From the IMG/VR virus record IMGVR_UViG_3300030107_004732, positions 21,246-85,245 of that record: 64,000 nucleotides of DNA; one strand, given 5' to 3'. Shown here in pieces: positions 1 through 64,000 of this stretch. The DNA is from a virus. A program made the position numbers and the translations under genes. Position 1 is the first letter of the stretch, and every line of letters starts with the position of its first letter. The notes under the pieces are model-generated. The model was not told the origin of the DNA, searched no databases, and saw only the letters and a program-made list of their open reading frames with translations.

Positions 1-1455
1 TATAGTATCATCATGCCCCATTCTTGGACCAAATGTAAAAATTTCATGTTGTAAATCATAATGATCTTTTCTTACAAACATACTTCTTATTGCAAATCTT
101 TGTGCTAATATTTCTTGTATTCTATCTCTTTTACTCATTCTATTTCCTGGCTTTTCAGCACAATATTTAACACTAAAATCATTCTTTCTTCTCATTTCTG
201 AAACCAATGCTTGAAAGACTGGTTTAGACATAGTAGTGTCTTCAATGGTAAAAAGAGAAGGGTGATAAATTTTGTTATAATCAAATAAATGATCCACAAT
301 CCCTTTTTTACCAGTTCCAGGAATCCCCAAAACAGGTAATGACCTATTACGAAGATAGTCAAGAACATAGCAATTATTGTCACTATCAATAGCGACCATG
401 ATGATAACACTAAAGTCAGTATCTCTTCTAGCGCTATCCGTAGCTGGGTCAACGCCCGCAAAGACATTAACAGGTTTTTCAGTTCCGTCTTCAAGTATGA
501 CGTAGTTAATCCCAGTATCTTCATCATGTTTAAATCTTCCATCCCAAAACTGTAAATGATCTCTTGTAAAAATAGCATCTTCACTATTTTGTACTTCCAT
601 CATATACTCTTGATAAAACTTTTGTGGCTGACCTGAATCGGCATAGAACTTCTTTTTACGTTCCATTTCTTTTTTTCCAAACCAACCAGGCCATAAAGAT
701 GAACCATCTGGCTGTAAAGCTTTATAACTTATCACATGCCAACTATATTTTTCACCTTGTTTAACAGCTTTTTCTTTACCCACAAGTATATTTTGTATAA
801 AGGAGTCAAAGTGAACAGGAGTTCCATTGATCCTAAGCCTACCCGTATGAGGCTCAAGAGCAGGGAAAACAACTGCGGTAACAAGATTCGCAATTTTAGC
901 ACGAGACTCAGACGTAATGGTATTATTTTCATCTTCAAAGTCGTCAAGAACAATGAGGTCATATCTTTTATGGAGTTTAGCTCCTCCTCTAATGCCTGAC
1001 AAATTTGATTTTGATATGAGTTTACATCCATTTGTTAGCTCTATATCGTCTTCTGTCCATTTCTTACCTTTTAAATTACCGAAATAATACGAAACTTTTT
1101 CATTATATTCCAAATGGTATTTTATATAATCCAAATTAGGTACACTGATTTTAGACGATGCGGCTACCCATCCATAAAATAAAGGGCTTGTAGCAAAACA
1201 AAAATCTCTCATAATACTACATTTAGTTAATACTGTTTTACCATGTCCTCTAGGCAGAATAACAGCTAACTGTCTTTTATCCATATCCATTAAAGAATCT
1301 GCTACCTCATAATGAAAAAAGGGAGTTTCACTTCTCATAAAATCGTCTGCTAAAAATAATTTACCAAATGAAATCATGTCTTTTTGTGCAAGCATAAGAG
1401 CTTCTTCTGCCTTGCTAACGTTTTCTTTATTTATATTTAAGTTATATTTTGACAT
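1..1455 (-). CDS. terL: Terminase large subunit, module A (C-terminus outside window)
   Basis: ATPase-nuclease motor that drives phage DNA into the prohead. The 485 visible codons read without interruption from the ATG at 1455 to the window edge; about 30 C-terminal residues are missing judging by the module B copy at 52503-54059. Walker A is PRGHGKT (residues 68-74), the Walker B strand with LDDFEDE follows near residues 166-175, and the nuclease acidic residues begin at GVDPATDS (D336). The start codon overlaps the stop of the lysin gene (TAATG). It is colinear with the module B terminase, clearly diverged, and all motifs are retained, so it looks functional rather than decayed. Confidence 0.95.
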   Translation of the reverse strand, partial: MSKYNLNINKENVSKAEEALMLAQKDMISFGKLFLADDFMRSETPFFHYEVADSLMDMDKRQLAVILPRGHGKTVLTKCSIMRDFCFATSPLFYGWVAASSKISVPNLDYIKYHLEYNEKVSYYFGNLKGKKWTEDDIELTNGCKLISKSNLSGIRGGAKLHKRYDLIVLDDFEDENNTITSESRAKIANLVTAVVFPALEPHTGRLRINGTPVHFDSFIQNILVGKEKAVKQGEKYSWHVISYKALQPDGSSLWPGWFGKKEMERKKKFYADSGQPQKFYQEYMMEVQNSEDAIFTRDHLQFWDGRFKHDEDTGINYVILEDGTEKPVNVFAGVDPATDSARRDTDFSVIIMVAIDSDNNCYVLDYLRNRSLPVLGIPGTGKKGIVDHLFDYNKIYHPSLFTIEDTTMSKPVFQALVSEMRRKNDFSVKYCAEKPGNRMSKRDRIQEILAQRFAIRSMFVRKDHYDLQHEIFTFGPRMGHDDTI

Positions 1456-2606
1456 TAACGTTTATCATACATTAAATCTCTTAAAAGAGCTCCTGAAGCA
1501 GCCTTTGCATCAAATCCACCTTTATGAGAAAAAATTTGATTTTCAAATTGAACCATATTATCAGTTTGAGGTGTAAATCTAAAAACTTTAGTTATACTAT
1601 TTGGTCCAGAAATACGATTTAAATGTTCCCAACTATAAAATCTATGCTCTATACCTGATTGATGATCTCCTGCATCTTTTCCTTTCCAATGCGCATCAGT
1701 ATAATTACCAGAAGCAAATAAAACACCTTTTTCTGTAACATCTAATACAATCATAGAATGTTTACCAGATTCATTTCCAGCTCTTGCTGCAAAATCACCT
1801 TCTTCTCCCATAATAACCCAATCACCTGGTTGAGCATTTTGAAAAGAATTAGAAGGGTTTCCGTCACCAACAGTTGTCCAATGTTTCCAAGATTCAGAAG
1901 GATCTCCTTTGTTACCTTTTTGAATTGCGTCAATAATATAATTATTATTACTAGACCATTTATCTTCTGTTTTAGACCAAGGTAAATAATTAATTAGTCC
2001 AGCACCTGTATAAACTGCACATGCAGTATCAGCACATACTGAACCAGATCTTCCTTCTGGACCATCTTCACCAGGCATTAACGTAAAATGAGCTTTTCCG
2101 TCACCATAAGGAGATTCATAAATAGATTGTACCCCAGCTCTTTCTAAATAAGAGTTTACAATTTCTGCAGCATAAGGACTTGCTTCATCAAAATTAGCTA
2201 CACTTGTTCCATACATGTCTTTTGCAAGTTTTATTTCTACTTGTCTTTTAATTTCACGCATATGCACTTTATTATCTTTCATACCTTTTATAAAATAATA
2301 AAAATCATTAGTTTTGACTTGATTTAATTTTTTAGGGTTTTTTTCTAATTTGTTATGATCTACTAAAATATTATAAGCTATATTATCAATATCAATTGAA
2401 TATATTGATTTAAAGTCATTATCTGAACTATAAACAGGATAACTCCCTCCAAAAGTAAGTTCAGTTTCAGGAAACTCGTCAGGATGACGGCCTATAACCA
2501 TATTAGCCATACCTAGCCCAGAAGCTACAGCAGTTGATGCTTCTGAAAGCCTCCTTCTAGCTTCAGTTGTCCCTGCTTGCATTAGTACATCAAGTAACCC
2601 AGGCAT
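1455..2606 (-). CDS. Papain-fold (NlpC/P60- or CHAP-like) putative cell-wall peptidase
   Basis: 383 aa. The C-terminal half looks like a papain-fold peptidoglycan hydrolase: a cysteine-containing helix (C191-ADTA-C196) after a short turn, a PGDWV strand near residue 260, and GKHSMIV with H283 as candidate catalytic histidine, then aromatic strands. The N-terminal half (residues 1-170) is not recognised and may be a virion anchor or wall-binding part. It lies between terS and terL, coupled to both neighbours by TAATG overlaps. Module B has no counterpart between its terS and terL and uses a T4-type lysozyme elsewhere. An endolysin or virion-associated hydrolase is likely; the exact family is uncertain. 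Confidence 0.6.
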   Translation of the reverse strand: MPGLLDVLMQAGTTEARRRLSEASTAVASGLGMANMVIGRHPDEFPETELTFGGSYPVYSSDNDFKSIYSIDIDNIAYNILVDHNKLEKNPKKLNQVKTNDFYYFIKGMKDNKVHMREIKRQVEIKLAKDMYGTSVANFDEASPYAAEIVNSYLERAGVQSIYESPYGDGKAHFTLMPGEDGPEGRSGSVCADTACAVYTGAGLINYLPWSKTEDKWSSNNNYIIDAIQKGNKGDPSESWKHWTTVGDGNPSNSFQNAQPGDWVIMGEEGDFAARAGNESGKHSMIVLDVTEKGVLFASGNYTDAHWKGKDAGDHQSGIEHRFYSWEHLNRISGPNSITKVFRFTPQTDNMVQFENQIFSHKGGFDAKAASGALLRDLMYDKR

Positions 2607-2800
2607 TAATAACTCTTATCTTTTTTTAATTGAGCTAACTCTTCATCTGTTATTGATCCATCAATTAGTCTATCAATAATATTTAATATTTGCGCTTGAG
2701 GCATGAATGCTTTTCCTACAGGTGAGTTAATAATATCAAATATTTGATCTGCAGAACTTCTTATATACTCATCAGTAACATCTAATTTCTTTGAAGCCAT
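2606..2800 (-). CDS. Small hypothetical protein between terS and lysin
   Basis: 64 aa, not recognised, predicted mostly helical with an acidic middle and a lysine-rich end (KKDKSY). The ATG at 2800 directly follows the terS stop and uses a GGAG site located inside the end of terS, so it is probably translated by coupling. Its own stop overlaps the ATG of the lysin gene. The position suggests a packaging or lysis accessory role, but nothing in the sequence fixes a function. Confidence 0.7.
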   Translation of the reverse strand: MASKKLDVTDEYIRSSADQIFDIINSPVGKAFMPQAQILNIIDRLIDGSITDEELAQLKKDKSY

Positions 2801-3532
2801 TTATTCTCCTATCTCTTTTGGCCTTTCAGCCTCTACTAAGTGTTTGTCTGCAAACCCCTGAAATAATGCTCCTGATACCTGAGTAACAGTAGTTTTGTTC
2901 TTATCTTCTAAATCCATAATATCCGATAATTTAAACAATGCTTTTAGTCTAGTTTCATCTTTCTCAGATGTTAATGCAATATTGTTAATGTTTTCAAGTA
3001 CAGCTTTTTCATCTATACCTATTTCTTTTAATATAGGCTTTAGTTCTTCTTTCATAGCCGTCATAATCCTTTTTGTTTTTACAAGTTGCGCAGATTTCTG
3101 TTTAGCATAACCAGGGCTATTTGTAGGAAAAGCCTTCATATAAGCTTCCTGTGGTGATAACCCAGATACAATATACCCAACGAATAGATGCTCATGCTTA
3201 CTTAGTACGGTCCGATCTAGCAGAACGTCTGCAGAGCTCTTATTCCCTCCAAAGGAATAAATATTGAGTCTGCGCGAAGTGTCCATCTTCGCCTTGGAGG
3301 TTACTGGAAAAGTCCCAGTGCACGTGCCAACGTATTCCCTAACCTTGTTCCGCCCTTTCGGCACGACCATCTTTCCTTTGCGCAATATTTGTATGTAACA
3401 GTTGTCATCAGCCTTTACCCAATCGCCTATATTAGCACTGCGCCAGTTACTTGCGATTTTTATACTGCTAGGTATTTCGCTAATGTCATCGAATACAGTA
3501 TGTTCTATTCTATTTACTTTATATACTCTCAT
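2801..3532 (-). CDS. terS: Terminase small subunit, module A
   Basis: 243 aa DNA-recognition subunit of the packaging enzyme. The middle (residues 115-150) has the small-terminase pattern of a helix-turn-helix followed by AYMKAFPTN and a basic helix; the C-terminal half (residues 160-220: ENINNIALTSEKDETRLKALFKLSDIMDL) is a helical oligomerisation region nearly identical to the module B copy at 54052-54774. The N-terminal 100 residues resemble module B only partly. The matching DNA (about 3190-3490) is visibly richer in G and C than its surroundings. A GC hairpin lies just upstream of the start codon. Confidence 0.85.
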   Translation of the reverse strand: MRVYKVNRIEHTVFDDISEIPSSIKIASNWRSANIGDWVKADDNCYIQILRKGKMVVPKGRNKVREYVGTCTGTFPVTSKAKMDTSRRLNIYSFGGNKSSADVLLDRTVLSKHEHLFVGYIVSGLSPQEAYMKAFPTNSPGYAKQKSAQLVKTKRIMTAMKEELKPILKEIGIDEKAVLENINNIALTSEKDETRLKALFKLSDIMDLEDKNKTTVTQVSGALFQGFADKHLVEAERPKEIGE

Positions 3533-3542
3533 AATAAACAGA

Positions 3543-3557
3543 GCCCCGTCAAGGGGC
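3543..3557 (-). promoter_or_regulatory. GC-rich hairpin in the terS leader
   Basis: GCCCC and GGGGC form a 5-bp stem with a 5-nt loop, 11 nt upstream of the terS ATG on the minus strand, in an otherwise AT-rich gap. No T-run follows, so it is not a clear terminator. It overlaps the only G-rich stretch that could serve as ribosome binding site and could therefore tune terS translation. Confidence 0.35.
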
Positions 3558-3565
3558 GGTAGGAA

Positions 3566-3742
3566 TCAAGCTTTAGCATAATCCTTACCTATTTTTATTA
3601 GTTGCATATCTTCTACAGTTAACTTATATACATTATCTTGAGTTATATCTATAATATCATCATCTTCTATTACTTCTTCCTGTATCCATTCTACAGTATC
3701 ACTATCTTCATCATATTTAATAGTTAGTATGTACTTTTTCAT
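3566..3742 (-). CDS. Small acidic protein, first gene of the module A leftward unit
   Basis: 58 aa beginning MKKYILTIKYDEDSDTVEW, with a strongly acidic centre (EEVIEDDDIID). Its N-terminal pattern, short beta strands followed by an acidic segment, matches the module B gene at 54771-54986 that also precedes terS, so the pair is conserved in position and composition. No Shine-Dalgarno site is visible, and the promoter-like motif at 3751-3779 would start a transcript only a few bases before the ATG. Function unknown; possibly a packaging regulator. Confidence 0.65.
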   Translation of the reverse strand: MKKYILTIKYDEDSDTVEWIQEEVIEDDDIIDITQDNVYKLTVEDMQLIKIGKDYAKA

Positions 3743-3750
3743 ATTGAAAT

Positions 3751-3779
3751 TTATTAAATGGATTATTTAAAAGCAACAA
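3751..3779 (-). promoter_or_regulatory. Promoter-like motif shared with 33516-33544
   Basis: On the minus strand: -35 TTGTTG, 17-bp spacer ending CCATT, -10 TAATAA. The same block, including spacer bases outside the two hexamers, recurs at 33516-33544 upstream of another leftward gene. It could be a sigma-70-type promoter or a phage-specific promoter. It faces the leftward packaging genes. Confidence 0.5.
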
Positions 3780-3803
3780 TTATTTTAAAACGACTTTTGA
3801 AAA

Positions 3804-3831
3804 TTGTGCAATTTTAGTGCTTGGCTATATT
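3804..3831 (+). promoter_or_regulatory. Candidate rightward promoter
   Basis: TTGTGC, 16 bp, TATATT in the divergent region, directed towards the monocistronic gene at 3924. Matches to consensus are partial, and the region is AT-rich enough to give chance matches. Confidence 0.3.
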
Positions 3832-3843
3832 ACGCACCCCCGC

Positions 3844-3868
3844 CCCCCTTCGGGGGATTTCCAAATTT
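3844..3868 (+). promoter_or_regulatory. GC hairpin plus ATTTCCAAATTT element
   Basis: CCCCC-TTC-GGGGG (3844-3856) is immediately followed by ATTTCCAAATTT (3857-3868). The same 12-base core occurs at 55015-55026 in the corresponding divergent region of module B, where it is part of a perfect palindrome. An operator for divergent transcription is plausible; the hairpin could be a leader element of the 3924 gene. Confidence 0.35.
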
Positions 3869-3923
3869 ACTTTTTAGTTATTTTTGATTTATATTATTTC
3901 GTTAACTAACAAAAGGAGATCCG

Positions 3924-4292
3924 ATGGACGAGATCAAGAAAAAGATACTCGCAATTATCTTGCGAGGTATGGAAGCGCAGACTAACTGCGGTATCCAAGC
4001 TATGCAAATGCAAGCGATTAAAGGTAGAATGCCTAACTGGCAAGCACAACAGTTCATGACTAATAACAACCAAGCGTTGTTAGGGTTTGGAACGATGGCT
4101 CCCAACATATTAAATGGGACATTGCCTGCACAGCAAGGTAATCCTGAGTTGACTCAGCTTGTTGAGTTACTCAAGTCGTCAGACAAGGGGTCTAGCAAGA
4201 CAGATAAGAAGCTAGGTTACCTATCTAATGACATTAAGAACCTTACCGCAAGTGTTAAAGCATTAGTTGATTCACAACAACCTAAGCCGTAA
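3924..4292 (+). CDS. Hypothetical protein, monocistronic
   Basis: 122 aa, not recognised. The N-terminal half is rich in Met, Gln and Asn (AMQMQAIKGRMPNWQAQQFM); the C-terminal half is probably a helical coil (residues 65-115) ending QQPKP. A clear AAAGGAG site precedes the ATG. The gene stands alone between a divergent control region and a strong terminator, which suggests its own regulation and possibly high expression. Base composition is richer in G and C than its neighbours. Module B has a different monocistronic gene in the same slot (55551-55910). Confidence 0.8.
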   Translation: MDEIKKKILAIILRGMEAQTNCGIQAMQMQAIKGRMPNWQAQQFMTNNNQALLGFGTMAPNILNGTLPAQQGNPELTQLVELLKSSDKGSSKTDKKLGYLSNDIKNLTASVKALVDSQQPKP

Positions 4293-4313
4293 GCTTAACA
4301 GTTAACAGTAATT

Positions 4314-4333
4314 GGGGTCTTCGGGCCCCTTTT
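4314..4333 (+). terminator. Rho-independent terminator
   Basis: GGGGTC-TTCG-GGCCCC forms a 6-bp stem with a stable UUCG tetraloop followed by TTTT, 22 bp after the stop of the 3924 gene. One of the clearest terminators in the window. Confidence 0.85.
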
Positions 4334-4404
4334 ACCTATTTTATTACTAAAATAACTTAATATTTATACAAATACAGGCAAATATAGTGATATATGGTAT
4401 GATA

Positions 4405-4434
4405 TAGACATACAGCAATATAGCCTGCTACAAT
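4405..4434 (+). promoter_or_regulatory. Candidate promoter of the module A early block
   Basis: TAGACA, 18-bp spacer, TACAAT with an extended -10 TG (TGCTACAAT). It lies 110 bp upstream of the first gene of the long rightward block and just after the 4314-4333 terminator, the expected place for an early promoter. Confidence 0.5.
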
Positions 4435-4513
4435 GTATGCGTGTGTGTATGATATATATATAAACTTATACCACACATATAACAAGTATTTTGTTTTCTC
4501 CTAACCTATTAAC

Positions 4514-4533
4514 GCCTAGTGTAAAAGCTAGGC
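4514..4533 (+). promoter_or_regulatory. Leader hairpin before the first early gene
   Basis: GCCTAG and CTAGGC pair with an 8-nt loop; the AAAGG binding site and GTG start of the next gene follow within 14 nt. It may modulate translation of the first early gene. Confidence 0.35.
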
Positions 4534-4546
4534 AGAAAGGCATATC

Positions 4547-5044
4547 GTGATAGATATTAGCAATAAAGTCATTGGTACTTCATTAGGCCAATGCATTAGG
4601 GATATATTAGTTGGACATGTCAAGTTCACTGATGTAATAATGATATATTGTGGTACAAACATACAATCTCAAAGAGACCTTAATAAAGTAATTGATAGGT
4701 ATTCTAGAGATGTATGGGCTTTTCACAATGAAGAAGTAATTAGACAAGTGATAGATTATTTTCTATTTAGAGGTTTAATACAACAGGAAAGAGTTGGTAA
4801 TAACATTTATTATGGTTCTTATCCTAATCATACTAAACTTTGGTATAAACTATCAGACTTTGATGTTAAAATTCAAAAAGCGTTTACTGTAGTATTTAGC
4901 GCTAATTTGGATAATTCTGATAAAGGTGATATACCTGACGCTGATAAAAGACGCAATTCTTCAGTTAAAGAAGAGTTGGATGATTTAATATTAGCTAACG
5001 CAAAAATTTATGATGCTAAAAGAAGGAGGTGTTTAAATGATTAA
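4547..5044 (+). CDS. Hypothetical early protein
   Basis: 165 aa, not recognised. It starts at GTG (4547) with AAAGG six bases upstream; no better start exists. The centre (residues 50-90: a helix-rich segment with EEVIRQVIDYFLFRGLIQQERVGN) has the look of a small winged-helix domain, and the C-terminus is charged (DADKRRNSSVKEELDD...). It overlaps the next gene by 8 bp. As first gene of the early block it could be a host-takeover or regulatory factor, but this is inferred from position only. Confidence 0.7.
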   Translation: MIDISNKVIGTSLGQCIRDILVGHVKFTDVIMIYCGTNIQSQRDLNKVIDRYSRDVWAFHNEEVIRQVIDYFLFRGLIQQERVGNNIYYGSYPNHTKLWYKLSDFDVKIQKAFTVVFSANLDNSDKGDIPDADKRRNSSVKEELDDLILANAKIYDAKRRRCLND

Positions 5045-5411
5045 TATGATACCTATAAGAGATGATCATAAGAAAGTATTAGTGAGTGCTAAAGATATAA
5101 AAACTATCTTCACTTTTGAAAGAGAGCCACGTTCAGAGACATTAGAGCAAAGACTTGCTGCTAAAAGAAATAATGAACAAGTATATTGTATTAATATAAA
5201 ATATGATAGTTATTTTGAAGAAAATGGGATTGTTCTATCATATAGAAATGAATCAATACGAGATACGGTATTTGAGAGTATTTATAAAACATTAGACTCC
5301 CGATCTAATATAGTTGATAATAGTTCAACAAAGGCAATTGAGCCTGTGATGCGTAAAGATCCTAAGTTTACATTTTATGATGTATGTGTAGGAGGTGCTT
5401 TATATGAATGA
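5037..5411 (+). CDS. Hypothetical early protein
   Basis: 124 aa, not recognised. Strong AAGGAGG site seven bases before the ATG, located inside the upstream gene. Mixed alpha/beta composition with charged surface segments (REPRSETLEQRLAAKRNNE) and no membrane segments or zinc motifs. It overlaps both neighbours, so translation is coupled within the early block. Confidence 0.7.
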   Translation: MINMIPIRDDHKKVLVSAKDIKTIFTFEREPRSETLEQRLAAKRNNEQVYCINIKYDSYFEENGIVLSYRNESIRDTVFESIYKTLDSRSNIVDNSSTKAIEPVMRKDPKFTFYDVCVGGALYE

Positions 5412-5619
5412 TATTTATACAGCAACATTATTGTTCCCAGATGGTCATTTAGAGGTCTGGGAGCATATTGTTTATAATTATGCAGATGCTAGAACAGTGC
5501 ATCTTTATTTAGAACTGTTTCGTCTTAATGGTGTGAAAATAGTAGATCAAACAAATGATAAACTACTATATATACCTAAAATAGTATCATCATATCAATT
5601 AAGGGGGATGTTACAATGA
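5404..5619 (+). CDS. Small hypothetical protein
   Basis: 71 aa starting at ATG 5404 (MNDIYTATLLFPDGHLEVW), chosen because GGAGG at 5391-5395 is eight bases upstream; an in-frame GTG at 5395 lies inside that binding site. The pattern suggests a small alpha/beta domain. It overlaps the preceding stop by 8 bp and the following start by 4 bp. Function unknown. Confidence 0.7.
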   Translation: MNDIYTATLLFPDGHLEVWEHIVYNYADARTVHLYLELFRLNGVKIVDQTNDKLLYIPKIVSSYQLRGMLQ

Positions 5620-6179
5620 TAAGACTATTATTATTATTAAGTGTGTGTTATGGATATGTTAATCTTGACCTATTTGTAACACATGCTGCTAAACAGACTC
5701 ATAGTTTTGTACAATATGATGGGTCTTATTATGATATTGATTACCCAATGGGTGACATATCAAGAGATAAAGGTGTGTGTACTGATGTAATAATCAGAGC
5801 ATATCGTGATTGTTGTGGAGTAGATCTACAAGAGTTAGTGTACGTAGATATGATAAATAATAATCATTTATATGATACACCTTATGAGGTTGATAATAAT
5901 ATTGACCACAGAAGAGTAAAGAACTTAAGAGTATTCTTTGAGCATAACGGATATGTTAAGCCAAATGATGATGAGTTCTATCCAGGTGATATAATTACTT
6001 GGAACCTACGCAAAAGAGGTAGTTTACCTCATATAGGAATATTATCTCATTTATATAGTATAGATGGACATCCACTGGTTATCCACAATTCTGGTGGTGG
6101 TGTAGTTATTCAAGACATATTGTTTAAATATGATATAACTGGCCATTATGTATATCGTGGAGAAGGGAGAATAAGATAA
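5616..6179 (+). CDS. DUF1287-family secreted papain-fold protein
   Basis: 187 aa. Residues 1-20 form a hydrophobic signal-like segment (MIRLLLLLSVCYGYV). The rest follows the DUF1287 pattern closely: YDGSYYDIDYPMGD, GVCTDVIIRAYR with candidate nucleophile C55, DLQELV, NIDHRRVKNL (95-104), YPGDIITWNL (122-131), LPHIGIL with H139, and VIHNSGGG (155-162). DUF1287 proteins belong to the NlpC/P60-like papain clan and are thought to act in the cell envelope. Its presence in the early block, away from the lysis genes, suggests envelope modification, superinfection exclusion or lysis control rather than virion assembly. Confidence 0.8.
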   Translation: MIRLLLLLSVCYGYVNLDLFVTHAAKQTHSFVQYDGSYYDIDYPMGDISRDKGVCTDVIIRAYRDCCGVDLQELVYVDMINNNHLYDTPYEVDNNIDHRRVKNLRVFFEHNGYVKPNDDEFYPGDIITWNLRKRGSLPHIGILSHLYSIDGHPLVIHNSGGGVVIQDILFKYDITGHYVYRGEGRIR

Positions 6180-6180
6180 T

Positions 6181-6432
6181 ATGTTTAATCCTAACCAATT
6201 AAAGCTAGATACTACCATATTACAGTCTAGAACTGTTGGTAATCTAGTAGAAATATTAAGAGAAGGCTTAAAGTCTAATGATCCATTGATATTAAAAAAA
6301 ATGGTAAAGTATATACTTAAAGAAAGAGATAAATCTTTACATATGTACAGCACTAGATCAAAAGGTGGCCATAGAAAAACTACTGTTAATAAAAAAATAG
6401 AAACAATACAAAGGAGTAAAGATGATAATTAA
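6181..6432 (+). CDS. Small basic hypothetical protein
   Basis: 83 aa, not recognised. A helical N-terminal two thirds (LVEILREGLKSNDPLILKKMVKYILKERDK) is followed by a basic tail (RSKGGHRKTTVNKKIETIQRSK). Starts two bases after the DUF1287 gene with a weak upstream site (GGGAG inside that gene). The charged tail could bind nucleic acid; function unknown. Confidence 0.65.
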   Translation: MFNPNQLKLDTTILQSRTVGNLVEILREGLKSNDPLILKKMVKYILKERDKSLHMYSTRSKGGHRKTTVNKKIETIQRSKDDN

Positions 6433-6523
6433 TATGATAAAATTATGTGCTTATACTTTAGCGATTGGCTTAACATTTGTTGGGGCATTTGCTATATTAT
6501 TCAATGTATTTATTAACATATAG
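6422..6523 (+). CDS. Small single-pass membrane peptide
   Basis: 33 aa beginning MIINMIKLC, mostly one hydrophobic helix. AAAGGAG lies five bases upstream and the gene overlaps the previous one by 11 bp. Such peptides are common in phage early regions; holin, antiholin or exclusion roles are possible but unsupported. Confidence 0.6.
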   Translation: MIINMIKLCAYTLAIGLTFVGAFAILFNVFINI

Positions 6524-6531
6524 GAGAAACT

Positions 6532-6630
6532 ATGGATGAGGAACATGAGGCTTTTGAAGCAGCATTAGAAGATATGGGCTTAAATGATGCAATAGTATTT
6601 ATATTAGCCGATGAATATTATAATTTGTAA
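6532..6630 (+). CDS. Acidic mini-protein
   Basis: 32 aa, MDEEHEAFEAALEDMGLND..., amphipathic and acidic. AGGAG is seven bases upstream of the ATG, and the gene follows the membrane peptide after 8 bp. Not recognised. Confidence 0.5.
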   Translation: MDEEHEAFEAALEDMGLNDAIVFILADEYYNL

Positions 6631-6696
6631 CTAAAACAGGCTTTCTTTGTTGAGGACAATAGTAATGATACTAAGCAAATAAACAAAGGAGGTGTT

Positions 6697-6732
6697 ATGA
6701 ATTATATTCGTGATAGTAGTAGTGTGGGATAA
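6697..6732 (+). CDS. Possible 11-codon leader peptide
   Basis: ATG to TAA encodes MNYIRDSSSVG behind a near-perfect AAAGGAGG site. It opens the long structured non-coding stretch, and its end overlaps a hairpin (AGTGT/ACACT). It could be a translated leader that couples ribosome movement to folding of the downstream RNA, or a relic. Confidence 0.35.
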   Translation: MNYIRDSSSVG

Positions 6733-7334
6733 CACTCATGCTACTGCTTGATCAAAAAATTATTAAACTTATCCTATACCAATGTTAACTTGCCCTTGGC
6801 TCATACCCAAGAAGGCGAGAGTCCTGAGATAACAACAGGTAAGGTATAGGAGCGCATTGCACGCATTGCAATACAACAATGAATAATGAAATAAAATTGA
6901 GAGTTATGAAACAGGCCTGATCACCTGTGGATTAACGATGTGAAACCTGTAGAGCATTCTGGTGAGGAGTGTGCAGGTAGACTGTTAGGTGTGACCGCTA
7001 TAATATCAAGTGATGTTGTAGAACTAGTAGAGGCTAGAACAGTCGTAGAGCCAATATAAATGATAAGGGAATCCTTATCCAGTGGGTGTATATGTCTAGA
7101 GATAGACACTGAATACGGTAAGCAGGTCTTACATGAAAACAGATACACTATTTAGTCTATGGATTAACTACCCATATGTGACGACCTATCGGGGTAACCA
7201 GCCCTCATGGAGATAGGAGTAGCATACTTGATCACTCTTGTAGACGAAACACTGCCAATTAAAAATGGTATCTTGCGGGTGTCCCAAATCCCGCCACAAC
7301 TCAAATACTTTTAACCTACTAATCAAGGAGAATT
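6733..7334 (+). ncRNA. About 600-bp gene-free, highly structured region (candidate large RNA)
   Basis: No convincing gene on either strand. It is visibly less AT-rich than neighbouring genes and packed with long-range and local stems: TCCTATACC/GGTATAGGA (6772-6851), ATTGCA/TGCAAT, GACTGTT/AACAGTC (around 6979-7053), GATAAGG-GAAT-CCTTATC (7062-7079), TGTCTA-GAGA-TAGACA inside GTGTAT/ATACAC (about 7086-7149), GTAAG/CTTAC, CCTATC/GATAGG (about 7186-7218) and GCGGG/CCCGC (7275-7294). Density and nesting suggest one large RNA or a string of domains, in the manner of the phage-borne GOLLD and ROOL classes. Family membership cannot be judged by eye. Confidence 0.5.
6772..6851 (+). ncRNA. Stem-closed RNA element at the start of the structured region
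   Basis: A perfect 9-bp helix TCCTATACC/GGTATAGGA encloses two arms: GCC-CTTGG...CCAAG-AA-GGC and CCTG...CAGG. The three-way-junction layout resembles the other closed elements in the window. Confidence 0.5.
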
Positions 7335-7787
7335 ATGAATAAATTTACATGTGATATATGTGGAGACACATCTTATGGTCATTCACATAATACTCAACCA
7401 TTATTAAATGGACAATGTTGTGCACTATGTAATATGATATTTGTTACAGCATCTAGAATTACTGGTGTTGATTCATTAGATGAACAAATAGAATATATGA
7501 TGAAAATGAAAGATGAAGATGAACTACCTGATATGTTCTTAGAAGTTTTAGATAGAGTTCGTGACTATCAAGGTAAAATATTTCTAGAAGAAACAGCCAA
7601 AATATCTATAGAAGATCTAAACGCTAAATTAGATGAATTGGAAGAAGAGAAAGAAATAGAAAAGTTAAATATGTCAAAAGAAGAGATAATATATAACTTA
7701 AAAAAAGCATTTGACAATGCAATTAAAATAGAAGCTTATGAAGCTGCTGCATTTATTAAGAAAAGAATTGAGTCTCTAAAGAGTTGA
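7335..7787 (+). CDS. Zinc-binding protein with UVR-like C-terminal motif
   Basis: 150 aa. The N-terminus has a zinc-type arrangement (FTCDICG at 4-10, then CCALC at about 29-33). The middle is a long acidic helix. The C-terminus (NLKKAFDNAIKIEAYEAAAFIKKRIESL) matches the UVR motif of UvrB/UvrC and McsA-type proteins, a helical hairpin for protein-protein contact. It starts right after the structured region with AAGGAG upstream. A zinc-UVR architecture resembles McsA, an activator of McsB kinase, but length and spacing differ, so a role in protein quality control or DNA repair is only suggested. Confidence 0.65.
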   Translation: MNKFTCDICGDTSYGHSHNTQPLLNGQCCALCNMIFVTASRITGVDSLDEQIEYMMKMKDEDELPDMFLEVLDRVRDYQGKIFLEETAKISIEDLNAKLDELEEEKEIEKLNMSKEEIIYNLKKAFDNAIKIEAYEAAAFIKKRIESLKS

Positions 7788-7805
7788 TTGGTAGGAGAAC
7801 AACTG

Positions 7806-7912
7806 ATCTGTAGTTGGCTTGACAAGTGCCCTATACTAAACTGCAGATATAGCACCCATCATCGATAGGAATACCTAAGGCAAATTGCACTGCATGAGCT
7901 GTTGGTGGGTGC
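7806..7912 (+). ncRNA. Two adjacent stem-closed RNA-like elements
   Basis: Element 1 (7806-7848) is closed by a 10-bp helix ATCTGTAGTT/AACTGCAGAT with an inner GGC/GCC arm. Element 2 (7852-7912) is closed by GCACCCA/TGGGTGC and contains AGG-AATA-CCT and GCA-AAT-TGC hairpins followed by GCATGAG. They fill the gap between the UVR gene and the 7988 gene, whose binding site follows 60 bases later. Confidence 0.45.
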
Positions 7913-7987
7913 TGAGATTTGTATATCATTTACTATAAATATAATGAAAATAAGAAAAAACATAGAAAAAATATGGAGGATATTAAA

Positions 7988-8488
7988 ATGGGCTTTGATT
8001 TAAGTGGTGTTAATCCACAAATAAATAAACCTGAATCTGAATATAAATACTTTAAAGAAGATAGTGAATTATGGATGTCAGACGACAAAAAAGAACGTGA
8101 AAAATACTTTAAAGAAATGGATGATTACCATGAAAATAATCCAGGAGTATATTTTCGCAATAATGTTTGGTGGTGGAGACCATTATGGTCTTATGTTATC
8201 AATTTATGTGACGATATACTTACAGATGATGATATGGAACATGGATCATATAATAATGGACATGAAATATCTCAAGAAAAAGCATATAAAATAGGTTTAA
8301 GACTATTAAAAGACATAGATTCAGGTAAAACTGCTGTTTATGAAGAATTACACACAAAAAATAATGCAGAATTAAGTCAATCTAGCGATAAAGATGCGGC
8401 ATTTATGTCTAATTATCCATTTGATGTAGATAATGTAAGAAATTTTGCTAATTTCTGCTTACAATCAGGAGGTTTTACAATATGTTAA
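7988..8488 (+). CDS. WWWRPLW-motif protein, module A copy
   Basis: 166 aa (MGFDLSGVNPQINKP...). Start placed at 7988 because GGAGG lies seven bases upstream and the module B homologue (60418-60930) begins the same way (MGMDVYGNNPTIHKS). Hallmark: PGVYFRNNVWWWRPLW (about residues 50-66); an acidic middle and a C-terminal YPFDVDNVRNFANFCLQSGGF, also shared with module B. The aromatic motif is conserved between the modules while the middle varies, implying a structural or binding core. Small proteins of this type are widespread in phages, but I know no function. Confidence 0.8.
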   Translation: MGFDLSGVNPQINKPESEYKYFKEDSELWMSDDKKEREKYFKEMDDYHENNPGVYFRNNVWWWRPLWSYVINLCDDILTDDDMEHGSYNNGHEISQEKAYKIGLRLLKDIDSGKTAVYEELHTKNNAELSQSSDKDAAFMSNYPFDVDNVRNFANFCLQSGGFTIC

Positions 8489-8631
8489 CATTTTACCCAG
8501 TAAAAACTGAAGAAGAACTAATAACTGAGCTTCATCATGTAAGAAATGATATTGCTTTATTAAAAATAAGGCAAAATAAGATAATTGATGAACTTGTAAC
8601 ATTAAAAGGAGATAAAGATGCCAAAAACTAA
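8482..8631 (+). CDS. Small coiled-coil protein
   Basis: 49 aa, MLTFYPVKTEEELITELHH..., mostly one charged helix. AGGAGG lies in the end of the previous gene, which it overlaps by 7 bp. Not recognised. Confidence 0.5.
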   Translation: MLTFYPVKTEEELITELHHVRNDIALLKIRQNKIIDELVTLKGDKDAKN

Positions 8632-8794
8632 GAAAACTAGAGATCCAATAGATGAAATTGATAATATATTAAAAACTATAGATAAATTAGAAGGTAATAT
8701 GGATATTTTAAACACAAATATGCAACATGCTATTGATTTACAGGAAGAAATAGGAAGAGATTTAGACAAGATTAAAAAAAGGATGGGATTATGA
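8618..8794 (+). CDS. Small coiled-coil protein
   Basis: 58 aa, MPKTKKTRDPIDEIDN..., heptad-like helical pattern throughout. AAAGGAG is six bases upstream, and the gene overlaps the previous one by 14 bp and the next by 4 bp (ATGA). Possibly a subunit that pairs with the neighbouring helical peptides. Confidence 0.55.
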   Translation: MPKTKKTRDPIDEIDNILKTIDKLEGNMDILNTNMQHAIDLQEEIGRDLDKIKKRMGL

Positions 8795-8880
8795 TAAATT
8801 GGATGAATCTTTGTGTATATGGTGGAATATTTCTACTTGGAATGATAATGTGGTATTATATAGTGAAATGGTGGTTCTAA
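8791..8880 (+). CDS. MINW-type single-pass membrane peptide, module A copy
   Basis: 29 aa, MINWMNLCVYGGIFLLGM... ending VKWWF. One transmembrane helix flanked by tryptophans. Module B has a counterpart with the same MINW start and Trp-rich end (59280-59384). Coupled to its neighbours by ATGA and TAATG overlaps. Function unknown; the conservation of such a tiny peptide argues that it is real. Confidence 0.6.
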   Translation: MINWMNLCVYGGIFLLGMIMWYYIVKWWF

Positions 8881-9074
8881 TGGATATATTTGAACTAGAA
8901 AAAAACAATGTAGTACTTAAAAGAACTGTAAGATACCTTGATGGTGAAATAAAAGAAATAGTAGAAAAACAAATATTAAGTAACCTAACCAAGATTGATA
9001 ATTTCTTTGATGATTTAGAAAGAGAATATCAGTCTATTAACTCTTATGAAGAAGGAGGCCAAAATGGCAACTAA
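8880..9074 (+). CDS. Small helical protein preceding the ubiquitin-like gene
   Basis: 64 aa beginning MDIFELEKNNVVLKRTVRY. The start at 8880 overlaps the preceding stop (TAATG). Long amphipathic helices; the last residues (EEGGQNGN) are encoded by the bases that carry the binding site of the next gene. It overlaps the ubiquitin-like gene by 11 bp, so the two are translationally coupled, and it could belong to that locus. Not recognised. Confidence 0.6.
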   Translation: MDIFELEKNNVVLKRTVRYLDGEIKEIVEKQILSNLTKIDNFFDDLEREYQSINSYEEGGQNGN

Positions 9075-9282
9075 AACAATAAAATTTCTACAAGGTGGCG
9101 GCTTTGTAGAAAGACAAACTAACGCTGATACTGTTGAGCAATTAAGAAATGAATTTCCAGATGATATTAGTAATAATGCATCTGTTGCTGTTAATGGTGT
9201 TTCTGTAACTAACACTCATGCTATTGCTGAAGGTGATATTGTTGCAGCTGTTAATAATAATAAGTCTGGCGGTGATCAGTAA
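9064..9282 (+). CDS. Ubiquitin-like (ThiS/MoaD-type beta-grasp) modifier
   Basis: 72 aa; start at 9064 follows AAGGAGG at five bases. The pattern is that of a beta-grasp sulfur-carrier/ubiquitin-like protein: first strand TKTIKFL (3-9), a helix with TVEQLRNEF (23-31), the strand VAVNGVSV (41-48), and the GDIVAAV strand (57-63) that precedes the tail. It ends K67-S68-G69-G70-D71-Q72, so removal of two residues would expose the Gly-Gly needed for adenylation. The JAMM protease and E1-like protein encoded downstream fit maturation and activation. Two structured RNA-like elements separate it from the candidate E2 gene. Confidence 0.75.
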   Translation: MATKTIKFLQGGGFVERQTNADTVEQLRNEFPDDISNNASVAVNGVSVTNTHAIAEGDIVAAVNNNKSGGDQ

Positions 9283-9291
9283 TTATTAACT

Positions 9292-9358
9292 TAAGGTGGT
9301 CGCTGGTCTCGAGACTAAAAGATAGATAGGCACTATTTAAAGCGCTATCTCCACCTTA
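9292..9358 (+). ncRNA. Stem-closed RNA-like element after the ubiquitin-like gene
   Basis: TAAGGTGG/CCACCTTA (8 bp) encloses a small GTC-TCGA-GAC hairpin and an AGATAG/CTATCT arm. It begins 10 bases after the stop codon and is followed within 6 bases by a second closed element. Confidence 0.45.
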
Positions 9359-9363
9359 TAACT

Positions 9364-9448
9364 TATAGGGCTGTAGTGACAGGCGAGTCAATAACTGTAG
9401 CCAGCAATTGGCGTTATGTGAGACTAACGAGGGTCAATCAGCCCTATA
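9364..9448 (+). ncRNA. Stem-closed RNA-like element before the E2-like gene
   Basis: A perfect 10-bp helix TATAGGGCTG/CAGCCCTATA encloses a GCCA-GCAAT-TGGC hairpin followed by TTATGTGAG. That hairpin-plus-ATGTGAG arrangement is shared with 13792-13875 and 62519-62600. The ribosome binding site of the next gene lies 9 bases downstream. Confidence 0.5.
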
Positions 9449-9465
9449 TTAAACTTGGAGGGTTT

Positions 9466-10833
9466 ATGACAGATTATAGAGATTATGATTGCATTGTAGA
9501 TGGCTCAATAGAACAATGCTTAGAAGAAATAGAAGTAGGAGATCTTGAAGAACACATTTATTATGGTCCTCAAGCAGACATAATGGAGAAATTACAAAGA
9601 TTTAATGCTAGACACAGAGCCGATTTAGAAATTACTAAAACATTTAAATGGAAACGTGGTTCTTATGAAAGAGTTGCTGAACTTATGATGAGAGGTCTTG
9701 GATTTAGAAGAAGGCCAAGTGGTATGTATAATTATTTACATAGAGAAGATTGGTTTAGAACTCATACCTGGGATTCAATTAAAAGCCAATTACAAGATAT
9801 GGATTCTGACTTGTACAGGTTAAGAAATAATGGTGAAGTATGGTTAGATGATCCTTCTGTTCTTGTAGAAAGAAAAAATTTGTATTCTAATTATTTGATA
9901 GAAAAAGTAGAACTTGCTGATGAAATAATAGAAAATGTAGATATAATGGCTGAAATGTATCATCAGTTATTTGTTCATCCAACATCACGCTCAAGTAGAA
10001 GATATATGCTAGTAACAACACTACGTATTACTCCAGATGTAATGAAAGTTTATGTAACTGAAGGTAGAAATAGTAATGAACCTGCTAAACATATAGAAAA
10101 TATAGCTTGTGATACAGATGTATACTTAAATCTTATTACATATCCATTGCAAGTTATGACAAGACATTCTAATTATGATAGGCCTTCAATTGATGTAAGT
10201 ATTCTTGGTCAAGTTGAACAACCAAGCGATAAAGGATATTTATCATTTCCTTATATTTCTGGTAGCAGAAACTACAGAGGCGGTTATTTTGGAAATAGTG
10301 TTTGCTTTGGTGACCAATCAACAGATGTGCATAATTCATTATATAGATATGATTTACCATCTTTTGTATTGCAATGTATACCTTGGGCTACATCATATAC
10401 TAATATGACACAACCACATAGCAACATTAAAATGATGTATCATGGTGAACCTAGCAGATTATCTGATGAATACAGATCAATATTTGGTACAAATACATCT
10501 AATATGTGTACTTACATACCAGATGGTGATAATGATTATTGTGATGTAAATGAATGTGCTCTTAGACATAGTTGTACATTATATAAAGATGCACATCCTC
10601 AACCAGTAACACCAGAACAAGCTGAACAAATGACCTTACAATGGGCTACTAGAATGGGTGGCGTTAATCACGCTGCTCCAACTATAATACACACAACTGA
10701 TAATTCAGGCAATCCTGTAACTGTAACTAGAGATAGAACGTCAATGGAACAAGCTGCAGATGCTCAAGAACCACCAATACAAGGTGATCGTGAACAGTGG
10801 CCTGATGAATCACCACAAGGTGACGAAATGTAA
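9466..10833 (+). CDS. Putative E2-like protein of the ubiquitin-like locus
   Basis: 455 aa; start at ATG 9466 with GGAGG four bases upstream (an in-frame GTG at 9376 lies inside the structured element). Residues 1-170 are charged and not recognised. Residues 170-345 alternate beta strands (YMLVTTLRI, YLNLITYPLQV, SIDVSILG), then FPYIS...GNSVCFGDQ with C280, then a helix (PSFVLQCIPWATSYTN). The aromatic-Pro, Cys-[LF]-Gly and trailing Trp/helix layout resembles the active-site region of prokaryotic E2-like proteins found with JAB and E1 genes. The C-terminus is acidic, Gln/Pro-rich. The E2 call rests on context and this motif; an unrelated substrate or scaffold protein is possible. Confidence 0.45.
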   Translation: MTDYRDYDCIVDGSIEQCLEEIEVGDLEEHIYYGPQADIMEKLQRFNARHRADLEITKTFKWKRGSYERVAELMMRGLGFRRRPSGMYNYLHREDWFRTHTWDSIKSQLQDMDSDLYRLRNNGEVWLDDPSVLVERKNLYSNYLIEKVELADEIIENVDIMAEMYHQLFVHPTSRSSRRYMLVTTLRITPDVMKVYVTEGRNSNEPAKHIENIACDTDVYLNLITYPLQVMTRHSNYDRPSIDVSILGQVEQPSDKGYLSFPYISGSRNYRGGYFGNSVCFGDQSTDVHNSLYRYDLPSFVLQCIPWATSYTNMTQPHSNIKMMYHGEPSRLSDEYRSIFGTNTSNMCTYIPDGDNDYCDVNECALRHSCTLYKDAHPQPVTPEQAEQMTLQWATRMGGVNHAAPTIIHTTDNSGNPVTVTRDRTSMEQAADAQEPPIQGDREQWPDESPQGDEM

Positions 10834-10849
10834 CTTAAAAGGAGGAATA

Positions 10850-10993
10850 ATGGACGCTAGAACTTCATACTTTAGTAATGAAATTAAAGACTTACAGTTT
10901 AAGTTTAAATCATTGCGTAATGATCATGAAACACTTAAAAAAGAATATAAAATACTACAAAAACAAGTAAAAAAGCTCGAGGAGGGTAAATAA
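10850..10993 (+). CDS. Small coiled-coil protein within the ubiquitin-like locus
   Basis: 47 aa, MDARTSYFSNEIKDLQFK..., a continuous charged helix. AAAGGAGG is six bases upstream and the stop overlaps the JAMM gene start (TAATG). Probably an adaptor or oligomerisation peptide; not recognised. Confidence 0.6.
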   Translation: MDARTSYFSNEIKDLQFKFKSLRNDHETLKKEYKILQKQVKKLEEGK

Positions 10994-11964
10994 TGGAAAT
11001 ATTAATACATAAAGAATCTTGGGATAAGATTATAAATTATGCTAAAGCTGCTTATGTCACAGAAAAAGCTGAAATAGGTGGTATGGCTGTAGTAACACAA
11101 GATAAAGATGGTGACTGGACTATTGAAAATCCAGTTATATTACCACAAGAAATAGCAGGGACTACGTGTGACCTAGATAAAGAAGAATTGGCTACGTATT
11201 ATACTCAAATGGCTATGAAATACAAAGACCAGAAGTTTAGATTTTGTTGGTGGCACAGTCATCACACAATGAACGCATTCTGGAGTGGTACAGATTTATC
11301 TAGCATTGATGAGTATGGTGAAGGTGAATCAGACGTTTCATTTGCACTTGTTGTTAATCTAAAAGAAGAATACAAATGTAGAATATCTGTATGGAAACCA
11401 GTAGAAATACATCAAGATGTAGAAGTTAAAATATTAGATGATACACCTGAAATAGAAATACCACTTGATATAGTTACAGAAGTTAAAGCTAAATGTAGAA
11501 AACGTACTTATGTAAGTTCTTATAAATCTGGTGGATCTGTATTAGAATCGCCAAATAAAAAGCAGTTAGTAATTGGTCAAAATGGATTTGAAAGTAGTTA
11601 TAATTGGGCTAAATATAGTTGGCTTGATGATGATTTAGAAAAAATTGTTACACCACAAGAACAAACTAACTTTGAAGCTAAATGGGAATATGCGACTAAT
11701 AAAATAACAGAGTTTATTAGACAATTTAATACAGGAGCTTGGAATATGCACAAATATAAATCTGCTGTAACTCATACAAATAAAATATTAGAACCATATG
11801 GGATTCAAATAGAAACATTAAACAAGCGTGAGTTAACAGAGTTTATTGAAATGGATTCTGAACCATATGAACTGTTAACAGCTGATGATAAATATCATGA
11901 TATAGCAGAAAGTTTAATAGATTGCGCATCTTATAATCAATCTTATGGAGGGTATGGAATATGA
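10993..11964 (+). CDS. JAB/JAMM-domain metalloprotease (deubiquitinase-like)
   Basis: 323 aa. The N-terminal 140 residues carry a complete JAMM zinc site: E27 in KAEIGGM, then H88-S89-H90, seven residues, S98 and D101 (HSHHTMNAFWSGTD). This is the E...HSHx7SxxD signature of isopeptidases such as Rpn11 and of the bacterial BilC protein. The remaining 180 residues form a helical/acidic extension that is not recognised. It is placed between the candidate E2 and E1 genes, overlapping the latter by ATGA. Likely tasks are trimming the modifier after Gly70 and removing it from targets. Confidence 0.88.
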   Translation: MEILIHKESWDKIINYAKAAYVTEKAEIGGMAVVTQDKDGDWTIENPVILPQEIAGTTCDLDKEELATYYTQMAMKYKDQKFRFCWWHSHHTMNAFWSGTDLSSIDEYGEGESDVSFALVVNLKEEYKCRISVWKPVEIHQDVEVKILDDTPEIEIPLDIVTEVKAKCRKRTYVSSYKSGGSVLESPNKKQLVIGQNGFESSYNWAKYSWLDDDLEKIVTPQEQTNFEAKWEYATNKITEFIRQFNTGAWNMHKYKSAVTHTNKILEPYGIQIETLNKRELTEFIEMDSEPYELLTADDKYHDIAESLIDCASYNQSYGGYGI

Positions 11965-12614
11965 TAAATACTAGAAGCCAAGATATTGCAGATATATCAG
12001 GCATTAAGTTTCACATTGTAGGTTGCGGGGCTATTGGAAGCTCCGTAGCCACACAATTAGTAAGACTTGGTGGCAATAATTTTGTTTTATATGATTTTGA
12101 TAAAGTTGAAATACCTAATGTAGGTGTAAGTCAATATAATGAACAAGATGTAGGGCTATCTAAAGTAGGTGCTCTAACAAATCATATGAAAAAAATTAAT
12201 GTAATGATTGAAATAGAGGGAATTGTTGATAAATTTAAATATTATCATGGAAATAAAGATGATATATTAGTATTAGGTTTAGATAGTATGTCTGCTCGTA
12301 TGGAAATAGTTAAATTGTTAGCAAAATGCCCTTATAAACCATCATTTGTAATAGATGGTCGTATGGGTGCAGAACAATATCAACAGTATATATATGATAA
12401 TATTACTGTTAAACAATATGAAAAAGATTGGTATTCTGATGAAGATTCTGATCCAGAACCATGCACTCGTAAAGCTACATCTTACTGTAGTAATATGAGT
12501 GGAAGTTTTATATCTAATTCTATTAAGAACATAGTTATGAAACAGCCTTACTTTAAGGAAATAATTTTCAACTTTTCAACATTAATACTTGATAAAAAGA
12601 AATTAGTTTCTTAA
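11961..12614 (+). CDS. E1/ThiF/MoeB-like adenylating protein
   Basis: 217 aa, a minimal adenylation domain. Nucleotide-binding GCGAIGSS (21-28), acidic strand YDFDKVEIPN (44-53), DVGLSK with K68, and GLDSMSAR with D108 and R113 match the E1-like fold. Candidate catalytic cysteines are C168 and C176 (PCTRKATSYC), in the place where phage and bacterial E1-like proteins carry the thioester residue. The usual Asn-Leu-Asn-Arg-Gln element is changed (NVGVSQ), so the conserved arginine is absent. It would adenylate the Gly-Gly modifier encoded at 9064. No second catalytic or ubiquitin-fold domain is present. Confidence 0.85.
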   Translation: MINTRSQDIADISGIKFHIVGCGAIGSSVATQLVRLGGNNFVLYDFDKVEIPNVGVSQYNEQDVGLSKVGALTNHMKKINVMIEIEGIVDKFKYYHGNKDDILVLGLDSMSARMEIVKLLAKCPYKPSFVIDGRMGAEQYQQYIYDNITVKQYEKDWYSDEDSDPEPCTRKATSYCSNMSGSFISNSIKNIVMKQPYFKEIIFNFSTLILDKKKLVS

Positions 12615-12622
12615 ATTCTAAA

Positions 12623-12694
12623 CCCTTTATATCAAAGGGATCTTATGTATAGCACACTGAACAGGGTAGTATAACCCCTATTTCTGCCCTGTTC
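12623..12694 (+). ncRNA. Two hairpins between the E1-like and ERF genes
   Basis: CCCTTT-ATATC-AAAGGG (12623-12639) and GAACAGGG/CCCTGTTC (12659-12694). Neither is followed directly by a T-run, so they are not classical terminators. The second ends 10 bases before the AAGGAGG site of the ERF gene and may protect or regulate that message. Confidence 0.45.
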
Positions 12695-12717
12695 TCAAAA
12701 TAAAAAGGAGGAAGCTC

Positions 12718-13221
12718 GTGACAAATATCGATGTTTCAAAACAAACTGGTATTGCTAAAAGTGTATTAGAAGCAAAAGCCAAAAACGAATCAAATGAGAA
12801 ATCTTTTGATGAATCTCATGATAGAAGACATGATGAATGGAAATCACCTCAATTAGATCAATTAGCAGCAGCATTAGCTAAAGCTCAATCTGAAATGGAA
12901 GGTGCTAAAAAAGAGAGTACAAATCCATTCTTTAAGTCTAGTTATGCAGACTTACATGCAGTAATTAAATCTTCATTTCCATACTTATCTAAAAATGGAC
13001 TATCTGTTAGTCAAGGTAATGAAGTAATTAAAGGCGCTGTATGTGTAACAACAACATTAATGCACGCATCAGGTCAATGGATGAGAAGTAAAATTAAACT
13101 TCCATTAGCTAAAGTAGACGCACAAGGCGTTGGAGCTGCTGTAACTTATGGTAGAAGATATGGTTTATCTGCTATGGTAGGTATAGCTCAATACGATGAT
13201 GATGCACAATCAATTTCTTAA
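12718..13221 (+). CDS. erf: ERF-family single-strand annealing protein, module A
   Basis: 167 aa recombinase that anneals homologous single strands. Starts at GTG with AAGGAGG upstream. Family features: LAAALAKAQSEM (58-69), the NPFFKSSYADLHAVI segment, GLSVSQG, TTTLMHASGQW, and GVGAAVTYGRRYGLSAMVGIAQYDDD near the C-terminus. The first 40 residues are an extension absent from the module B copy (61513-61959); the core is highly similar. It is followed immediately by an SSB-like gene, the usual functional pairing. Confidence 0.9.
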   Translation: MTNIDVSKQTGIAKSVLEAKAKNESNEKSFDESHDRRHDEWKSPQLDQLAAALAKAQSEMEGAKKESTNPFFKSSYADLHAVIKSSFPYLSKNGLSVSQGNEVIKGAVCVTTTLMHASGQWMRSKIKLPLAKVDAQGVGAAVTYGRRYGLSAMVGIAQYDDDAQSIS

Positions 13222-13234
13222 TTAAGGAGAACAT

Positions 13235-13771
13235 ATGAGAACAATGACAATAAAGTCAGGTAGTAGTAATAATCAATATTCTACTGGGTGGCATGAATTA
13301 ATAGTTTCAAAAGCTAAATATGGTGATTGGAATGGAACAAAATGTATAGACATTTACTTTGATGAATATCCAGAAAACTTTAACATGAGAGTTTATGCTA
13401 AAACAGGAACTGATGGTGAAGAATTTGCTATTGGTCAAATATATAGATTTGCTAATGCTGGAATAAGTAGCGCATTAGAAGGCCCTGATGGCACTAAAGT
13501 TGTTAAAATGGATGATAGTGAAGAAGCTTTAATAGGTAAAAAGATGAATGTTTACTTTTATAAAGATGGTAAATATTCTAGAATGTTATCTAAAACTGCT
13601 CCTACAGAATTTACAAATGCTGTAGAATCATTCACAACAGATGATGTTAGCTATTGGAAAGGTAAAGCTATAGATTTCTATAAGAAATATGTAGAACCTA
13701 AACTTAAAACAAGCTCAGAAGAATCCGTTTCTTCTTCCGAGACCTCCGAGAGTGACGATATACCCTTTTAA
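13235..13771 (+). CDS. SSB-like single-strand binding protein, module A
   Basis: 178 aa. A beta-rich OB-type core (residues 15-125: STGWHELIVSKAKYGDWNGTKCIDIYF) is followed by a serine/glutamate linker and an acidic tip SDDIPF, the tail by which SSB proteins recruit replication partners. AAGGAG precedes the ATG. The module B homologue (61981-62502) has the same plan and ends EEEVPF. It sits between ERF and the conserved structured RNA. Assignment as SSB rests on context, the tail and the strand pattern. Confidence 0.75.
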   Translation: MRTMTIKSGSSNNQYSTGWHELIVSKAKYGDWNGTKCIDIYFDEYPENFNMRVYAKTGTDGEEFAIGQIYRFANAGISSALEGPDGTKVVKMDDSEEALIGKKMNVYFYKDGKYSRMLSKTAPTEFTNAVESFTTDDVSYWKGKAIDFYKKYVEPKLKTSSEESVSSSETSESDDIPF

Positions 13772-13791
13772 GTGAGTAGGTAATCGTTAAT

Positions 13792-13875
13792 TATAGGGAG
13801 GCAACAACTGGTCCTGTAAGTCGTAAATGACCTACTGAGGAAATTTCCGCAAAGGAATATGTGAGTCTCCCTATA
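13792..13875 (+). ncRNA. Conserved structured RNA element, module A copy
   Basis: TATAGGGAG/CTCCCTATA (9 bp) closes an 84-nt element containing AACTGGTCCTGTAAGTC, a GGAA-AT-TTCC hairpin and GGAATATGTGAG. The counterpart at 62519-62600 keeps both conserved blocks at identical spacing (31 nt between them), while its closing helix reads AAAGAGAGCC/GGCTCTCTTT: different bases, preserved pairing. Both lie directly after the SSB-like gene. The covariation supports an RNA acting as a structure; class unknown. Confidence 0.75.
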
Positions 13876-13881
13876 TAAAGA

Positions 13882-14030
13882 TTTGGTAACAGTATAAAAA
13901 CTCCCTAGATAGTACTCAGTTTACTATCTGACATTTCAGAAATCTAAATTCCATTAGATTCCGATTATTTGTTTATGAGTATATTTCATACGTGACTATT
14001 GCCTGGCTGGAAGTTGCAGGAGTTACCAAA
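13882..14030 (+). ncRNA. Large stem-closed RNA-like element
   Basis: TTTGGTAAC/GTTACCAAA (9 bp) closes a 149-nt stretch with internal hairpins AGATAGT/ACTATCT, ATCTAA/TTAGAT, GTAT/ATAC and CCTG/CAGG. It begins 6 bases after the 13792 element; the next binding site (AAAGGAG) follows closely. Not present in module B, where the corresponding gap holds only the shared element. Confidence 0.5.
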
Positions 14031-14046
14031 AAATTAAAGGAGAATT

Positions 14047-14226
14047 ATGAGAGCGACAGAATTTATGCATTTTATGAATAGAACAGATATAGGTTTAGGA
14101 CAAAATCCTAAAGAAAGAGACTATACACACTATACCCCTAGAATGCTTGCAAAAAGAGCTAGATATGAGTATCAAAAGATGCTTAGAGAACAAAAAAAAT
14201 TAAAGAAATCGGAGGAAAAAAAATGA
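14047..14226 (+). CDS. Small basic protein
   Basis: 59 aa, MRATEFMHFMNRTDIG..., ending in a lysine-rich helix (EQKKLKKSEEKK). AAAGGAG is six bases upstream, and the gene overlaps the next by 4 bp (ATGA). Not recognised; the basic tail suggests nucleic-acid contact. Confidence 0.6.
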   Translation: MRATEFMHFMNRTDIGLGQNPKERDYTHYTPRMLAKRARYEYQKMLREQKKLKKSEEKK

Positions 14227-14327
14227 TAGAAATAATACTTATAAGTTTATCAATATTTATATTAGCTGTAGGAACTTTAATACTGTTAATAAAAAGTGAA
14301 GTGGAGAATATACATGGAGATGATTAA
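14223..14327 (+). CDS. Small single-pass membrane peptide
   Basis: 34 aa, MIEIILISLSIFILAVG..., one hydrophobic helix then a short acidic tail. CGGAGG lies upstream. Overlaps the primase-helicase start by 14 bp. Confidence 0.6.
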   Translation: MIEIILISLSIFILAVGTLILLIKSEVENIHGDD

Positions 14328-16077
14328 AGAAATAGCATTTGGAGTTAGTAATAGAGGTAATTTTCAATCTAAAGATGAAGTTTGTGAGTTACAAGGCACT
14401 GACACTGATCTATTTGTGTCTTTATATGACTATGATGAAACAGTTGTAGCATATTATAGTAAAAAAGGAAGTTTATCAGGATTTGATGGTAACATATATA
14501 TGCCTACAGAATTTATATTAGACGTTGATGGATCTAGTATAAGAAATGCTAGAGATAAATTAATAGGTTTATCAGATATATTAGATGATTGCAATCTATA
14601 CTATAGAATATATTTTAGCGGAACAGGTTTTCATGTTGGTATACACAATTCAGCATTTAAATGGGAACCAAGTCCTAATTTACACGTAAGAGTAAAAGAA
14701 GAGCTAACTAAAGCTGGTATCTATAAATTTGCAGACCCCTCTGTTACTGATAAAACAAGAATAATAAGACTAGTTAATACTAAAAATACTAAATCTGGAT
14801 TATATAAAATCTGTATAGAAGATAACTTACAAATATTATCTTCGTCAGATAAAGTGTTTAAAGAAGAGCTGATTAAATTAGCATCAGAACCTAGAAACAT
14901 AGATTACGAAGATATTGAATTGAGTAGCCCAGTATTTGATGTAAGAGATAAAGAAAAACCTGAAGAAAAACCTGAAATTAAGGTAAGAAATAAGCGTGAT
15001 CCTGTTGCTAACACTTGTATACAGAAAATGTTAGATGGTGCTCCACACGGTAAACGTCATATGGTCGCTCTTAGAATAGCATCTCATTTAAGATGGAACT
15101 TTCCAGAAAATATTGTAAGATTAATTATGGAAGATTGGCGCATTAGAGTTAACGAAGGTGCTAAAAGCGAGTTTAAAAAAGAAGAGATGGATGGTATAGT
15201 AGAAGGTTGTTATACTGGTCATGATGGACAAGGTTACAGATATGGTGCTGATGATCCAGTTATACAGTTTTATTGTAACTCTAAATGTACGTTACACAGA
15301 GGTGCTAAAGCCGAAAACATGATGGATTCAAGTAGTATGGAAGATGAATTAATAAACTTTTATGCTCAAGACTTAAAACCACTTAATTTAGGTGAGCCAT
15401 ATGATATGAATTTCCCTATATATCCAGGTGAAACAGTCATTATTCAAGCTCCACCTGCAAGTATGAAGACTATGTTGCTTCAAAATTGGGTAAATTATTT
15501 TAAAAGACCAACATACTTTGTTGAAATGGAAATGTCTCCAAGGCAAATATGGTCTAGATTTGTTCAGATAGAAATGGGGTGGGATGAAAATCAATTAGCT
15601 AATCATTACAAACAAATGAAAAATGGTATGGATAAAAGATTTGAATGGTTAACTGTAGACTATTCAGCTCCATATGCGCATGAATTAGAAAGAAGAATCA
15701 CCAGCCTACCTGTTAAGCCAGAAATAGTAATTGTTGACCATTTGGGGCTATTTAAGAGCAAACAGAAAGATAATAACATGAAAGTTGAGGAAGCTAGCCA
15801 AGCAATTATGGAATTAGCTGTAAGACAAAATGTGATCGTCTTTGCTGTAAGCGAAGTATCTAAAGCTGCCTTTAAAGAAGGTATGGACATATCTTCATCT
15901 AGAGGTTCATTTAGAATTGCATATAATGCAAATAAATTAATATCTTTAAAGCCATATAAGAACAAAGAAACAGGTCTTGTTGAGCTTATAGATATTAAAT
16001 CAGATAAAAACAGAGAGAAAGAACATCTGTACGCTAGATTAACAGTTAATAACGTAAGAATAGAAAAGGAGGGCTAA
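14314..16077 (+). CDS. Primase-helicase (AEP-type primase plus RecA-like helicase), module A
   Basis: 587 aa replication protein. Start at 14314 preceded by GTGGAG; an in-frame GTG at 14296 lies upstream. The N-terminus is an archaeo-eukaryotic-type primase: catalytic D70-V-D72, SGTGFH with H107, and TRIIRLVNTKN (near 150). A middle helical domain (about 240-330) ends in a zinc-like FYCNSKC. The C-terminal part is a DnaB/RecA-type ATPase: Walker A APPASMKT (K385), EMEMSPRQIWSRF, Walker B IVIVDH (D475), and a SEVSK motif. It would prime and unwind DNA at the phage fork. The module B homologue starts at 62627. Confidence 0.88.
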   Translation: MEMIKEIAFGVSNRGNFQSKDEVCELQGTDTDLFVSLYDYDETVVAYYSKKGSLSGFDGNIYMPTEFILDVDGSSIRNARDKLIGLSDILDDCNLYYRIYFSGTGFHVGIHNSAFKWEPSPNLHVRVKEELTKAGIYKFADPSVTDKTRIIRLVNTKNTKSGLYKICIEDNLQILSSSDKVFKEELIKLASEPRNIDYEDIELSSPVFDVRDKEKPEEKPEIKVRNKRDPVANTCIQKMLDGAPHGKRHMVALRIASHLRWNFPENIVRLIMEDWRIRVNEGAKSEFKKEEMDGIVEGCYTGHDGQGYRYGADDPVIQFYCNSKCTLHRGAKAENMMDSSSMEDELINFYAQDLKPLNLGEPYDMNFPIYPGETVIIQAPPASMKTMLLQNWVNYFKRPTYFVEMEMSPRQIWSRFVQIEMGWDENQLANHYKQMKNGMDKRFEWLTVDYSAPYAHELERRITSLPVKPEIVIVDHLGLFKSKQKDNNMKVEEASQAIMELAVRQNVIVFAVSEVSKAAFKEGMDISSSRGSFRIAYNANKLISLKPYKNKETGLVELIDIKSDKNREKEHLYARLTVNNVRIEKEG

Positions 16078-16224
16078 ATGCCTAAGAAAAGTAAAGAAAA
16101 ACTAAAATGGGAACATGCTGAAAAATTAGCTAACCTATATGAGCAAAGATCTAATTTGGAAGTAGCTTTTATAAAATTAAACGGAGCTATTGAAGTATTG
16201 GAATCAATAAAACCTAAGGAGTAA
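16078..16224 (+). CDS. Small coiled-coil protein
   Basis: 48 aa, MPKKSKEKLKWEHAEK..., a charged helical peptide behind AAAGGAGG. It follows the primase-helicase stop with no gap. Not recognised. Confidence 0.55.
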   Translation: MPKKSKEKLKWEHAEKLANLYEQRSNLEVAFIKLNGAIEVLESIKPKE

Positions 16225-16226
16225 TT

Positions 16227-16511
16227 ATGTATTACAACACTAATGATGAAACAGGGGGAACTCTGCAAAATAGTAGGAATGCTGCAATAAAACAAGAGGA
16301 TCAAATTCTTGGTATATTTCGAGCATTTCCAAATGAAGGTCTTACACCATTTGATATTGAAGATTTTGCAAATGATCAAGATGTTCATTGGCCTATAACA
16401 AGCATTAGAAGAGCTATTACAGATTTAACTAATGCTGGTAAATTAACTAAAACCGATATAACTAAACTAGGTAAGTACGGAAAGAAAGTACATACTTGGA
16501 AATTAGTATAA
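16227..16511 (+). CDS. Winged-helix DNA-binding protein
   Basis: 94 aa. Residues 23-92 follow a winged helix-turn-helix pattern: helix EDQILGIFRAFPNEGLTPFDIEDFAN, recognition helix ITSIRRAITDLTNAGKL, then a beta wing KLGKYGKKVHTWKL. AAGGAG precedes the ATG. Proteins of this shape in phage replication regions commonly act as small transcription or replication regulators; the target is unknown. Confidence 0.65.
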   Translation: MYYNTNDETGGTLQNSRNAAIKQEDQILGIFRAFPNEGLTPFDIEDFANDQDVHWPITSIRRAITDLTNAGKLTKTDITKLGKYGKKVHTWKLV

Positions 16512-16527
16512 CACTCAGGAGGGAAGC

Positions 16528-16722
16528 ATGTCAAAAAATAAAAAACCTACAATGAATGAAGTAAGAGATGCAATAGCTGTAATGATTAGAAGAATTGATG
16601 ATTTATATAAAGTTATGCATCAAAGTAATTTAACCTTTACTGAATATTTAATGTTCAAAAAAGAAGGAGATAAATTTACTGAACATTTAAAGGAAAAATA
16701 CGATAAAAAGGAGGATGAATAA
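16528..16722 (+). CDS. Small helical protein
   Basis: 64 aa, MSKNKKPTMNEVRDAIAVM..., predicted two-helix hairpin with a charged C-terminus. GGAGGG lies six bases upstream; the stop overlaps the next start (TAATG). Not recognised. Confidence 0.6.
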   Translation: MSKNKKPTMNEVRDAIAVMIRRIDDLYKVMHQSNLTFTEYLMFKKEGDKFTEHLKEKYDKKEDE

Positions 16723-16934
16723 TGAGTTGGTTTTGTGATACTCAAGAAGCAAAAGATCATAAGAAAAATTGCAAGAAAAATCCTTGGAATTGTGGCAAAT
16801 GTGTTTGGATAGATGAATCAGCTATCGCTATGGGAAGATATGGTAAAGTTGTAGAATCTGAACCAGAAGCAGAAGAACTTCATCCTTTATTTGAACAGAT
16901 AATGGAGACTTTTAATGGCAGAAAAATTGACTAA
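16722..16934 (+). CDS. MSWFCDT cysteine protein, module A copy
   Basis: 70 aa. The first 45 residues are almost identical to the module B copy (59545-59760): MSWFCDT, HKKNCKKNPWNCGKCVW and ESAIAMGRYGKVV. Four cysteines (positions 5, 17, 24, 27) form a likely zinc site. The C-terminal 25 residues diverge (acidic here, basic in module B). Such uneven conservation points to a constrained metal-binding core. No function is known to me. Confidence 0.75.
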   Translation: MSWFCDTQEAKDHKKNCKKNPWNCGKCVWIDESAIAMGRYGKVVESEPEAEELHPLFEQIMETFNGRKID

Positions 16935-17046
16935 AAAACAATTAAAAGCAATTAAAAAACATAGGAAAGATAATCCTAAAGAAACAAGTCATGCTCGTAG
17001 AGCTAGATTATTAAAAAATAAACCTTGGTGGATGCCTCGTGACTAA
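16915..17046 (+). CDS. Small basic protein
   Basis: 43 aa, MAEKLTKKQLKAIKKHRK... ending PWWMPRD. Very lysine/arginine-rich, consistent with nucleic-acid binding. GGAG is seven bases upstream; overlaps the preceding gene by 20 bp. Confidence 0.5.
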   Translation: MAEKLTKKQLKAIKKHRKDNPKETSHARRARLLKNKPWWMPRD

Positions 17047-17188
17047 TTGCAATAAATGTAAATCAAAGTGCTTCCCTGTGTATAGTTTATCTATAGTTAA
17101 CGAAATATACGTATGCAGGGATTGCGCTTTTAAAATAATGGAAGGATATTATGATAGAAGACCTATTAAAACTGAAAAGTCAGATTGA
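17039..17188 (+). CDS. Small zinc-ribbon-like protein
   Basis: 49 aa from GTG 17039 (GGTGG upstream). Two cysteine pairs, C4-NK-C7 and C26-RD-C29, separated by 18 residues make a zinc ribbon. Overlaps neighbours on both sides. Possibly DNA- or protein-binding. Confidence 0.55.
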   Translation: MTNCNKCKSKCFPVYSLSIVNEIYVCRDCAFKIMEGYYDRRPIKTEKSD

Positions 17189-17459
17189 TAGCATGGTAGA
17201 AACATATAAAGATCTACATCCAGATGAGTTTTATGACTTAATGGATAATGGTGAATATATTACTAAAGAAGAGTATGAAACTCATGACAGAGGTAATAAT
17301 ACACATCTAGACGGTATGAGTGAGTATAATCAAAAACAACAGGCACTTAAAAAAATAAGGGAGGGGACTTATGAAAGCACGTTCCGCGAAAAACAAGGGA
17401 AGAAAACTGCAGAACATGGTGAGGGATCGCCTTCGCTCTGTGTTTTCGGAGACTCTTGA
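17151..17459 (+). CDS. Small acidic protein with long overlap into the nuclease gene
   Basis: 102 aa. Residues 1-70 are helical and acidic (MIEDLLKLKSQIDSMVETYKD...); the last 30 residues are encoded within the first 89 bases of the endonuclease gene in another frame and look arbitrary (EHGEGSPSLCVFGDS). GAAGG is five bases upstream. Either a true overlapping pair or a shorter ancestral gene extended by loss of its stop codon. Confidence 0.5.
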   Translation: MIEDLLKLKSQIDSMVETYKDLHPDEFYDLMDNGEYITKEEYETHDRGNNTHLDGMSEYNQKQQALKKIREGTYESTFREKQGKKTAEHGEGSPSLCVFGDS

Positions 17460-17724
17460 GACGAATGATATTGAATCCCAAGTTATGGGAATGAGTGGTG
17501 AGGATATTGTATTATCCCCAGCAGCTAAAAGAGCTATAAAATACAGTTTTGAATGTAAAAATCAAGAAAGATTAAACTTGTGGAAATCTTTAGAACAAGC
17601 AGAATCTAACTGTGATAATAGACATCCTGTACTAGTATTCAAAAGAAATAGAACAAAAACATATGTAGCTATAGAGTTTGATCACTTTATAGAATTAATC
17701 GATGAAAAACAAAAGGAGATTTAA
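17371..17724 (+). CDS. PD-(D/E)XK endonuclease, Holliday-junction-resolvase-like
   Basis: 117 aa. Conserved nuclease core: basic N-terminal helix (KNKGRKLQNMVRDRLR), SGEDIVLSP with D45, then FECKN with E61 and K63, and a following WKSLEQAE helix; spacing D-x15-E-x-K fits the PD-(D/E)XK fold seen in archaeal-type resolvases and VRR-like nucleases. GGGAGGGG precedes the ATG. It may resolve branched replication intermediates before packaging or degrade host DNA. The first 90 bases overlap another gene and are richer in G and C. Confidence 0.7.
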   Translation: MKARSAKNKGRKLQNMVRDRLRSVFSETLETNDIESQVMGMSGEDIVLSPAAKRAIKYSFECKNQERLNLWKSLEQAESNCDNRHPVLVFKRNRTKTYVAIEFDHFIELIDEKQKEI

Positions 17725-17888
17725 TGGAATTAAATCACATAGATAAAACAAATTTAGAATGGATTGAACAATATTTAGAAAACACATCTTATTCTGAAAT
17801 ACCTGAATCATTTATCAATCAAGTTGACCAATGGTTTGAAACTGTTAGTTACATTAAAAGTTTAGTAGAATTAAAAAAACAAAGCTAG
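17724..17888 (+). CDS. Small helical protein, last gene of module A
   Basis: 54 aa, MELNHIDKTNLEWIEQYLENTSY..., acidic helical. TAATG overlap with the nuclease gene. It ends 3 bp from the stop of the convergent module B gene. No terminator fits in the gap. Confidence 0.6.
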   Translation: MELNHIDKTNLEWIEQYLENTSYSEIPESFINQVDQWFETVSYIKSLVELKKQS

Positions 17889-17891
17889 TGA

Positions 17892-20579
17892 CTAAAAGTC
17901 TTGTAGAGAAGAAAGTATTTGCAAGAGTTCCTCTTCTGAGTACTTCTTCTCTGCCTTTGATTTCTTAGTTTCTTTAGGGGTAAAATATGTAGATACAGGT
18001 TCTGGCATATATTTCTGAAGAGGCATTAATAAAGCATCTTTATAACCTGAAAGTTCAGGAGTGCCATATAAACCTAATTCTTGTCCTAATAATGTAGGTA
18101 CACCAGTACCATTTATAGATCTAGGTACAGTTGAGTAAATAAGTCTTCCAATCTGAGTATTTAAAGTTCTTACTATTTCTTCAGTAGAGTCAGTATTGTG
18201 TCTTTCATGGAATTTGATATAACCATTTGAATAAGTTGTCCATTCAGGTCCACCCATTTTCATAAAATTAGTAGCAGTTCCTATTCTTATTATATCACTT
18301 ACAAAAGGACCACCAAATGTTCCAGTAATAGGATCTAATCCAAAAAAGGCTTTCTTTTTAGCTTCTTCATCGCCAGTTAAATATTCTCTTAACCTAATAC
18401 CTCTTTCTAAAGTATCGTTTTGTACTAAATTATTAAAATTAGTATTTGTTAAAGCAGATAACCCTGTTATAAAAGTATATAACATACCCAATCTATATAA
18501 TCTCCAAGCTTCAGGACTGTTCCATTCTTTAGCAAGTATATCATTACCACCTTTTTTAGCTATCTTAGCTTGATAGTTAAAGAAATTAATAGCATAAGTT
18601 GAAAACTGACCTAAAACAGAACCTACAGGGCTTTTTGTTATATTTGGTTTAGCAAACCTATCATATTGATAGTGAAGCTCTTTAACCATTGCTGCTCCAT
18701 AATTAGAAGCTTTTTTTATAATTTGCCTTTCTACTTCAGGAGTAATATCCATTTCTGAATCTTTAGATTTTTTTAAGGTCTTTCTTAATAATTCTTGATT
18801 ACTTTTTAAATCTCTATATTTAGTCATAAATGCAATCTTAAATGTTAAACCCCTATTTATTTTATTTTCAACCCACTGCATAGGTTTACCAGTTATCCTT
18901 GCAGTATTTTCCATCCAATCATTTATTTTACTAGCAGCAGTTGGACCTTTTTCTATAACTCTACCTTCTGGAGTAACTTCTAAATGTGCCATCAAATCTC
19001 TAGGCATAGCAAGTTCTTGTATATTAACAAATTCGAAACCATGTCTTTTCATTTCATTGTCAACAATAGTTTTCATAGATTCTGATTGCAAATCTTTCAT
19101 AGCTGTATATATACCTTTATGACCAAAATATACCCAATTTTGTAAAGACTGGGTAGCATTTCTGGCAGCAGATCTTATATTTAATCCTAATTTAGACATA
19201 AATTGAAATGATGTAATAGCTTGAGAAAAATGAGCAAGTTTACTATCTCTAAATTTTGTGCCTAAAACAGCCTCATGTGTATCACCTATATAGCCTGCTA
19301 AGAACTGTAAATGTTGATCATAATCTTTTCCTTCTAATCTTCCCAACTCTTTTAAAGCATTAGTAGTTTCTTTTGTAACTCTTGCATTATAATTAAATCT
19401 TATAACATTATTTGAAAATGTATCAAGAAGACCTATAACATCTTTATTTTGAAAGTCAAACCTTCCAGATTTCTTTTCAAACGATAAACTAGGCATATTT
19501 AAATTGTCAGCTATATTTTTTATCATAGTACCCATATATCCGCTAACATCTTTATAATTTGTATTTACTTTACCAGAAAACATATCTTGACTAAATTTAG
19601 CAAATGTAGGAGCTATATCTAATACTTGTGTTGGAAAATAATCTTTAGGTTTTTTAGGAGGGGGAATTTCTTTACCATTTTTCTTTGTATAACGAAAATA
19701 ATCATTATATAAATTTTCTAATCTTTTTACCTCAAAACCTACACCATTAAACTCATTTTTATGAGATTCTAAAACTTTTATATAATCTAATATACCATTA
19801 CCTAATACTTTCCATAGTCTATCTTTTAATGGTGCTATATTTTGAGCAGGTTTACCATTATGCCAAAGATTAACAGCTTCTACTACTTCAGGTCCATATT
19901 TTAATTTTGCTGCATCTAAATCCTGTTTTTTAAACTTACTAGGATCTAGCATCAAATCATATAAAGCATTATTAATAGCCATTTGAGATTCAGGATCTAC
20001 ATTTTCAAGCCACTTTTTAGCATAAGCGTCAGCCTCTTCAACTTTGCCATCTTTCATTAACTTTTCATGAGTAATTTGGTGTTTTTTTAACTCTTCTTGA
20101 ACTTTATTTCTACCATAACCATACTTTCTCATAAACCCTGTATCACCCATAGCTCTGTTTAAAGAGTTTTTTATAATAGCTAAATCACTACCTATAGTTT
20201 GTAAATTACCATGATAGTAATTACTAGCTTGAACTAAATTATTAAAGTATTTCTTAGTAATGGGGTTTTTAGATAAAACATTTTCAGGAAGATTAAACAG
20301 TTTACCTAAAGTTGTAGGCTTTTTTTCTAATCCATTTAAAAACTTTGTTACATGCTTATCTAACTTATTTAACTCTTTAGCGTTTGGAAGTCTACTAAAC
20401 TCAAAATCTAAATTAGGAAGTATTTCGTTAAATACTCTTTCAAATTCATTAGATCTACCACCAGTCATAGCTTTTATAATTTTATTATCCATCCATTTAT
20501 CAACAATACCATTTAATCTATTAGCTCTATCTTGTTCACTAGCTTTGACATTTAAAGGATTTAAACATTTAACAGCCAT
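17892..20579 (-). CDS. Putative internal/ejected virion protein
   Basis: 895 aa; start at ATG 20579 with GGAGG eight bases upstream (an in-frame TTG at 20594 is less likely). Mostly helical. The region around residues 560-700 (WMENTARITGKPMQWVENKINRG...; FSTYAINFFNYQAKIAKKGG) and a hydrophobic stretch near 700-720 resemble the C-terminal ends of large phage internal proteins that insert into host membranes. It follows the giant protein with an 11-bp overlap and is the last late gene. An ejection-complex component is likely; no enzymatic motif was seen. Confidence 0.6.
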   Translation of the reverse strand: MAVKCLNPLNVKASEQDRANRLNGIVDKWMDNKIIKAMTGGRSNEFERVFNEILPNLDFEFSRLPNAKELNKLDKHVTKFLNGLEKKPTTLGKLFNLPENVLSKNPITKKYFNNLVQASNYYHGNLQTIGSDLAIIKNSLNRAMGDTGFMRKYGYGRNKVQEELKKHQITHEKLMKDGKVEEADAYAKKWLENVDPESQMAINNALYDLMLDPSKFKKQDLDAAKLKYGPEVVEAVNLWHNGKPAQNIAPLKDRLWKVLGNGILDYIKVLESHKNEFNGVGFEVKRLENLYNDYFRYTKKNGKEIPPPKKPKDYFPTQVLDIAPTFAKFSQDMFSGKVNTNYKDVSGYMGTMIKNIADNLNMPSLSFEKKSGRFDFQNKDVIGLLDTFSNNVIRFNYNARVTKETTNALKELGRLEGKDYDQHLQFLAGYIGDTHEAVLGTKFRDSKLAHFSQAITSFQFMSKLGLNIRSAARNATQSLQNWVYFGHKGIYTAMKDLQSESMKTIVDNEMKRHGFEFVNIQELAMPRDLMAHLEVTPEGRVIEKGPTAASKINDWMENTARITGKPMQWVENKINRGLTFKIAFMTKYRDLKSNQELLRKTLKKSKDSEMDITPEVERQIIKKASNYGAAMVKELHYQYDRFAKPNITKSPVGSVLGQFSTYAINFFNYQAKIAKKGGNDILAKEWNSPEAWRLYRLGMLYTFITGLSALTNTNFNNLVQNDTLERGIRLREYLTGDEEAKKKAFFGLDPITGTFGGPFVSDIIRIGTATNFMKMGGPEWTTYSNGYIKFHERHNTDSTEEIVRTLNTQIGRLIYSTVPRSINGTGVPTLLGQELGLYGTPELSGYKDALLMPLQKYMPEPVSTYFTPKETKKSKAEKKYSEEELLQILSSLQDF

Positions 20580-23500
20580 CGACTCTTCCTCCAACTTTAC
20601 TATTTGTTATATTTTTTAATCTTTCAGCTCCGCCTGCAGGTGGATCTACAGGTAAATTTTCATATGGTGCTCTTTGAGGAACTTTTCTTGGTCCTCCATA
20701 AGTTAAATTTTGTTTAGAAGCATCACCAAGCATAATTTGATAACCATTTTCTACTGCTTTTAAATAGCTTTGACCACCATTAATAGCTCCATATTTAGTA
20801 GCACCAACAAACTCAGGTATATAACCAACAGGCATATAGTGTAAGAAACTAGCTTTAGCCATTTCAGAAGCAAAACTTGGTAATAAAGGTTGAGAAGACA
20901 TATAATAAGCTACATTTTTATTAGCATTTTCAAATCCAAATAAAGAAGAAACTCCAGGATTTATATGTCTTTGTTGAAAACTAGGCGACCAACTTTCAAA
21001 ACTAAACTGAGCAATATCATCAACTAAAGGAAACCCTCTAAATATATCATGTTTTGCATTTGCAGCATTTGTCATAGTATTATGAACTATTGTACCTCTT
21101 TCACCAGGTAATCCATAAACTGCTCTTAATGAGTTGTTTACATGCCCTGAAAGATGTGTAAATATCATGTCTTTTTGAAATTCTGTAATTAATTTAGAAT
21201 CAGCGCTAGATATAAAGTTTAACCCTAATCTAATCATAGATAAGCTTTCTTTCTTAAAAGAAGGAGTTAAACGATCATGTAAATATGTAAATTTAAAAGG
21301 CTCTACTTCTGGAGACATAAGTTTCCATAATAATAGCTGCCCATATCCACCCTCAGATTGATATTTAGTATATAATCTTTCTAATCTATCCATAATAACA
21401 GTATTAGAACGAGTATTATCCATATACCATTCTTGCCCATTAAAGTTCTTTTTCCAAGTTTCTCTATAAAACTTTTTAAAATCTTTTACATCTTTCTCAA
21501 ATTGCTTAGAAAGTTCTTTATTTGTAATATTTTCATTTATAAATATTTTGTTATATCTATCAAAAGCATTAAACCATATAAGTCTTTCTATTTGATCTAC
21601 AGAACTAACACCTTCAACACGAACAACGTTATTTTTTGAAATGTATTTATTTAAAGCATTATCGTTTCTTTTAGCCCAAGAACTTACTGTTGCATAATCA
21701 AAAGAGTCAGGTAAAGGACCTTCAGCCCAACCTTTAGGAGCTTTTCTGTCTTTAATCATATCATCAATCAGTTTTCTTTTTGAAGCTTCTCTTATACCTT
21801 TAGCCCAAGGAACAGATTGTCCAGAACCTGATAAAACCATTTGCTTTTCTATTTCTCTTTTTTGATTTTTAAGTTGAAAAATATCCTCAGTTAAATACTC
21901 TATATATTGTTTATCACCTTTACCATAAGCATTAAATCTAGCTTTTTGTTGACTTCTTATTCTATAGTCTAAATAGTTAACGTAATTAAGATATTTGTTA
22001 TTTTGATTTAATTCTTTCATAAACTCTGAAGCTACTGTACTAAAATCTTCAGAATACATACCTTTTTCACTAAACTTTTTAAATTCAGTAAGCATTTCCC
22101 CGCCAATTCTACCAGGGTTTTGAAGTCTCATATTATCATGATAACTAACAACAGACATAGCTCTTTCAAATGGAAGTTGATTATCCATCCACTGAGTTGT
22201 TGCTTTGTTATCTCTAGCAAAATTTGGCCTTATAGAATTGCCATAATTACCAAATATATTAACAATATTATTTTGGTTATCTCTGAACATTCTATTTACT
22301 TCACCCTTATCTTGCTTACTTAGGCCCTTTGTTTTCATTGCTTTCCAATATGCATACTGAGAAAGATTAGCCATTTGATTATCAAAAGTAGTAGTTTGGG
22401 TTATTATATCATCATAACTTATTTTTTCTCTTTTACCACTAGAAAATTTACCAGTTGCTAATCCTAATAAATGTTGATAAGGAGCTATAACTGCTTTAAT
22501 AACTGCTTTTTCTGCATTAGTAAATGTATGACCTGTATCTTCTGGTAACCATTTATTTTTAAATTTACCAGAATCATTATAAATTGCTTTACTAAATATA
22601 CCGCTATAACCATGCTCACTATCTCCAAACAAAACTCTATCAAACCACATATCATTGTATTTTTCAGCATTATAACCTTGTCTAGAATCAGTAATGTTTT
22701 GTATATCTGTAGCTAATTTATCTATAGTCTTTTCAATTTTAACAGGATCAACATATAACTTTCCACCACCATCAGCATTCCTTAATCTCATAGCGAAACC
22801 AGCAAAATCTGATTTTGTTTCTGGATTAAAAACACCACCAGAATTATAATGTTTTAAAGCATTTAATATCCTAGGAGTTTTAACTATTACCCCTCTTAAT
22901 CTTTGAGCAGCATAATCACTAGCATAAAACTTATTCATAGAAGAAGCGTCTAAGAATGACAGATTTTTAGGTAGACTTGTTTTTTGGTTTACTCCATCAG
23001 GATTAACTCTTATAACTCTACCAGATAAAGCATTCCATTCTCTTACAACTTCAGTAGGAGCATTCCACCAAAAATCTAATTTATCAACATCAAAATCACC
23101 TTCATGTCTCATAGCAAAATCATAAGCATTTAATTTGACTTGATTACCGTAATCTTCAGTAAGTATTTTTTTAACACCTATAGCACTTACATCACCTGGT
23201 CTTGTATGTGGGTTTCTTCTAAAGTTTGCCATAACTTGATAATTTTTATTACCTTCTATCTTTTTTACAACATCAGATAATTTGTCGCCTTTAACAATAG
23301 ATTCATTACCTGTTTCTTTTATAAATTGCTTTAAATCTATAAGATCATCTTGACCTTTTGGATTTCTTTTTATAAAATGTAAATTTCCTAAATCAACTTC
23401 TTTTTGTCCAGCTCTATATGGTAGTTCAGCTTCACCATAAGTATTTACTTCTCTACTTCCATTATCCATTTCTCTAAAAGTAGTATAAAGTAATTTTTCA

Positions 23501-26500
23501 CCTGGACTAACAACTGATTGACCACCTAATTCAGTTTTCATACTTAGTATACCAGGTTTATCAATAAGATTAGATTTTAATTGATTTCTAAATTGATTAG
23601 CAAATGTTGATATTTGAGGTAATCCATTATTTTTAATCCATCTATTATAAGAAGAAGCATTATCTTGGACTTTCATATTTTCCATTAAATACTTACTATA
23701 AGCCAATCCATCAACTAAATTGTTAGAATCAAACTTTTTGTCAGACTCTTTAATTAAATTCTCTAAACTTCCCCTTAAAAGCCAATTAAACGCCTTATTT
23801 GATGCAGATCCACTTAAATGGTTTAATGCAGAATGAGATATTGTGGCGCTGTGGTCAGCGTTTACTATAGAGCCAATAGAAATATCTTCACCTTTAAGCA
23901 ACTCTAAATGAGCTTCTCTAAAATCTTTTATTTTTTTACTACTACCTTTTAAATTAAGGTTGATTAAATCATCAAAAGTTTCCCAATCTTCAAATATTTT
24001 TTCTCTATTTTTTATTTTTGTTGCGCTTTCAAACATTACAGCATCAAGACCATTCTTTTTTAACATAGGATTTAATCTAGGGTCTGCTATAAATGCTGTT
24101 TTACCTATAATAACATTATTTCCAACTCTATGTACAATAGGTTTTATTCCGCCTAAACCAGGAGTATTTGCTGCTCCTGCTAAAGCGTAAAGACCTTGCA
24201 TAGCTTCTGTACTAACCGCCATATAAGAATCATATTTACTTACTTCTCCGCCACCTGCCCAAGTTCTTCCACCTTCACCAAATTCATTAACAATTTTACT
24301 ATCATATTTAAGTTCTGAATCAATTTGCTCTTTTAATTCTTGAAGTATATTAGCGCTTCTACCTTTTTTTAATTCTCCATTTTTAAACATTTCGTCAGCA
24401 ACAACAATAATTTCTAGCCCACCATTCTTTTTGATTCTTTCTAAACCTTTCATCATTTCAGGGTTTTGTTTTTTACTTATATTGTGGTTGTTATAAAACT
24501 CAAATGTTTCTTTTATATAATCAGTAGACATTTCTTTCATAGCAGTATTAGCTAAAAGTCTTAATCTACCAGCATATTTAGCCGTGGCTTCTGCTCCCTC
24601 TGTTTTCATATGTTCCCAAAAATTCTTACCCATATTTTTGTCCATAAACATAAATGTAAACATAGTTTGTAATCTTTCAGACTGAATTGTAGCATCAGGT
24701 AAATCCCATTCATATTCAAATTTACCAGTTCCCTCATTTTTTTCATTTAAGATTTCTTTTTTAGATTTAGTAGACGATTTTAATAGCCCCTCTAAAGATT
24801 CAAAAACACTATTAGGTACATCAGGATTATCTTTTTTCCATTTTTCTAACTTTTTCTCAAACTTTTCAAGAATCTTAGGAATATTTTCTCTTTTAACACC
24901 TATTCCCCAAGAAAGATCAGCAAGTCTAATCATAATATGACCGCCTGTATTTTCATGAGCGAGAACACCCCATTCATCTGTTCTAAGATTTTTGTCTATA
25001 CTAGTTTTAGATAAGGCAACACGATTAATGATTTCGTTCATCATATTAGCATTATCACGAGCATTTATAAGTTTGTTATTTTTTCCCGCAACAACCATAT
25101 CAACTATAGAGAAAGAATCTTTTCCAAAAATATCTATTATTTCTCTAAATACATGGTTATCCATAACTGTATGTCTAAAATCAGTATGGACACCGTATCC
25201 TTCTGATACAGATAATCTATGAACATTTATTTGGCTTCTTGAACCTAAAATTAATTGTTGAACATCATTCATCAACTCAAATTGTTGGTTGCTATCCATA
25301 TCTTCAAACTTTAATTCTTTATTATTTTTATCATAAAGTATAGCATCATTTATAAGCTGTTCTCTAGTAGTGTTTTTTGTAAACTCATAATCTTTTTCCA
25401 AGCCATATTTTTGTTTAAATGCATCTCTTGTCACAGATTGATACATGTCAATATCAGAAGCTTTACCCATAGCGCTTCTATAATAATTTACTTGAGATTC
25501 TAAATTAGCAATTTCTACGCCTTGTGCTATATCAAATTTTGCCTTATCATAAATTTCTTGCATATCTTTTTTAAGATTTTTATTCAAAGGATCAAGAGCC
25601 AATTCATCTTTAACTATATCATAATAACCTTTTTTTCTTAAAGCTTCTATAATTTCATTAGAATTAACTGATTTATTTCCATACATCTGATATATATAGT
25701 GTATCATTTCTCTTGTTTCTGAGTCAAATTTAGAATTGTTTTTTATAGCCCCTAATTGCTTTAAGAAATTATCATGAAGCATATTATTCATATCTTTTCT
25801 GACAGCTGTTAATTGACTTATCATTTCATGCAATTGAGAAGGTGTAACAGAAGCTACAGTAGATGTAGTTTTTATAAAACCTGTCTGTTTCCCATCTTTC
25901 ATTTGAACTAAATAGGGACTAATTAAATCTTTGTAATTTCTAAATAACTCAGCAGCTAAAAATTGTTTTTCAATACCCAATTCAACAGATAGTTGTTCAA
26001 ATAGTTTATCCATAGTTGGCTCTTTATCAAAGATAGTATCTATTACTACTCTCCAGCCCTTACCCATTTTATTTTTACTATTTAAATCTAATTTTTTTAA
26101 GTCTATATTATTTACTTTAGATGACATTTGATTTATAACGCCAATTAATTCAACCATATCCATATTAGGAGTTAACATTTTAAAATCCAAAAGCTTAGAT
26201 AAAACTTTTCTATCAGTAGAGTTTAATATACTTCCATCTCTTTTTGTTGCTCCTTTAAAGAATTGATCCATAGCTCTTTCTTGATAAATAGCTTTGAACA
26301 TATTAGATTCTGTCATATCTCCAGTGCTAAACATAGTTTCCATACCATTGTTTCTAAACACTCTTCTTAACTCTTTAATATCTCTTATTTGTTCTTGAGT
26401 AAATTTAACTTTAGAACCTGTATTATCTAATATTCTTTGTTCATAATTAGGATCTGTTCTTAATATAGATAATAAACTATTTACAAATCTTGCTTCTGCC

Positions 26501-29500
26501 CCTGATAAACCTTTTGTGCTAAATTCAGAAATTAAAACACTATCATTGCCTATAAATATTTTACCAATTAAATCTTTAGCAACAATACCATCATGCTTAC
26601 CAGAAAAATCTCCCCATAAAGGACTTTCTAAATCAGTCATTTTGTTATGAATCTGCCTTACTCCTCTATAGAAATTCTGATGAATAATTAAATCCATCAA
26701 ATACCCTTCTTCCATTAAACCATAAGCTCTTCCAACTTCAGGGCCTTGTCTAGTACCATTAATTAATTCATCTATTTTAGTATCAAAAGATTCAACTTTT
26801 TCTTTTAATCCTTCAAAATCTTTGTTTTTAACTTGTAAAGGTTTAGGGTGTCTTTCATTATATTTTAATTGCCTTCCATTTAAAGTCTTTACAATTCTGT
26901 TGTATTTGTCTAATATTATTCTATTAGAATCAGTAAGAGGCTCACCAGCCTGTATTTTGATTGGTAAAAAATCAGGTAACAATTGTTTTCCTGAAGCAGT
27001 TTTTCCAGGCTCTTGAAGCATTCTATCGTAATTACCACCTAAGTGATTGTAAATTTCACTAGCAGCTAAAACGTGATGATTTACAACATCTTTCATAGCT
27101 GAATCAGCAGCATCAAATATTATATCATCTAAATGATTAGGGTTTCTTATTCCGCCTGTTGCCGCTTTAAAATTTGTTTCTGCTAATTTCGCTTCTAAAG
27201 CTTTTACTTCTTTTACGGTAAGTTCTGTTGCTCCACGCATTCTTTCACCGCTTCCAGACAAATAGCCATCAAATATCTGTTGAACTGAATCATACAAAGG
27301 ATGTTCACCTTCTGCAGGACCCTTTTTGTTAGTTTTAATAGCAGAGCCATCGTCTTTTACTACCAAACCTTGATCTCTTAATATTTTAACAAGACCTTGA
27401 ACATCTTCATTCATTTCTAAGTTTCTTAAATGCTTTCTTTCTAAGATTCCAGCATTATATAAAGCTTGAGCATTATATATTTTAGGATTAACGCCTAATA
27501 AATCTAAATAAGTATTAGCATCTATAAAGTCTTTACCTACATCTTTATGTCTTTCAGCAAAAAACGTTGAAACTTTTCCATCTTTAGAAACATAATCAAC
27601 TCTTTTCCCTTGTTTTGTCATAAATGCACCTAACATAAAATTAAAAACTTTATCTTCTAATGGTACATTGTCATCAAAAACCACCTCATAATTAAACACC
27701 ATTGATCCTGCTAACATTCTTGGTGTTGAGCCAATTAAGTCAGAAGTAGCTTCTTTAAAAAATTCATTCTTCCACCTAGCGCCCCAATTCTTTTCTAGGT
27801 TACTTAAAGCTGATTTTATCTTTTCAGCACCAGCTTTTGTTTGCCCTAATACTTTAATATCATCTAATGTTGTAAAAGTATCATCGCTCCATTTACTTTT
27901 ATTTCCTACCTTTTTAAATAAAGATCTAGCCATAGTAACTAATTGATCTCTTTGTTTTTGAGTATCCGTTAAATAAGTAGAATAAGGTTGATGTTTTTTA
28001 GAAGCATTTTGCCAACCCTTAAGTATAGACCTTCCTATTTTAAAATCTTGCCCATCTGGCATCTTTAAACCACCAGGAATCATCTTTGCTGCACCTAATG
28101 CATTACCTAATAAGAAAGCATGTTTCCATCTTCCTGTAAAATCAAACTCTCTTTCTTGGTCTAGCGCCTGAAAAAATTCCATAGGTGTTTCTACCATAGC
28201 AAACAATAAACCTTCTTCAATAGTATGTGAAGCTATAGTAGCTATTCTTCCAGCTCCTGGAGTTCCACCTAAAGCAATTGCAATTCTTTGCTGTAAATTA
28301 GTAATAGGTTGAACAGATTTATTGCTTAAACCTAACGCTTTATCTACAATATTTTTAATTTGAGCTATATTTTGATCAGTATCTCTTAAGCCGTATTTTT
28401 TTAATTGCTCTCTTATAACTCTGTTACTATTTTCATTCCAGCCTTTTATAAATAAGTCTTTACCTTTTTTACTAGCAATACTTTGAGCAATTGCTGTCAT
28501 ACCTTGTGAAGATGATACTCCTTCTCCATACAAGAAGTCCATAAATTTGTTCTGTTCTTTTAAAGGTAAATTTTGAAACTTTTTATAACCTTGTGCTTTT
28601 ACGCCTGCTTGTTTTCCTAAAAATTCTGCACCTTCTTGAGCAACTTTTTTAGCAACAGCATTAGCTCCATACTTACTTAATCCTTTTATTCCTGCAGTAA
28701 CTGCTGCTTTAGTGCCTCCAAAAGGTACTAAAAATCCAGCAAAACCACCAAGTCCAGCACCTACTCTACCTGCAAATGTTTCTGGCATATACTCACCAGG
28801 TTTGTCGCCATATTCTTTACCAAACACAGCTTCATCTACATCTAAATAATCTAATAATCCAAAGGTTGATAAGTCAGCAGCGTTCCAAAGAAAATTACCT
28901 ACAAAATCAGCAGCAGAACTTCTAGGTTCTGTATATCCAGCTGGTTTATATCTAGAAGCAATATCAGAAATAGCACTTAAACTAGACTGTAAATCTGAAG
29001 TAGGGGCAACTTGAGGCATATTATTTGTGTAATCGCTAATAGCTCTAGAAATATCTCCACCATAATTTCTTACAACTTGTGGATCTGAACTTCCAGAATA
29101 TTCTTGAGCAAACGCTTCGCCAAATCCATTATCATTAGGTCTTAATCCAGTTTTTTTAACAACATTATTGATTACTTGATTAGTTATGAATATTGAAGCT
29201 TTTTCACCTTGTTCAAAAGTATCATATTTAGCTGTCCAATATTGACCAGATCCACCCTCTCTATTAGGCCCAACAAAAGATTCTCCCTTTTTTGCTCCAA
29301 AATTTTCTTCAAGCTCTGGAGTCCAAATATGTCCACCTGGGTTATTATGAGATTGAGAACGTGTGCTGTCTTTATATTCCCATTTTTGTATAACATTAAA
29401 AATCTCTCCACCTAAATCACTTTGCATTATAGGTTGAGTATATCGTTTATCTTCTTGCACAGACATATAATCTAGTATCTGCTGATCAGACCAGTTTATA

Positions 29501-29547
29501 CCTCTTTTTGCAAGACTTTCTTTGAATAGTTGAAAATCTGCGGACAT
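20569..29547 (-). CDS. Giant virion protein: muramidase-like N-terminus, RNA-polymerase-like core
   Basis: 2992 aa, the largest gene. Residues 35-170 resemble phage P5-type muramidase/transglycosylase domains (HNNPGGHIW, YDTFEQGEKASIFI). Residues about 245-290 are glycine/alanine-rich and hydrophobic. Far downstream, R2111-N-P2113 followed 40 residues later by G2150-D-F-D-V-D-K2156 matches the RxP and NADFDGD elements of RNA polymerase beta-prime (35 residues apart in E. coli) and the GxDFDxDK form seen in crAss-like virion RNA polymerases. K1816 and K1844 (ending DAVMFESATK) are weak candidates for the beta-type lysines. Probably ejected with the DNA to breach the wall and transcribe early genes. 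Confidence 0.65.
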   Translation of the reverse strand: MSADFQLFKESLAKRGINWSDQQILDYMSVQEDKRYTQPIMQSDLGGEIFNVIQKWEYKDSTRSQSHNNPGGHIWTPELEENFGAKKGESFVGPNREGGSGQYWTAKYDTFEQGEKASIFITNQVINNVVKKTGLRPNDNGFGEAFAQEYSGSSDPQVVRNYGGDISRAISDYTNNMPQVAPTSDLQSSLSAISDIASRYKPAGYTEPRSSAADFVGNFLWNAADLSTFGLLDYLDVDEAVFGKEYGDKPGEYMPETFAGRVGAGLGGFAGFLVPFGGTKAAVTAGIKGLSKYGANAVAKKVAQEGAEFLGKQAGVKAQGYKKFQNLPLKEQNKFMDFLYGEGVSSSQGMTAIAQSIASKKGKDLFIKGWNENSNRVIREQLKKYGLRDTDQNIAQIKNIVDKALGLSNKSVQPITNLQQRIAIALGGTPGAGRIATIASHTIEEGLLFAMVETPMEFFQALDQEREFDFTGRWKHAFLLGNALGAAKMIPGGLKMPDGQDFKIGRSILKGWQNASKKHQPYSTYLTDTQKQRDQLVTMARSLFKKVGNKSKWSDDTFTTLDDIKVLGQTKAGAEKIKSALSNLEKNWGARWKNEFFKEATSDLIGSTPRMLAGSMVFNYEVVFDDNVPLEDKVFNFMLGAFMTKQGKRVDYVSKDGKVSTFFAERHKDVGKDFIDANTYLDLLGVNPKIYNAQALYNAGILERKHLRNLEMNEDVQGLVKILRDQGLVVKDDGSAIKTNKKGPAEGEHPLYDSVQQIFDGYLSGSGERMRGATELTVKEVKALEAKLAETNFKAATGGIRNPNHLDDIIFDAADSAMKDVVNHHVLAASEIYNHLGGNYDRMLQEPGKTASGKQLLPDFLPIKIQAGEPLTDSNRIILDKYNRIVKTLNGRQLKYNERHPKPLQVKNKDFEGLKEKVESFDTKIDELINGTRQGPEVGRAYGLMEEGYLMDLIIHQNFYRGVRQIHNKMTDLESPLWGDFSGKHDGIVAKDLIGKIFIGNDSVLISEFSTKGLSGAEARFVNSLLSILRTDPNYEQRILDNTGSKVKFTQEQIRDIKELRRVFRNNGMETMFSTGDMTESNMFKAIYQERAMDQFFKGATKRDGSILNSTDRKVLSKLLDFKMLTPNMDMVELIGVINQMSSKVNNIDLKKLDLNSKNKMGKGWRVVIDTIFDKEPTMDKLFEQLSVELGIEKQFLAAELFRNYKDLISPYLVQMKDGKQTGFIKTTSTVASVTPSQLHEMISQLTAVRKDMNNMLHDNFLKQLGAIKNNSKFDSETREMIHYIYQMYGNKSVNSNEIIEALRKKGYYDIVKDELALDPLNKNLKKDMQEIYDKAKFDIAQGVEIANLESQVNYYRSAMGKASDIDMYQSVTRDAFKQKYGLEKDYEFTKNTTREQLINDAILYDKNNKELKFEDMDSNQQFELMNDVQQLILGSRSQINVHRLSVSEGYGVHTDFRHTVMDNHVFREIIDIFGKDSFSIVDMVVAGKNNKLINARDNANMMNEIINRVALSKTSIDKNLRTDEWGVLAHENTGGHIMIRLADLSWGIGVKRENIPKILEKFEKKLEKWKKDNPDVPNSVFESLEGLLKSSTKSKKEILNEKNEGTGKFEYEWDLPDATIQSERLQTMFTFMFMDKNMGKNFWEHMKTEGAEATAKYAGRLRLLANTAMKEMSTDYIKETFEFYNNHNISKKQNPEMMKGLERIKKNGGLEIIVVADEMFKNGELKKGRSANILQELKEQIDSELKYDSKIVNEFGEGGRTWAGGGEVSKYDSYMAVSTEAMQGLYALAGAANTPGLGGIKPIVHRVGNNVIIGKTAFIADPRLNPMLKKNGLDAVMFESATKIKNREKIFEDWETFDDLINLNLKGSSKKIKDFREAHLELLKGEDISIGSIVNADHSATISHSALNHLSGSASNKAFNWLLRGSLENLIKESDKKFDSNNLVDGLAYSKYLMENMKVQDNASSYNRWIKNNGLPQISTFANQFRNQLKSNLIDKPGILSMKTELGGQSVVSPGEKLLYTTFREMDNGSREVNTYGEAELPYRAGQKEVDLGNLHFIKRNPKGQDDLIDLKQFIKETGNESIVKGDKLSDVVKKIEGNKNYQVMANFRRNPHTRPGDVSAIGVKKILTEDYGNQVKLNAYDFAMRHEGDFDVDKLDFWWNAPTEVVREWNALSGRVIRVNPDGVNQKTSLPKNLSFLDASSMNKFYASDYAAQRLRGVIVKTPRILNALKHYNSGGVFNPETKSDFAGFAMRLRNADGGGKLYVDPVKIEKTIDKLATDIQNITDSRQGYNAEKYNDMWFDRVLFGDSEHGYSGIFSKAIYNDSGKFKNKWLPEDTGHTFTNAEKAVIKAVIAPYQHLLGLATGKFSSGKREKISYDDIITQTTTFDNQMANLSQYAYWKAMKTKGLSKQDKGEVNRMFRDNQNNIVNIFGNYGNSIRPNFARDNKATTQWMDNQLPFERAMSVVSYHDNMRLQNPGRIGGEMLTEFKKFSEKGMYSEDFSTVASEFMKELNQNNKYLNYVNYLDYRIRSQQKARFNAYGKGDKQYIEYLTEDIFQLKNQKREIEKQMVLSGSGQSVPWAKGIREASKRKLIDDMIKDRKAPKGWAEGPLPDSFDYATVSSWAKRNDNALNKYISKNNVVRVEGVSSVDQIERLIWFNAFDRYNKIFINENITNKELSKQFEKDVKDFKKFYRETWKKNFNGQEWYMDNTRSNTVIMDRLERLYTKYQSEGGYGQLLLWKLMSPEVEPFKFTYLHDRLTPSFKKESLSMIRLGLNFISSADSKLITEFQKDMIFTHLSGHVNNSLRAVYGLPGERGTIVHNTMTNAANAKHDIFRGFPLVDDIAQFSFESWSPSFQQRHINPGVSSLFGFENANKNVAYYMSSQPLLPSFASEMAKASFLHYMPVGYIPEFVGATKYGAINGGQSYLKAVENGYQIMLGDASKQNLTYGGPRKVPQRAPYENLPVDPPAGGAERLKNITNSKVGGRVDGC

Positions 29548-31404
29548 TTATCCCTCTAATATTTTTTGTATATCTAACTTTTTAGCCAGCACTTCGCCTT
29601 GCTTTGCTCTAGCTTGATTTATAGATTCAATCCATTGATTGTATTCTTCAAAAGCTTTTCTTACTTTAGGAATTTCACTTGCTACACCAGAAGCGCCTTG
29701 TGGAAATAGTTGTGCTAAAAGACCAACCATTGGAATGTATTCTAAAAAACTATTAGGAACATTAGGATTTAATCTTCTAGCCTGCATTTTTATAAACCTT
29801 TCAGATATTCTTTCTAATTCTGTGTCAGTAGGAATATAATTATGTGGTCGACTACCTGCTATACCTTTTACAGCATTATCTCCCCAAGGAAAAGGAGTAC
29901 CTTGACCAAAATTAGCGGCAGCAAACTTATCTAACCCCCGTCTAACTTCTTCTTTAAGAGCTCTATCTTCATCTATTAAAGCATCTCTTTCAGCTACTTC
30001 TGTTTCTAGCTGTCCAAGTCCTTCCATAATCGAATCAACATTTAATGCTTTAGGATCGGTTTCAGTATTTTCTTCTTGTGAAATTCTTAGATGTTCTAAC
30101 CAAGCTTCATATGCAGGATTGGTTTCATTATTAAAATCTATAAATCTTTGTCCTTCTCTATCTATAAACTCTAAACTATCGTTAATAGCGTTATACCCAA
30201 AACCTTCAGCTAATAAAGCTTCTGCATTATTTGCATTTATCGTACCCAAAGAAGATATTACATTATCTTTTGCCGCATCTATACCAGTTGCAAGTTCTAG
30301 TAAATCTATATCGTAATTACCCCCCATATCTCTAGCTAAAACACCTGCTTGTTGATATTGTGTTACTCTATTATGTAATCCAGCATAAATTGGATCTCCC
30401 ACCCATTGACCATCTTCATCAACTAAAGAAGGATCAAATACTGTTAAATATTGTTTTAAATCACCATAAGCAGAAGATAATAAAGAAACAAATCCATCAT
30501 AAGGGCCAGCTACTCCATCAATAGTATCTCTTTCAATGTAGTTAGCTATTCCAGAACCTAATGCTGTAGATATATCTGGAAAATTAGTTTGTATTGCAAT
30601 ATTTAAATTATTCCATTCTTCAGTAGCAACATCTACTTGATCTTTATCGCCTTTTAAATTATTTTTTATTACTGCTAATTTAGAGAAAATAGGTGAAGAA
30701 TTTGTCACTTGAGCAATAATACTAGGACCTAAGTCCATTGTAGCTATATTAATCTCTTTAGTTGCTCTTTCTAAATCTAAGTTTGCTAAATGTATATGAC
30801 TTTCTTTTAATTTAGCTGCAGCCCCAGCTCTGTTTAAAGCAAATTCATAAGTATTAAAAGTATCAAAACCTTCAATAAATCCTGGCATATTAGCCAAATT
30901 AGGATCAACTCCTAGCTGTTCAAAACTTTGAAACAATTTAGTTTTTTCATCTTCGCTATATCTAAAAGGATTTACACCTGTTTCTCCTTTAGTAAATGCA
31001 CCAACATCTGTAATGCCATCACCATCAATATCTGCACCTGCAGCATAAGTTTCAGCTATTCTTTGACCTGTAGCAAAAGAGCTTTTAACATTACTTAAAT
31101 TATTTAAGTTTACTGAAGATTGAGCATAAAGTGCATTTAAAGTATCAAGCAAAGGTTGATTTCCTGCGCTATTTACTATATCTACATAATTACTGCTTCT
31201 ATATTCTTCAGGTAAATTTACGCCAGCATCTAACAGTTGATTTCTGTATTCATTTTCAAGATTCATTTGATTTTGAAATAAAGAAGCAACTATTTGTTGT
31301 TTTTGCATTAAATCATTTTCTTTTCTTTGAAAATAATGATCAAAAACTTTATTGCTTAAACTATCTAAGGCTTCCCCTATTGCTTGTTTAGCTGCTGCGC
31401 TCAT
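29548..31404 (-). CDS. Putative internal virion protein with calcium-type loop
   Basis: 618 aa, helical, Ala/Asn-rich, directly upstream of the giant protein (stop and start adjacent). Residues 124-136 (ADIDGDGITDVGA) form a DxDxDG calcium-binding loop of the dockerin/EF-hand type. A short hydrophobic segment (FLEYIPMVGLLAQLF) occurs near residue 560. Location among acidic structural genes between fibre and giant protein fits an ejected or core protein. No enzyme motif recognised. Confidence 0.55.
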   Translation of the reverse strand: MSAAAKQAIGEALDSLSNKVFDHYFQRKENDLMQKQQIVASLFQNQMNLENEYRNQLLDAGVNLPEEYRSSNYVDIVNSAGNQPLLDTLNALYAQSSVNLNNLSNVKSSFATGQRIAETYAAGADIDGDGITDVGAFTKGETGVNPFRYSEDEKTKLFQSFEQLGVDPNLANMPGFIEGFDTFNTYEFALNRAGAAAKLKESHIHLANLDLERATKEINIATMDLGPSIIAQVTNSSPIFSKLAVIKNNLKGDKDQVDVATEEWNNLNIAIQTNFPDISTALGSGIANYIERDTIDGVAGPYDGFVSLLSSAYGDLKQYLTVFDPSLVDEDGQWVGDPIYAGLHNRVTQYQQAGVLARDMGGNYDIDLLELATGIDAAKDNVISSLGTINANNAEALLAEGFGYNAINDSLEFIDREGQRFIDFNNETNPAYEAWLEHLRISQEENTETDPKALNVDSIMEGLGQLETEVAERDALIDEDRALKEEVRRGLDKFAAANFGQGTPFPWGDNAVKGIAGSRPHNYIPTDTELERISERFIKMQARRLNPNVPNSFLEYIPMVGLLAQLFPQGASGVASEIPKVRKAFEEYNQWIESINQARAKQGEVLAKKLDIQKILEG

Positions 31405-31424
31405 TTACTACCTTTCTATCCTTA

Positions 31425-32207
31425 CTATGCTTGGTCTGGATCTAGCAGACCTGGGTCTTGTTCTGCTATCTCCATTATACTACCATAAAAATTTCTTTTG
31501 TAAGCTTCTCTAAGATTAGATATACCCATATCTTCTGCTAGGTTTGCTTTTTTAATTTGTAAATCTAAACCTTGTTTAACATCCCCCCATATATTTTTTG
31601 CTCTTCCTGAATCTAAATTTAAACGTCCAATACTTGATTGAGTTTTCATAAGCGTATCTCCAAATTGAGATGTAAAGTTTTCTATATCAAGTTTAGTATC
31701 TTGTTTTAAATAACCTTCTTTTTTTGCATCGTAAGGACTAACATATTTAGAATATTTATCTTTCCAAGGTTGATATTCTTCATATACTTCAATCCAAAGG
31801 TCCGAAATATTATCCATATCATGCATAATTCCGTGATTTATCTGGTCTTCCAACTTAAGACCCAAAGCATATAACACTGAATCGCCATGACTATCAAGAT
31901 CTAACAACATATCTCTTGCTGTTTCCATATCTGAATTATATATTTGTGCAAAGAAGTCAGAATCTTCTCCTAGAACCTGAGATAATTCTTCATAATAACT
32001 TGAAGGAGTTTGAACCCATTCACATTCACCGTTTTCACAAATCTGTACGCCGTTAGCCATAACCTGCGTCCAATGATCTTCAGTTCCACTGTTTGGGTTT
32101 CCATAATCTCCAAGATACCAATATTCATCTGCTACACTCGATGTATAATCTGAAACTTCGAAAACACTTTCCCATAAATCTTCCATAAAATCAAAATTTT
32201 CGTCCAT
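31425..32207 (-). CDS. Acidic putative virion protein
   Basis: 260 aa, very acidic N-terminus rich in Asp, Glu, Trp and Tyr (MDENFDFMEDLWESVFEVSD...), helical C-terminal half. GGAG lies six bases before the ATG. Not recognised; gene order suggests an internal virion component. Confidence 0.6.
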   Translation of the reverse strand: MDENFDFMEDLWESVFEVSDYTSSVADEYWYLGDYGNPNSGTEDHWTQVMANGVQICENGECEWVQTPSSYYEELSQVLGEDSDFFAQIYNSDMETARDMLLDLDSHGDSVLYALGLKLEDQINHGIMHDMDNISDLWIEVYEEYQPWKDKYSKYVSPYDAKKEGYLKQDTKLDIENFTSQFGDTLMKTQSSIGRLNLDSGRAKNIWGDVKQGLDLQIKKANLAEDMGISNLREAYKRNFYGSIMEIAEQDPGLLDPDQA

Positions 32208-32215
32208 AAATCTCC

Positions 32216-32713
32216 TTAATCAGGGTCTTCGCTAAATGCGCCCATTGACATTAAATTAGTAAACATATCAAGATAACTTTGTCCATAATTAGCCCAAGCA
32301 GATTCTTGACTTCTTTGAAACTTTGTATTTATAGGTTGATAACCTGCATTGTAATCTTCAACAAAATTTGAATCACCACCCATGCTACTTGTAGTGCCTA
32401 TATTAGCTGCTTCAGCAAATCCTGTTGCACCCATTTTTTCTTCTGGAGGCATAAATCCTAATTGAAATTCTTCAGTTTCAAGATCTCTTAACTGTTCAAT
32501 AAAATCAAAACTTTCTTGATCCCATGTACTTCCAATATTTTCTACAAAAGAACCATATTCCATCCACCAAACATCAGGATCATCAGTCCAAGAATCTTCA
32601 AGCCACCCCTGTTCAGTTAGAAAGTTCGTAAAATAATCTTGTATACTTCCACCACTTCGTTCCCAAGAATAAAGTTCTTCACCTATAGTAGCTGCATCAT
32701 AACCATTTGACAT
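32216..32713 (-). CDS. Acidic putative virion protein
   Basis: 165 aa, acidic and Trp/Gly-rich (GWLEDSWTDDPDVWWMEYGS), similar in composition to the next gene at 31425 and perhaps derived from the same ancestor. The start overlaps the upstream stop (TAATG). Not recognised. Confidence 0.6.
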   Translation of the reverse strand: MSNGYDAATIGEELYSWERSGGSIQDYFTNFLTEQGWLEDSWTDDPDVWWMEYGSFVENIGSTWDQESFDFIEQLRDLETEEFQLGFMPPEEKMGATGFAEAANIGTTSSMGGDSNFVEDYNAGYQPINTKFQRSQESAWANYGQSYLDMFTNLMSMGAFSEDPD

Positions 32714-33489
32714 TAATTATTTTCCCTTTGAAAATTTAATAAATCATATAAAGTTTTACCTTTTTCATATCCTGGCATCACTTCTTCAAATAAGCTTTGT
32801 CTCCAAACCTTCCCTTCTTTAGAAAAAAAGCCTGGAGTTGAAATTTCTCCAGTTATAGGATCAAACATTCTTCCAGTAGATAAAGTTTGAGGATCCCATC
32901 CATAACCTGCCATAGGAGTTAGATCTGTATTTAAACCCATACCTGCTAATTCTTGTTCTGAAACATGAAAACCTGCCTCATCATAAACAACTCCATCTTC
33001 AATAGTCCAATCTGCAATAGATTGCCCAGCAGTTTCAGCGCCTTCTCGTATTGCTACATCAGTAGCGTACTTTCCCGCACTATATAGACTGGTTACAATA
33101 CTAAAAAGATCAGTCCCAATGCCAATAAGATTTGCTGTTTTTTCACCTTCAAGCCTAGCTTCTTCATCATCAAGCATCTTCTGGCCTTCTACTTTATTCC
33201 ATCTACCATAACCAATATCAGGTGTATCGTAACCTGGTTCGTAACCCGTCCATTCTGTAACTTCTTGTCCAACTCTGTTTCCAGCAGTATAAGCTGCAGA
33301 AGCTAAGTAAGGGTTACCTGTGGCCATAAAAGTTCCAACACCTGCAACAATACCAGTAATTGACCCCCAAAAACTTTGATTAGCAGCATCAGCAGCTATT
33401 CTTTCTTGGTATTCTTTCCACTCTTGATATTCATCCCAAGCTTCAACTTGTTGATCTTTTAGTAAACTTATATATGCTAAATTACTCAT
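32713..33489 (-). CDS. Putative virion protein with glycine-rich hydrophobic segments
   Basis: 258 aa. Residues 40-70 (FWGSITGIVAGVGTFMATGNPYLASAAYTAG) and 115-140 are glycine-rich and hydrophobic, as in phage ejection proteins that form membrane channels; the rest is acidic. AAAAGGA precedes the ATG. First gene of a possible transcription unit served by the promoter-like motif at 33516-33544. Confidence 0.6.
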   Translation of the reverse strand: MSNLAYISLLKDQQVEAWDEYQEWKEYQERIAADAANQSFWGSITGIVAGVGTFMATGNPYLASAAYTAGNRVGQEVTEWTGYEPGYDTPDIGYGRWNKVEGQKMLDDEEARLEGEKTANLIGIGTDLFSIVTSLYSAGKYATDVAIREGAETAGQSIADWTIEDGVVYDEAGFHVSEQELAGMGLNTDLTPMAGYGWDPQTLSTGRMFDPITGEISTPGFFSKEGKVWRQSLFEEVMPGYEKGKTLYDLLNFQRENN

Positions 33490-33515
33490 AACTAATTCCT
33501 TTTCATCAAGTTAAT

Positions 33516-33544
33516 TTATTAAATGGTTTTTTAAAAAACAACAA
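33516..33544 (-). promoter_or_regulatory. Promoter-like motif shared with 3751-3779
   Basis: Minus strand: TTGTTG, 17-bp spacer ending CCATT, TAATAA, then ATT, matching the 3751-3779 block almost base for base. It lies in the only sizeable gap (84 bp) between fibre and internal protein genes, 27 bp before the 33489 start codon. Confidence 0.55.
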
Positions 33545-33573
33545 CTTTTTTTTCTTTATTATCTTGTTACCAT

Positions 33574-36500
33574 TTATCCTGAATCTGCGTTTCCAGTTGG
33601 ATTACTTAATGAATACCAATTTGTTCCATTACAATAAAGTGTATATCCACCATAACCTACAACTCTTTCATCAGACCCTGTTGTTAAAAAAATCTTTTGA
33701 TGTGTTCCTACTGCAGGACTTTCATTGTGTTCTAATTGTATAAAGTTTGTAGTATCTGTTTTAACTATATATAAAATCTGTCCTGCTACACCACCACTAA
33801 ATCCACCTATAGTTACATTATTACTTGAAGTATCTACTTCTAATACTGTAGTATCTGATACATCAATACTATCTGTAGGCCCTGCAGTACTAAATACAGT
33901 ATGTTTATACGACACAGTACCTTCTACGTCAAGTGTAGTAGTAGGAGCAGTAAGACCTATACCTATTTTACCATTAGAATCTATATTTAAATTTCCTGCG
34001 TGTGTTGTGTTATTAGCACCTAATGATAAAGTTGAGTTATTTGATACTATATGATTAGTAGTATCATCATCTTGTATTTGTATTCTTGCTGTACTATCTG
34101 AACTTTTAAATATTGCTACTGTATCAGATGTACTTGAATCAACGTGTAATTTTACTGAAGGACTTGTAGTACCTATACCTACATTACCTGCATTTATAAA
34201 GTTATCTGTTCCATCTGTATATAAGGATACTTTTAAAGTACCACCATCATACATATGTAATCTACCACCATCAGTAGACTTTTCGCCAATCTGTACAACA
34301 GGATTTGTATTAGAATTATCCATAAGAGTAAATCCACTATTGGCTGAACTTGTGCTATTAGATTTAATAGTTAATGGAGCAACAGTAGTTGTAGTACCTA
34401 TACCTACATTACCATCAACGTGTAAATATCCATTTGCTTGTATATTACCTGAACTATCTAATGTAGAACCTGAAGAACCATATCCACCCCCTACATTTAA
34501 ATATGTGCCAGTTATATTAGTAATACCACTAACATCTAATCTTCCTGACATTTTTACTTTTTCAGAAGAGTTTGTAGTTACTATTTCTAGTATTCCAGCT
34601 TTACCAGAAGAATCAAATGATAAAGCACTTGCATTATTATCTGTTAAATCAATATCAATAGCAGCATTAGTTAAATCTATATCACCATCATTTCTAAAAC
34701 CCCCTTGGATTTGAACAGTACCAGTCATAGTAACATCATCTAAATTAGATGTTCCATCAATATCAATGTCTCCACTAAAATCACCATCTACTGCTTTTAC
34801 ATTACCATCTACATGAAGTGTTTCAGTAGGATTAGTAAGTCCAATACCTACATTTTGTGTTGAATGAGCAATAACTAAAGCTGGAGTATGACTATCAGAT
34901 ACGTCTTCAATTCCCCAGTAACTTGCAGGTATATTTGAATTTGTTGAACTTCCTCCGCCTACTCCTGCTCTCCAACTATAGGATGTACCTCTTTGGTATC
35001 TTATAGTACCACCATAACTAGCGTGACCTTCAACCAATATAGCTTCACCATCAGCATTGTCTCCATCTAAATGAAGAAGATGAGTAGGACTTGTTGTGCC
35101 TATACCAACCGTTCCATCTGTATTTAACGTAACTAAACTATCGGTTCCACCAGCACCAAAGTACAATTTTTTTGTTGAAGCTGCCTTGAGATACATATGT
35201 CCAGCACTTGTAATGTTTGTGTTATCTCCTCCATTAAAATTAAGTTCTGTAGCAGAATCACTTGTAATGTTTATACCACTACCTGATAAGTTTAATTTAC
35301 CTGCATTTATAGTTGCGTCTGAAGGATTATAAGTAAAGTTACCATCTGATTCTAAACCTAAATTACCACCATCTGTATCTGCACCTGCTGCAAATATAAT
35401 AGCATTGTTTTCATCTGTGCTTTCATTATCTGTAATAGTTACTGTTGTAGCTATTGCTGCTGTACCTGTAGTGTCTTGGTTAAGAGTGGCTACATATGAA
35501 GCTCCTATTGCAGTTCCTTGCCAAACTCCTGTACTTATTGTACCTACGCTTGTAAGTGAAGAATTAAGTACACCACTACCTAATGTAGTAGCACTTAATA
35601 CTGAACTTGCATTTATTTTATAACTATGTCCTGTTGGTATATTGACATCTCCATATCCATCTGCATTTCTATCCCAATCAGTAGTCCATGGTCCTGTATT
35701 TCTATCACTTACATAGGTATTTAGTATACCAATATTTTTAATATTAACTCTATCGTTACCACCTGCAGAGGCATCCCAAGCAGGAAATTCTATTGTTATT
35801 CTAACGTGAGTATCATTACTGTGAACACCGCTATTTTTATAATACATTAAAAGACCCCATTGGTCTGATATTCCTGTAGTATGCCAATCTGTTGAAAAAG
35901 GTGTATGTGTAGTCCAATCGTTAGCACTATCATCACTATCATTAAAAGTTCCATCAAGCATTTCTACAGTCATAGTAGGACACATAGAGCCACCTGCAGA
36001 ACTACCAGATGAATATGATGTAGAAGACCAAGTTGTGTCTACATAAAAGCATTGGTCGTCTGCCCAAGTAGATTCTCTTTCTATAACAAATCTAAATTTT
36101 CTCCACTCATCATCTAACTGCCAAGCAGTATTTCTTTCTCCATCTAATGTATTTTTAAGTCCTGTTAAATTAGTAGTAGGATTATTTTCACTTGTTGTTC
36201 CTGATATAGCATCTACCCAAGCACTGCCATTCCATCTTTCTAATGTTAATGGTGTTTGATGTCTAATTAAATCTTGATGTGATGTTCTTAACATATGTGT
36301 TAAGCCCATTTTACCAAAACTACCAAAATATCCATGGTCATTTTCCATTTCAAGACCACCAACAGGCATATTCATTCTACCGTTATCACCTATTTTTAAT
36401 CTAAAAGTAGTTTGATTACTGTCGGCTATAGTAAGGCATTTATCACCTACATCAAGGTCAAGTATATTATTACTTGCATTATCTCTCCAGCCAAAATTAA

Positions 36501-37608
36501 TATCTGCATCTGATGTTTTCCAGACAAAAGTATTTCCTGTTAAACCTACTTCAGTATAGTCAGTATTGCTATCATCTGTAAATTTAACTTGTGGAAATGC
36601 TCTATTAAATGTTTTCTGACCTGTGATTGTTTCATTGCCTGTTAAAGATACTTTAGTTGCTAAACTATTAGTAACTGTAGTAGAAAAACTTGCATCATCA
36701 TTTAGTGCAGCAGCAAGTTCATTAAGTGTATCTAAAGCACCTGGCGCACCATTTACAAGAGCGCTTATTTCTGTAGCTATTTCAGTATCTACATATGCTT
36801 TTACTGATTGTTGTGTAGGTACTTTTGTTGCCGAGTTTGAAGACATATTATCTTCATCTACTAAATCAGCACCATCTAATTTATCTGCATTTAAATTTGT
36901 AACTACTGTTGTAGAAGCTACAGTAAAAGGAGCTGTTCCTGTTGATACATCTGATTCAAAAGTTTGCGCTCTAAATTCATAAGCTCCTATATCAGTATTA
37001 GCACCAACACCTTCAACTATTGCCTTTTTTTGAGCAGCTGAAGTAGTTAATGTTCCGCCTGATATATCTAAAGTTCCTGTACTTGTAATATTTGCAAAAG
37101 TAGTTAAATCATTATTAAATGCACTTAGTTTTATTTCATTTATAGCTTTTCTTTTATGCTGTTTAGGGTCTGCATCTTTATATTCTAAAACAAATAGTTC
37201 ATCACCAGCTCCAATATCTGCTGTTAAATCTGCTAGAGTATCAAATTCTATATTATCAGGATGAATACCTTCATCAGGAGAAACATTACTTACAGAATGT
37301 TGATGAATATTCCAATCAGGAATTGACAAAATATTATTTGCTGATGTCTTTATTTTTAATTTACTTGAATATAAAGTTATTTCACCAGGAGTTAATGGGA
37401 TTTTACCTAAAGGAAGTTTAACTATTGTGTTATTTTCTTCATCAGTTGGTTTGTATCTACTTAATCTTGAAGAATACCAAATACCATTCATTTTGTATAA
37501 AAAAAACGTCCCTCTTCCTGGAACCCTTCTTACAGTTGTATCACCATCTTTTCCTTCTCTTTTAGATGGCCATCCTGTTTGATATGATATGGCTTTTTGT
37601 TTTTTCAT
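33574..37608 (-). CDS. Tail fibre/appendage protein
   Basis: 1344 aa. N-terminal 100 residues (VRRVPGRGTFFLYKMNGIWYSSRL) likely attach to the tail. The shaft is low-complexity, Thr/Ser/Asp-rich beta structure with five GIG-type repeats (VGIGTTSPTHLLHLDG, VGIGLTNPTETLHVDG, VGIGTTSPSVKLHVDS and variants) typical of phage fibres and of adhesins in aquatic Bacteroidota phages. A segment around 480-680 (HTPFSTDWHTTGISDQWGLL) resembles a jelly-roll domain. The C-terminus (LYCNGTNWYSLSNPTG) looks like a knob. It is the probable host receptor-binding protein. Confidence 0.85.
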   Translation of the reverse strand: MKKQKAISYQTGWPSKREGKDGDTTVRRVPGRGTFFLYKMNGIWYSSRLSRYKPTDEENNTIVKLPLGKIPLTPGEITLYSSKLKIKTSANNILSIPDWNIHQHSVSNVSPDEGIHPDNIEFDTLADLTADIGAGDELFVLEYKDADPKQHKRKAINEIKLSAFNNDLTTFANITSTGTLDISGGTLTTSAAQKKAIVEGVGANTDIGAYEFRAQTFESDVSTGTAPFTVASTTVVTNLNADKLDGADLVDEDNMSSNSATKVPTQQSVKAYVDTEIATEISALVNGAPGALDTLNELAAALNDDASFSTTVTNSLATKVSLTGNETITGQKTFNRAFPQVKFTDDSNTDYTEVGLTGNTFVWKTSDADINFGWRDNASNNILDLDVGDKCLTIADSNQTTFRLKIGDNGRMNMPVGGLEMENDHGYFGSFGKMGLTHMLRTSHQDLIRHQTPLTLERWNGSAWVDAISGTTSENNPTTNLTGLKNTLDGERNTAWQLDDEWRKFRFVIERESTWADDQCFYVDTTWSSTSYSSGSSAGGSMCPTMTVEMLDGTFNDSDDSANDWTTHTPFSTDWHTTGISDQWGLLMYYKNSGVHSNDTHVRITIEFPAWDASAGGNDRVNIKNIGILNTYVSDRNTGPWTTDWDRNADGYGDVNIPTGHSYKINASSVLSATTLGSGVLNSSLTSVGTISTGVWQGTAIGASYVATLNQDTTGTAAIATTVTITDNESTDENNAIIFAAGADTDGGNLGLESDGNFTYNPSDATINAGKLNLSGSGINITSDSATELNFNGGDNTNITSAGHMYLKAASTKKLYFGAGGTDSLVTLNTDGTVGIGTTSPTHLLHLDGDNADGEAILVEGHASYGGTIRYQRGTSYSWRAGVGGGSSTNSNIPASYWGIEDVSDSHTPALVIAHSTQNVGIGLTNPTETLHVDGNVKAVDGDFSGDIDIDGTSNLDDVTMTGTVQIQGGFRNDGDIDLTNAAIDIDLTDNNASALSFDSSGKAGILEIVTTNSSEKVKMSGRLDVSGITNITGTYLNVGGGYGSSGSTLDSSGNIQANGYLHVDGNVGIGTTTTVAPLTIKSNSTSSANSGFTLMDNSNTNPVVQIGEKSTDGGRLHMYDGGTLKVSLYTDGTDNFINAGNVGIGTTSPSVKLHVDSSTSDTVAIFKSSDSTARIQIQDDDTTNHIVSNNSTLSLGANNTTHAGNLNIDSNGKIGIGLTAPTTTLDVEGTVSYKHTVFSTAGPTDSIDVSDTTVLEVDTSSNNVTIGGFSGGVAGQILYIVKTDTTNFIQLEHNESPAVGTHQKIFLTTGSDERVVGYGGYTLYCNGTNWYSLSNPTGNADSG

Positions 37609-38018
37609 TATTCAAAAGTATTTGAACTAACTTGTCGCTTTAATCTATAAATAATAGATATATCATTAATACCAATTTCACCATTCATGCTTCCCCATAA
37701 TTTTAATTGAAATCCAGTAATATTAGAAATAGGACTACCAAAATAAAATCTGTATTCTTGAGATTTTAAGTTAGTATTTGTAGATACATTATATATTGAA
37801 CCAGGTAATGGAAACCAAGTTCCGTTTTCAGAAGTTCTATAAGCAAATCTTAAATTGTAAAATGAAGCACTTTTTGATTCAGTCATATTAATTATATATC
37901 CTAATATACTTTTTTTAGCATAAGTATTATCAAAGTCTTGCAACTTTGTTACCATAACAAACTCATTAAGAGGTTGAGGGTTTGATGTCCATTGTTTTGA
38001 GTAAATTTGATTAGCCAT
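37608..38018 (-). CDS. Small tail/fibre-associated protein
   Basis: 136 aa, beta-rich (FYNLRFAYRTSENGTWFPLPG; GFQLKLWGSMNGEIGINDISIIYRLKR). Overlaps both neighbours by one base (TAATG). Probably a tail adaptor linking the 1112-aa tail protein and the fibre; not recognised by family. Confidence 0.65.
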   Translation of the reverse strand: MANQIYSKQWTSNPQPLNEFVMVTKLQDFDNTYAKKSILGYIINMTESKSASFYNLRFAYRTSENGTWFPLPGSIYNVSTNTNLKSQEYRFYFGSPISNITGFQLKLWGSMNGEIGINDISIIYRLKRQVSSNTFE

Positions 38019-41000
38019 TATTGAGGCTCATTTCCAAGAGATTCATCATCTAATCCTTCATCTCCTTTAGCTAAATAAGTTAAAGTTCCATTACTACCAA
38101 AATTTATAATATTTGTCATATTTTTATTAGTCCCATTATAAAAAATCCTTTTTCCAAAAGTCCAAAAATCTCCACGTATATTATAAACATAAGCGTTTCC
38201 TGAATTAATAGAAGCACCAGTACTTGATTTAATTACGAATATTTCTTTATTTTCAGGATTATATCCACATATACTTGCATCACTTACATGGTTTTTCCAA
38301 TCTGTTTTATTTATTCTTAATTTAGTATTTTCCTCTCCTACTGAAGTTTCTAACAAGTCTGTAATTTCTGAAGAATCTTCTCCTTCTCTATACATATAAG
38401 CTGAATTTTTGTTAAACCAAAAAACTCCACCATCAACTTCTATTGAGTGATTTTTACTAGTTATGCCTTTAAATTTATTTCTAGATTCAACAAAAAACTG
38501 GTCAGGAGTTCCAGATGATATATCTATAACATATAATACATTTGTTTTAAACTGAAAGATTTTATCACCAATACTAAACAAAGCAACTATTTCATCACCA
38601 TCAGATATATCTAAATCTAAGACATTTTGAGGATATGGAAATACATCTAAAGAATTAACTGGGCTATATACCATTCTATCATTATATCTAGTTTTTGCAT
38701 TACCTTCTGTAACTTCAATATTACCTATAAAAGCTCTTCTACCACCAATACATGCTGTTTTATATCTTATATTAGATGTTGTTGAAACATCATAAGGATT
38801 ATATCCTGCAAAATCAACATATTCTTTTAATTTTGGAGCAGCATACCAACTTATTATATCTGTTGTGCCATTGTGTAATTGAACAATATCAGAACCTTGA
38901 GTTAAAGATTTCCATTCATAAGTAGCTGTATTACCTTCAGTAGAATCTAAAGTTGTAATTTCACCACCTTTAATAAAACCTACTTGAAAGTCAATAATTC
39001 CTAAATCCCAAAATATTTCATGGTCGTCTTTTAAATCTGTAAAATATAAATGCAATCCTTTTATTCTTCTGTCAGGAAAACATAATTCTCCTGCAGAATT
39101 TTCAGGCCTCATATATATTTGTGCTTGCAAATGTCTAAATTGTCCTTCTGTACCCATATCAAATATGTGAGAACTACCACTACTTTGAAATGCGTGCCCA
39201 GGTAAAGACTCTGAACCATCCTTATACATAGCAGATGCATAAATTTTTATATCTGACTCATCCCAATCTAAACCTGAATCAGTATCAACTACATCAAACT
39301 CTATTCTTACCATTGCTTCATCGGCAGACCATTCCATAGAACTAATTGTATCAGTATAAGCATTTTTTTGAACACCTAAATTGTCTTTGTTATCTCCGTA
39401 ATTACTATCTCCATTAGTATATTTCCATTCTTTAGAATTATCATCACAAAAGAATCCAAGAAGATTTTCAGATTCCATAAATTGAAATTGTTGTTCTCCT
39501 TCACTATTTTTAAAAAATGAAGTATTATCTATAAAGCCATAATATTTGTTTTTATTAGGTAACAAAAAATTACCTTCAATCATTCTCATTATTCCTGCTT
39601 CATTATAAAATACAGGTTTTGATTTATAATTATTTTCACTACCATAAACCCAATCAAAATTTTGTCCCTTATTTACATTAATATGTTCTCCATTAAATTT
39701 ATCAACCCAACTAGATATATCTTTAGAATATACATCTAAATCAAGTTTTTTTATTGTTCCTCCACCTTCAACAGTAGTATCACTAGTTGAAACTGCTTCC
39801 GAAATTAATAAAACCTGCTCATCTGCTGCACTTGTATTATAAGCGGCAGATTGAAAATCAATATAAAAAGAAACTTTAAATCCTGCACTTTGCCCTGCTG
39901 CATCTGCTGTTAAAACTAAAGTTTTTCCACTATTTTCTTCTGTACAAGTAATATATCCGCTAAATTGTGTATTTATCAAAGCTCTAAGATTATCTACTAC
40001 ATCTTCTATTGTTGCAAAATTATCTGTTAAAAATGACCTTGACCATTCTGAACCGTCTGAATTTCTAGTAATTTTAATATTTACTCTTCCTGCAACATCT
40101 AACCCTCCATCAAAAGCTAATTTCCAAACTCCTGTTATTGCATTAACTCCTCCTGACGTTGTTTTATCTCCAGCTATTCTAAGTAAACAATTGTCTCCTG
40201 CTTCACTAACAAAACCATTTCGCCATATAGTACCTAAATTTTCCATTTGGCCTGGAACAATTTTTGAGTTAGTAAAATCACTACTATCATATAAATCATC
40301 TATAAGAGTTACACTATTTCCTAAAGTAGTCGAAACAGTTACATGAGGTCTAATAGCTTTATTATTATCTGATGTTCCAACTACATTCTTTGTTAATCTT
40401 ATTTCATATCCTGCGTTATATAAAGGATTACCTAAATCATTAGTTTGATTTCCTAATAAAGATTCTTGAGTTAATTCTGCTGTCCATCCTGATGTTGAGG
40501 TGTAATCATTAATTTCTTTTACTAACCATTGAGCAAATGAGTATTTAGAATGAGTATAAGCTAAATAATTTTGATTAGATATATCAAAGTTATCATTATC
40601 ATTATAATTATACCAAGGTAATGCAAAGTTCCAATTATCTCCAGGTTTATCTTGTATAAGTATTTCAAAAAATCCAATACATCTTCTTGATTCATTGCCA
40701 GCTCCAAAAAATTGAGTATCATTAAAAATAGTTGAATCATTTTGTGATACATACCAAGAAATAGTATTCTTTGCAAATATAGGACCACCACCATCATAAT
40801 AAATGTCAAAATCACTTCCATCCGCATCATATAAACTATTATCAAATATATCGCCTGCTTCTTGGTCTGAATCTGTATCATCAGCTGAAGAAAAATCAAT
40901 AATTCTAGAACCTGCATCATCAGGCATTAAATATTCTGATGCTCCTAATTTTAATCTGAACCTTAGTCTTCCAGTACTACCAGGGTCACCACTCATCATT

Positions 41001-41356
41001 ACAACTAAATCTTCTATTGTAAATCTAGCACTTGCCTTTTCACCATTAGTAGCAATTGCATGCTCTGTTAAAGTAAATTGTAGATTTTCATCTGAAACTA
41101 AGCCCTGCCAAGAATTATCGCTTCTTAAATAACCTAAACCTTCTCCACTAATCAATTCACCAGCTATAGTGTTTCCTGGAATATTATTATCAACATCTTT
41201 ATTACGAATAGCACTTCCTGAACCTTTAATTTGACCAAATTTATTTAAATCAAGGTTTATTGCTTCTGCTAATTCATCAGCATCTAAATCTTTGGGGTCT
41301 GAATTATTGTTCAAACCCCCAGAAAAGTTCTCTAATCTCCAAACTTCTTTAGCCAT
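38018..41356 (-). CDS. Large tail protein, possible tail-nozzle (T7 gp12-like) component
   Basis: 1112 aa. It opens with WRLENFSGGLNNNSDPKDLDADELAEAINLDLNKFG, the N-terminal signature common to tubular tail proteins of short-tailed phages, and near residues 880-1080 has propeller-like repeats (DEIVALFSIGDKIFQFKTNVLYVID; WFNKNSAYMYREGE). The long middle part is beta-rich. It is encoded next to the fibre. I infer a nozzle or tail-hub role; a plain structural protein is the fallback. Confidence 0.65.
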   Translation of the reverse strand: MAKEVWRLENFSGGLNNNSDPKDLDADELAEAINLDLNKFGQIKGSGSAIRNKDVDNNIPGNTIAGELISGEGLGYLRSDNSWQGLVSDENLQFTLTEHAIATNGEKASARFTIEDLVVMMSGDPGSTGRLRFRLKLGASEYLMPDDAGSRIIDFSSADDTDSDQEAGDIFDNSLYDADGSDFDIYYDGGGPIFAKNTISWYVSQNDSTIFNDTQFFGAGNESRRCIGFFEILIQDKPGDNWNFALPWYNYNDNDNFDISNQNYLAYTHSKYSFAQWLVKEINDYTSTSGWTAELTQESLLGNQTNDLGNPLYNAGYEIRLTKNVVGTSDNNKAIRPHVTVSTTLGNSVTLIDDLYDSSDFTNSKIVPGQMENLGTIWRNGFVSEAGDNCLLRIAGDKTTSGGVNAITGVWKLAFDGGLDVAGRVNIKITRNSDGSEWSRSFLTDNFATIEDVVDNLRALINTQFSGYITCTEENSGKTLVLTADAAGQSAGFKVSFYIDFQSAAYNTSAADEQVLLISEAVSTSDTTVEGGGTIKKLDLDVYSKDISSWVDKFNGEHINVNKGQNFDWVYGSENNYKSKPVFYNEAGIMRMIEGNFLLPNKNKYYGFIDNTSFFKNSEGEQQFQFMESENLLGFFCDDNSKEWKYTNGDSNYGDNKDNLGVQKNAYTDTISSMEWSADEAMVRIEFDVVDTDSGLDWDESDIKIYASAMYKDGSESLPGHAFQSSGSSHIFDMGTEGQFRHLQAQIYMRPENSAGELCFPDRRIKGLHLYFTDLKDDHEIFWDLGIIDFQVGFIKGGEITTLDSTEGNTATYEWKSLTQGSDIVQLHNGTTDIISWYAAPKLKEYVDFAGYNPYDVSTTSNIRYKTACIGGRRAFIGNIEVTEGNAKTRYNDRMVYSPVNSLDVFPYPQNVLDLDISDGDEIVALFSIGDKIFQFKTNVLYVIDISSGTPDQFFVESRNKFKGITSKNHSIEVDGGVFWFNKNSAYMYREGEDSSEITDLLETSVGEENTKLRINKTDWKNHVSDASICGYNPENKEIFVIKSSTGASINSGNAYVYNIRGDFWTFGKRIFYNGTNKNMTNIINFGSNGTLTYLAKGDEGLDDESLGNEPQ

Positions 41357-41535
41357 TATTTTAGAATAGCTTTCTTGATTACTTCTTCAACAGAATCATA
41401 AATAGCAGTAAGTATTTTTTCTTCTGTTTTTTCAGAAATAATAGGAATATCAACATTTTCATTTAACTCTTTAACAATTTTTTCTTTCATTTCTTCGTTA
41501 AAGATATATTCTACTATCATTTGCTTTATATCCAT
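41356..41535 (-). CDS. Small helical protein
   Basis: 59 aa, MDIKQMIVEYIFNEEMKEK..., amphipathic helices. TAATG overlaps on both sides. Not recognised. Confidence 0.55.
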   Translation of the reverse strand: MDIKQMIVEYIFNEEMKEKIVKELNENVDIPIISEKTEEKILTAIYDSVEEVIKKAILK

Positions 41536-41663
41536 TAGTAACTCCTTCTTCTTCTTGTTGTTGTTTTTTTGTTCATTCTTTTGCCAGTTCTACCAGCATA
41601 AGCCTTAGCGGCTGCTTTACCTTTTTTTGTATAAGGGAATTTCTTACCTCCAACTTTAGGCAT
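41535..41663 (-). CDS. Small basic protein (MPKVGGKKFPYTKKGK type)
   Basis: 42 aa, one of the most basic proteins here, ending TTTRRRRSY. This small KFPYT-KGK-AAAK type is common among phages and is presumed to bind DNA or capsid interior; no function is established to my knowledge. GGAGG is five bases upstream. Confidence 0.7.
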   Translation of the reverse strand: MPKVGGKKFPYTKKGKAAAKAYAGRTGKRMNKKTTTRRRRSY

Positions 41664-41868
41664 TTTTACCTCCTTTTGTTTTACAGTTACACTTAAAATT
41701 TTTAGGTGGATGTGCCATTTTTTCTAATAAATTAAGGCGTTTATCCATATCTTTAACTTTATCGTCTAACTCATTATCATCAAATACATAAGCCATCATT
41801 TTGTCTAATTTAAAATGTTTAGTCAATCTGCTAGCTACTGCATTTATTATCATTTTAGAAACTATCAT
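41656..41868 (-). CDS. Small coiled-coil protein with Cys-x-Cys end
   Basis: 70 aa. Helical centre (DNELDDKVKDMDKRLNLLEKM) and a C-terminal FKCNCKTKGG. ATGA overlap with the phosphoesterase gene and an 8-bp overlap with the basic protein gene. Not recognised. Confidence 0.6.
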   Translation of the reverse strand: MIVSKMIINAVASRLTKHFKLDKMMAYVFDDNELDDKVKDMDKRLNLLEKMAHPPKNFKCNCKTKGGKNA

Positions 41869-42644
41869 TTTTTGTTTCCATCAATTAAATTACCCCATAG
41901 GGATGTTTTACCATTTATTATTTGTATTATATGCACTGTAAATAACCCTTTAGCATAATAATCTACTATTGCAAATGCATGTGCCCAATTTATAGGTCTT
42001 CCTGCAAGCCATTCATTTGACTTTGGTCCCATATCTTTTAAGCATCCAATACTCCAAGCTGACTTTGGTCCATCCATATGAGTAGCAGACATTTGCTGTA
42101 AATCATGCCAATGCCCATACATTATATTGCAACCAAATTTCCGAATATGGTTAGCAGTATGATATTGACCACCATATTGATGGCCATGATAAAAGTATAA
42201 TTTTCCCAATTTAAGATGTTTTCCGAATTTGTAATATTTATAGCCACGAACATCCAACTTAACAGCATTAGCAAATTTATACTGAGGAATATAGGGATAT
42301 TTTTCAACTGCCATATTACACCAATTGTCATGATTACCCTCAGTAAAGTACTTTTCTTTACAATTAGCCTTATCGAGAGACTCATCAATTTGGTCCATTC
42401 CACGGTTAACATCTTTCACATCCTTATCAAAATCATTTATTAAATATTCTAATGGCGGTGCCTTTTTTCTCTTAAATCTCCAAGCACTAAATGCATGCCA
42501 TTCACCAACGTCACCCAAATCTACATAAGCATCTGGTTTAACTATTTCAATTGTCTTTTTGAGACAGTTAATTGCAGGTTGGTCATGAAGAGGAAAGTGT
42601 TTATCTGGCGTTACTATTACTCTTTTAACCACACCTTTATCCAT
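41865..42644 (-). CDS. Calcineurin-like metallophosphoesterase
   Basis: 259 aa. Full set of metal-binding motifs in order: D14-K-H16, LGD45, GNH105-D106, HGH near 153-155, and GHWH near 178-181. This fold hydrolyses phosphoesters, ranging from nucleic acids to cyclic nucleotides. Located between the small membrane protein and small tail genes in the late block, unusual for a replication nuclease. Possible roles are DNA-end processing during packaging or degradation of a host signalling nucleotide. Confidence 0.85.
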   Translation of the reverse strand: MDKGVVKRVIVTPDKHFPLHDQPAINCLKKTIEIVKPDAYVDLGDVGEWHAFSAWRFKRKKAPPLEYLINDFDKDVKDVNRGMDQIDESLDKANCKEKYFTEGNHDNWCNMAVEKYPYIPQYKFANAVKLDVRGYKYYKFGKHLKLGKLYFYHGHQYGGQYHTANHIRKFGCNIMYGHWHDLQQMSATHMDGPKSAWSIGCLKDMGPKSNEWLAGRPINWAHAFAIVDYYAKGLFTVHIIQIINGKTSLWGNLIDGNKK

Positions 42645-42646
42645 AA

Positions 42647-42808
42647 CTACTCCTTTAGTTGTTTCTTAATTAACATTATTTTGTAAACAAAATAGACAAT
42701 AGTAACTATTCCCACACCCATTTTTACTAATTCAGGTAAAAAATCCATAAATTGAACAGTTATTCCTCCACTACCTATTATTGCCGATTTTAAAGTATCT
42801 AAATCCAT
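42647..42808 (-). CDS. Candidate holin
   Basis: 53 aa, MDLDTLKSAIIGSGGITVQ... One strongly hydrophobic segment (VGIVTIVYFVYKIMLI, about 32-47), possibly a weaker one before it, and a basic tail KKQLKE. Immediately downstream of the lysozyme with a TAATG overlap, the typical holin/lysozyme pairing. Confidence 0.6.
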   Translation of the reverse strand: MDLDTLKSAIIGSGGITVQFMDFLPELVKMGVGIVTIVYFVYKIMLIKKQLKE

Positions 42809-43215
42809 TATACTTCTAAAGCCTTTACTCTGTTACTTAATTCTTTTGCTCTATTAGGCGTTTGTCTTGCCCATAAACTATCAAGCATTTCTACTGATGC
42901 TTCTTTCCATTGTTTATTTCTTAAAAACGCTATAGTTTTTTTAAACTTAGAAACACCAGTAACTCCTAACTGATAACACATTTCCATTACAACATCTTGA
43001 ATTTCTGGAGGCATGTATTTAAACCAATCAAATTTAAGTTTTATCATAGATTTTAAATTGTCTAATTTGCGGTCAAGAATCATATCACATATATCTTCAT
43101 CTAATTCTAAATCCTTAATTGCAAAGCCATATCCAATAGTATCTATACCTAAACTATCTTTATAAACTATACCTACATATCCTTCATGCTGTTTAATACT
43201 TTCTTTTAAATCCAT
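42808..43215 (-). CDS. T4-type lysozyme (glycoside hydrolase 24) endolysin
   Basis: 135 aa. E11, D20 and T26 fall at the same positions as in T4 lysozyme (HEG...YKDSLGIDTIGYG), the catalytic triad that cleaves between N-acetylmuramic acid and N-acetylglucosamine. The C-terminus (WARQTPNRAKELSNRVKAL) matches the family's second lobe. No signal peptide, so holin-dependent. Coupled to the candidate holin gene. Confidence 0.93.
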   Translation of the reverse strand: MDLKESIKQHEGYVGIVYKDSLGIDTIGYGFAIKDLELDEDICDMILDRKLDNLKSMIKLKFDWFKYMPPEIQDVVMEMCYQLGVTGVSKFKKTIAFLRNKQWKEASVEMLDSLWARQTPNRAKELSNRVKALEV

Positions 43216-43216
43216 A

Positions 43217-43516
43217 TTATCCCCTATAAACTATTGCTGTATCATTTGCACCTATAGTAACTGAAGACCATCTACCATATATAGTAGTCCCTTCAGGCAC
43301 TTCTAAAGAACTTAAATTATCTCCTAAATTAGTATCAACAGATGTAGCAGTAACTGTGCCACTTGCAGTATTATCTGCTATAACTTCTGTTCCTACTAGT
43401 ATTGTAATTGCTATATATGTGTGTGAATTGACAGTTGCATTTGTTACTATATCCCAACCGCCTTGACCTAATTTAAGATTATTAGATTCTTGAACTGTGT
43501 ATTTATTTATTGCCAT
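43217..43516 (-). CDS. Small beta-rich structural protein
   Basis: 99 aa, MAINKYTVQESNNLKLGQGGWDIVT..., Thr/Val-rich beta pattern ending TIGANDTAIVYRG, similar in style to the decoration-like proteins at 44322, 45859 and 46416. GGAGG lies upstream. Probably a minor virion protein. Confidence 0.65.
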   Translation of the reverse strand: MAINKYTVQESNNLKLGQGGWDIVTNATVNSHTYIAITILVGTEVIADNTASGTVTATSVDTNLGDNLSSLEVPEGTTIYGRWSSVTIGANDTAIVYRG

Positions 43517-43567
43517 ATTTACCTCCTGCTCTAAGCACTGGCTGTGCGTGAATGAGCTTGTTTATTG

Positions 43568-44041
43568 TTATCGTATACCATGTGAGCCTGGAACAATTAT
43601 TCTAGGTCCACTAATTTTGCTTGATTCGTGTTTCTCTACCATTTTTTTAAATTCTCTCATAAAATATTCTTTTACTTCCATATTCATAACATCTTCCGCA
43701 AGTCTAGCTTTAACATAATAAACTAAAGCTTTTGCTAAATATGGAGGTAAATCTAAAACATCATCTTCATCTTTAAGATTTTCAGGACTATAAACATATT
43801 GTATTTCAATACCATTTTCAATAGTCCCTTGAGGAGATTTCCAAAGTTGTCTTTGAGCTCCTGGGCCAAAATCTTTGTTTTCAACATTATTATCAAAAGA
43901 TGTATCTTTCTCTATTAATGCAAATTTATTACCTTTTACATAATATCCATATTGGCGAATAGCTGAACCACTTGACCATGTTCCTCCAGCATTTTCACAA
44001 GTTGTTCTGCTTGAATAACCATCTAAACTACAATATCCCAT
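43568..44041 (-). CDS. Putative head-tail connector protein
   Basis: 157 aa. N-terminal cysteine loop (CSLDGYSSRTTCENAGG), middle beta hairpins, and a C-terminal amphipathic helix LPPYLAKALVYYVKARLAEDVMNMEVKEYFMREF typical of phage connector proteins. It follows another small connector-like gene with a one-base overlap. Assignment by pattern and position. Confidence 0.6.
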   Translation of the reverse strand: MGYCSLDGYSSRTTCENAGGTWSSGSAIRQYGYYVKGNKFALIEKDTSFDNNVENKDFGPGAQRQLWKSPQGTIENGIEIQYVYSPENLKDEDDVLDLPPYLAKALVYYVKARLAEDVMNMEVKEYFMREFKKMVEKHESSKISGPRIIVPGSHGIR

Positions 44042-44322
44042 TATAAACCATCCTCATCTTTTGTTAAGGGTTCTCCAACTAATCGTAACACACTTCTATA
44101 TTCATCTCTTTGATTTAAATGATTTTTAGCTCTTATATCTAAAACTTTAATCATATTAGAAGGATAATCATAAAATCTTTTATCTTCTATTATGTCCATT
44201 CTTGTTGTAGCAACATGAACTTCAGAAATCATATTTATTTCTTCTATACCATCTTGAATATAAGCAAGTGCTCTACCAGTTTCTTTAATTCCAACTCTTT
44301 CCATCAATTGTTTAATTTTCAT
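44041..44322 (-). CDS. Putative head-tail adaptor
   Basis: 93 aa. Helix LAYIQDGIEEINMISEVHVATTRMDIIEDKRFYDYPSNMIKVLDIR: a helix followed by a beta pair, the pattern of gp4-like adaptors that bind the portal. One-base overlaps with both neighbours. Family assignment not certain. Confidence 0.6.
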   Translation of the reverse strand: MKIKQLMERVGIKETGRALAYIQDGIEEINMISEVHVATTRMDIIEDKRFYDYPSNMIKVLDIRAKNHLNQRDEYRSVLRLVGEPLTKDEDGL

Positions 44323-44807
44323 TATGCATCATCCAATACTGCATACACTAATACTTTAATATCATTAGCTGCTGCTATTGCTGTAAAATCTGCTGTATCT
44401 GCTGTTCCTGCAAGTCTACCCCACCAAACATCACCAGGTTCTAATGTTAAATTACCTGTAGCATTAGCTGCTGCTACACCATGAGTAAAATTAATATATA
44501 AGTTATCTCTAGATTTAGTAGTTCCATCAGACCTAAATCCTGAATGTTTTATAACTATAAATTCTATATTATCAGACGCTGAAGTTCTAGTAGGAGTTGT
44601 GTTTCCAGCTGTGCCTTGTAAATATCCTATATCAGCAACTATCAAAGCCTCACTAGAAGTATCAATATCTTGAGCATAAGAAATCCATTTACAATCATCT
44701 CCAGCACCATCATTTAAATCATATTCAATATCGCCACTTACATGAGTTCTCATATCGTCTGGCAAAACAGATGCAGTAATATTAATTAAGCCATTATTTG
44801 CCGCCAT
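44322..44807 (-). CDS. Beta-rich virion protein
   Basis: 161 aa, Ala/Thr/Asp-rich beta strands (DNIEFIVIKHSGF; NLTLEPGDVWWGRL). Resembles neighbouring decoration-like proteins, so probably one of several paralogous-style surface proteins. TAATG overlaps. Confidence 0.6.
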   Translation of the reverse strand: MAANNGLINITASVLPDDMRTHVSGDIEYDLNDGAGDDCKWISYAQDIDTSSEALIVADIGYLQGTAGNTTPTRTSASDNIEFIVIKHSGFRSDGTTKSRDNLYINFTHGVAAANATGNLTLEPGDVWWGRLAGTADTADFTAIAAANDIKVLVYAVLDDA

Positions 44808-45859
44808 TATTCACCTCTTTTTCCTTTTTTAGGTTCTTCTTGTTGAGGAGGCGGTGATGCTGCTATTCTTAAACCATTAATAAATTGATTCATTAAATCA
44901 GTAGCTTGAGCTTCCCACCATCCATATTTATAAGTTATTCTAGCAATATCTTTTTCGTATTTAATTACTTTTTCTTTATAGATTGCTATTTTACTCGTTA
45001 TTTGTCTTTCTTTATCCTTATCTGTAGAATCTAATTTTGAAGTATATATTTGCATTTCTCTATCAAATTTTTTGCTTGCTATATCAGCTTCTTTATCAAA
45101 TTTTTCTAATTTTTTAGTAACCAATTCTAATTCTTTATCAGCCATTTCTAAATCTTCTGCTGTCAATTGAGTTTTTGTATCAGTTAAGTTAAACTCTATT
45201 GCAGGCGGAGCATATCTAGGTAAATCTGGTATATTTATATCTTCATATAAAGCTGTTAATTCTTCTAAAGTAGGTAATAAGCTATGACATTCATTAGCCT
45301 TAGCTTTACAAACAAAAGATGCTGCATATAGTACTACTAAATATTCGTATTCATTTGGAAAATTTAAAATACCTTCACTATTAAAATCTAATGCACTTCC
45401 TGATGAAGGGTCACTTTCTTTTGTTGAATAATCTAAATGAGTTACTGATGTCTTATTATCAGAACTAGTTGTAACAGGTACTGTAAAAACTTTACCATCC
45501 AACATATACCAACCTGGATTATATTTACTTCTATATTTCAAACTTTCAACATCAGTTGCTTCATATCTATCTGCTGCATCCATTAAAGATGCAGGTCTAA
45601 ATTGTCCAGCGCTTCCATCTTGTCTAACAACACTTAATACTCTTCCTATTACAGTTACTCCACCACCACTAGTATCATCGGTAGTCTGAGAAAATTTTAA
45701 TGCTTCTGCAGGATTCATAACTAATATATTATTAACAACAGCTTTTACACCATCTTGAATCCAATAGCCTGCTTCTGTAGTGCTAGGAACAGTAGTAGAT
45801 GTTATATCTTCTCCAATTATAGCACTTAATCTAGTTCCAAATGTTACTGATTCTATCAT
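44807..45859 (-). CDS. Virion protein with C-terminal coiled coil
   Basis: 350 aa. The N-terminal 220 residues are mixed alpha/beta (YWIQDGVKAVVNNIL; YNPGWYMLDGKVFTVP; NEYEYLVVLYAASFVCKAKA), as in head-completion or stopper proteins; residues 230-320 form a long charged coiled coil; the end is Pro/Gln/Lys-rich. The position between decoration-like and adaptor genes supports a connector role. Confidence 0.6.
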   Translation of the reverse strand: MIESVTFGTRLSAIIGEDITSTTVPSTTEAGYWIQDGVKAVVNNILVMNPAEALKFSQTTDDTSGGGVTVIGRVLSVVRQDGSAGQFRPASLMDAADRYEATDVESLKYRSKYNPGWYMLDGKVFTVPVTTSSDNKTSVTHLDYSTKESDPSSGSALDFNSEGILNFPNEYEYLVVLYAASFVCKAKANECHSLLPTLEELTALYEDINIPDLPRYAPPAIEFNLTDTKTQLTAEDLEMADKELELVTKKLEKFDKEADIASKKFDREMQIYTSKLDSTDKDKERQITSKIAIYKEKVIKYEKDIARITYKYGWWEAQATDLMNQFINGLRIAASPPPQQEEPKKGKRGE

Positions 45860-46332
45860 TATGCGCTCACTACGAAAAGCTCAACTTTAATTGCATTTCC
45901 ACCAGGTTGAATTACTATACTTTCTAAATCAACTAAATCAGTTACAAGATTAGCATTTGCATCAGAAACGCCTACAGCATCTTCAGGATAACCCATTACA
46001 AAAGTACTTCCAGCTTTAACTAATATTGTTGCCGATGTATCTGCAGAAGAATCATCTTCGCCTACATCTATTTGTAAACTCATTTTTAAATCATTGCTTC
46101 CATCTAAATTAGTTAATCTTATATATCTAACACTTTGCATATCCACAGGGGATAAAGTTCCATCTGCAACAGAACTATGAAAATTTATTAATGTAGTTTC
46201 ACTATTAGCTGGACATGTTACAATTCTTTTATATACTTCGTTGACAGATGCAATAGTTAATGTATTAGTACTACCCTGTTGAGAACCATTTAAAGTCAAA
46301 CTTTCAGTATGCGTCACTGTTAATGTCGCCAT
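45859..46332 (-). CDS. Beta-rich virion protein
   Basis: 157 aa, MATLTVTHTESLTLNGSQQGS..., a beta-sandwich-like pattern with VRYIRLTNLDGSNDLKMSLQI. A hairpin in the leader (46362-46398) precedes it. Likely capsid decoration or a minor head protein. Confidence 0.6.
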   Translation of the reverse strand: MATLTVTHTESLTLNGSQQGSTNTLTIASVNEVYKRIVTCPANSETTLINFHSSVADGTLSPVDMQSVRYIRLTNLDGSNDLKMSLQIDVGEDDSSADTSATILVKAGSTFVMGYPEDAVGVSDANANLVTDLVDLESIVIQPGGNAIKVELFVVSA

Positions 46333-46361
46333 TTTAACTCCTTCTTTTTTAAGGGCTCACC

Positions 46362-46398
46362 CTCCACTCGGAGAAACAACCAAATGGAGGGGTCACCC
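46362..46398 (-). promoter_or_regulatory. Intergenic hairpin between capsid-surface genes
   Basis: CCCTCCA/TGGAGGG (7 bp, 18-nt loop), flanked by further GGG/CCC pairing, fills the 83-bp gap between the 46416 and 45859 genes. No T-run on the minus strand after it, so an RNA-stability or processing element is more likely than a terminator. Confidence 0.4.
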
Positions 46399-46415
46399 AG
46401 TTTATTTACTACGTA

Positions 46416-46901
46416 TTAAGATGCAACATAACTTCCAGATACTGAATCAGTTGGTTTTGACCAGATTACAAGAAATCTAGTCTCTCCAGCAGTACCAGCA
46501 CCACCAGTAGTTATCTTTGCAGTAACTGTTCTAGTAGATGATGAATAACCACCTAGAGCACCATCGTCATCTGTAACGTAAGCACCTTTTTCTCCTCCAT
46601 CATGATTAAAAGCGAAAACTTCGCCAGCAGCTAATGCTCCACCACTTTTTATATTAGTAGCTTCGTAAAAACCGTTGTCGTCATCTTCATCACCTACAAT
46701 CATAGACGCAGAAGAAGCTGAATCCCATAGCGTAACGCCATGAACCTGAACATCATTCAAATAAGCTCCAGCAGGGATAGTTACTGATGCAGTATATACA
46801 CCTGCAGCAGAAAAACCATCACCATCAGTTATTTTAATGACCATTTCAGCTGTATTTGGATTCCAGCTAGATTTGTATGTTTGTCTATCTAAAGTTGCCA
46901 T
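46416..46901 (-). CDS. Beta-rich virion protein, probable capsid decoration
   Basis: 161 aa from the second of two adjacent ATGs (46901), which sits at better spacing from GGAGG. Beta-rich, Gly/Ala/Asp-rich (TASVTIPAGAYLNDVQVHGV; TRTVTAKITTGGAGTAGETRFLVIW). Close to the major capsid gene. Family not recognised. Confidence 0.6.
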   Translation of the reverse strand: MATLDRQTYKSSWNPNTAEMVIKITDGDGFSAAGVYTASVTIPAGAYLNDVQVHGVTLWDSASSASMIVGDEDDDNGFYEATNIKSGGALAAGEVFAFNHDGGEKGAYVTDDDGALGGYSSSTRTVTAKITTGGAGTAGETRFLVIWSKPTDSVSGSYVAS

Positions 46902-46911
46902 CATCTACCTC

Positions 46912-47223
46912 CTATGCTTTAATTACTAAAACATTAGCAGTGCCAGAGGCTATATCAATAGCGCCACCAGTATTATTAGCTATTATTAGTGTTACTGTAT
47001 CAGCAGCTGTAACTGCTCCACGTAAAACACCATCTATTATATCAACATTTAAGCTTGATAATACAAAGTCACCTAAAGCAGCACCTGTGACAGTAACTTC
47101 TAATGCTTCTTCATCACCATCAGCAATAGAACCTGGATTCCAAGCTTTAGAAGCGGCTAAAATATTATCTAACCTCCCTAAACTGTCACCAGCTTTATTT
47201 TGTCCATACATTGGAATTGCCAT
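46912..47223 (-). CDS. Small virion protein next to the capsid gene
   Basis: 103 aa, Ala/Gly/Asp-rich, beta-type (ALEVTVTGAALGDFVLSSLNVDI; DTVTLIIANNTGGAIDIASG). Immediately downstream of the capsid gene, GGAGG upstream. Capsid decoration or stabilisation is likely. Confidence 0.65.
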   Translation of the reverse strand: MAIPMYGQNKAGDSLGRLDNILAASKAWNPGSIADGDEEALEVTVTGAALGDFVLSSLNVDIIDGVLRGAVTAADTVTLIIANNTGGAIDIASGTANVLVIKA

Positions 47224-47233
47224 AATAAACCTC

Positions 47234-48766
47234 CTATGTCCACATAGCGTGAGCTTCTGGCATAGACCATTCCATTCCCGCTTCTGTTAAGATTAAGTCA
47301 ACTCTACGGTCAACACCTGAGTTCTCAAGGGTTTGTACACCCACGTGAACTGAAGTATCTCTGTTAACACCGTTGCCCACAAGTGGACGATACGCACAAT
47401 GTTTCATATCAATACCTAATAACTTCACATTAGTTCCATCTAAGTGGATATTTCTAGCCACATTCATGTCACCATATGGAGTTGAGAAAGTTGTAATATC
47501 AACACCGAATATTTTTTTCTTGCCAGTCATTGCAATATCAGACCTAAAGTTAGGAGATATTTCAAGATTATTCTTGAAGTAACCACCCATTTTATGTAGC
47601 CAGTTATATACTGCAGTATTACAGAAGAATACATTAGCACTTTGTGAATTATATCTTGGGTCCATATAGTTAGACATGTCATCTAAGAAATCATCAGCAG
47701 TCTTAGTTGCAATATCTAAACTAAATACATTACCATAATTAGCGATATAATCTACAGCACCTTGTGTAGTCTGTGTAGTAGTAGTTTGTTGAGCACCAAA
47801 CAATAAAGATGTTTCAATATCCCATTTATGTTCAATAAGCTTTTCTTTCCAAACTCTAGCCCATTCGTTGCCTTCGTATTTTAATACTGTAGCACGAGCA
47901 GTGTTTGTCATAGCCATTGAAGTTTTCCAGATTTGAGTGTATCCATATTGAGTACTGTAAGGTTGGTCTTTCCATGTTTCAGGATAACCAGAACCTTCTT
48001 CATGTGCTGTACCTACTACATAACATCTTGAACCTTCTAAAGATGTTGCGATTGCCTCATCATATACTTGAGTATCAATCTCATCGCCAGACCATCCAGC
48101 AAGATAAACTGCAGATGTATTAACACAATCTCTAACTAACTTACAAGTTAATTTTACAGATTCTCTACTATCTTTATCGTCATCTGTAGCGGTAACTACT
48201 TTTACTATTAGGTAATCAACAGCATCACCACCTCCGTCTGTAGTAGACATAGGTATTTTAACTAATTGACCTGGTAAAAAGAAATTAGGTCTAGTACCAG
48301 TTGCACCAACTGCAATAGCACCGTTAGATTGACCATATACATTTTGAATGTTACCTTCTGATTTGTAATCAGCAGCCATCCAAATAATTAAGTCATCACC
48401 AACAGTCATTGCTCCTGGAGCACCACCATCATTAGATGCTACTAAATCAGCATCTCCACCACTACCGCCAGTAGCTACTGTGCCACTGTTATCTTCGTGT
48501 GCTGAAACATAAGCATAACGCTTATGGTAAGAACCTCTTTTTTCAGTAAATTTGAAAGAAGGGTCGTCTGTAGGTTTTTTACCTACTTTTGACAGAAATC
48601 GAAAAAATGGGTCTTGAGCTATTGCTAACTCAGAAACCCTGTCGCCAAAGTTATACTTCCTACGCAGGTCACCAGTATCTACATCAGATGTAGCAGTACC
48701 TGGACCATTAGAAAGAACGTCTGTAACTCCCAATTCCGATAACTGTACGTAATCATTTAAAGCCAT
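47234..48766 (-). CDS. Major capsid protein (SU10/DUF5309-like)
   Basis: 510 aa. HK97-type coat protein of the SU10-like kind: N-terminal helix region (GDRVSELAIAQDPFFRFLSKVGKK), an extended insertion with Gly/Asp-rich loops (90-230), KTSMAMTNTARATVLKYEGNEWARVWKEKLIEHKWDIE spine-type helix near 280-320, and the C-terminal FSTPYGDMNVARN... LLGIDMKHCAYRPL. Preceded by scaffold and portal genes in canonical order, with AAAGGAG before the ATG and a hairpin in the leader. Confidence 0.88.
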   Translation of the reverse strand: MALNDYVQLSELGVTDVLSNGPGTATSDVDTGDLRRKYNFGDRVSELAIAQDPFFRFLSKVGKKPTDDPSFKFTEKRGSYHKRYAYVSAHEDNSGTVATGGSGGDADLVASNDGGAPGAMTVGDDLIIWMAADYKSEGNIQNVYGQSNGAIAVGATGTRPNFFLPGQLVKIPMSTTDGGGDAVDYLIVKVVTATDDDKDSRESVKLTCKLVRDCVNTSAVYLAGWSGDEIDTQVYDEAIATSLEGSRCYVVGTAHEEGSGYPETWKDQPYSTQYGYTQIWKTSMAMTNTARATVLKYEGNEWARVWKEKLIEHKWDIETSLLFGAQQTTTTQTTQGAVDYIANYGNVFSLDIATKTADDFLDDMSNYMDPRYNSQSANVFFCNTAVYNWLHKMGGYFKNNLEISPNFRSDIAMTGKKKIFGVDITTFSTPYGDMNVARNIHLDGTNVKLLGIDMKHCAYRPLVGNGVNRDTSVHVGVQTLENSGVDRRVDLILTEAGMEWSMPEAHAMWT

Positions 48767-48779
48767 TTTGACTCCTTTA

Positions 48780-48833
48780 CTATTTTATTTTACGTTTAAG
48801 TTCGGCTAGGGATTAACCTAAATGCCAAACATG
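48780..48833 (-). promoter_or_regulatory. Leader of the capsid gene with a hairpin
   Basis: Minus strand: GGC-ATT-TAGG-TTAATC-CCTA-GCC can form a hairpin between the scaffold stop and the capsid binding site AAAGGAG. Could be a processing or stability element for the abundant capsid message. Confidence 0.35.
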
Positions 48834-49724
48834 TTATCCAAATAAGTTGTCTAATTCACCATCTGAACTCTTAAGCATATCAAACACATTGTCTTCTGCA
48901 CTTACTTTTTCAGGTTGGCTATTAGCACTCCCTTGGCTTACTGGAATATCTCGAACACCTTTCATCTGATTAAGCATATCTTCTTTAGTTGCATTTGCAA
49001 CATTTTGATTTACTTGACCTCTATTAAGCAAAGTATACATATCATCAAATGATAAACCGCCTTTAGAAAATCTTTGTTGAGCAGTATCTACAAACTGTTG
49101 AAATTGTTCATCAGTCATGTTATACCTTTCTTTAAACTCATCTGCTTGATTTTTTAAAGCAATTTTATGATTCATATGTTGTGCTTTTTGTCTTTCAGAA
49201 CTTAGAATTTCATTAGTACGCTTTTGAACAATACCGTCCACCATTGTATTAAATACTTTTCTAGAATCAGATTCAGGTTTAGTAATCATTTCGTCAGCAT
49301 CGAACATAAAATCTTCGTCTAAATTTAAACGTTCTTTTACATTATCAGGGACACTGCCTCCATTACTAAAATATCCTCGAACATGTTCCACTAAACCACT
49401 ATCTTTTTTCATCGCATCTAGTACAGGAATAAAAGGTTGCAACTCATTGAGTTGGGCTTTTAATCTTTGTGCTTCACGACTGGAATCACTATACCTTTTT
49501 CGCATATTATTTAGCTCATCAGGTTCTTGTGACACCTGGCCTTGTGCCTCTACATTATTGGGGTCCTGCTGTGCAGGAGTTACCTCAGTTTGGGTCTCTG
49601 GCGTTTGGTTGTCTTGAATACCTCCATTAACTTGGTCTTCAAGGTCACTAAAAAAGTCACCACTATTGGAGCCAAAAACAGCTTCATCAACTGTTTGTGG
49701 GTTACCTTGTGTATTTTCTTCCAT
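48834..49724 (-). CDS. Scaffolding protein
   Basis: 296 aa; start at 49724 because GGAG lies six bases upstream (an ATG at 49736 has none). Acidic, Gln/Asn-rich N-terminus, a coiled-coil centre (LNNMRKRYSDSSREAQRLKAQLNEL), and a C-terminal acidic tail. Such composition between portal and capsid genes is typical of scaffold proteins. Confidence 0.8.
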   Translation of the reverse strand: MEENTQGNPQTVDEAVFGSNSGDFFSDLEDQVNGGIQDNQTPETQTEVTPAQQDPNNVEAQGQVSQEPDELNNMRKRYSDSSREAQRLKAQLNELQPFIPVLDAMKKDSGLVEHVRGYFSNGGSVPDNVKERLNLDEDFMFDADEMITKPESDSRKVFNTMVDGIVQKRTNEILSSERQKAQHMNHKIALKNQADEFKERYNMTDEQFQQFVDTAQQRFSKGGLSFDDMYTLLNRGQVNQNVANATKEDMLNQMKGVRDIPVSQGSANSQPEKVSAEDNVFDMLKSSDGELDNLFG

Positions 49725-49760
49725 TATATTCTCCATTTTTTTGTTGTTAATTTAATTAAT

Positions 49761-52034
49761 TTATTTCCTCTTTTGCAAATCAATTATTCTTTGATTGACA
49801 TCTTCGTAAGCTTTTGTATTAGTTGTTTCATTTTTTTCACGCATTGTTTTTTGATGTGCTTTAGACTCAAGCTCTTCTTTATAGATGCCAGATTTAGTAG
49901 CTTCTTTTTGCTTGTTGATTTCAACATCTGCTTGCATGACTTTATTTTTAATATTAGATTGTATAATTTGTCTTTCAAGTGTTTCATTAGTGCCTTTCTC
50001 TTTTTTGAGTTGCTCTTCTAATCCAGAAATTTGAGATTGTAATTGAGCATATAATGATTTTCTTTTTACTACAGATTCTTTATTTCTTATATCAGTTTCT
50101 GCAAGAACAGCAATATCATCAACTACTCCTAATCTCATTAATTCTTTTAATTCAGATAAATAAGCCCATCTATTTACAGGCAATGTAGAACCAGCAATTA
50201 CTTTTACATCAAATTTAGATGATGCATAATCTCTCCATTTACCAATAGCTTGACCTAAATCATTATATAATGGAACATTAATTTCAACTACTTTTTCTTC
50301 GTCAATAGCTTGAGGTTGAACAATTCTAAAGACTTTATGTGCTGTATATATAGCCTGTGAATATTCTTTAATAACATTACCTAATTGTTTTAATGCAGGT
50401 TCAATAGCATGCTTTAGCCAATATTTAATTCTTCTTGTTCCATATTCGTCCATAGCGAGCATACCTTTATAAGGCATCTCTGCAGTTGCGGAAGTATCAC
50501 CTTGCATTGCAGAATATATACCAGCCAAATATTCCATATCCTGTTTTCCAGTTTGAGTTAAACTAAAAAATGCATTATTTAACTGAAATGGCATAACAGG
50601 TGTTGGCGGCTCATATCCTTGCCTTTTAGGTAATAAAGCCCCAGGCGCGCTAGAATACTTTTCCCAATAATCAGTATCAACACTACCTTCTTCATATATC
50701 CATCTCAAACTACTTCCAAGAGATGCATTATGTATCATCAATTGATGCGCTTTATTTAATTCTCTTTGCTTACCAATTAAAGGAGATACAGCAGACATAG
50801 GAAAAGGTGTGCCTGTCCATTTATAATGAAATGGTATAATAGGATATTCTTTTATAGGAAGATATTTAGTATATAAAGTTTTATCTCCTACAACACAACA
50901 TAATTTTATAGCGTTCTCATGAAACTTAATTTGGTCAACTAAATTTTTAGCAAACCTTTTGTTTTTCATAAGAATATTAAATTCTTTTTCAGAAACAACA
51001 TTATTATCTATTTTAGAGTTTTCTTGATGTAGTCTATTTTCAACCTCAATAGCAAAAGACTCTATTTGTTGTTGCATCATTTCTTGTTCTTTTTGTAATT
51101 CTAATTGCATTCTTTCAGGTAGCATTTTACCTTCTTGTACTGCTATTTGCATTTCTTGTTGTTTTTCCATAAATGAAACTTGCATTTCAGCTTTAAGTTT
51201 CTCAACTTGTTTAGCAGCTTCTTGTTTTATATTTTGAATCATTTCTTTATCAGGCGGTATTCTGTAGAAATAATTTATATATGGTATTTTTTCTTTTTCA
51301 TAGCATTCATAAAATTCTAGTAATTCATTTTCTTTATCAGAATAAACAGCATTATTATTATCCATATCTTTAAAGCCAAAATCTTTTTGGTCTTGGTCTT
51401 TTGATTTTTCTGAATAGTTTTCATAAGATTCTTGGTTAGATGATGCCGCTAATATCTTTCTTTTGCTATCAGGGAACAGGTTTATAAGATGACCTTTAGG
51501 AAGGATTTTGCGGATTAAAATATAAGCAGCATCTCTAAACAAAACATCTCTAGATTTATTATCTACATATACATCAAAAGGGTCAGGCTGTTGTATTACA
51601 ACTTCTCCCATACCTCTATCAGCATCAGGGTCAACAGTAACTAAAAGATAGCCCATTGACTTTGTGACACTATCATTAATAGCATTAGAAAGTAATGTTT
51701 CTCCATTTGAGTTGTCCCATATATAATCAGATATATCTGAAAAAACAGAAGCAACATCAGAATCATCACCTGTAACACCAATTGCTTGCCACCTAGGGTT
51801 ATTTGCTGTTGCATAAAAATTAAGCATTTCAACTACAGGAGTTATTCTATTTATTGTAAAAGTAGGCATCCCTTGCTCTTCTAAATCTACTTTTTCTTTT
51901 GCAGATATTTGATTATCATTTGCAAAGTCAAATCCTTTTTGGTTTATATATTCCCATTGGATTCTATTTTCAGTTTTAGAATATTCGTATATTCTATGAA
52001 CTCTTTCTGCGTTTTTATCTTTTCTTTTAGCCAT
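49761..52034 (-). CDS. Portal protein (P22-like)
   Basis: 757 aa, dodecameric DNA channel. N-terminal ENRIQWEYINQKGFDFAND..., PTFTINRITPVVEMLNFYA, then ADRGMGEVVIQQPDPFDVYVD, and the conserved MEYLAGIYSAMQGDTSATAEMPYKGMLAMDEYGTRRIKYWLKH region (about 510-555) match P22-type portals. A long Gln/Glu-rich coiled coil lies near 270-340, another at the C-terminus (650-757) as in P22 barrel extensions. TAATG overlap with a 47-aa membrane protein gene. Confidence 0.9.
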   Translation of the reverse strand: MAKRKDKNAERVHRIYEYSKTENRIQWEYINQKGFDFANDNQISAKEKVDLEEQGMPTFTINRITPVVEMLNFYATANNPRWQAIGVTGDDSDVASVFSDISDYIWDNSNGETLLSNAINDSVTKSMGYLLVTVDPDADRGMGEVVIQQPDPFDVYVDNKSRDVLFRDAAYILIRKILPKGHLINLFPDSKRKILAASSNQESYENYSEKSKDQDQKDFGFKDMDNNNAVYSDKENELLEFYECYEKEKIPYINYFYRIPPDKEMIQNIKQEAAKQVEKLKAEMQVSFMEKQQEMQIAVQEGKMLPERMQLELQKEQEMMQQQIESFAIEVENRLHQENSKIDNNVVSEKEFNILMKNKRFAKNLVDQIKFHENAIKLCCVVGDKTLYTKYLPIKEYPIIPFHYKWTGTPFPMSAVSPLIGKQRELNKAHQLMIHNASLGSSLRWIYEEGSVDTDYWEKYSSAPGALLPKRQGYEPPTPVMPFQLNNAFFSLTQTGKQDMEYLAGIYSAMQGDTSATAEMPYKGMLAMDEYGTRRIKYWLKHAIEPALKQLGNVIKEYSQAIYTAHKVFRIVQPQAIDEEKVVEINVPLYNDLGQAIGKWRDYASSKFDVKVIAGSTLPVNRWAYLSELKELMRLGVVDDIAVLAETDIRNKESVVKRKSLYAQLQSQISGLEEQLKKEKGTNETLERQIIQSNIKNKVMQADVEINKQKEATKSGIYKEELESKAHQKTMREKNETTNTKAYEDVNQRIIDLQKRK

Positions 52035-52177
52035 TATAACCTCTCCAGTAATTTTTTGCCAACTAAAACTAATATTATTATAAATGCAACAGTCAATACA
52101 TCAAATGCATGACTACCACTATCACTTTCAATAGAGCCGATTGGAGTTTCTATTACAACTCTCTTAGTGCTATTCAT
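52034..52177 (-). CDS. Small single-pass membrane protein before portal
   Basis: 47 aa, MNSTKRVVIETPIGSIESDSG..., then one hydrophobic helix (VLTVAFIIILVLVGKKLL). It overlaps the upstream stop by 8 bp and the portal start by one base. Likely holin, spanin-like or assembly-site anchor; too short to decide. Confidence 0.6.
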   Translation of the reverse strand: MNSTKRVVIETPIGSIESDSGSHAFDVLTVAFIIILVLVGKKLLERL

Positions 52178-52478
52178 CACTCATTCCACCCTGCTCCATA
52201 ATTCTTAAAAATTTATCTTTTAAACCATTGCCACTTAATCTTGCTATGATTTCTACTTGAGCCTTAAAAATTCCATTTAATTTTTTTTGCTCCATTTGTA
52301 CTAATTTTTGTTGGTCTATTAATTTTATAATAATACCTTCTAATCTTTTAAAGTCTTGGTCCAACTCATTCATTAATGTACTTTGTATGAACCTGTTTTG
52401 TTTCCAAATAAAAAAACCAAATGCCATTGCAACTGCAACTGGTATACCAAATTGTTCCAATATTTGTAAAATATCCAT
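52170..52478 (-). CDS. Membrane protein with coiled coil, holin- or Rz-like
   Basis: 102 aa. One transmembrane segment at 13-26 (PVAVAMAFGFFIWK), then a long helix (FKRLEGIIIKLIDQQKLVQMEQKKLNGIFK). This layout resembles BhlA-type holins and i-spanin-like proteins. Sits between terL and portal with a second membrane gene, so a packaging-associated membrane role is also possible. Confidence 0.6.
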   Translation of the reverse strand: MDILQILEQFGIPVAVAMAFGFFIWKQNRFIQSTLMNELDQDFKRLEGIIIKLIDQQKLVQMEQKKLNGIFKAQVEIIARLSGNGLKDKFLRIMEQGGMSDE

Positions 52479-52502
52479 ATCATAAGATAAGAAATAAATA
52501 TA

Positions 52503-54059
52503 CTAAGCTACAACCCATGATTTTGCAACAGGTCTTTTCTTGTAAAAACTACGTTTACCTTTACCTTCATGAATACCTACAGGTGGATTAGCATATTTAC
52601 AAGCATATGCAAGTGCATCTATAGTATCATCGTGAGCCATTCTTGGACCAAAAGTTATAATTTCATGTTCTAAATCATATTGCTCTTTCTTTAAATGTAT
52701 CTGCCCAATCGCAAATCTTTGAGCAAGTATTTCTTGTATTCTATCTCTTTTAGACATCCTTGTACCAGGTTTTTCTTCTTTAAATCTTACAGTAAAGTCG
52801 TTTCTTCTTCTTGTTTCAGCTCTTAAGGCCTGAAATACAGGTTTACTCATTGTAGTATCTTCTACAACATACAAACTTGGGTGAAATATTTTAGATATAT
52901 CAAACATATAATCTACTATACCCTTTTTATCTTCACCTGGAATACCTAATACTGGTATACCTCTTTTTCTAATATAATCTAATATATAAATATTATTGTC
53001 AGGGTCAACTGCAACAGTTAATATTACACTATAGTCAGCATCTCTTCTTTGACTATCTGTTGCTGGGTCAACTCCAGAAAATATATTTACAGGTTTTAAT
53101 TCTCCATCTATCTTCACAAAAGATATATCTTGTTCTTCATCATGAACAAATTGTCCGTCCCAATATTTAATATGGTTTCTTGTAAAGATAGAGTCATCTT
53201 CACTTTGAACTTCCATCATGTACTCTTGATAGAATTTGTATGGCTGTCCAGAATCAGCGTAAAACTTTTTCTTTCTATCCATTTCTTTTTTGCCGAACCA
53301 GCTATCCCATAGCATAGTCCCATCATCTGCTATCGCTTTCTTAAGAACAACATCCCAAGAAAACTCTTCATTGTTTTTAACAGATTTTTCATAGCTAACA
53401 ATAAGATTATTAATAAAAGAATCAAAATGCACAGGAGTGCCATTAATCCGTAACCTACCAGTATGAGGCTCAAGAGCAGGGAATACCACAGCAGTAATAA
53501 GGTTGGAGTTTTTTGCTCTAGCTTCAGGAGTGATAGTGTTATTTTCGTCTTCAAAATCATCGAGAATAACGAGGTCATATCTTTTATGTAGTTTCGCGCC
53601 TCCTCGTATACCTGAGATATTCGATTTAGAAATAAGTTTACAACCGTTTGTAGTCTCAATGTCTGTCTCCGTCCATTTAGTTCCTTTTAGTCTACCAAAA
53701 TAATACTGAATCCTTTCATTAAATTCCAAATGATATTTAATATAATCCATATTACCTGTGGCCAACTTTGCTGTTGCAGAAACCCAGCCATAAAATAATG
53801 GTTCTTTTGTAAAACAAAATTGATGTAATATGTCACATTTAGTAAGTACTGTTTTTCCATGACCTCTAGGCAAAATAATTGCTGTTTGTTTTTTTTCTTT
53901 ATCTCCAATCGTATCTGCTATTTCATAATGAAAAGGCGGAGTTTCACTTCTCATAAAGTCATCAGGTAAAAATAATTTACCAAATGCGATTAAATCTTTA
54001 GACGCAAGTAATAATGCTTCTTCAGCTTTACTAACATTTTGAGTATTAATATTAGCCAT
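52503..54059 (-). CDS. terL: Terminase large subunit, module B
   Basis: 518 aa, complete. Walker A PRGHGKT (64-70), Walker B YDLVILDDFEDE (near 163-172), coupling motif INGTPVH, nuclease residues in SGVDPATDSQRRDADYS and FGPRMAHDDTIDALAYA. Overlaps terS by 8 bp. Same arrangement and motifs as the partial module A gene at 1-1455, but with no lysin gene between terS and terL. Confidence 0.96.
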   Translation of the reverse strand: MANINTQNVSKAEEALLLASKDLIAFGKLFLPDDFMRSETPPFHYEIADTIGDKEKKQTAIILPRGHGKTVLTKCDILHQFCFTKEPLFYGWVSATAKLATGNMDYIKYHLEFNERIQYYFGRLKGTKWTETDIETTNGCKLISKSNISGIRGGAKLHKRYDLVILDDFEDENNTITPEARAKNSNLITAVVFPALEPHTGRLRINGTPVHFDSFINNLIVSYEKSVKNNEEFSWDVVLKKAIADDGTMLWDSWFGKKEMDRKKKFYADSGQPYKFYQEYMMEVQSEDDSIFTRNHIKYWDGQFVHDEEQDISFVKIDGELKPVNIFSGVDPATDSQRRDADYSVILTVAVDPDNNIYILDYIRKRGIPVLGIPGEDKKGIVDYMFDISKIFHPSLYVVEDTTMSKPVFQALRAETRRRNDFTVRFKEEKPGTRMSKRDRIQEILAQRFAIGQIHLKKEQYDLEHEIITFGPRMAHDDTIDALAYACKYANPPVGIHEGKGKRSFYKKRPVAKSWVVA

Positions 54060-54774
54060 TTAGTTTTTTAGGCCTTTCGGCAACATCAATCATTTTATCA
54101 TCAAATCCTTGAAATTGCACACCTGTTATTTGTTGTACTTTAGCTGTATTCTTATCTTCTAAGTCCATTATATCAGATAGTTTAAATAATGCTTTTAATC
54201 TTGTTTCGTCCTTTTCAGATGATTGAGCTATATTATTTATATTTTCTAACACTGTTGTTTCATTAATACCAAGTTCTTCTAATACTGGTTTTAATTCTTC
54301 TTTCATAGCTGTTTTTACCCTTTCAGTTTTAATTAAATTAACTGCTTTCATTCGAGCATATTGTTTATTATTAGTAGGGAATGCTTTTACATAAGCATCT
54401 TGAGGCTGAATACCAGCAGCAACATATTGAACAAACAATTCTTCATTAGCAGTTAGTTCTCTTCTAGACGCTACTATTTCTTCAGGCGTTTTATTACCTC
54501 CAAAAGAATATATATTAGCTCTTCTGTCGGCATCCATTATAGTTTTTTTATTGATTATAAAGGTACCAGTACAAGTACCTAGGTAAGTTACTTCTTTATT
54601 TTTTTGAAGCATTGAACCTTTACGAATAACTTGAATAACACATTCATCATCCGTTAATACCCAATCTCCAATAGTCCCATTACGCCAGTTTTTTACTATA
54701 GTAATATTACCTGGAACTTCGTCCACACTATCATATACAGTATGTAAAACTCTATTTACTTTATAACTTCTCAA
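54052..54774 (-). CDS. terS: Terminase small subunit, module B
   Basis: 240 aa. Starts at TTG (54774), overlapping the TGA of the preceding gene, with AGGTGA upstream; the first residues (MRSYKVNRVLHTVYD) align with module A, MRVYKVNRIEHTVFD, supporting this start. Same organisation: N-terminal beta domain, HTH-like AYVKAFPTN region (about 125-155), helical ENINNIAQSSEKDETRLKALFKLSDIMDL. Recognises the packaging site. Confidence 0.88.
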   Translation of the reverse strand: MRSYKVNRVLHTVYDSVDEVPGNITIVKNWRNGTIGDWVLTDDECVIQVIRKGSMLQKNKEVTYLGTCTGTFIINKKTIMDADRRANIYSFGGNKTPEEIVASRRELTANEELFVQYVAAGIQPQDAYVKAFPTNNKQYARMKAVNLIKTERVKTAMKEELKPVLEELGINETTVLENINNIAQSSEKDETRLKALFKLSDIMDLEDKNTAKVQQITGVQFQGFDDKMIDVAERPKKLNG

Positions 54775-54986
54775 GATTCACCTATAACTAAAGTATCATC
54801 TAATAATGACAAATCATCATCTGAATAATAATCTAATATATATACGTACTCACCTTCAAAATGTCTGTAGTTAAACTCATTTTCAACCTTTTCTTCAATA
54901 TATTCAATTTCTTCAGTCTCTTCATTAAAAGCTACTTCTAATGTGTATATTGTTAAGTCTTTATTGGATTTATTCTTTTTTGGCAT
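54771..54986 (-). CDS. Small acidic protein before terS, module B
   Basis: 71 aa from ATG 54986 (MPKKNKSNKDLTIYTLEVA...); an ATG at 54992 is an alternative. Basic start, strands DLTIYTLEVAFNEE, strongly acidic rest (YYSDDDLSLLDD). Positional and compositional counterpart of the gene at 3566-3742. No clear binding site, as in module A, which suggests a near-leaderless message in both. Confidence 0.65.
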   Translation of the reverse strand: MPKKNKSNKDLTIYTLEVAFNEETEEIEYIEEKVENEFNYRHFEGEYVYILDYYSDDDLSLLDDTLVIGES

Positions 54987-55010
54987 GCACATAATATAAT
55001 ATAGTGTGAG

Positions 55011-55028
55011 CCAAATTTCCAAATTTGG
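55011..55028. promoter_or_regulatory. Palindromic operator-like site in the module B divergent region
   Basis: CCAAATTTCCAAATTTGG is a perfect inverted repeat and also two tandem CCAAATTT units. Its ATTTCCAAATTT core recurs at 3857-3868 in module A. It lies 25 bp upstream of the leftward start codon at 54986, where a repressor could cover the promoter. Confidence 0.5.
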
Positions 55029-55235
55029 TGAACACAATTAAGTATTTGACGCAAAAAGCCCCTGGGAAAGTTGATTAAAGTTTAAATTTCGTTTAAAGCC
55101 AGTTCTCTTTTTATTACTAGGTTTCAATAAAGTAAGCTTAATTAGTCTATTGGAGACACTCTCAATCTCATCTTACCTTTATCCATCTAATATTAAGTTT
55201 GGTCCATACTCTAACTTATATTAAACTAATTTTCG

Positions 55236-55286
55236 GAAGTTATCGGTGAAAATCCTTTCTTCTATATGAAGTGGCAAACCGACTTC
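55236..55286 (+). ncRNA. Stem-closed RNA-like element
   Basis: GAAGT (55236-55240) and CGGT (55244-55247) pair with ACCG (55278-55281) and ACTTC (55282-55286), leaving a TAT bulge; CTTC-TATAT-GAAG forms inside. Candidate leader structure in the long control region. Confidence 0.4.
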
Positions 55287-55474
55287 TGACCCTCTACTTG
55301 CGTGCAAAGCCTTCAAGGGTGATAATTTAAAAAAATTACTTCCTAATAGGTGTATAAGTTACTGTAGCTTAATTCTTAAAGTCAACTAATTTAGTTAAAA
55401 ATGATTTGAAAAAAGGGAAGGTTTCAAAAATTGTAGGATTTTAGTGGAGACCCATATTTAAGCGAGTAGCCTGC

Positions 55475-55516
55475 CCCATTTCACTTTTTATATATGGAAA
55501 ATGGGTTATTTTTCAT
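55475..55516 (+). promoter_or_regulatory. Alternative hairpins (possible attenuator or riboswitch platform)
   Basis: CCCATTT (55475-55481) can pair with AAATGGG (55499-55505), or ATGGAAAAT (55494-55502) can pair with ATTTTTCAT (55508-55516); the two share bases and cannot form together. The second is followed by T-rich sequence. The first early gene starts 35 bases downstream. Confidence 0.4.
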
Positions 55517-55550
55517 TTTAATCAAAAACAAAAACGAAAGGACTAATACA

Positions 55551-55910
55551 ATGAAACAGTATTATTCAACAGCAAAAGCAAAAGCCATCATCTTTACAGA
55601 TGATACAGGCAATGAAAAAACATTTTATCAGCTTACCAACGACACATCTTTACCTGTCAATTTCCTTGGTGAGCAAACCGAAACATTATCTCACAATGTC
55701 TTTGGTATCAAAGCTTCCAACGAGCCACAAGTCAGCATCTATCTGTCTGAAGAGCAATTCAACAAAATGCAAAACAAAACTTATCATTGCATTATTTCTC
55801 TTACTGAATCAGGTGCTCCTCAAATTACTCAAGTATCTGAAAAGCAATCTGAAATACCAAAAGCATTGCTTGCTCATACTTCCTTCTACAATCCTCTTAC
55901 TATCTCATAG
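55551..55910 (+). CDS. Hypothetical protein, monocistronic
   Basis: 119 aa from ATG 55551 (MKQYYSTAKAKAIIFTDDTGN...), with AAAGGA upstream at somewhat long spacing. Beta-rich, Thr/Ser/Gln-rich, with codons that use C more often than the neighbours. It occupies the same slot as the unrelated module A gene at 3924 and is likewise followed by a terminator, so both are separately regulated, perhaps strongly expressed. Not recognised. Confidence 0.75.
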   Translation: MKQYYSTAKAKAIIFTDDTGNEKTFYQLTNDTSLPVNFLGEQTETLSHNVFGIKASNEPQVSIYLSEEQFNKMQNKTYHCIISLTESGAPQITQVSEKQSEIPKALLAHTSFYNPLTIS

Positions 55911-55926
55911 TTCCTTGCACACTTCA

Positions 55927-55969
55927 AGAGCCATTGACTCACACTCTTTGGCTCTTACCCCTTTTTTTT
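55927..55969 (+). terminator. Probable rho-independent terminator
   Basis: AGAGCCA/TGGCTCT (7-bp stem, 15-nt loop) followed after ACCCC by eight T residues, 17 bp after the stop of the 55551 gene. The short spacer before the T-run is atypical. Confidence 0.6.
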
Positions 55970-55975
55970 ATACGA

Positions 55976-56003
55976 TAGACTTCGTGTGATAAACTTGTAT
56001 TAT
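55976..56003 (+). promoter_or_regulatory. Candidate promoter of the module B early block
   Basis: TAGACT, 16 bp, TATTAT directly after the terminator and 34 bp before the ATG at 56037. Similar in -35 sequence and location to the module A early promoter (TAGACA at 4405). Confidence 0.45.
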
Positions 56004-56036
56004 AAATAAACATACCCTAAACATAAAGGAGAAACG

Positions 56037-56510
56037 ATGATATACTTAATATCAGCAACAATTATACTTTGGATTACTGTTTGTATACTTATAGGCAACA
56101 GTTTCTACCAAGATAAACAACTAGAAAAGCTAAAGCAAGACTACTTCAAACTCTTTGCTCAAACTGAACATGTCAAGTTAGCTGAACGCAACACATTTGA
56201 CTATGCGTTTGATAACATTGCTCAAGTAAGGCAACAGATAAGAGACTTAAATGTTGATGAACGACTTGGTCACTTAACTAAATCTATACTTGATGTAAAG
56301 ACAGACATGAAGATAGCATTTGAACAAGAGAATGAATACATTGAGTCAAGAATAGATGATGTAAGAAGAGAGTTTGGTGCTAAAGATGTGTTACCATTTA
56401 AAGAAATTGTAAAACCAGCACAATGCTATTTACCTGACGTCACAGATGATGAATACACTGTTAAATGGACTACAAATCAAGAACAATATAGTAATAAGGA
56501 GGACAAATAA
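56037..56510 (+). CDS. Membrane-anchored coiled-coil protein
   Basis: 157 aa. N-terminal transmembrane segment (residues 2-20, IYLISATIILWITVCILIG), then a long charged helical region (25-125) and a soluble C-terminus. AAAGGAG before the ATG. First gene of the early block; may act at the host membrane. Not recognised. Confidence 0.7.
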   Translation: MIYLISATIILWITVCILIGNSFYQDKQLEKLKQDYFKLFAQTEHVKLAERNTFDYAFDNIAQVRQQIRDLNVDERLGHLTKSILDVKTDMKIAFEQENEYIESRIDDVRREFGAKDVLPFKEIVKPAQCYLPDVTDDEYTVKWTTNQEQYSNKEDK

Positions 56511-56671
56511 TGGAGTTTATTAAACTATTCTTATCAACTATAGTAATTATTGTTCTATCATTTATATCATACAGTTCTGTTATAATAAGTGAGGTATTCT
56601 ATCATATTTATAAGTATACAATGAGATGTATCAAGTATATTATGATTAATTGTATGGAAGGAGCTGAATAA
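56510..56671 (+). CDS. Small membrane protein
   Basis: 53 aa, MEFIKLFLSTIVIIVLSFISYSSV..., one long hydrophobic segment and a Cys/Tyr-rich tail. TAATG overlap upstream with GGAGG site; the next ATG follows its stop directly. Not recognised. Confidence 0.6.
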   Translation: MEFIKLFLSTIVIIVLSFISYSSVIISEVFYHIYKYTMRCIKYIMINCMEGAE

Positions 56672-57055
56672 ATGGAATATTGTAAAAGATGTGACAGTTT
56701 CTACCAAGTAAATGATTACCACACTTGTTTTAGTGAGTATGAGAACATTAGGAGAATGAATAAGGCTTACACATTAAAACAGCAAAGTAAAGATGGTATT
56801 GCTAACTATGATATTAATGATATAGTAACTATTGATAAAGACTTATTACATCATATACTTAGAGATGAGATGATGAATAACTTGTTAACTATTCTTGGTA
56901 TCAACGACTTTAACAAATGGTATGTTGAGACAGTAGGTGGTCCAGCACCATTTATTAATGTTGGCCATAAGAAGAAAACAAGAACCAAACAAACAAGAAG
57001 GTATAAGAACCAGAAATACCATATTCTTGATGAAAAGGAAATGGAATTTAAATAA
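56672..57055 (+). CDS. Putative zinc-binding protein with basic C-terminus
   Basis: 127 aa. N-terminal Cys/His cluster (YCKRCDSFYQVNDYHTCF: C4, C7, H17, C19) forms a zinc-finger-like site; the C-terminal 35 residues are strongly basic (HKKKTRTKQTRRYKNQKY). GGAAGGAG upstream. A nucleic-acid-binding role is plausible. Confidence 0.65.
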   Translation: MEYCKRCDSFYQVNDYHTCFSEYENIRRMNKAYTLKQQSKDGIANYDINDIVTIDKDLLHHILRDEMMNNLLTILGINDFNKWYVETVGGPAPFINVGHKKKTRTKQTRRYKNQKYHILDEKEMEFK

Positions 57056-57081
57056 CCAAACAAATAACTTAGGAGACTAAC

Positions 57082-57558
57082 ATGAAATTATATAAAAAGA
57101 TAAATACTAAATACGGTGTTGTTTATAAGAAGGTAGATAAAAGCGAGAGTGAAGGCGGCGCGGATGTTGAAAGAATTACTCCTGACACTCTTTTAACTAA
57201 AGAACAACGAGAAATGGTTAAAGAGGCTATTGCAAGGCAAGATAGGCAATTAGCATCAGGTAACTTTGAGGTAATAGAAAGAGATACGATTAATGGTAAA
57301 GCATTATCTATGAGGCCTAAAAATCCTCTTGATATAACTAATTGGAATGAAGATACTATCTATCGAGACTTAAATGGTAGATATGAAAATATATTCTCAC
57401 ATATGAATAAACTATGGTGTGACGGTCATGGCTTTGAAGATTGTAGTAAATGTAGTATGTATGCGAGAATGTTAGTAGAAGTATTTGATAAGATAAATGA
57501 ATTGAGTGGCCGCGACATGTCACAAGATTTATGCTCTTATCATAAAGACGACAAATAA
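57082..57558 (+). CDS. Hypothetical protein with C-terminal cysteine cluster
   Basis: 158 aa. N-terminal beta segment, middle LLTKEQREMVKEAIARQDRQL helix, and a C-terminal half with a cysteine/histidine cluster (WCDGHGFEDCSKCSMYARML), probably metal-binding. TAGGAG upstream. Its stop precedes the structured intergenic region at 57577. Not recognised. Confidence 0.65.
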   Translation: MKLYKKINTKYGVVYKKVDKSESEGGADVERITPDTLLTKEQREMVKEAIARQDRQLASGNFEVIERDTINGKALSMRPKNPLDITNWNEDTIYRDLNGRYENIFSHMNKLWCDGHGFEDCSKCSMYARMLVEVFDKINELSGRDMSQDLCSYHKDDK

Positions 57559-57576
57559 CCAAAAATAATAAAATTA

Positions 57577-57685
57577 GGCAGAGTCCTTAAATCGCGAGAT
57601 TAAGGGAGTGTTTTGACATAGTGTGAACATAGTAATCCTCCAAAGAGTATCACACAGTCTCCTTTAGCACTTGGTTAACTCTGCC
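57577..57685 (+). ncRNA. Stem-closed RNA-like element
   Basis: GGCAGAGT/ACTCTGCC (8 bp) closes a 109-nt stretch with a CCTTAA-N9-TTAAGG hairpin (57585-57605) and an AGTGTGA/TCACACA arm. Same general plan as the module A elements: a long closing stem, two or three arms, located between early genes. Confidence 0.5.
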
Positions 57686-57692
57686 GCTTAAT

Positions 57693-57749
57693 TAGAGAGA
57701 AAGTTGTGGCTAAAACTACCATTCACTGAAAGCGTAGTCTTTCTCTCTA
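57693..57749 (+). ncRNA. Stem-closed RNA-like element
   Basis: TAGAGAGAAAG/CTTTCTCTCTA gives an 11-bp perfect closing helix with an inner ACTAC/GTAGT arm. It begins 8 bases after the previous element and ends 10 bases before the AAAGGAG site of the next gene. Confidence 0.55.
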
Positions 57750-57769
57750 CACACTAAAAGGAGAAATAA

Positions 57770-58360
57770 ATGATAACATCAATAATAATAATAATAGCTA
57801 TAGTTTTATTAACATACAAACAAAGAACTATAAATAACCAATTACATAACGAAATAACTACTAATTCTAATTGTATTGAAGAGTTAGAATCATTTACGTA
57901 TCACGATGAATCTGAAATAAAAGATTGGATAGAAGATGGAACTCGTGACATACAATATGATTTAGATAATCACTCTTCAGAAATAGAAGACCTAAGTTAT
58001 GATAAAGCTAATAATAACTATGTAGATGGAGAAATAGAAGACCTTCATAAGAAACTAACAAAAATAATAAAAGAAGAGATGGAAGAATGGAGTGTATTAT
58101 TTGATAGAGTTCGTAATATAACTGCATATCTAAGTTCTACAACATCTGATTTTCAAAAGACTCTTAATGATAGTGGTAATCCTATTGCATATGATAAAGA
58201 CAATAATGCAGAAAAGGCTGTTCGTATTCTTCAATTATGTAAAGATGCAATTAATAATAATTTCCCTGATGATGAGGTAGGTGATATATCTATTACATTT
58301 AATGGTGATGAATATTCTCTTGCAACTAATGAAATTGAAGGAGCTGAAGACAATGAATAG
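57770..58360 (+). CDS. Membrane-anchored acidic protein
   Basis: 196 aa. N-terminal hydrophobic segment (MITSIIIIIAIVLLTY), then an acidic region with helical and repeated Asp/Glu runs (EIKDWIEDGTRDIQYDLDNHSSEIEDL). Similar architecture to the 56037 gene. AAAGGAG upstream. Possibly a membrane-tethered decoy or exclusion factor; not recognised. Confidence 0.65.
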   Translation: MITSIIIIIAIVLLTYKQRTINNQLHNEITTNSNCIEELESFTYHDESEIKDWIEDGTRDIQYDLDNHSSEIEDLSYDKANNNYVDGEIEDLHKKLTKIIKEEMEEWSVLFDRVRNITAYLSSTTSDFQKTLNDSGNPIAYDKDNNAEKAVRILQLCKDAINNNFPDDEVGDISITFNGDEYSLATNEIEGAEDNE

Positions 58361-58568
58361 TTTTGCTAACTTACAAAAATGGCTTGATAAAGCAGGTTAT
58401 AAATTAGGGTATGATATTCATAATATACCTGAACCAAAATACTGGCATTTAATTGAAAGATTAGGTATTTACGCTCACACTTGGTATGGCTATAACGAGC
58501 AAGAACAGTATGATTGGTATGAAAACGATAATTATAGAGACTTTTTAAATAAATATGAAGGGAGTTAA
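58353..58568 (+). CDS. Small hypothetical protein
   Basis: 71 aa from ATG 58353 (MNSFANLQKWLDKAGYKLGYD...), AAGGAG ten bases upstream, 8-bp overlap with the preceding stop. Rich in Tyr, Trp and acidic residues at the C-terminus. Not recognised. Confidence 0.6.
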   Translation: MNSFANLQKWLDKAGYKLGYDIHNIPEPKYWHLIERLGIYAHTWYGYNEQEQYDWYENDNYRDFLNKYEGS

Positions 58569-58569
58569 G

Positions 58570-58836
58570 ATGACATATGATATGCATTTAGTATCAAATG
58601 AAATTGAAGATAACAGAGAACCAGAAGATAGGGATAATAAAATCTTTTGGCTTGATAAATTTCAAGGCGAAGCAAAAGGTGGTTTAATGTATCGCTCTAA
58701 AACAGCTATAGATATAGAAACTGTTGAAGAAAAGTTTAATGTTAAAGTAGTTGGTATAAAAATTGACCCTGACTATGAATCAGGTAAAGCTTCTTGGACA
58801 ATAGAATATATCACAGCGGTGGAGGGAGATAAATGA
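58570..58836 (+). CDS. Small hypothetical protein
   Basis: 88 aa from ATG 58570 (MTYDMHLVSNEIEDNREPEDRD...), GGGAG six bases upstream. An alpha/beta mix (NKIFWLDKFQGEAKGG; VEEKFNVKVVGIKI). Overlaps the next start by ATGA. Not recognised. Confidence 0.6.
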   Translation: MTYDMHLVSNEIEDNREPEDRDNKIFWLDKFQGEAKGGLMYRSKTAIDIETVEEKFNVKVVGIKIDPDYESGKASWTIEYITAVEGDK

Positions 58837-59009
58837 TTATGAAATGTTGTTTTGATGATTGTTATAATGATTGTGGTATTTACGGACATAATGCAGAACC
58901 TGCAGCATCTGGGAGGTGCTGTGGGGACTGTAATGGGACTGTTGTAGTTCCATTTAGAATACATTTATTAGTAACCGATAAAATAGGAGATAAAAATGAG
59001 ACAAGATAA
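58833..59009 (+). CDS. Cysteine-rich small protein
   Basis: 58 aa with seven cysteines (C5, C6, C10, C14, C29, C30, C33); the SGRCCGDCNG centre followed by VVVPFRI is like small phage zinc-binding proteins. GGAGGGAG upstream. Metal binding likely; function unknown. Confidence 0.6.
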   Translation: MIMKCCFDDCYNDCGIYGHNAEPAASGRCCGDCNGTVVVPFRIHLLVTDKIGDKNETR

Positions 59010-59283
59010 CCAACCTCAAGGTGATAGAGAACAAGAAGAGCTTAAAGGTATTAGAGCATCTTGGATAGAAACAGCAAGTAAATTGCTATTAGGACGTAAA
59101 ATAGTTAAAGTAGATTACATACCTGTTAAAGAAACAGATGAAATGATGTGGCAGCATCAACCTGTATGTTTTCTTTTAGATAACGGTGATTGGGTATATC
59201 CTATGGCAGATGATGAAGGTAACGATGCAGGTGCTTTAGTAGTCGGACAAGACCTGTTACCAGTATTGAGAGGTGATAAATGA
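58996..59283 (+). CDS. Small hypothetical protein
   Basis: 95 aa, beta-rich middle (KIVKVDYIPVKETDEMMWQHQPVCFLLDNGDWVYPMADDEGN) like small phage ssDNA-mimic or inhibitor proteins in composition, but no family recognised. TAGGAG upstream; ATGA overlap with the next gene. Confidence 0.6.
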   Translation: MRQDNQPQGDREQEELKGIRASWIETASKLLLGRKIVKVDYIPVKETDEMMWQHQPVCFLLDNGDWVYPMADDEGNDAGALVVGQDLLPVLRGDK

Positions 59284-59384
59284 TAAACTGGACTAATATA
59301 ATATTATATGGTAGCATCACTGTAAGTTCTATATTTATATGGTACTTAATAGTTTACTATTTAATAGATTGGTGGTGTAAATGA
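59280..59384 (+). CDS. MINW-type single-pass membrane peptide, module B copy
   Basis: 34 aa, MINWTNIILYGSITVSS... ending IDWWCK. Shares the MINW start, hydrophobic centre and tryptophan-rich end with the module A peptide (8791-8880). Overlaps both neighbours by 4 bp. Confidence 0.6.
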   Translation: MINWTNIILYGSITVSSIFIWYLIVYYLIDWWCK

Positions 59385-59548
59385 AAAAATGGAAACTAAA
59401 AGAATATCCTGATGAAGACTTGTTTGAAGATGGAGAACTTGATGAGTCTACAACTAAAATGATAGCTATAACACCTGTTCAAGAAAAGATACTATGGCTT
59501 TTAAGCACAGGCAGAGCAGTTCTTGCTGAATGGGAGGAATCAAAATGA
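59381..59548 (+). CDS. Small acidic protein
   Basis: 55 aa, MKKWKLKEYPDEDLFEDGEL..., acidic, helical C-terminus (VQEKILWLLSTGRAVLAEWEE). ATGA overlaps at both ends. Not recognised. Confidence 0.55.
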   Translation: MKKWKLKEYPDEDLFEDGELDESTTKMIAITPVQEKILWLLSTGRAVLAEWEESK

Positions 59549-59760
59549 GTTGGTTTTGTGATACAGAAGAAGCTAAGGAACATAAAAAGAACTGTAAAAA
59601 AAATCCTTGGAATTGTGGTAAATGTGTCTGGATAGATGAATCTGCTATTGCTATGGGTAGATATGGTAAAGTAGTAAAAAAAGAAAGAGACTTAGGAGAA
59701 CCACACCCTTTAACTGACTTAATAATAGAAAAGTTCAATGGGAGAATAATAGATGAATAA
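59545..59760 (+). CDS. MSWFCDT cysteine protein, module B copy
   Basis: 71 aa from ATG 59545 (GGAGG seven bases upstream). Nearly identical to 16722-16934 over residues 1-44, including C5, C17, C24 and C27; the C-terminus differs. In module A the gene lies after primase-helicase, here well before it, so gene order has been shuffled around a conserved protein. Zinc binding likely, function unknown. Confidence 0.75.
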   Translation: MSWFCDTEEAKEHKKNCKKNPWNCGKCVWIDESAIAMGRYGKVVKKERDLGEPHPLTDLIIEKFNGRIIDE

Positions 59761-59893
59761 AATACATACTGAATTAAGAATTGTCTGGATAACACCAGAT
59801 GGTAATTACTTTTTAAACAAACAACTCGCAGAAAAACACTGTGATAACTTTAACCTCTTAAAAGAAGAAGGAGAAATAAATGAAGAAATCTAA
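59753..59893 (+). CDS. Small hypothetical protein
   Basis: 46 aa, MNKIHTELRIVWITPDG..., short beta pair then an acidic helix. GGGAG upstream; overlaps both neighbours. Not recognised. Confidence 0.5.
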   Translation: MNKIHTELRIVWITPDGNYFLNKQLAEKHCDNFNLLKEEGEINEEI

Positions 59894-60416
59894 AATGTCA
59901 GTCCAACAAAGAAAATACTTTGTCGAGAGAATAAGTAAAACAATTAATGAGCAAATATTAAACTTGAGACAACAAAGCGCTTCTCATGTTTATGATGTTT
60001 CCGAACAAGCTTATAAGAAATACTTAAAAGCAGTTGGTTTAGATAAAACTATTAATAAGTATAATAAGTTAAAACCTCAAATAGATGAATTAGGTGATAA
60101 AATAAGAGCAGTATTTGATGAAATTAAAAATACTCTTGATAATGAGGATTTATCTTGGCAAATAAGACAAAATCAACCAAGTCTTTATGGTAGTAATCAT
60201 ACTATAACAGATATAAATAGAGCATTTAGATGGTGTTGTAACGAAACAGCAAAGAAAAATGATAAATCCCTTACAATAACTGATGATATTAAGAAGTTAG
60301 AAGAAAAAAGAGATAGAGCTATTGATATACTTCATGGTGTAGATGAGTTTTCTGATACATTAGAATCTGTTAATAAAATGTTAAAGGGAACAGCAGTTCC
60401 TAGATTAGGAGAATAA
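59880..60416 (+). CDS. Hypothetical helical protein
   Basis: 178 aa, almost entirely helical with charged surfaces (KYNKLKPQIDELGDKIRAVFDEIKNTL) and a central WCCNET. GAAGGAG upstream. Directly followed by the WWWRPLW gene. Not recognised. Confidence 0.65.
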   Translation: MKKSKMSVQQRKYFVERISKTINEQILNLRQQSASHVYDVSEQAYKKYLKAVGLDKTINKYNKLKPQIDELGDKIRAVFDEIKNTLDNEDLSWQIRQNQPSLYGSNHTITDINRAFRWCCNETAKKNDKSLTITDDIKKLEEKRDRAIDILHGVDEFSDTLESVNKMLKGTAVPRLGE

Positions 60417-60417
60417 A

Positions 60418-60930
60418 ATGGGAATGGATGTATATGGTAATAACCCTACAATACACAAATCTAAAGATGAGTTTCCTCTTTATGCTAAATATGAAGATGT
60501 GCCTTGGGGTGATAGAGAAAAGGACCCTGAATGGGAAAAAGTTAAAGATGCGTATTGGGAAGAATATAATGCTTATGAAAAAGCTAATCCTGGTGTTTAT
60601 TTTCGTAATAATTGTTGGTGGTGGAGACCATTATGGAATTATTGTTACTTTATAAGTAGACATTACAATCTAAATCTTATTGATGAAGAATTATTTCAAT
60701 CAGGTCATGCTAATGATGGCGCAGGTTTAGACGCTGAAGGTTCTATGACACTTGCAATGCATCTACAAATGAGTATTGAAGATGGCACAGCAGAAAACTA
60801 TGATTCAGAATATAAAGAGGAAATGGAAGCATCAGATGATGAATTTGCTAAAAGTTATCCTTTTGATATAAGAAATGTAGCAGATTTTGCTGAGTTTCTT
60901 GAATATTCAGGTGGATTTAGTATTAATTAA
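60418..60930 (+). CDS. WWWRPLW-motif protein, module B copy
   Basis: 170 aa. Counterpart of 7988-8488: MGMDVYGNNPTIHKS start, PGVYFRNNCWWWRPLWNY (near 60-77), and a C-terminal SYPFDIRNVADFAEFLEYSGGFSI. Conserved at the ends, variable between. The pair shows the two modules descend from a common ancestor. Function unknown. Confidence 0.8.
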   Translation: MGMDVYGNNPTIHKSKDEFPLYAKYEDVPWGDREKDPEWEKVKDAYWEEYNAYEKANPGVYFRNNCWWWRPLWNYCYFISRHYNLNLIDEELFQSGHANDGAGLDAEGSMTLAMHLQMSIEDGTAENYDSEYKEEMEASDDEFAKSYPFDIRNVADFAEFLEYSGGFSIN

Positions 60931-60947
60931 TCTTGCCGATAGGATAT

Positions 60948-61018
60948 TATACTTACGAGTATAAATTACTATTTTAGAGATTAAAATGAGGGTGGAAATT
61001 CGAGGTTCTGCCCTCATT
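60948..61018 (+). ncRNA. Two hairpins before the helix-turn-helix gene
   Basis: TATACT-TACG-AGTATA (60948-60963) and AATGAGGG/CCCTCATT (60985-61018, 8 bp). They occupy the gap after the WWWRPLW gene; the AGGAG site of the next gene follows 30 bases later. Confidence 0.45.
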
Positions 61019-61063
61019 AAACTTACACAGTCAATAATAAATATAACAATAGGAGACAAAACA

Positions 61064-61270
61064 GTGAAAAAAGATAAAAAAGTTAGTAAAAAATCTAAAG
61101 TTCTAGCACATTTAGTTTCAGGTGAGTCAATTACACCACTTGAAGCGTTAGAATTGTATGGAAGTTTTAGATTAGGTGCAATTATATTTGAATTAAGAGC
61201 AGATGGACATAAAATTGACACCGAAATTGCTAAAGGCTCAGGACATGCAATTTATTCATACATAAAGTAA
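61064..61270 (+). CDS. Helix-turn-helix protein
   Basis: 68 aa from GTG 61064 (AGGAG eight bases upstream); an in-frame ATG at 60986 lies within a hairpin and is unlikely. Basic N-terminus (KKDKKVSKKSKVLAHL), then GESITPLEALELYGSFRLGAIIFELRADGHKI, the common small phage winged-HTH pattern. Probably a DNA-binding regulator. Confidence 0.7.
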   Translation: MKKDKKVSKKSKVLAHLVSGESITPLEALELYGSFRLGAIIFELRADGHKIDTEIAKGSGHAIYSYIK

Positions 61271-61337
61271 TATTTTCTTGGATAATTGTGCGAGAAAATG
61301 TAAATTAACAGGCTATTAATAGAGGAGAACAAACAAA

Positions 61338-61520
61338 ATGGCTAAAACTAATAAAAATACAAAAAAACAAGAAAATTCTGTTGTAGAGAATTTAAAAACT
61401 GCATTAGCTAATTACAGAAAAAGCCACGAACACCTTCAAGTAACTATAATAAAAGTTGAAGGAGCAATTGAGGCTACTCAAAATATGTTAAAAGAGTATG
61501 AGGAGGAAGTAAATGGATAA
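61338..61520 (+). CDS. Small coiled-coil protein
   Basis: 60 aa, basic N-terminus (MAKTNKNTKKQE) then a continuous helix (VEGAIEATQNMLKEYEEEV). It overlaps the ERF gene by 8 bp. May be an ERF accessory; not recognised. Confidence 0.6.
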   Translation: MAKTNKNTKKQENSVVENLKTALANYRKSHEHLQVTIIKVEGAIEATQNMLKEYEEEVNG

Positions 61521-61959
61521 TGAAACAATCGAAACACCTGAAGAAAGAAGAATATCAGATTGGAAATCACAAGAGATTGATAAATTAGCAACTGCTCTTG
61601 CAAAAGTACAATCAGAACTTGAGGGTGCTAAAAAAGAAAGTACTAATCCATTCTTCAACTCAAGCTATGCTGATTTACATAGTGTAATTAAATCATCGTT
61701 TCCATTTTTATCTAAACACGGTTTATCTGTGTCACAAGGTAATGAAGTTATACCTGGTGCTGTATGTGTAACTACTACACTTATGCATTCATCAGGACAA
61801 TGGATTCGTTCTAAAGTAAAACTTCCATTAGAAAAGAAAAACGCTCAAGGCGTAGGTTCTGCTATTACTTATGGAAGAAGATATGGATTATCAGCTATTG
61901 TTGGTATTGCACAATATGATGATGATGGTAATTATGTATCACCCCCTAAACCTAGATAA
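61513..61959 (+). CDS. erf: ERF-family single-strand annealing protein, module B
   Basis: 148 aa. Core nearly identical to the module A copy: LATALAKVQSELEGAKKES, NPFFNSSYADLHSVI, GLSVSQG, TTTLMHSSGQW, GVGSAITYGRRYGLSAIVGIAQYDDDG. The start follows AGGAGG. It lacks module A's 40-residue N-terminal extension. Followed by an SSB-like gene. Confidence 0.9.
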   Translation: MDNETIETPEERRISDWKSQEIDKLATALAKVQSELEGAKKESTNPFFNSSYADLHSVIKSSFPFLSKHGLSVSQGNEVIPGAVCVTTTLMHSSGQWIRSKVKLPLEKKNAQGVGSAITYGRRYGLSAIVGIAQYDDDGNYVSPPKPR

Positions 61960-61980
61960 TAAATAACAAGGAGAATAAAA

Positions 61981-62502
61981 ATGCCTATAACAATAAAAGA
62001 AAGCTCTAACAAATCTTATGCAGAAGGATGGCATAATGTAACTGTAAGAGAGGCAAAAGTAGGAGACTTTAATGGGTCTAAATATATAGACTTATGGTTT
62101 GTAGATTACCCAGACAACTTAAAATGTCGTATTTGGGAAGCTCGTAATAAAGATGGAGAAGAATTTTCTGTATCAAATATGATAAGATACTCTAATCCTG
62201 ATATTTTAGAGCATTCTGAAGGAGCTGATGGTGCTGTTACAGCTCAAGTTGATGATTCAGCATCTTCTATAAAGGGTAAGCAGTTTCAAGCCTATTTCTA
62301 CAAAAAAGCAAATGGTTATACTGAAATATCTCAGAAATTAGCACCTGCTACACCATTTAAGAATATTGTAGAATCATATGATGAAGAAAGAATACATCGT
62401 ATAAAAACTTCAGCAGAGGAATATACTAAGCGTAGGAATACGACAGTCCCTACTTCTCTAAACGAAGAGACAAGTAGCTCAGAGGAGGAAGTCCCTTTCT
62501 AA
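61981..62502 (+). CDS. SSB-like single-strand binding protein, module B
   Basis: 173 aa with the same plan as 13235-13771: beta-rich core (AEGWHNVTVREAKVGDFNGSKYIDLWFVDYP), variable middle, Ser/Glu linker, and acidic EEEVPF tip. AAGGAG upstream. Ends 17 bp before the conserved structured RNA. Confidence 0.75.
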   Translation: MPITIKESSNKSYAEGWHNVTVREAKVGDFNGSKYIDLWFVDYPDNLKCRIWEARNKDGEEFSVSNMIRYSNPDILEHSEGADGAVTAQVDDSASSIKGKQFQAYFYKKANGYTEISQKLAPATPFKNIVESYDEERIHRIKTSAEEYTKRRNTTVPTSLNEETSSSEEEVPF

Positions 62503-62518
62503 GGACTACCTAACTAAT

Positions 62519-62600
62519 AAAGAGAGCCAATAACTGGTCCTGTAAGTCCAAACTGATTCGTAGATGATGCCTTGGCGAAGGAATATGTGAGGCTCTCTTT
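62519..62600 (+). ncRNA. Conserved structured RNA element, module B copy
   Basis: AAAGAGAGCC/GGCTCTCTTT (10 bp) encloses AACTGGTCCTGTAAGTC, a GCC-TT-GGC hairpin and GGAATATGTGAG. The loop blocks match 13792-13875 exactly in sequence and spacing, while helix bases differ with pairing kept. The primase-helicase binding site follows 17 bases later. Confidence 0.75.
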
Positions 62601-62626
62601 TAATTTAAATAACAAAAGGAGAAATG

Positions 62627-64000
62627 ATGATAAGAGAATTTGCGTTTGGTCTATCCAATAGACACCACTTTTTCGATACGCGAGAGTCAGTAAAATGGGA
62701 AAATGTTGCTAAAGACACTTTTATGTCTCTCTATGGTTATGATGATAATGTTGTTAAATATTATGAAGAAAAGAAAACTTTATCAGGTTATGATGGAGTT
62801 ATTTATATGCCTAAAGAGTTTCTTCTTGATGTTGATGGTCCTGACACCAAAGATGCTCAAGAAAAAACTATTGAATTACTTAAAATACTAAAAGATTTAA
62901 AAGTTCCATATAATTTATATTTTAGTGGCAGAGGATTTCATATTGGAATACCTGATTCAGCATTTAAATGGAAACCACATGCAAACTTACATATCAAAGT
63001 AAAAAAAGTATTAGATAACTTTGGTATATATAAGTATGCGGATGTTTCTGTTACTGATAAGACAAGAATAATAAGGTTAAACAATACATTAAACTCTAAA
63101 TCAAGATTATGGAAAATACATATTACAGAGTATGAATTAGAAAACACATATTATCTTGAATTGCAAGAATTGGCTAAAAAACCTAGAGTTTCTAAAATTC
63201 CTGAATTAACCTGTGAACCTGTATTTGATGTAATGATAAAAGAGAAAGTTAAAAAAGAGAATAAACCAACTGTTTCTTTAAAACCTACATTAGGTAAAGA
63301 ACCAGACCCTATGCTATATCCTTGTATTCAAACAATGTTGAGTGGTTCAGAATATGGTAACAGACATGCATTAGCATTAAGAATAGCAGCTTGGCTAAGA
63401 TGGAGATACCCAGAACATGTAGTTCAATTAATAATGGAAGACTGGAGAAAAAGAGTTACTACAGTAGAGCATCCATTTAAAGAAGACGAGATGAAACGAT
63501 TAGTTAATGATTGCTATACAGGTCATGGCGGCAATGGTTATAGATATGGATGTATGGATAAAATAATGGATAAGTATTGTAATTCTACTTGCACATTATT
63601 TAAAGCTAAAAAGTCTCAAGGTCTTATGAGTGCTGAAGATATGGAAGATAATCTTATTAGTTGGTTAAAAGGTGATGTAAAACCAATTAATATAGGAGAA
63701 TTATATGGCAAAAACTTTCCTATATATCCTGGTGAACTAGTTGTTGTGCAAGCACCACCTAAATCTATGAAAACTATGTTGATACAGAATTGGGTAAATG
63801 AACTAAAAAGACCTACTTATTTCTTAGAAATGGAAATGTCACCAAGACAAATATGGTCTAGATTTATTCAAATAGAACAAAGATGGAATGAAGATGAGAT
63901 GAGAGCTCATTATCAAGATGGTAGCCAAAGTTTAACAAGTAAATTTAAATGGTTAAATGTCGATTATCAACCTTGTTTTGGTGTAGAGCTTGAAAAAAGA
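62627..64000 (+). CDS. Primase-helicase, module B (C-terminus outside window)
   Basis: 458 codons visible, open to the edge. Of two adjacent ATGs, 62627 has better spacing from AAAGGAG. Primase residues D68-V-D70, SGRGFH with H105, and TRIIRLNNTLN; the zinc-like KYCNSTC; Walker A APPKSMKT and EMEMSPRQIWSRF follow before the edge. Colinear with the module A protein at 14314-16077. About 130 residues with the Walker B and SEVSK motifs are missing. Confidence 0.88.
   Translation, partial: MIREFAFGLSNRHHFFDTRESVKWENVAKDTFMSLYGYDDNVVKYYEEKKTLSGYDGVIYMPKEFLLDVDGPDTKDAQEKTIELLKILKDLKVPYNLYFSGRGFHIGIPDSAFKWKPHANLHIKVKKVLDNFGIYKYADVSVTDKTRIIRLNNTLNSKSRLWKIHITEYELENTYYLELQELAKKPRVSKIPELTCEPVFDVMIKEKVKKENKPTVSLKPTLGKEPDPMLYPCIQTMLSGSEYGNRHALALRIAAWLRWRYPEHVVQLIMEDWRKRVTTVEHPFKEDEMKRLVNDCYTGHGGNGYRYGCMDKIMDKYCNSTCTLFKAKKSQGLMSAEDMEDNLISWLKGDVKPINIGELYGKNFPIYPGELVVVQAPPKSMKTMLIQNWVNELKRPTYFLEMEMSPRQIWSRFIQIEQRWNEDEMRAHYQDGSQSLTSKFKWLNVDYQPCFGVELEKR

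Follow-up and report, generated by a model that had tools for sequence, protein, structure and literature searches.

The 211-nt gap at 57559-57769, between the plus-strand ORFs 57082-57558 and 57770-58360 of a viral record from IMG/VR, holds in tandem two closed elements that covariation in sequence alignments identifies as two separate RNA families without an Rfam match. In related phages, one such family replaces another at the same genomic slot, and the same tips are carried on different scaffolds. The stretch of DNA analyzed, referred to here as the window, comprises 64,000 nucleotides of an 85,245-base record whose terminase large subunit and major head protein genes are those of a tailed phage. 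The best reading of these elements, which we favor tentatively and with a little less than even confidence, is that they are interchangeable RNA folds that would act in cis on phage mRNA, in its processing or protection.

Both elements are bounded by perfect inverted repeats on the plus strand. Element 1 (57577-57685) is closed by the 8-bp arms GGCAGAGT/ACTCTGCC (57577-57584/57678-57685), and element 2 (57693-57749) is closed by the 11-bp arms TAGAGAGAAAG/CTTTCTCTCTA (57693-57703/57739-57749). A first-pass annotation of this DNA had described two closed elements in tandem within one gap, one of them with an 11-bp helix, and both repeats are exact; its length of 57 nt for element 2 is correct, whereas element 1 measures 109 nt rather than 110 nt. 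No ORF of 20 or more amino acids lies wholly within the gap (three overlap its edges), no tRNA or tmRNA was detected in it by ARAGORN or Rfam, and no family of Rfam 15 matched at gathering score anywhere in the 64-kb window. When the gap was scanned permissively, Rfam listed four matches with E of 0.84 or worse, all to weak unrelated families and none to a ribozyme.

The length of the helices alone is weak evidence for an RNA. Perfect 11-bp inverted repeats no more than 150 nt apart are unremarkable across the window (three, versus a mean of 5.75 in 20 window shuffles) and unusual within the 211-nt gap, for which 2 of 1000 shuffles contained one or more 11-bp repeats and 46 of 1000 contained two or more 8-bp repeats. 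Shuffling had also been named by the annotation as the control for a structured RNA signal, and the signal is present under it, with z-scores of about -2.6 to -3.1 on the plus strand: compared with dinucleotide shuffles, folding energy has a z-score of -2.77 for element 1, -3.08 for element 2, and -2.63 for the whole gap, for which the minus strand gives -1.31. The data support elements 1 and 2 as structured RNA elements, not chance hairpins, and we take the comparative evidence, namely base-pair covariation among homologues of both elements, as decisive. The nearest contig (L002) has a gap identical to that of the window except for one base outside both elements and therefore gives no covariation information.

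Element 1 is a three-way junction, designated family F3, closed by the 8-bp helix P1. Within it, P2 (57585-57589/57601-57605) is a hairpin with a GCGA tetraloop inside AATCGCGAGAT, followed by P3 (57606-57610/57668-57672) and by P4 (57615-57617/57657-57659), and the variable tip (57618-57656) has its own helix (57621-57626/57650-57655; GTGTGA/TCACAC). Among F3 members, the tip differs in both length and sequence (alignment A7), and the loop of P2, on its short stem, reads as a GNRA tetraloop (GCGA or GTGA). A sequence search with element 1 yielded only three alignments, all sub-threshold (E 36-45). The best was to L081, which differs from element 1 by compensatory changes (CCTTA/TAAGG to CGTCC/GGGCG; GAC/GTC to AAC/GTT), and the same element is present in L160 in a near-identical stretch. 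The covariance model R1, built from the window and L081 and run against 158 sources, matched L123 (E 1e-8), L100 (E 2e-8), L034 (E 1.5e-5), and L007 (E 2.5e-5), and weakly L114 (E 0.17 to 0.74, depending on search size); L098, with an E of 4.3, was rejected as a member. A whole-record search with R1 contributed L296 and placed the family in 2 of 35 records, which is a lower bound since the known members L007 and L034 were missed.

The resulting alignment comprises eight F3 sequences, among them the weak L114. Of its 159 cells, 98.7% pair, and both sides have changed in 13 of its 21 pairs; these counts are biased towards structure because the alignment was fitted to the model. None of 500 shuffles of the eight sequences reached any measure, and one in 500 reached one measure with an earlier seven-sequence alignment that also included L114. 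A loose pattern of element 1 returned at least 120 stretches, with at least 119 new loci (L161-L279); those inspected look like chance, and they were excluded from later counts. As a side observation, the F3 elements at L081 (2847-2928) and L160 (3154-3235) lie directly downstream of an ORF in which HNH-endonuclease-like residues are visible by eye.

Element 2, designated family F2, has a different fold. The 5′ strand of stem S1, TTGTG (57704-57708), pairs with 57724-57726 and 57728-57729 (CAC, a bulged T, GA); it is followed by the conserved, unpaired loop L1, GCTAAA (57709-57714), and by the 5′ strand of stem S2, ACTAC (57715-57719), which pairs with GTAGT (57734-57738) immediately after a conserved AGC (57731-57733; alignment A5). 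The order of the family is P1 - UUACG (a) - GCUAAA - ACCAC (b) - loop - CGU(U)AA (a′) - tip - AGC - GUGGU (b′) - P1′, in which stems a/a′ and b/b′ cross; the fold is therefore an H-type pseudoknot, closed by P1. In longer members, the tip is inserted between S1′ and the conserved AGC.

Two partial contig matches revealed the conserved string GGCTAAAACYACCATTC of F2, which is found in 42 viral-contig stretches, and a looser F2-related pattern is found in 98, already known ones included; some of the F2 stretches are, by eye, chance matches, and the same holds for F1 (e.g. L019, L096, L122, L138). A descriptor requiring a closing helix of at least 6 bp together with stem S2, with a partner for S1 sought in 60 nt and wobbles allowed, so that a few S1 partners may be chance, identified 57 distinct cores at 70 places in viral contigs and missed the members L132, L134, L140, L147, and L152, which were found by other means. 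Among the 33 aligned sequences of A5, 99.0% of 613 cells pair, and shifting the partner by one to three columns lowers pairing to 39-54%. Changes on both sides occur in 10 of the 19 pairs (seven in P1, two in S1, and one in S2, those in S1 and S2 coming from only two rows, the window and L152), and none of 500 shuffles reached any of the five measures. A5 contains 33 of 35 rows, L132 and L144 being omitted for their short closing helices and L134 shortened by a single base at both ends. The covariance model R2 gave 44 strong matches with E of 1.7e-7 or lower in 159 sources, two of which end at a contig edge; the 44 include the 33 sequences from which R2 was built. Covariation thus defines the folds of both elements.

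Every one of the 49 TTACG cores of F2 has a pairing partner within 60 nt, and 47 have it within 12 nt of S2. All four TTGTG cores (L300, L325, L350, and L002, a duplicate of the window) have a CAC partner where TTACG cores carry CGT, and the consensus partner is found within 12 nt in none of the four, L300 having one at position 14. The core of L157 (TTATG/CATTAA) is a clear compensatory case, and that of L306 pairs by wobble with CGTTAA. The TTGCG core of L303 has a partner only at position 41, and the partner of L307 (TATAG, position 28) is doubtful. Across the 57 cores, S2 reads ACCAC/GTGGT in 50, ACTAC/GTAGT in four, ACCGC/GTGGT in two, and ACTGC/GCAGT in one. There are 37 distinct closing helices. 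F2 has a strongly conserved core, with a closing helix and a tip that vary. Two weak R2 matches, L072 481-590 (plus strand, E 0.48) and L105 2805-2879 (minus strand, E 0.18), were omitted from all counts; by eye both show F2-like pairing (at least S2 and the closing helix) in largely different sequence, and they are possible distant members of F2.

The annotation had proposed that the two elements keep the plan of those in module A while their sequence drifts. A closed plan is indeed common to the elements of both modules, consisting of a variable closing helix, a conserved core, and an exchangeable inner part, and the sequences, as had been noted, do not match: the elements of module A at 13792-13875 and 9364-9448, and one of module B at 62519-62600, belong to other families. 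A reading of elements 1 and 2 as drifted module A sequences is not supported. Sequence searches found no relation between element 1 and element 2 or between either of them and the F1 and F4 elements of the window, and homology among them was rejected on this basis. From the comparisons of flanking sequence described below, the apparent drift looks more like replacement of families at the same slot in related phages.

The F1 cassette of module A (13792-13875, plus strand) consists of CAACAACTGGTCCTGTAAGTC, a tip, and GCAAAGGAATATGTGAG within its own closing helix, and that of module B (62519-62600, plus strand) lies at the homologous position, the two being downstream of the homologous genes 13235-13771 and 61981-62502, respectively. 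Both contain the 17-mer AACTGGTCCTGTAAGTC, which is present in 117 viral-contig stretches, most of them shown in register. The F4 cassette of module A (9364-9448, plus strand) consists of GACAGGCGAGT, a tip, and ACTAACGAGGGTC. F4 and a further family, F5, were recognized through shared tips, with nine and four copies, respectively, by exact patterns in a subset of loci; F5 has TGTAAGTC..GCA in common with F1 and, from this sequence, may be its relative. A longer F1 pattern had a single match among genome_contigs, in a 26.7-kb contig titled as a Flavobacteriales MAG (L280) that may be a binned phage contig, and which is weak evidence of a host and no proof of one. Further closed elements are discernible by eye at 13886-14027, 9296-9357, 7839-7903, and 6772-6851 of the window, and six contigs contain relatives of the stretch 13876-14046 at 84-89% identity, with shorter matches in further contigs.

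The F1 and F2 elements are, with few exceptions, placed between genes and on the strand of those genes. In a survey of 141 elements (102 F1 and 39 F2; simple ORF calls, duplicate loci counted), the upstream neighbor is on the same strand for 95 of the 97 F1 and 35 of the 36 F2 elements whose neighbor is known, and the downstream neighbor for 80 of 84 and 28 of 34, respectively. An ORF of 80 or more amino acids encloses just three of the 141 elements. F1 and F2 are thus strand-biased and intergenic, and this placement, together with the covariation, suggests an RNA that works as part of, or within, a transcript.

When both flanks of 173 elements were compared with 224 sequences (2.0 Mb), 395 flank-pair matches, with self-matches and duplicates counted, enclosed elements of one family, seven had a gap shorter than 60 nt, and 38 had longer, different content, some of the 38 being ordinary gene differences or repeat listings. 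One family replaces another at the same slot in four cases checked by alignment of the flanks: F1 in L038 versus F2 in L299 (flank identity 142/147 upstream and 89/120 downstream), F2 in L348 versus F4 in L035 (122/147 and 130/143), F1 in L009 versus F2 in L297 (107/145 and 113/138), and F1 in L028 versus F3 in L081 (102/145 and 94/115). The slot of F2 in L348 is that of the F4 cassette in module A of the window, the gene at 9064-9282 having 89% identity across 218 bases and the downstream one 77% across 202 bases; an F4-like stretch is present at another place in L348 (75% across 83 bases). That the F4 slot of module A holds, in a different phage, an F2 element is the sound core of the annotation's idea of a retained architecture. 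These exchanges suggest that related phages need the fold at these sites, not any one sequence. Two of the seven short gaps are empty slots (L101 versus L042; L042 versus L016), so a cassette is not required everywhere, and different short elements lie in others. Further, unclassified closed elements were observed, in slots that relatives fill with F1 or F2, in L306, L147 (11631-11723), L025 (7371-7434), L069, L075, L070, and L034, and these are candidates for further RNA families.

Presence or absence at a slot, and replacement there, would also be expected of selfish or neutral cassettes spread by recombination through their short closing-helix arms, or of mere recombination joints like those of the T4 PeSLs. 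Two properties of the arms fit such a process: GAGAG is common to many closing helices (52 of 83 F1 and 47 of 57 F2), and in the L009/L297 exchange the outer arms TTAAAAGAGAG/CTCTCTTTTAA are kept while the core changes. Given this common GAGAG, slot fidelity could, against our favored reading, stem from recombination hot spots without function. Covariation and near-invariant unpaired core positions nevertheless imply selection on the RNA fold, and strand bias is unexpected for a purely DNA-level joint; we therefore regard cassettes of this selfish or neutral kind as decidedly unlikely.

The genes beside the elements bear on how specific their job would be. F2 is without a fixed neighboring gene, its 29 downstream ORFs falling into 25 clusters and its 35 upstream ORFs likewise into 25. 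F1, unlike F2, has favored positions, with 83 downstream ORFs in 34 clusters (the largest of 12) and 98 upstream ORFs in 30 clusters (the largest of 32). Element 2 ends 20 nt upstream of the start codon at 57770, and an SD-like site with a start codon is found within 40 nt of 23 of the 57 F2 cores, as would suit a riboswitch or translational leader specific for the gene immediately downstream. The prospects of that explanation are very remote, given that no downstream gene type is conserved among the 25 clusters of F2 and that the position ahead of a given gene can be taken by another family. That F2 has no fixed neighbor and that families interchange at a slot argue instead for a generic job. 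In eight loci (L026, L031, L064, L067, L088, L099, L111, and L121), F1 was observed directly after the stop/start overlap CGATGA, and the next frame can start at a GTG (ATG in L111) in the F1 core after AAAGGA; in these eight loci, the sequence suggests that F1 may supply the ribosome-binding site and start codon.

The tips constitute a second level of exchange. When 73 F1, 57 F2, 12 F4, six F3, and five F5 tips were compared, cross-family matches spanning 18 nt or more numbered 16 on the sense strand and zero on the opposite one. The 16 matches represent four modules (11 of one, three of another, and one each of two), each occurring on different scaffolds. A module of ~28 nt, AGCCTCATGGGCAAGTCCCGTGGACGAA or close variants, is carried by F1 (L025, L079, L104), F2 (L297, L345), and F4 (L035), and a module of ~70 nt (89% identical) by F1 (L107), F2 (L323), and F5 (L081); a third is common to F1 (L105) and F4 (L071), and a fourth to F1 (L108) and F5 (L044). 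The six F3 tips, for which coordinates are approximate, had no cross-family match. That the tips are themselves conserved modules argues against a boundary role alone and suggests a second function.

Copy number was determined in 35 records. Because these were selected through the F1 or F2 loci that they contain, they inform on copy number and not on presence. With up to two mismatches allowed, the F1 17-mer is found in 26 of them, once in 24 and twice in the record of the window (G000) and in G013, and F2 is found in 13, once in 12. The usual state of one copy per family per record would suit trans-acting structured sRNAs, and so would the free position of F2, with neighbors in 25 clusters, and the recurrence of tips as intact modules on different scaffolds; in such a system the cassette would be released and bind a host or competitor factor (e.g. 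an RNase, or a defense RNA or protein), with the tip setting the target. An RNA working in trans could be encoded anywhere, yet here one family substitutes for another at a given slot, and between 57400 and 57900 there is neither a promoter-like site on the strand of the elements nor a terminator-like site. On balance, we consider trans action somewhat unlikely. The promoter search relied on a sigma-70-like consensus, which a non-consensus promoter would escape, and identified in this region a single site, on the minus strand (57812-57785), where shuffled sequences gave 2.6 on average; intrinsic terminators (a G+C-rich stem followed by a T run) numbered zero on both strands.

The HK022 put and Bacillus EAR RNAs are antitermination RNAs that act as nascent folds on RNA polymerase. 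Cis elements of this type, by which a nascent fold would modify the polymerase and let it transcribe through a long operon, would be consistent with elements that lie nearly always on the gene strand, with F2 not being gene-specific, and with the usual single copy per family in a record. Element 1, however, is located ~2 kb downstream of the first plus-strand ORF of module B (55494) rather than at the operon start, and several families are present within one module, which makes antitermination highly doubtful here.

In the cis-acting reading that we favor, elements 1 and 2 would belong to a pool of short RNA cassettes that populates the early or replication-type gene region of related phages, each cassette folding on its own and combining a conserved core with a closing helix that varies freely and, often, with an exchangeable tip. 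The cassettes would act in cis on polycistronic mRNA as boundaries for transcript processing or protection, and any family could serve at a slot because the job would be generic. The near-single copy of each family per genome may be maintained because recombination between repeated copies would remove the intervening genes; an ERF-type annealing protein is encoded at 61513-61959 (PF04404). Self-cleavage by new small ribozyme classes would be the first candidate mechanism, and an exonuclease-stopping fold the second. Exoribonuclease-resistant RNAs (xrRNAs) have pseudoknotted folds, with several classes sharing one job, and the cassettes may resemble them in both respects.

Self-cleavage is put first because small folds, conserved nucleotides, and classes near the same phage genes are the pattern by which ribozymes have been discovered. 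Several small ribozyme classes were discovered by searching near phage genes and other ribozymes, and pistol, hatchet, and twister-sister are different classes that cluster with one another around the same phage genes (PMC4604425, PMC6154101). Like these phage intergenic ribozymes (hammerhead, twister, pistol, twister-sister, hatchet), the cassettes combine small folds, variable stems, and conserved nucleotides, and some of the classes are pseudoknotted (PMC4604425, PMC6154101). The conserved unpaired core within covarying helices is as expected for a new small ribozyme and also fits an aptamer or a protein-binding RNA. The cassettes differ from the known ribozymes in that no Rfam model recognizes them at gathering score, be it in the window or in 27 loci, and in that conserved tip modules are common to different scaffolds; no ribozyme is among the permissive matches from parts of the window, and self-cleavage would here be a candidate mechanism. 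Interchange of families at slots is seen, with no known ribozyme beside them in the 27 loci at gathering score. Against self-cleavage, no known self-cleaving ribozyme was found near the elements at that score in the 64-kb window and the 27 loci (~271 kb), the scan of the latter (135,453 + 135,239 bases) returning only two tRNAs. A more elaborate proposal is a combinatorial system of at least four scaffolds (F1-F4) and interchangeable tips, in which several scaffolds would be new self-cleaving ribozyme classes, slots would be filled by the last-acquired combination, and processing sites would be exchanged like cassettes; we judge it unlikely.

The nearest known concept is that of the PeSLs of T4-type phages, which one report presents as intergenic cassettes tied to modular shuffling (PMC4503421), and the elements here are likewise intergenic phage cassettes linked to shuffling. 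A PeSL, however, is an early promoter plus a stem-loop, whereas around this gap no promoter-like or terminator-like site was found on the plus strand, and what is conserved is an RNA core that covaries and forms a pseudoknot. The cassettes also resemble ROOL and GOLLD, elaborate phage-encoded structured RNAs without an assigned function; the predicted structure of ROOL has multiple pseudoknots (PMC12286853). ROOL and GOLLD are large (a 659-nt ROOL; many GOLLD >800 nt), are often near tRNA islands, and have Rfam models, neither of which matches in the 64-kb window; the modules here, by contrast, are ~50-150 nt in length, lie between protein genes, and have no Rfam match in the window. None of the literature titles and abstract openings searched, which cover few subscription papers, describes these RNA families. 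The system of scaffold, tip, and slot would be of a new kind, although its chemistry may prove to be of a known one.

Intergenic gaps of phages are usually read as spacers, and here they contain covarying RNA families exchanged at fixed positions. If the slots are sites of processing or protection, different RNA folds would be functionally interchangeable in natural genomes, and co-location would become a route to further RNA families. If the cassettes act in trans, they would represent a large, little explored set of phage RNA effectors.

Neither the 55000-61500 region of the window nor the head protein has a match in the GenBank phage collection, and for the elements the collection contains single matches with E of 0.9 (one F1 element) and 0.7 (one F2 element). 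The terminase matches 530 phage records, the best 12 of which are 25-27% identical (Roseobacter, Lentibacter, Vibrio, and oyster-associated phages), and the helicase matches one record, a Moorella phage (24%).

The record of the window seems to consist of two related phage genomes head to tail (window 1-17900 versus 17900-64000). Early genes are duplicated (e.g. 62627-end versus 14296-16077, 51%), as are a protein encoded at 2801-3532 and 54052-54774 (59% identical) and the structural genes (record bases 1-20000 versus the window; head protein 63%), and there are two F1 elements where most records carry one. This duplication is either a chimeric assembly or a real tandem. The noncoding stretch at 6890-7330 has a relative in L035 (75% over 444 bases), and that at 55037-55550 has relatives, in pieces, in L020, L094, L119, L100, and others; the two are perhaps larger structured RNAs of the same phages. 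The ORF at 10993-11964 encodes a protein with a weak match to a JAB domain, below the curated cut-off.
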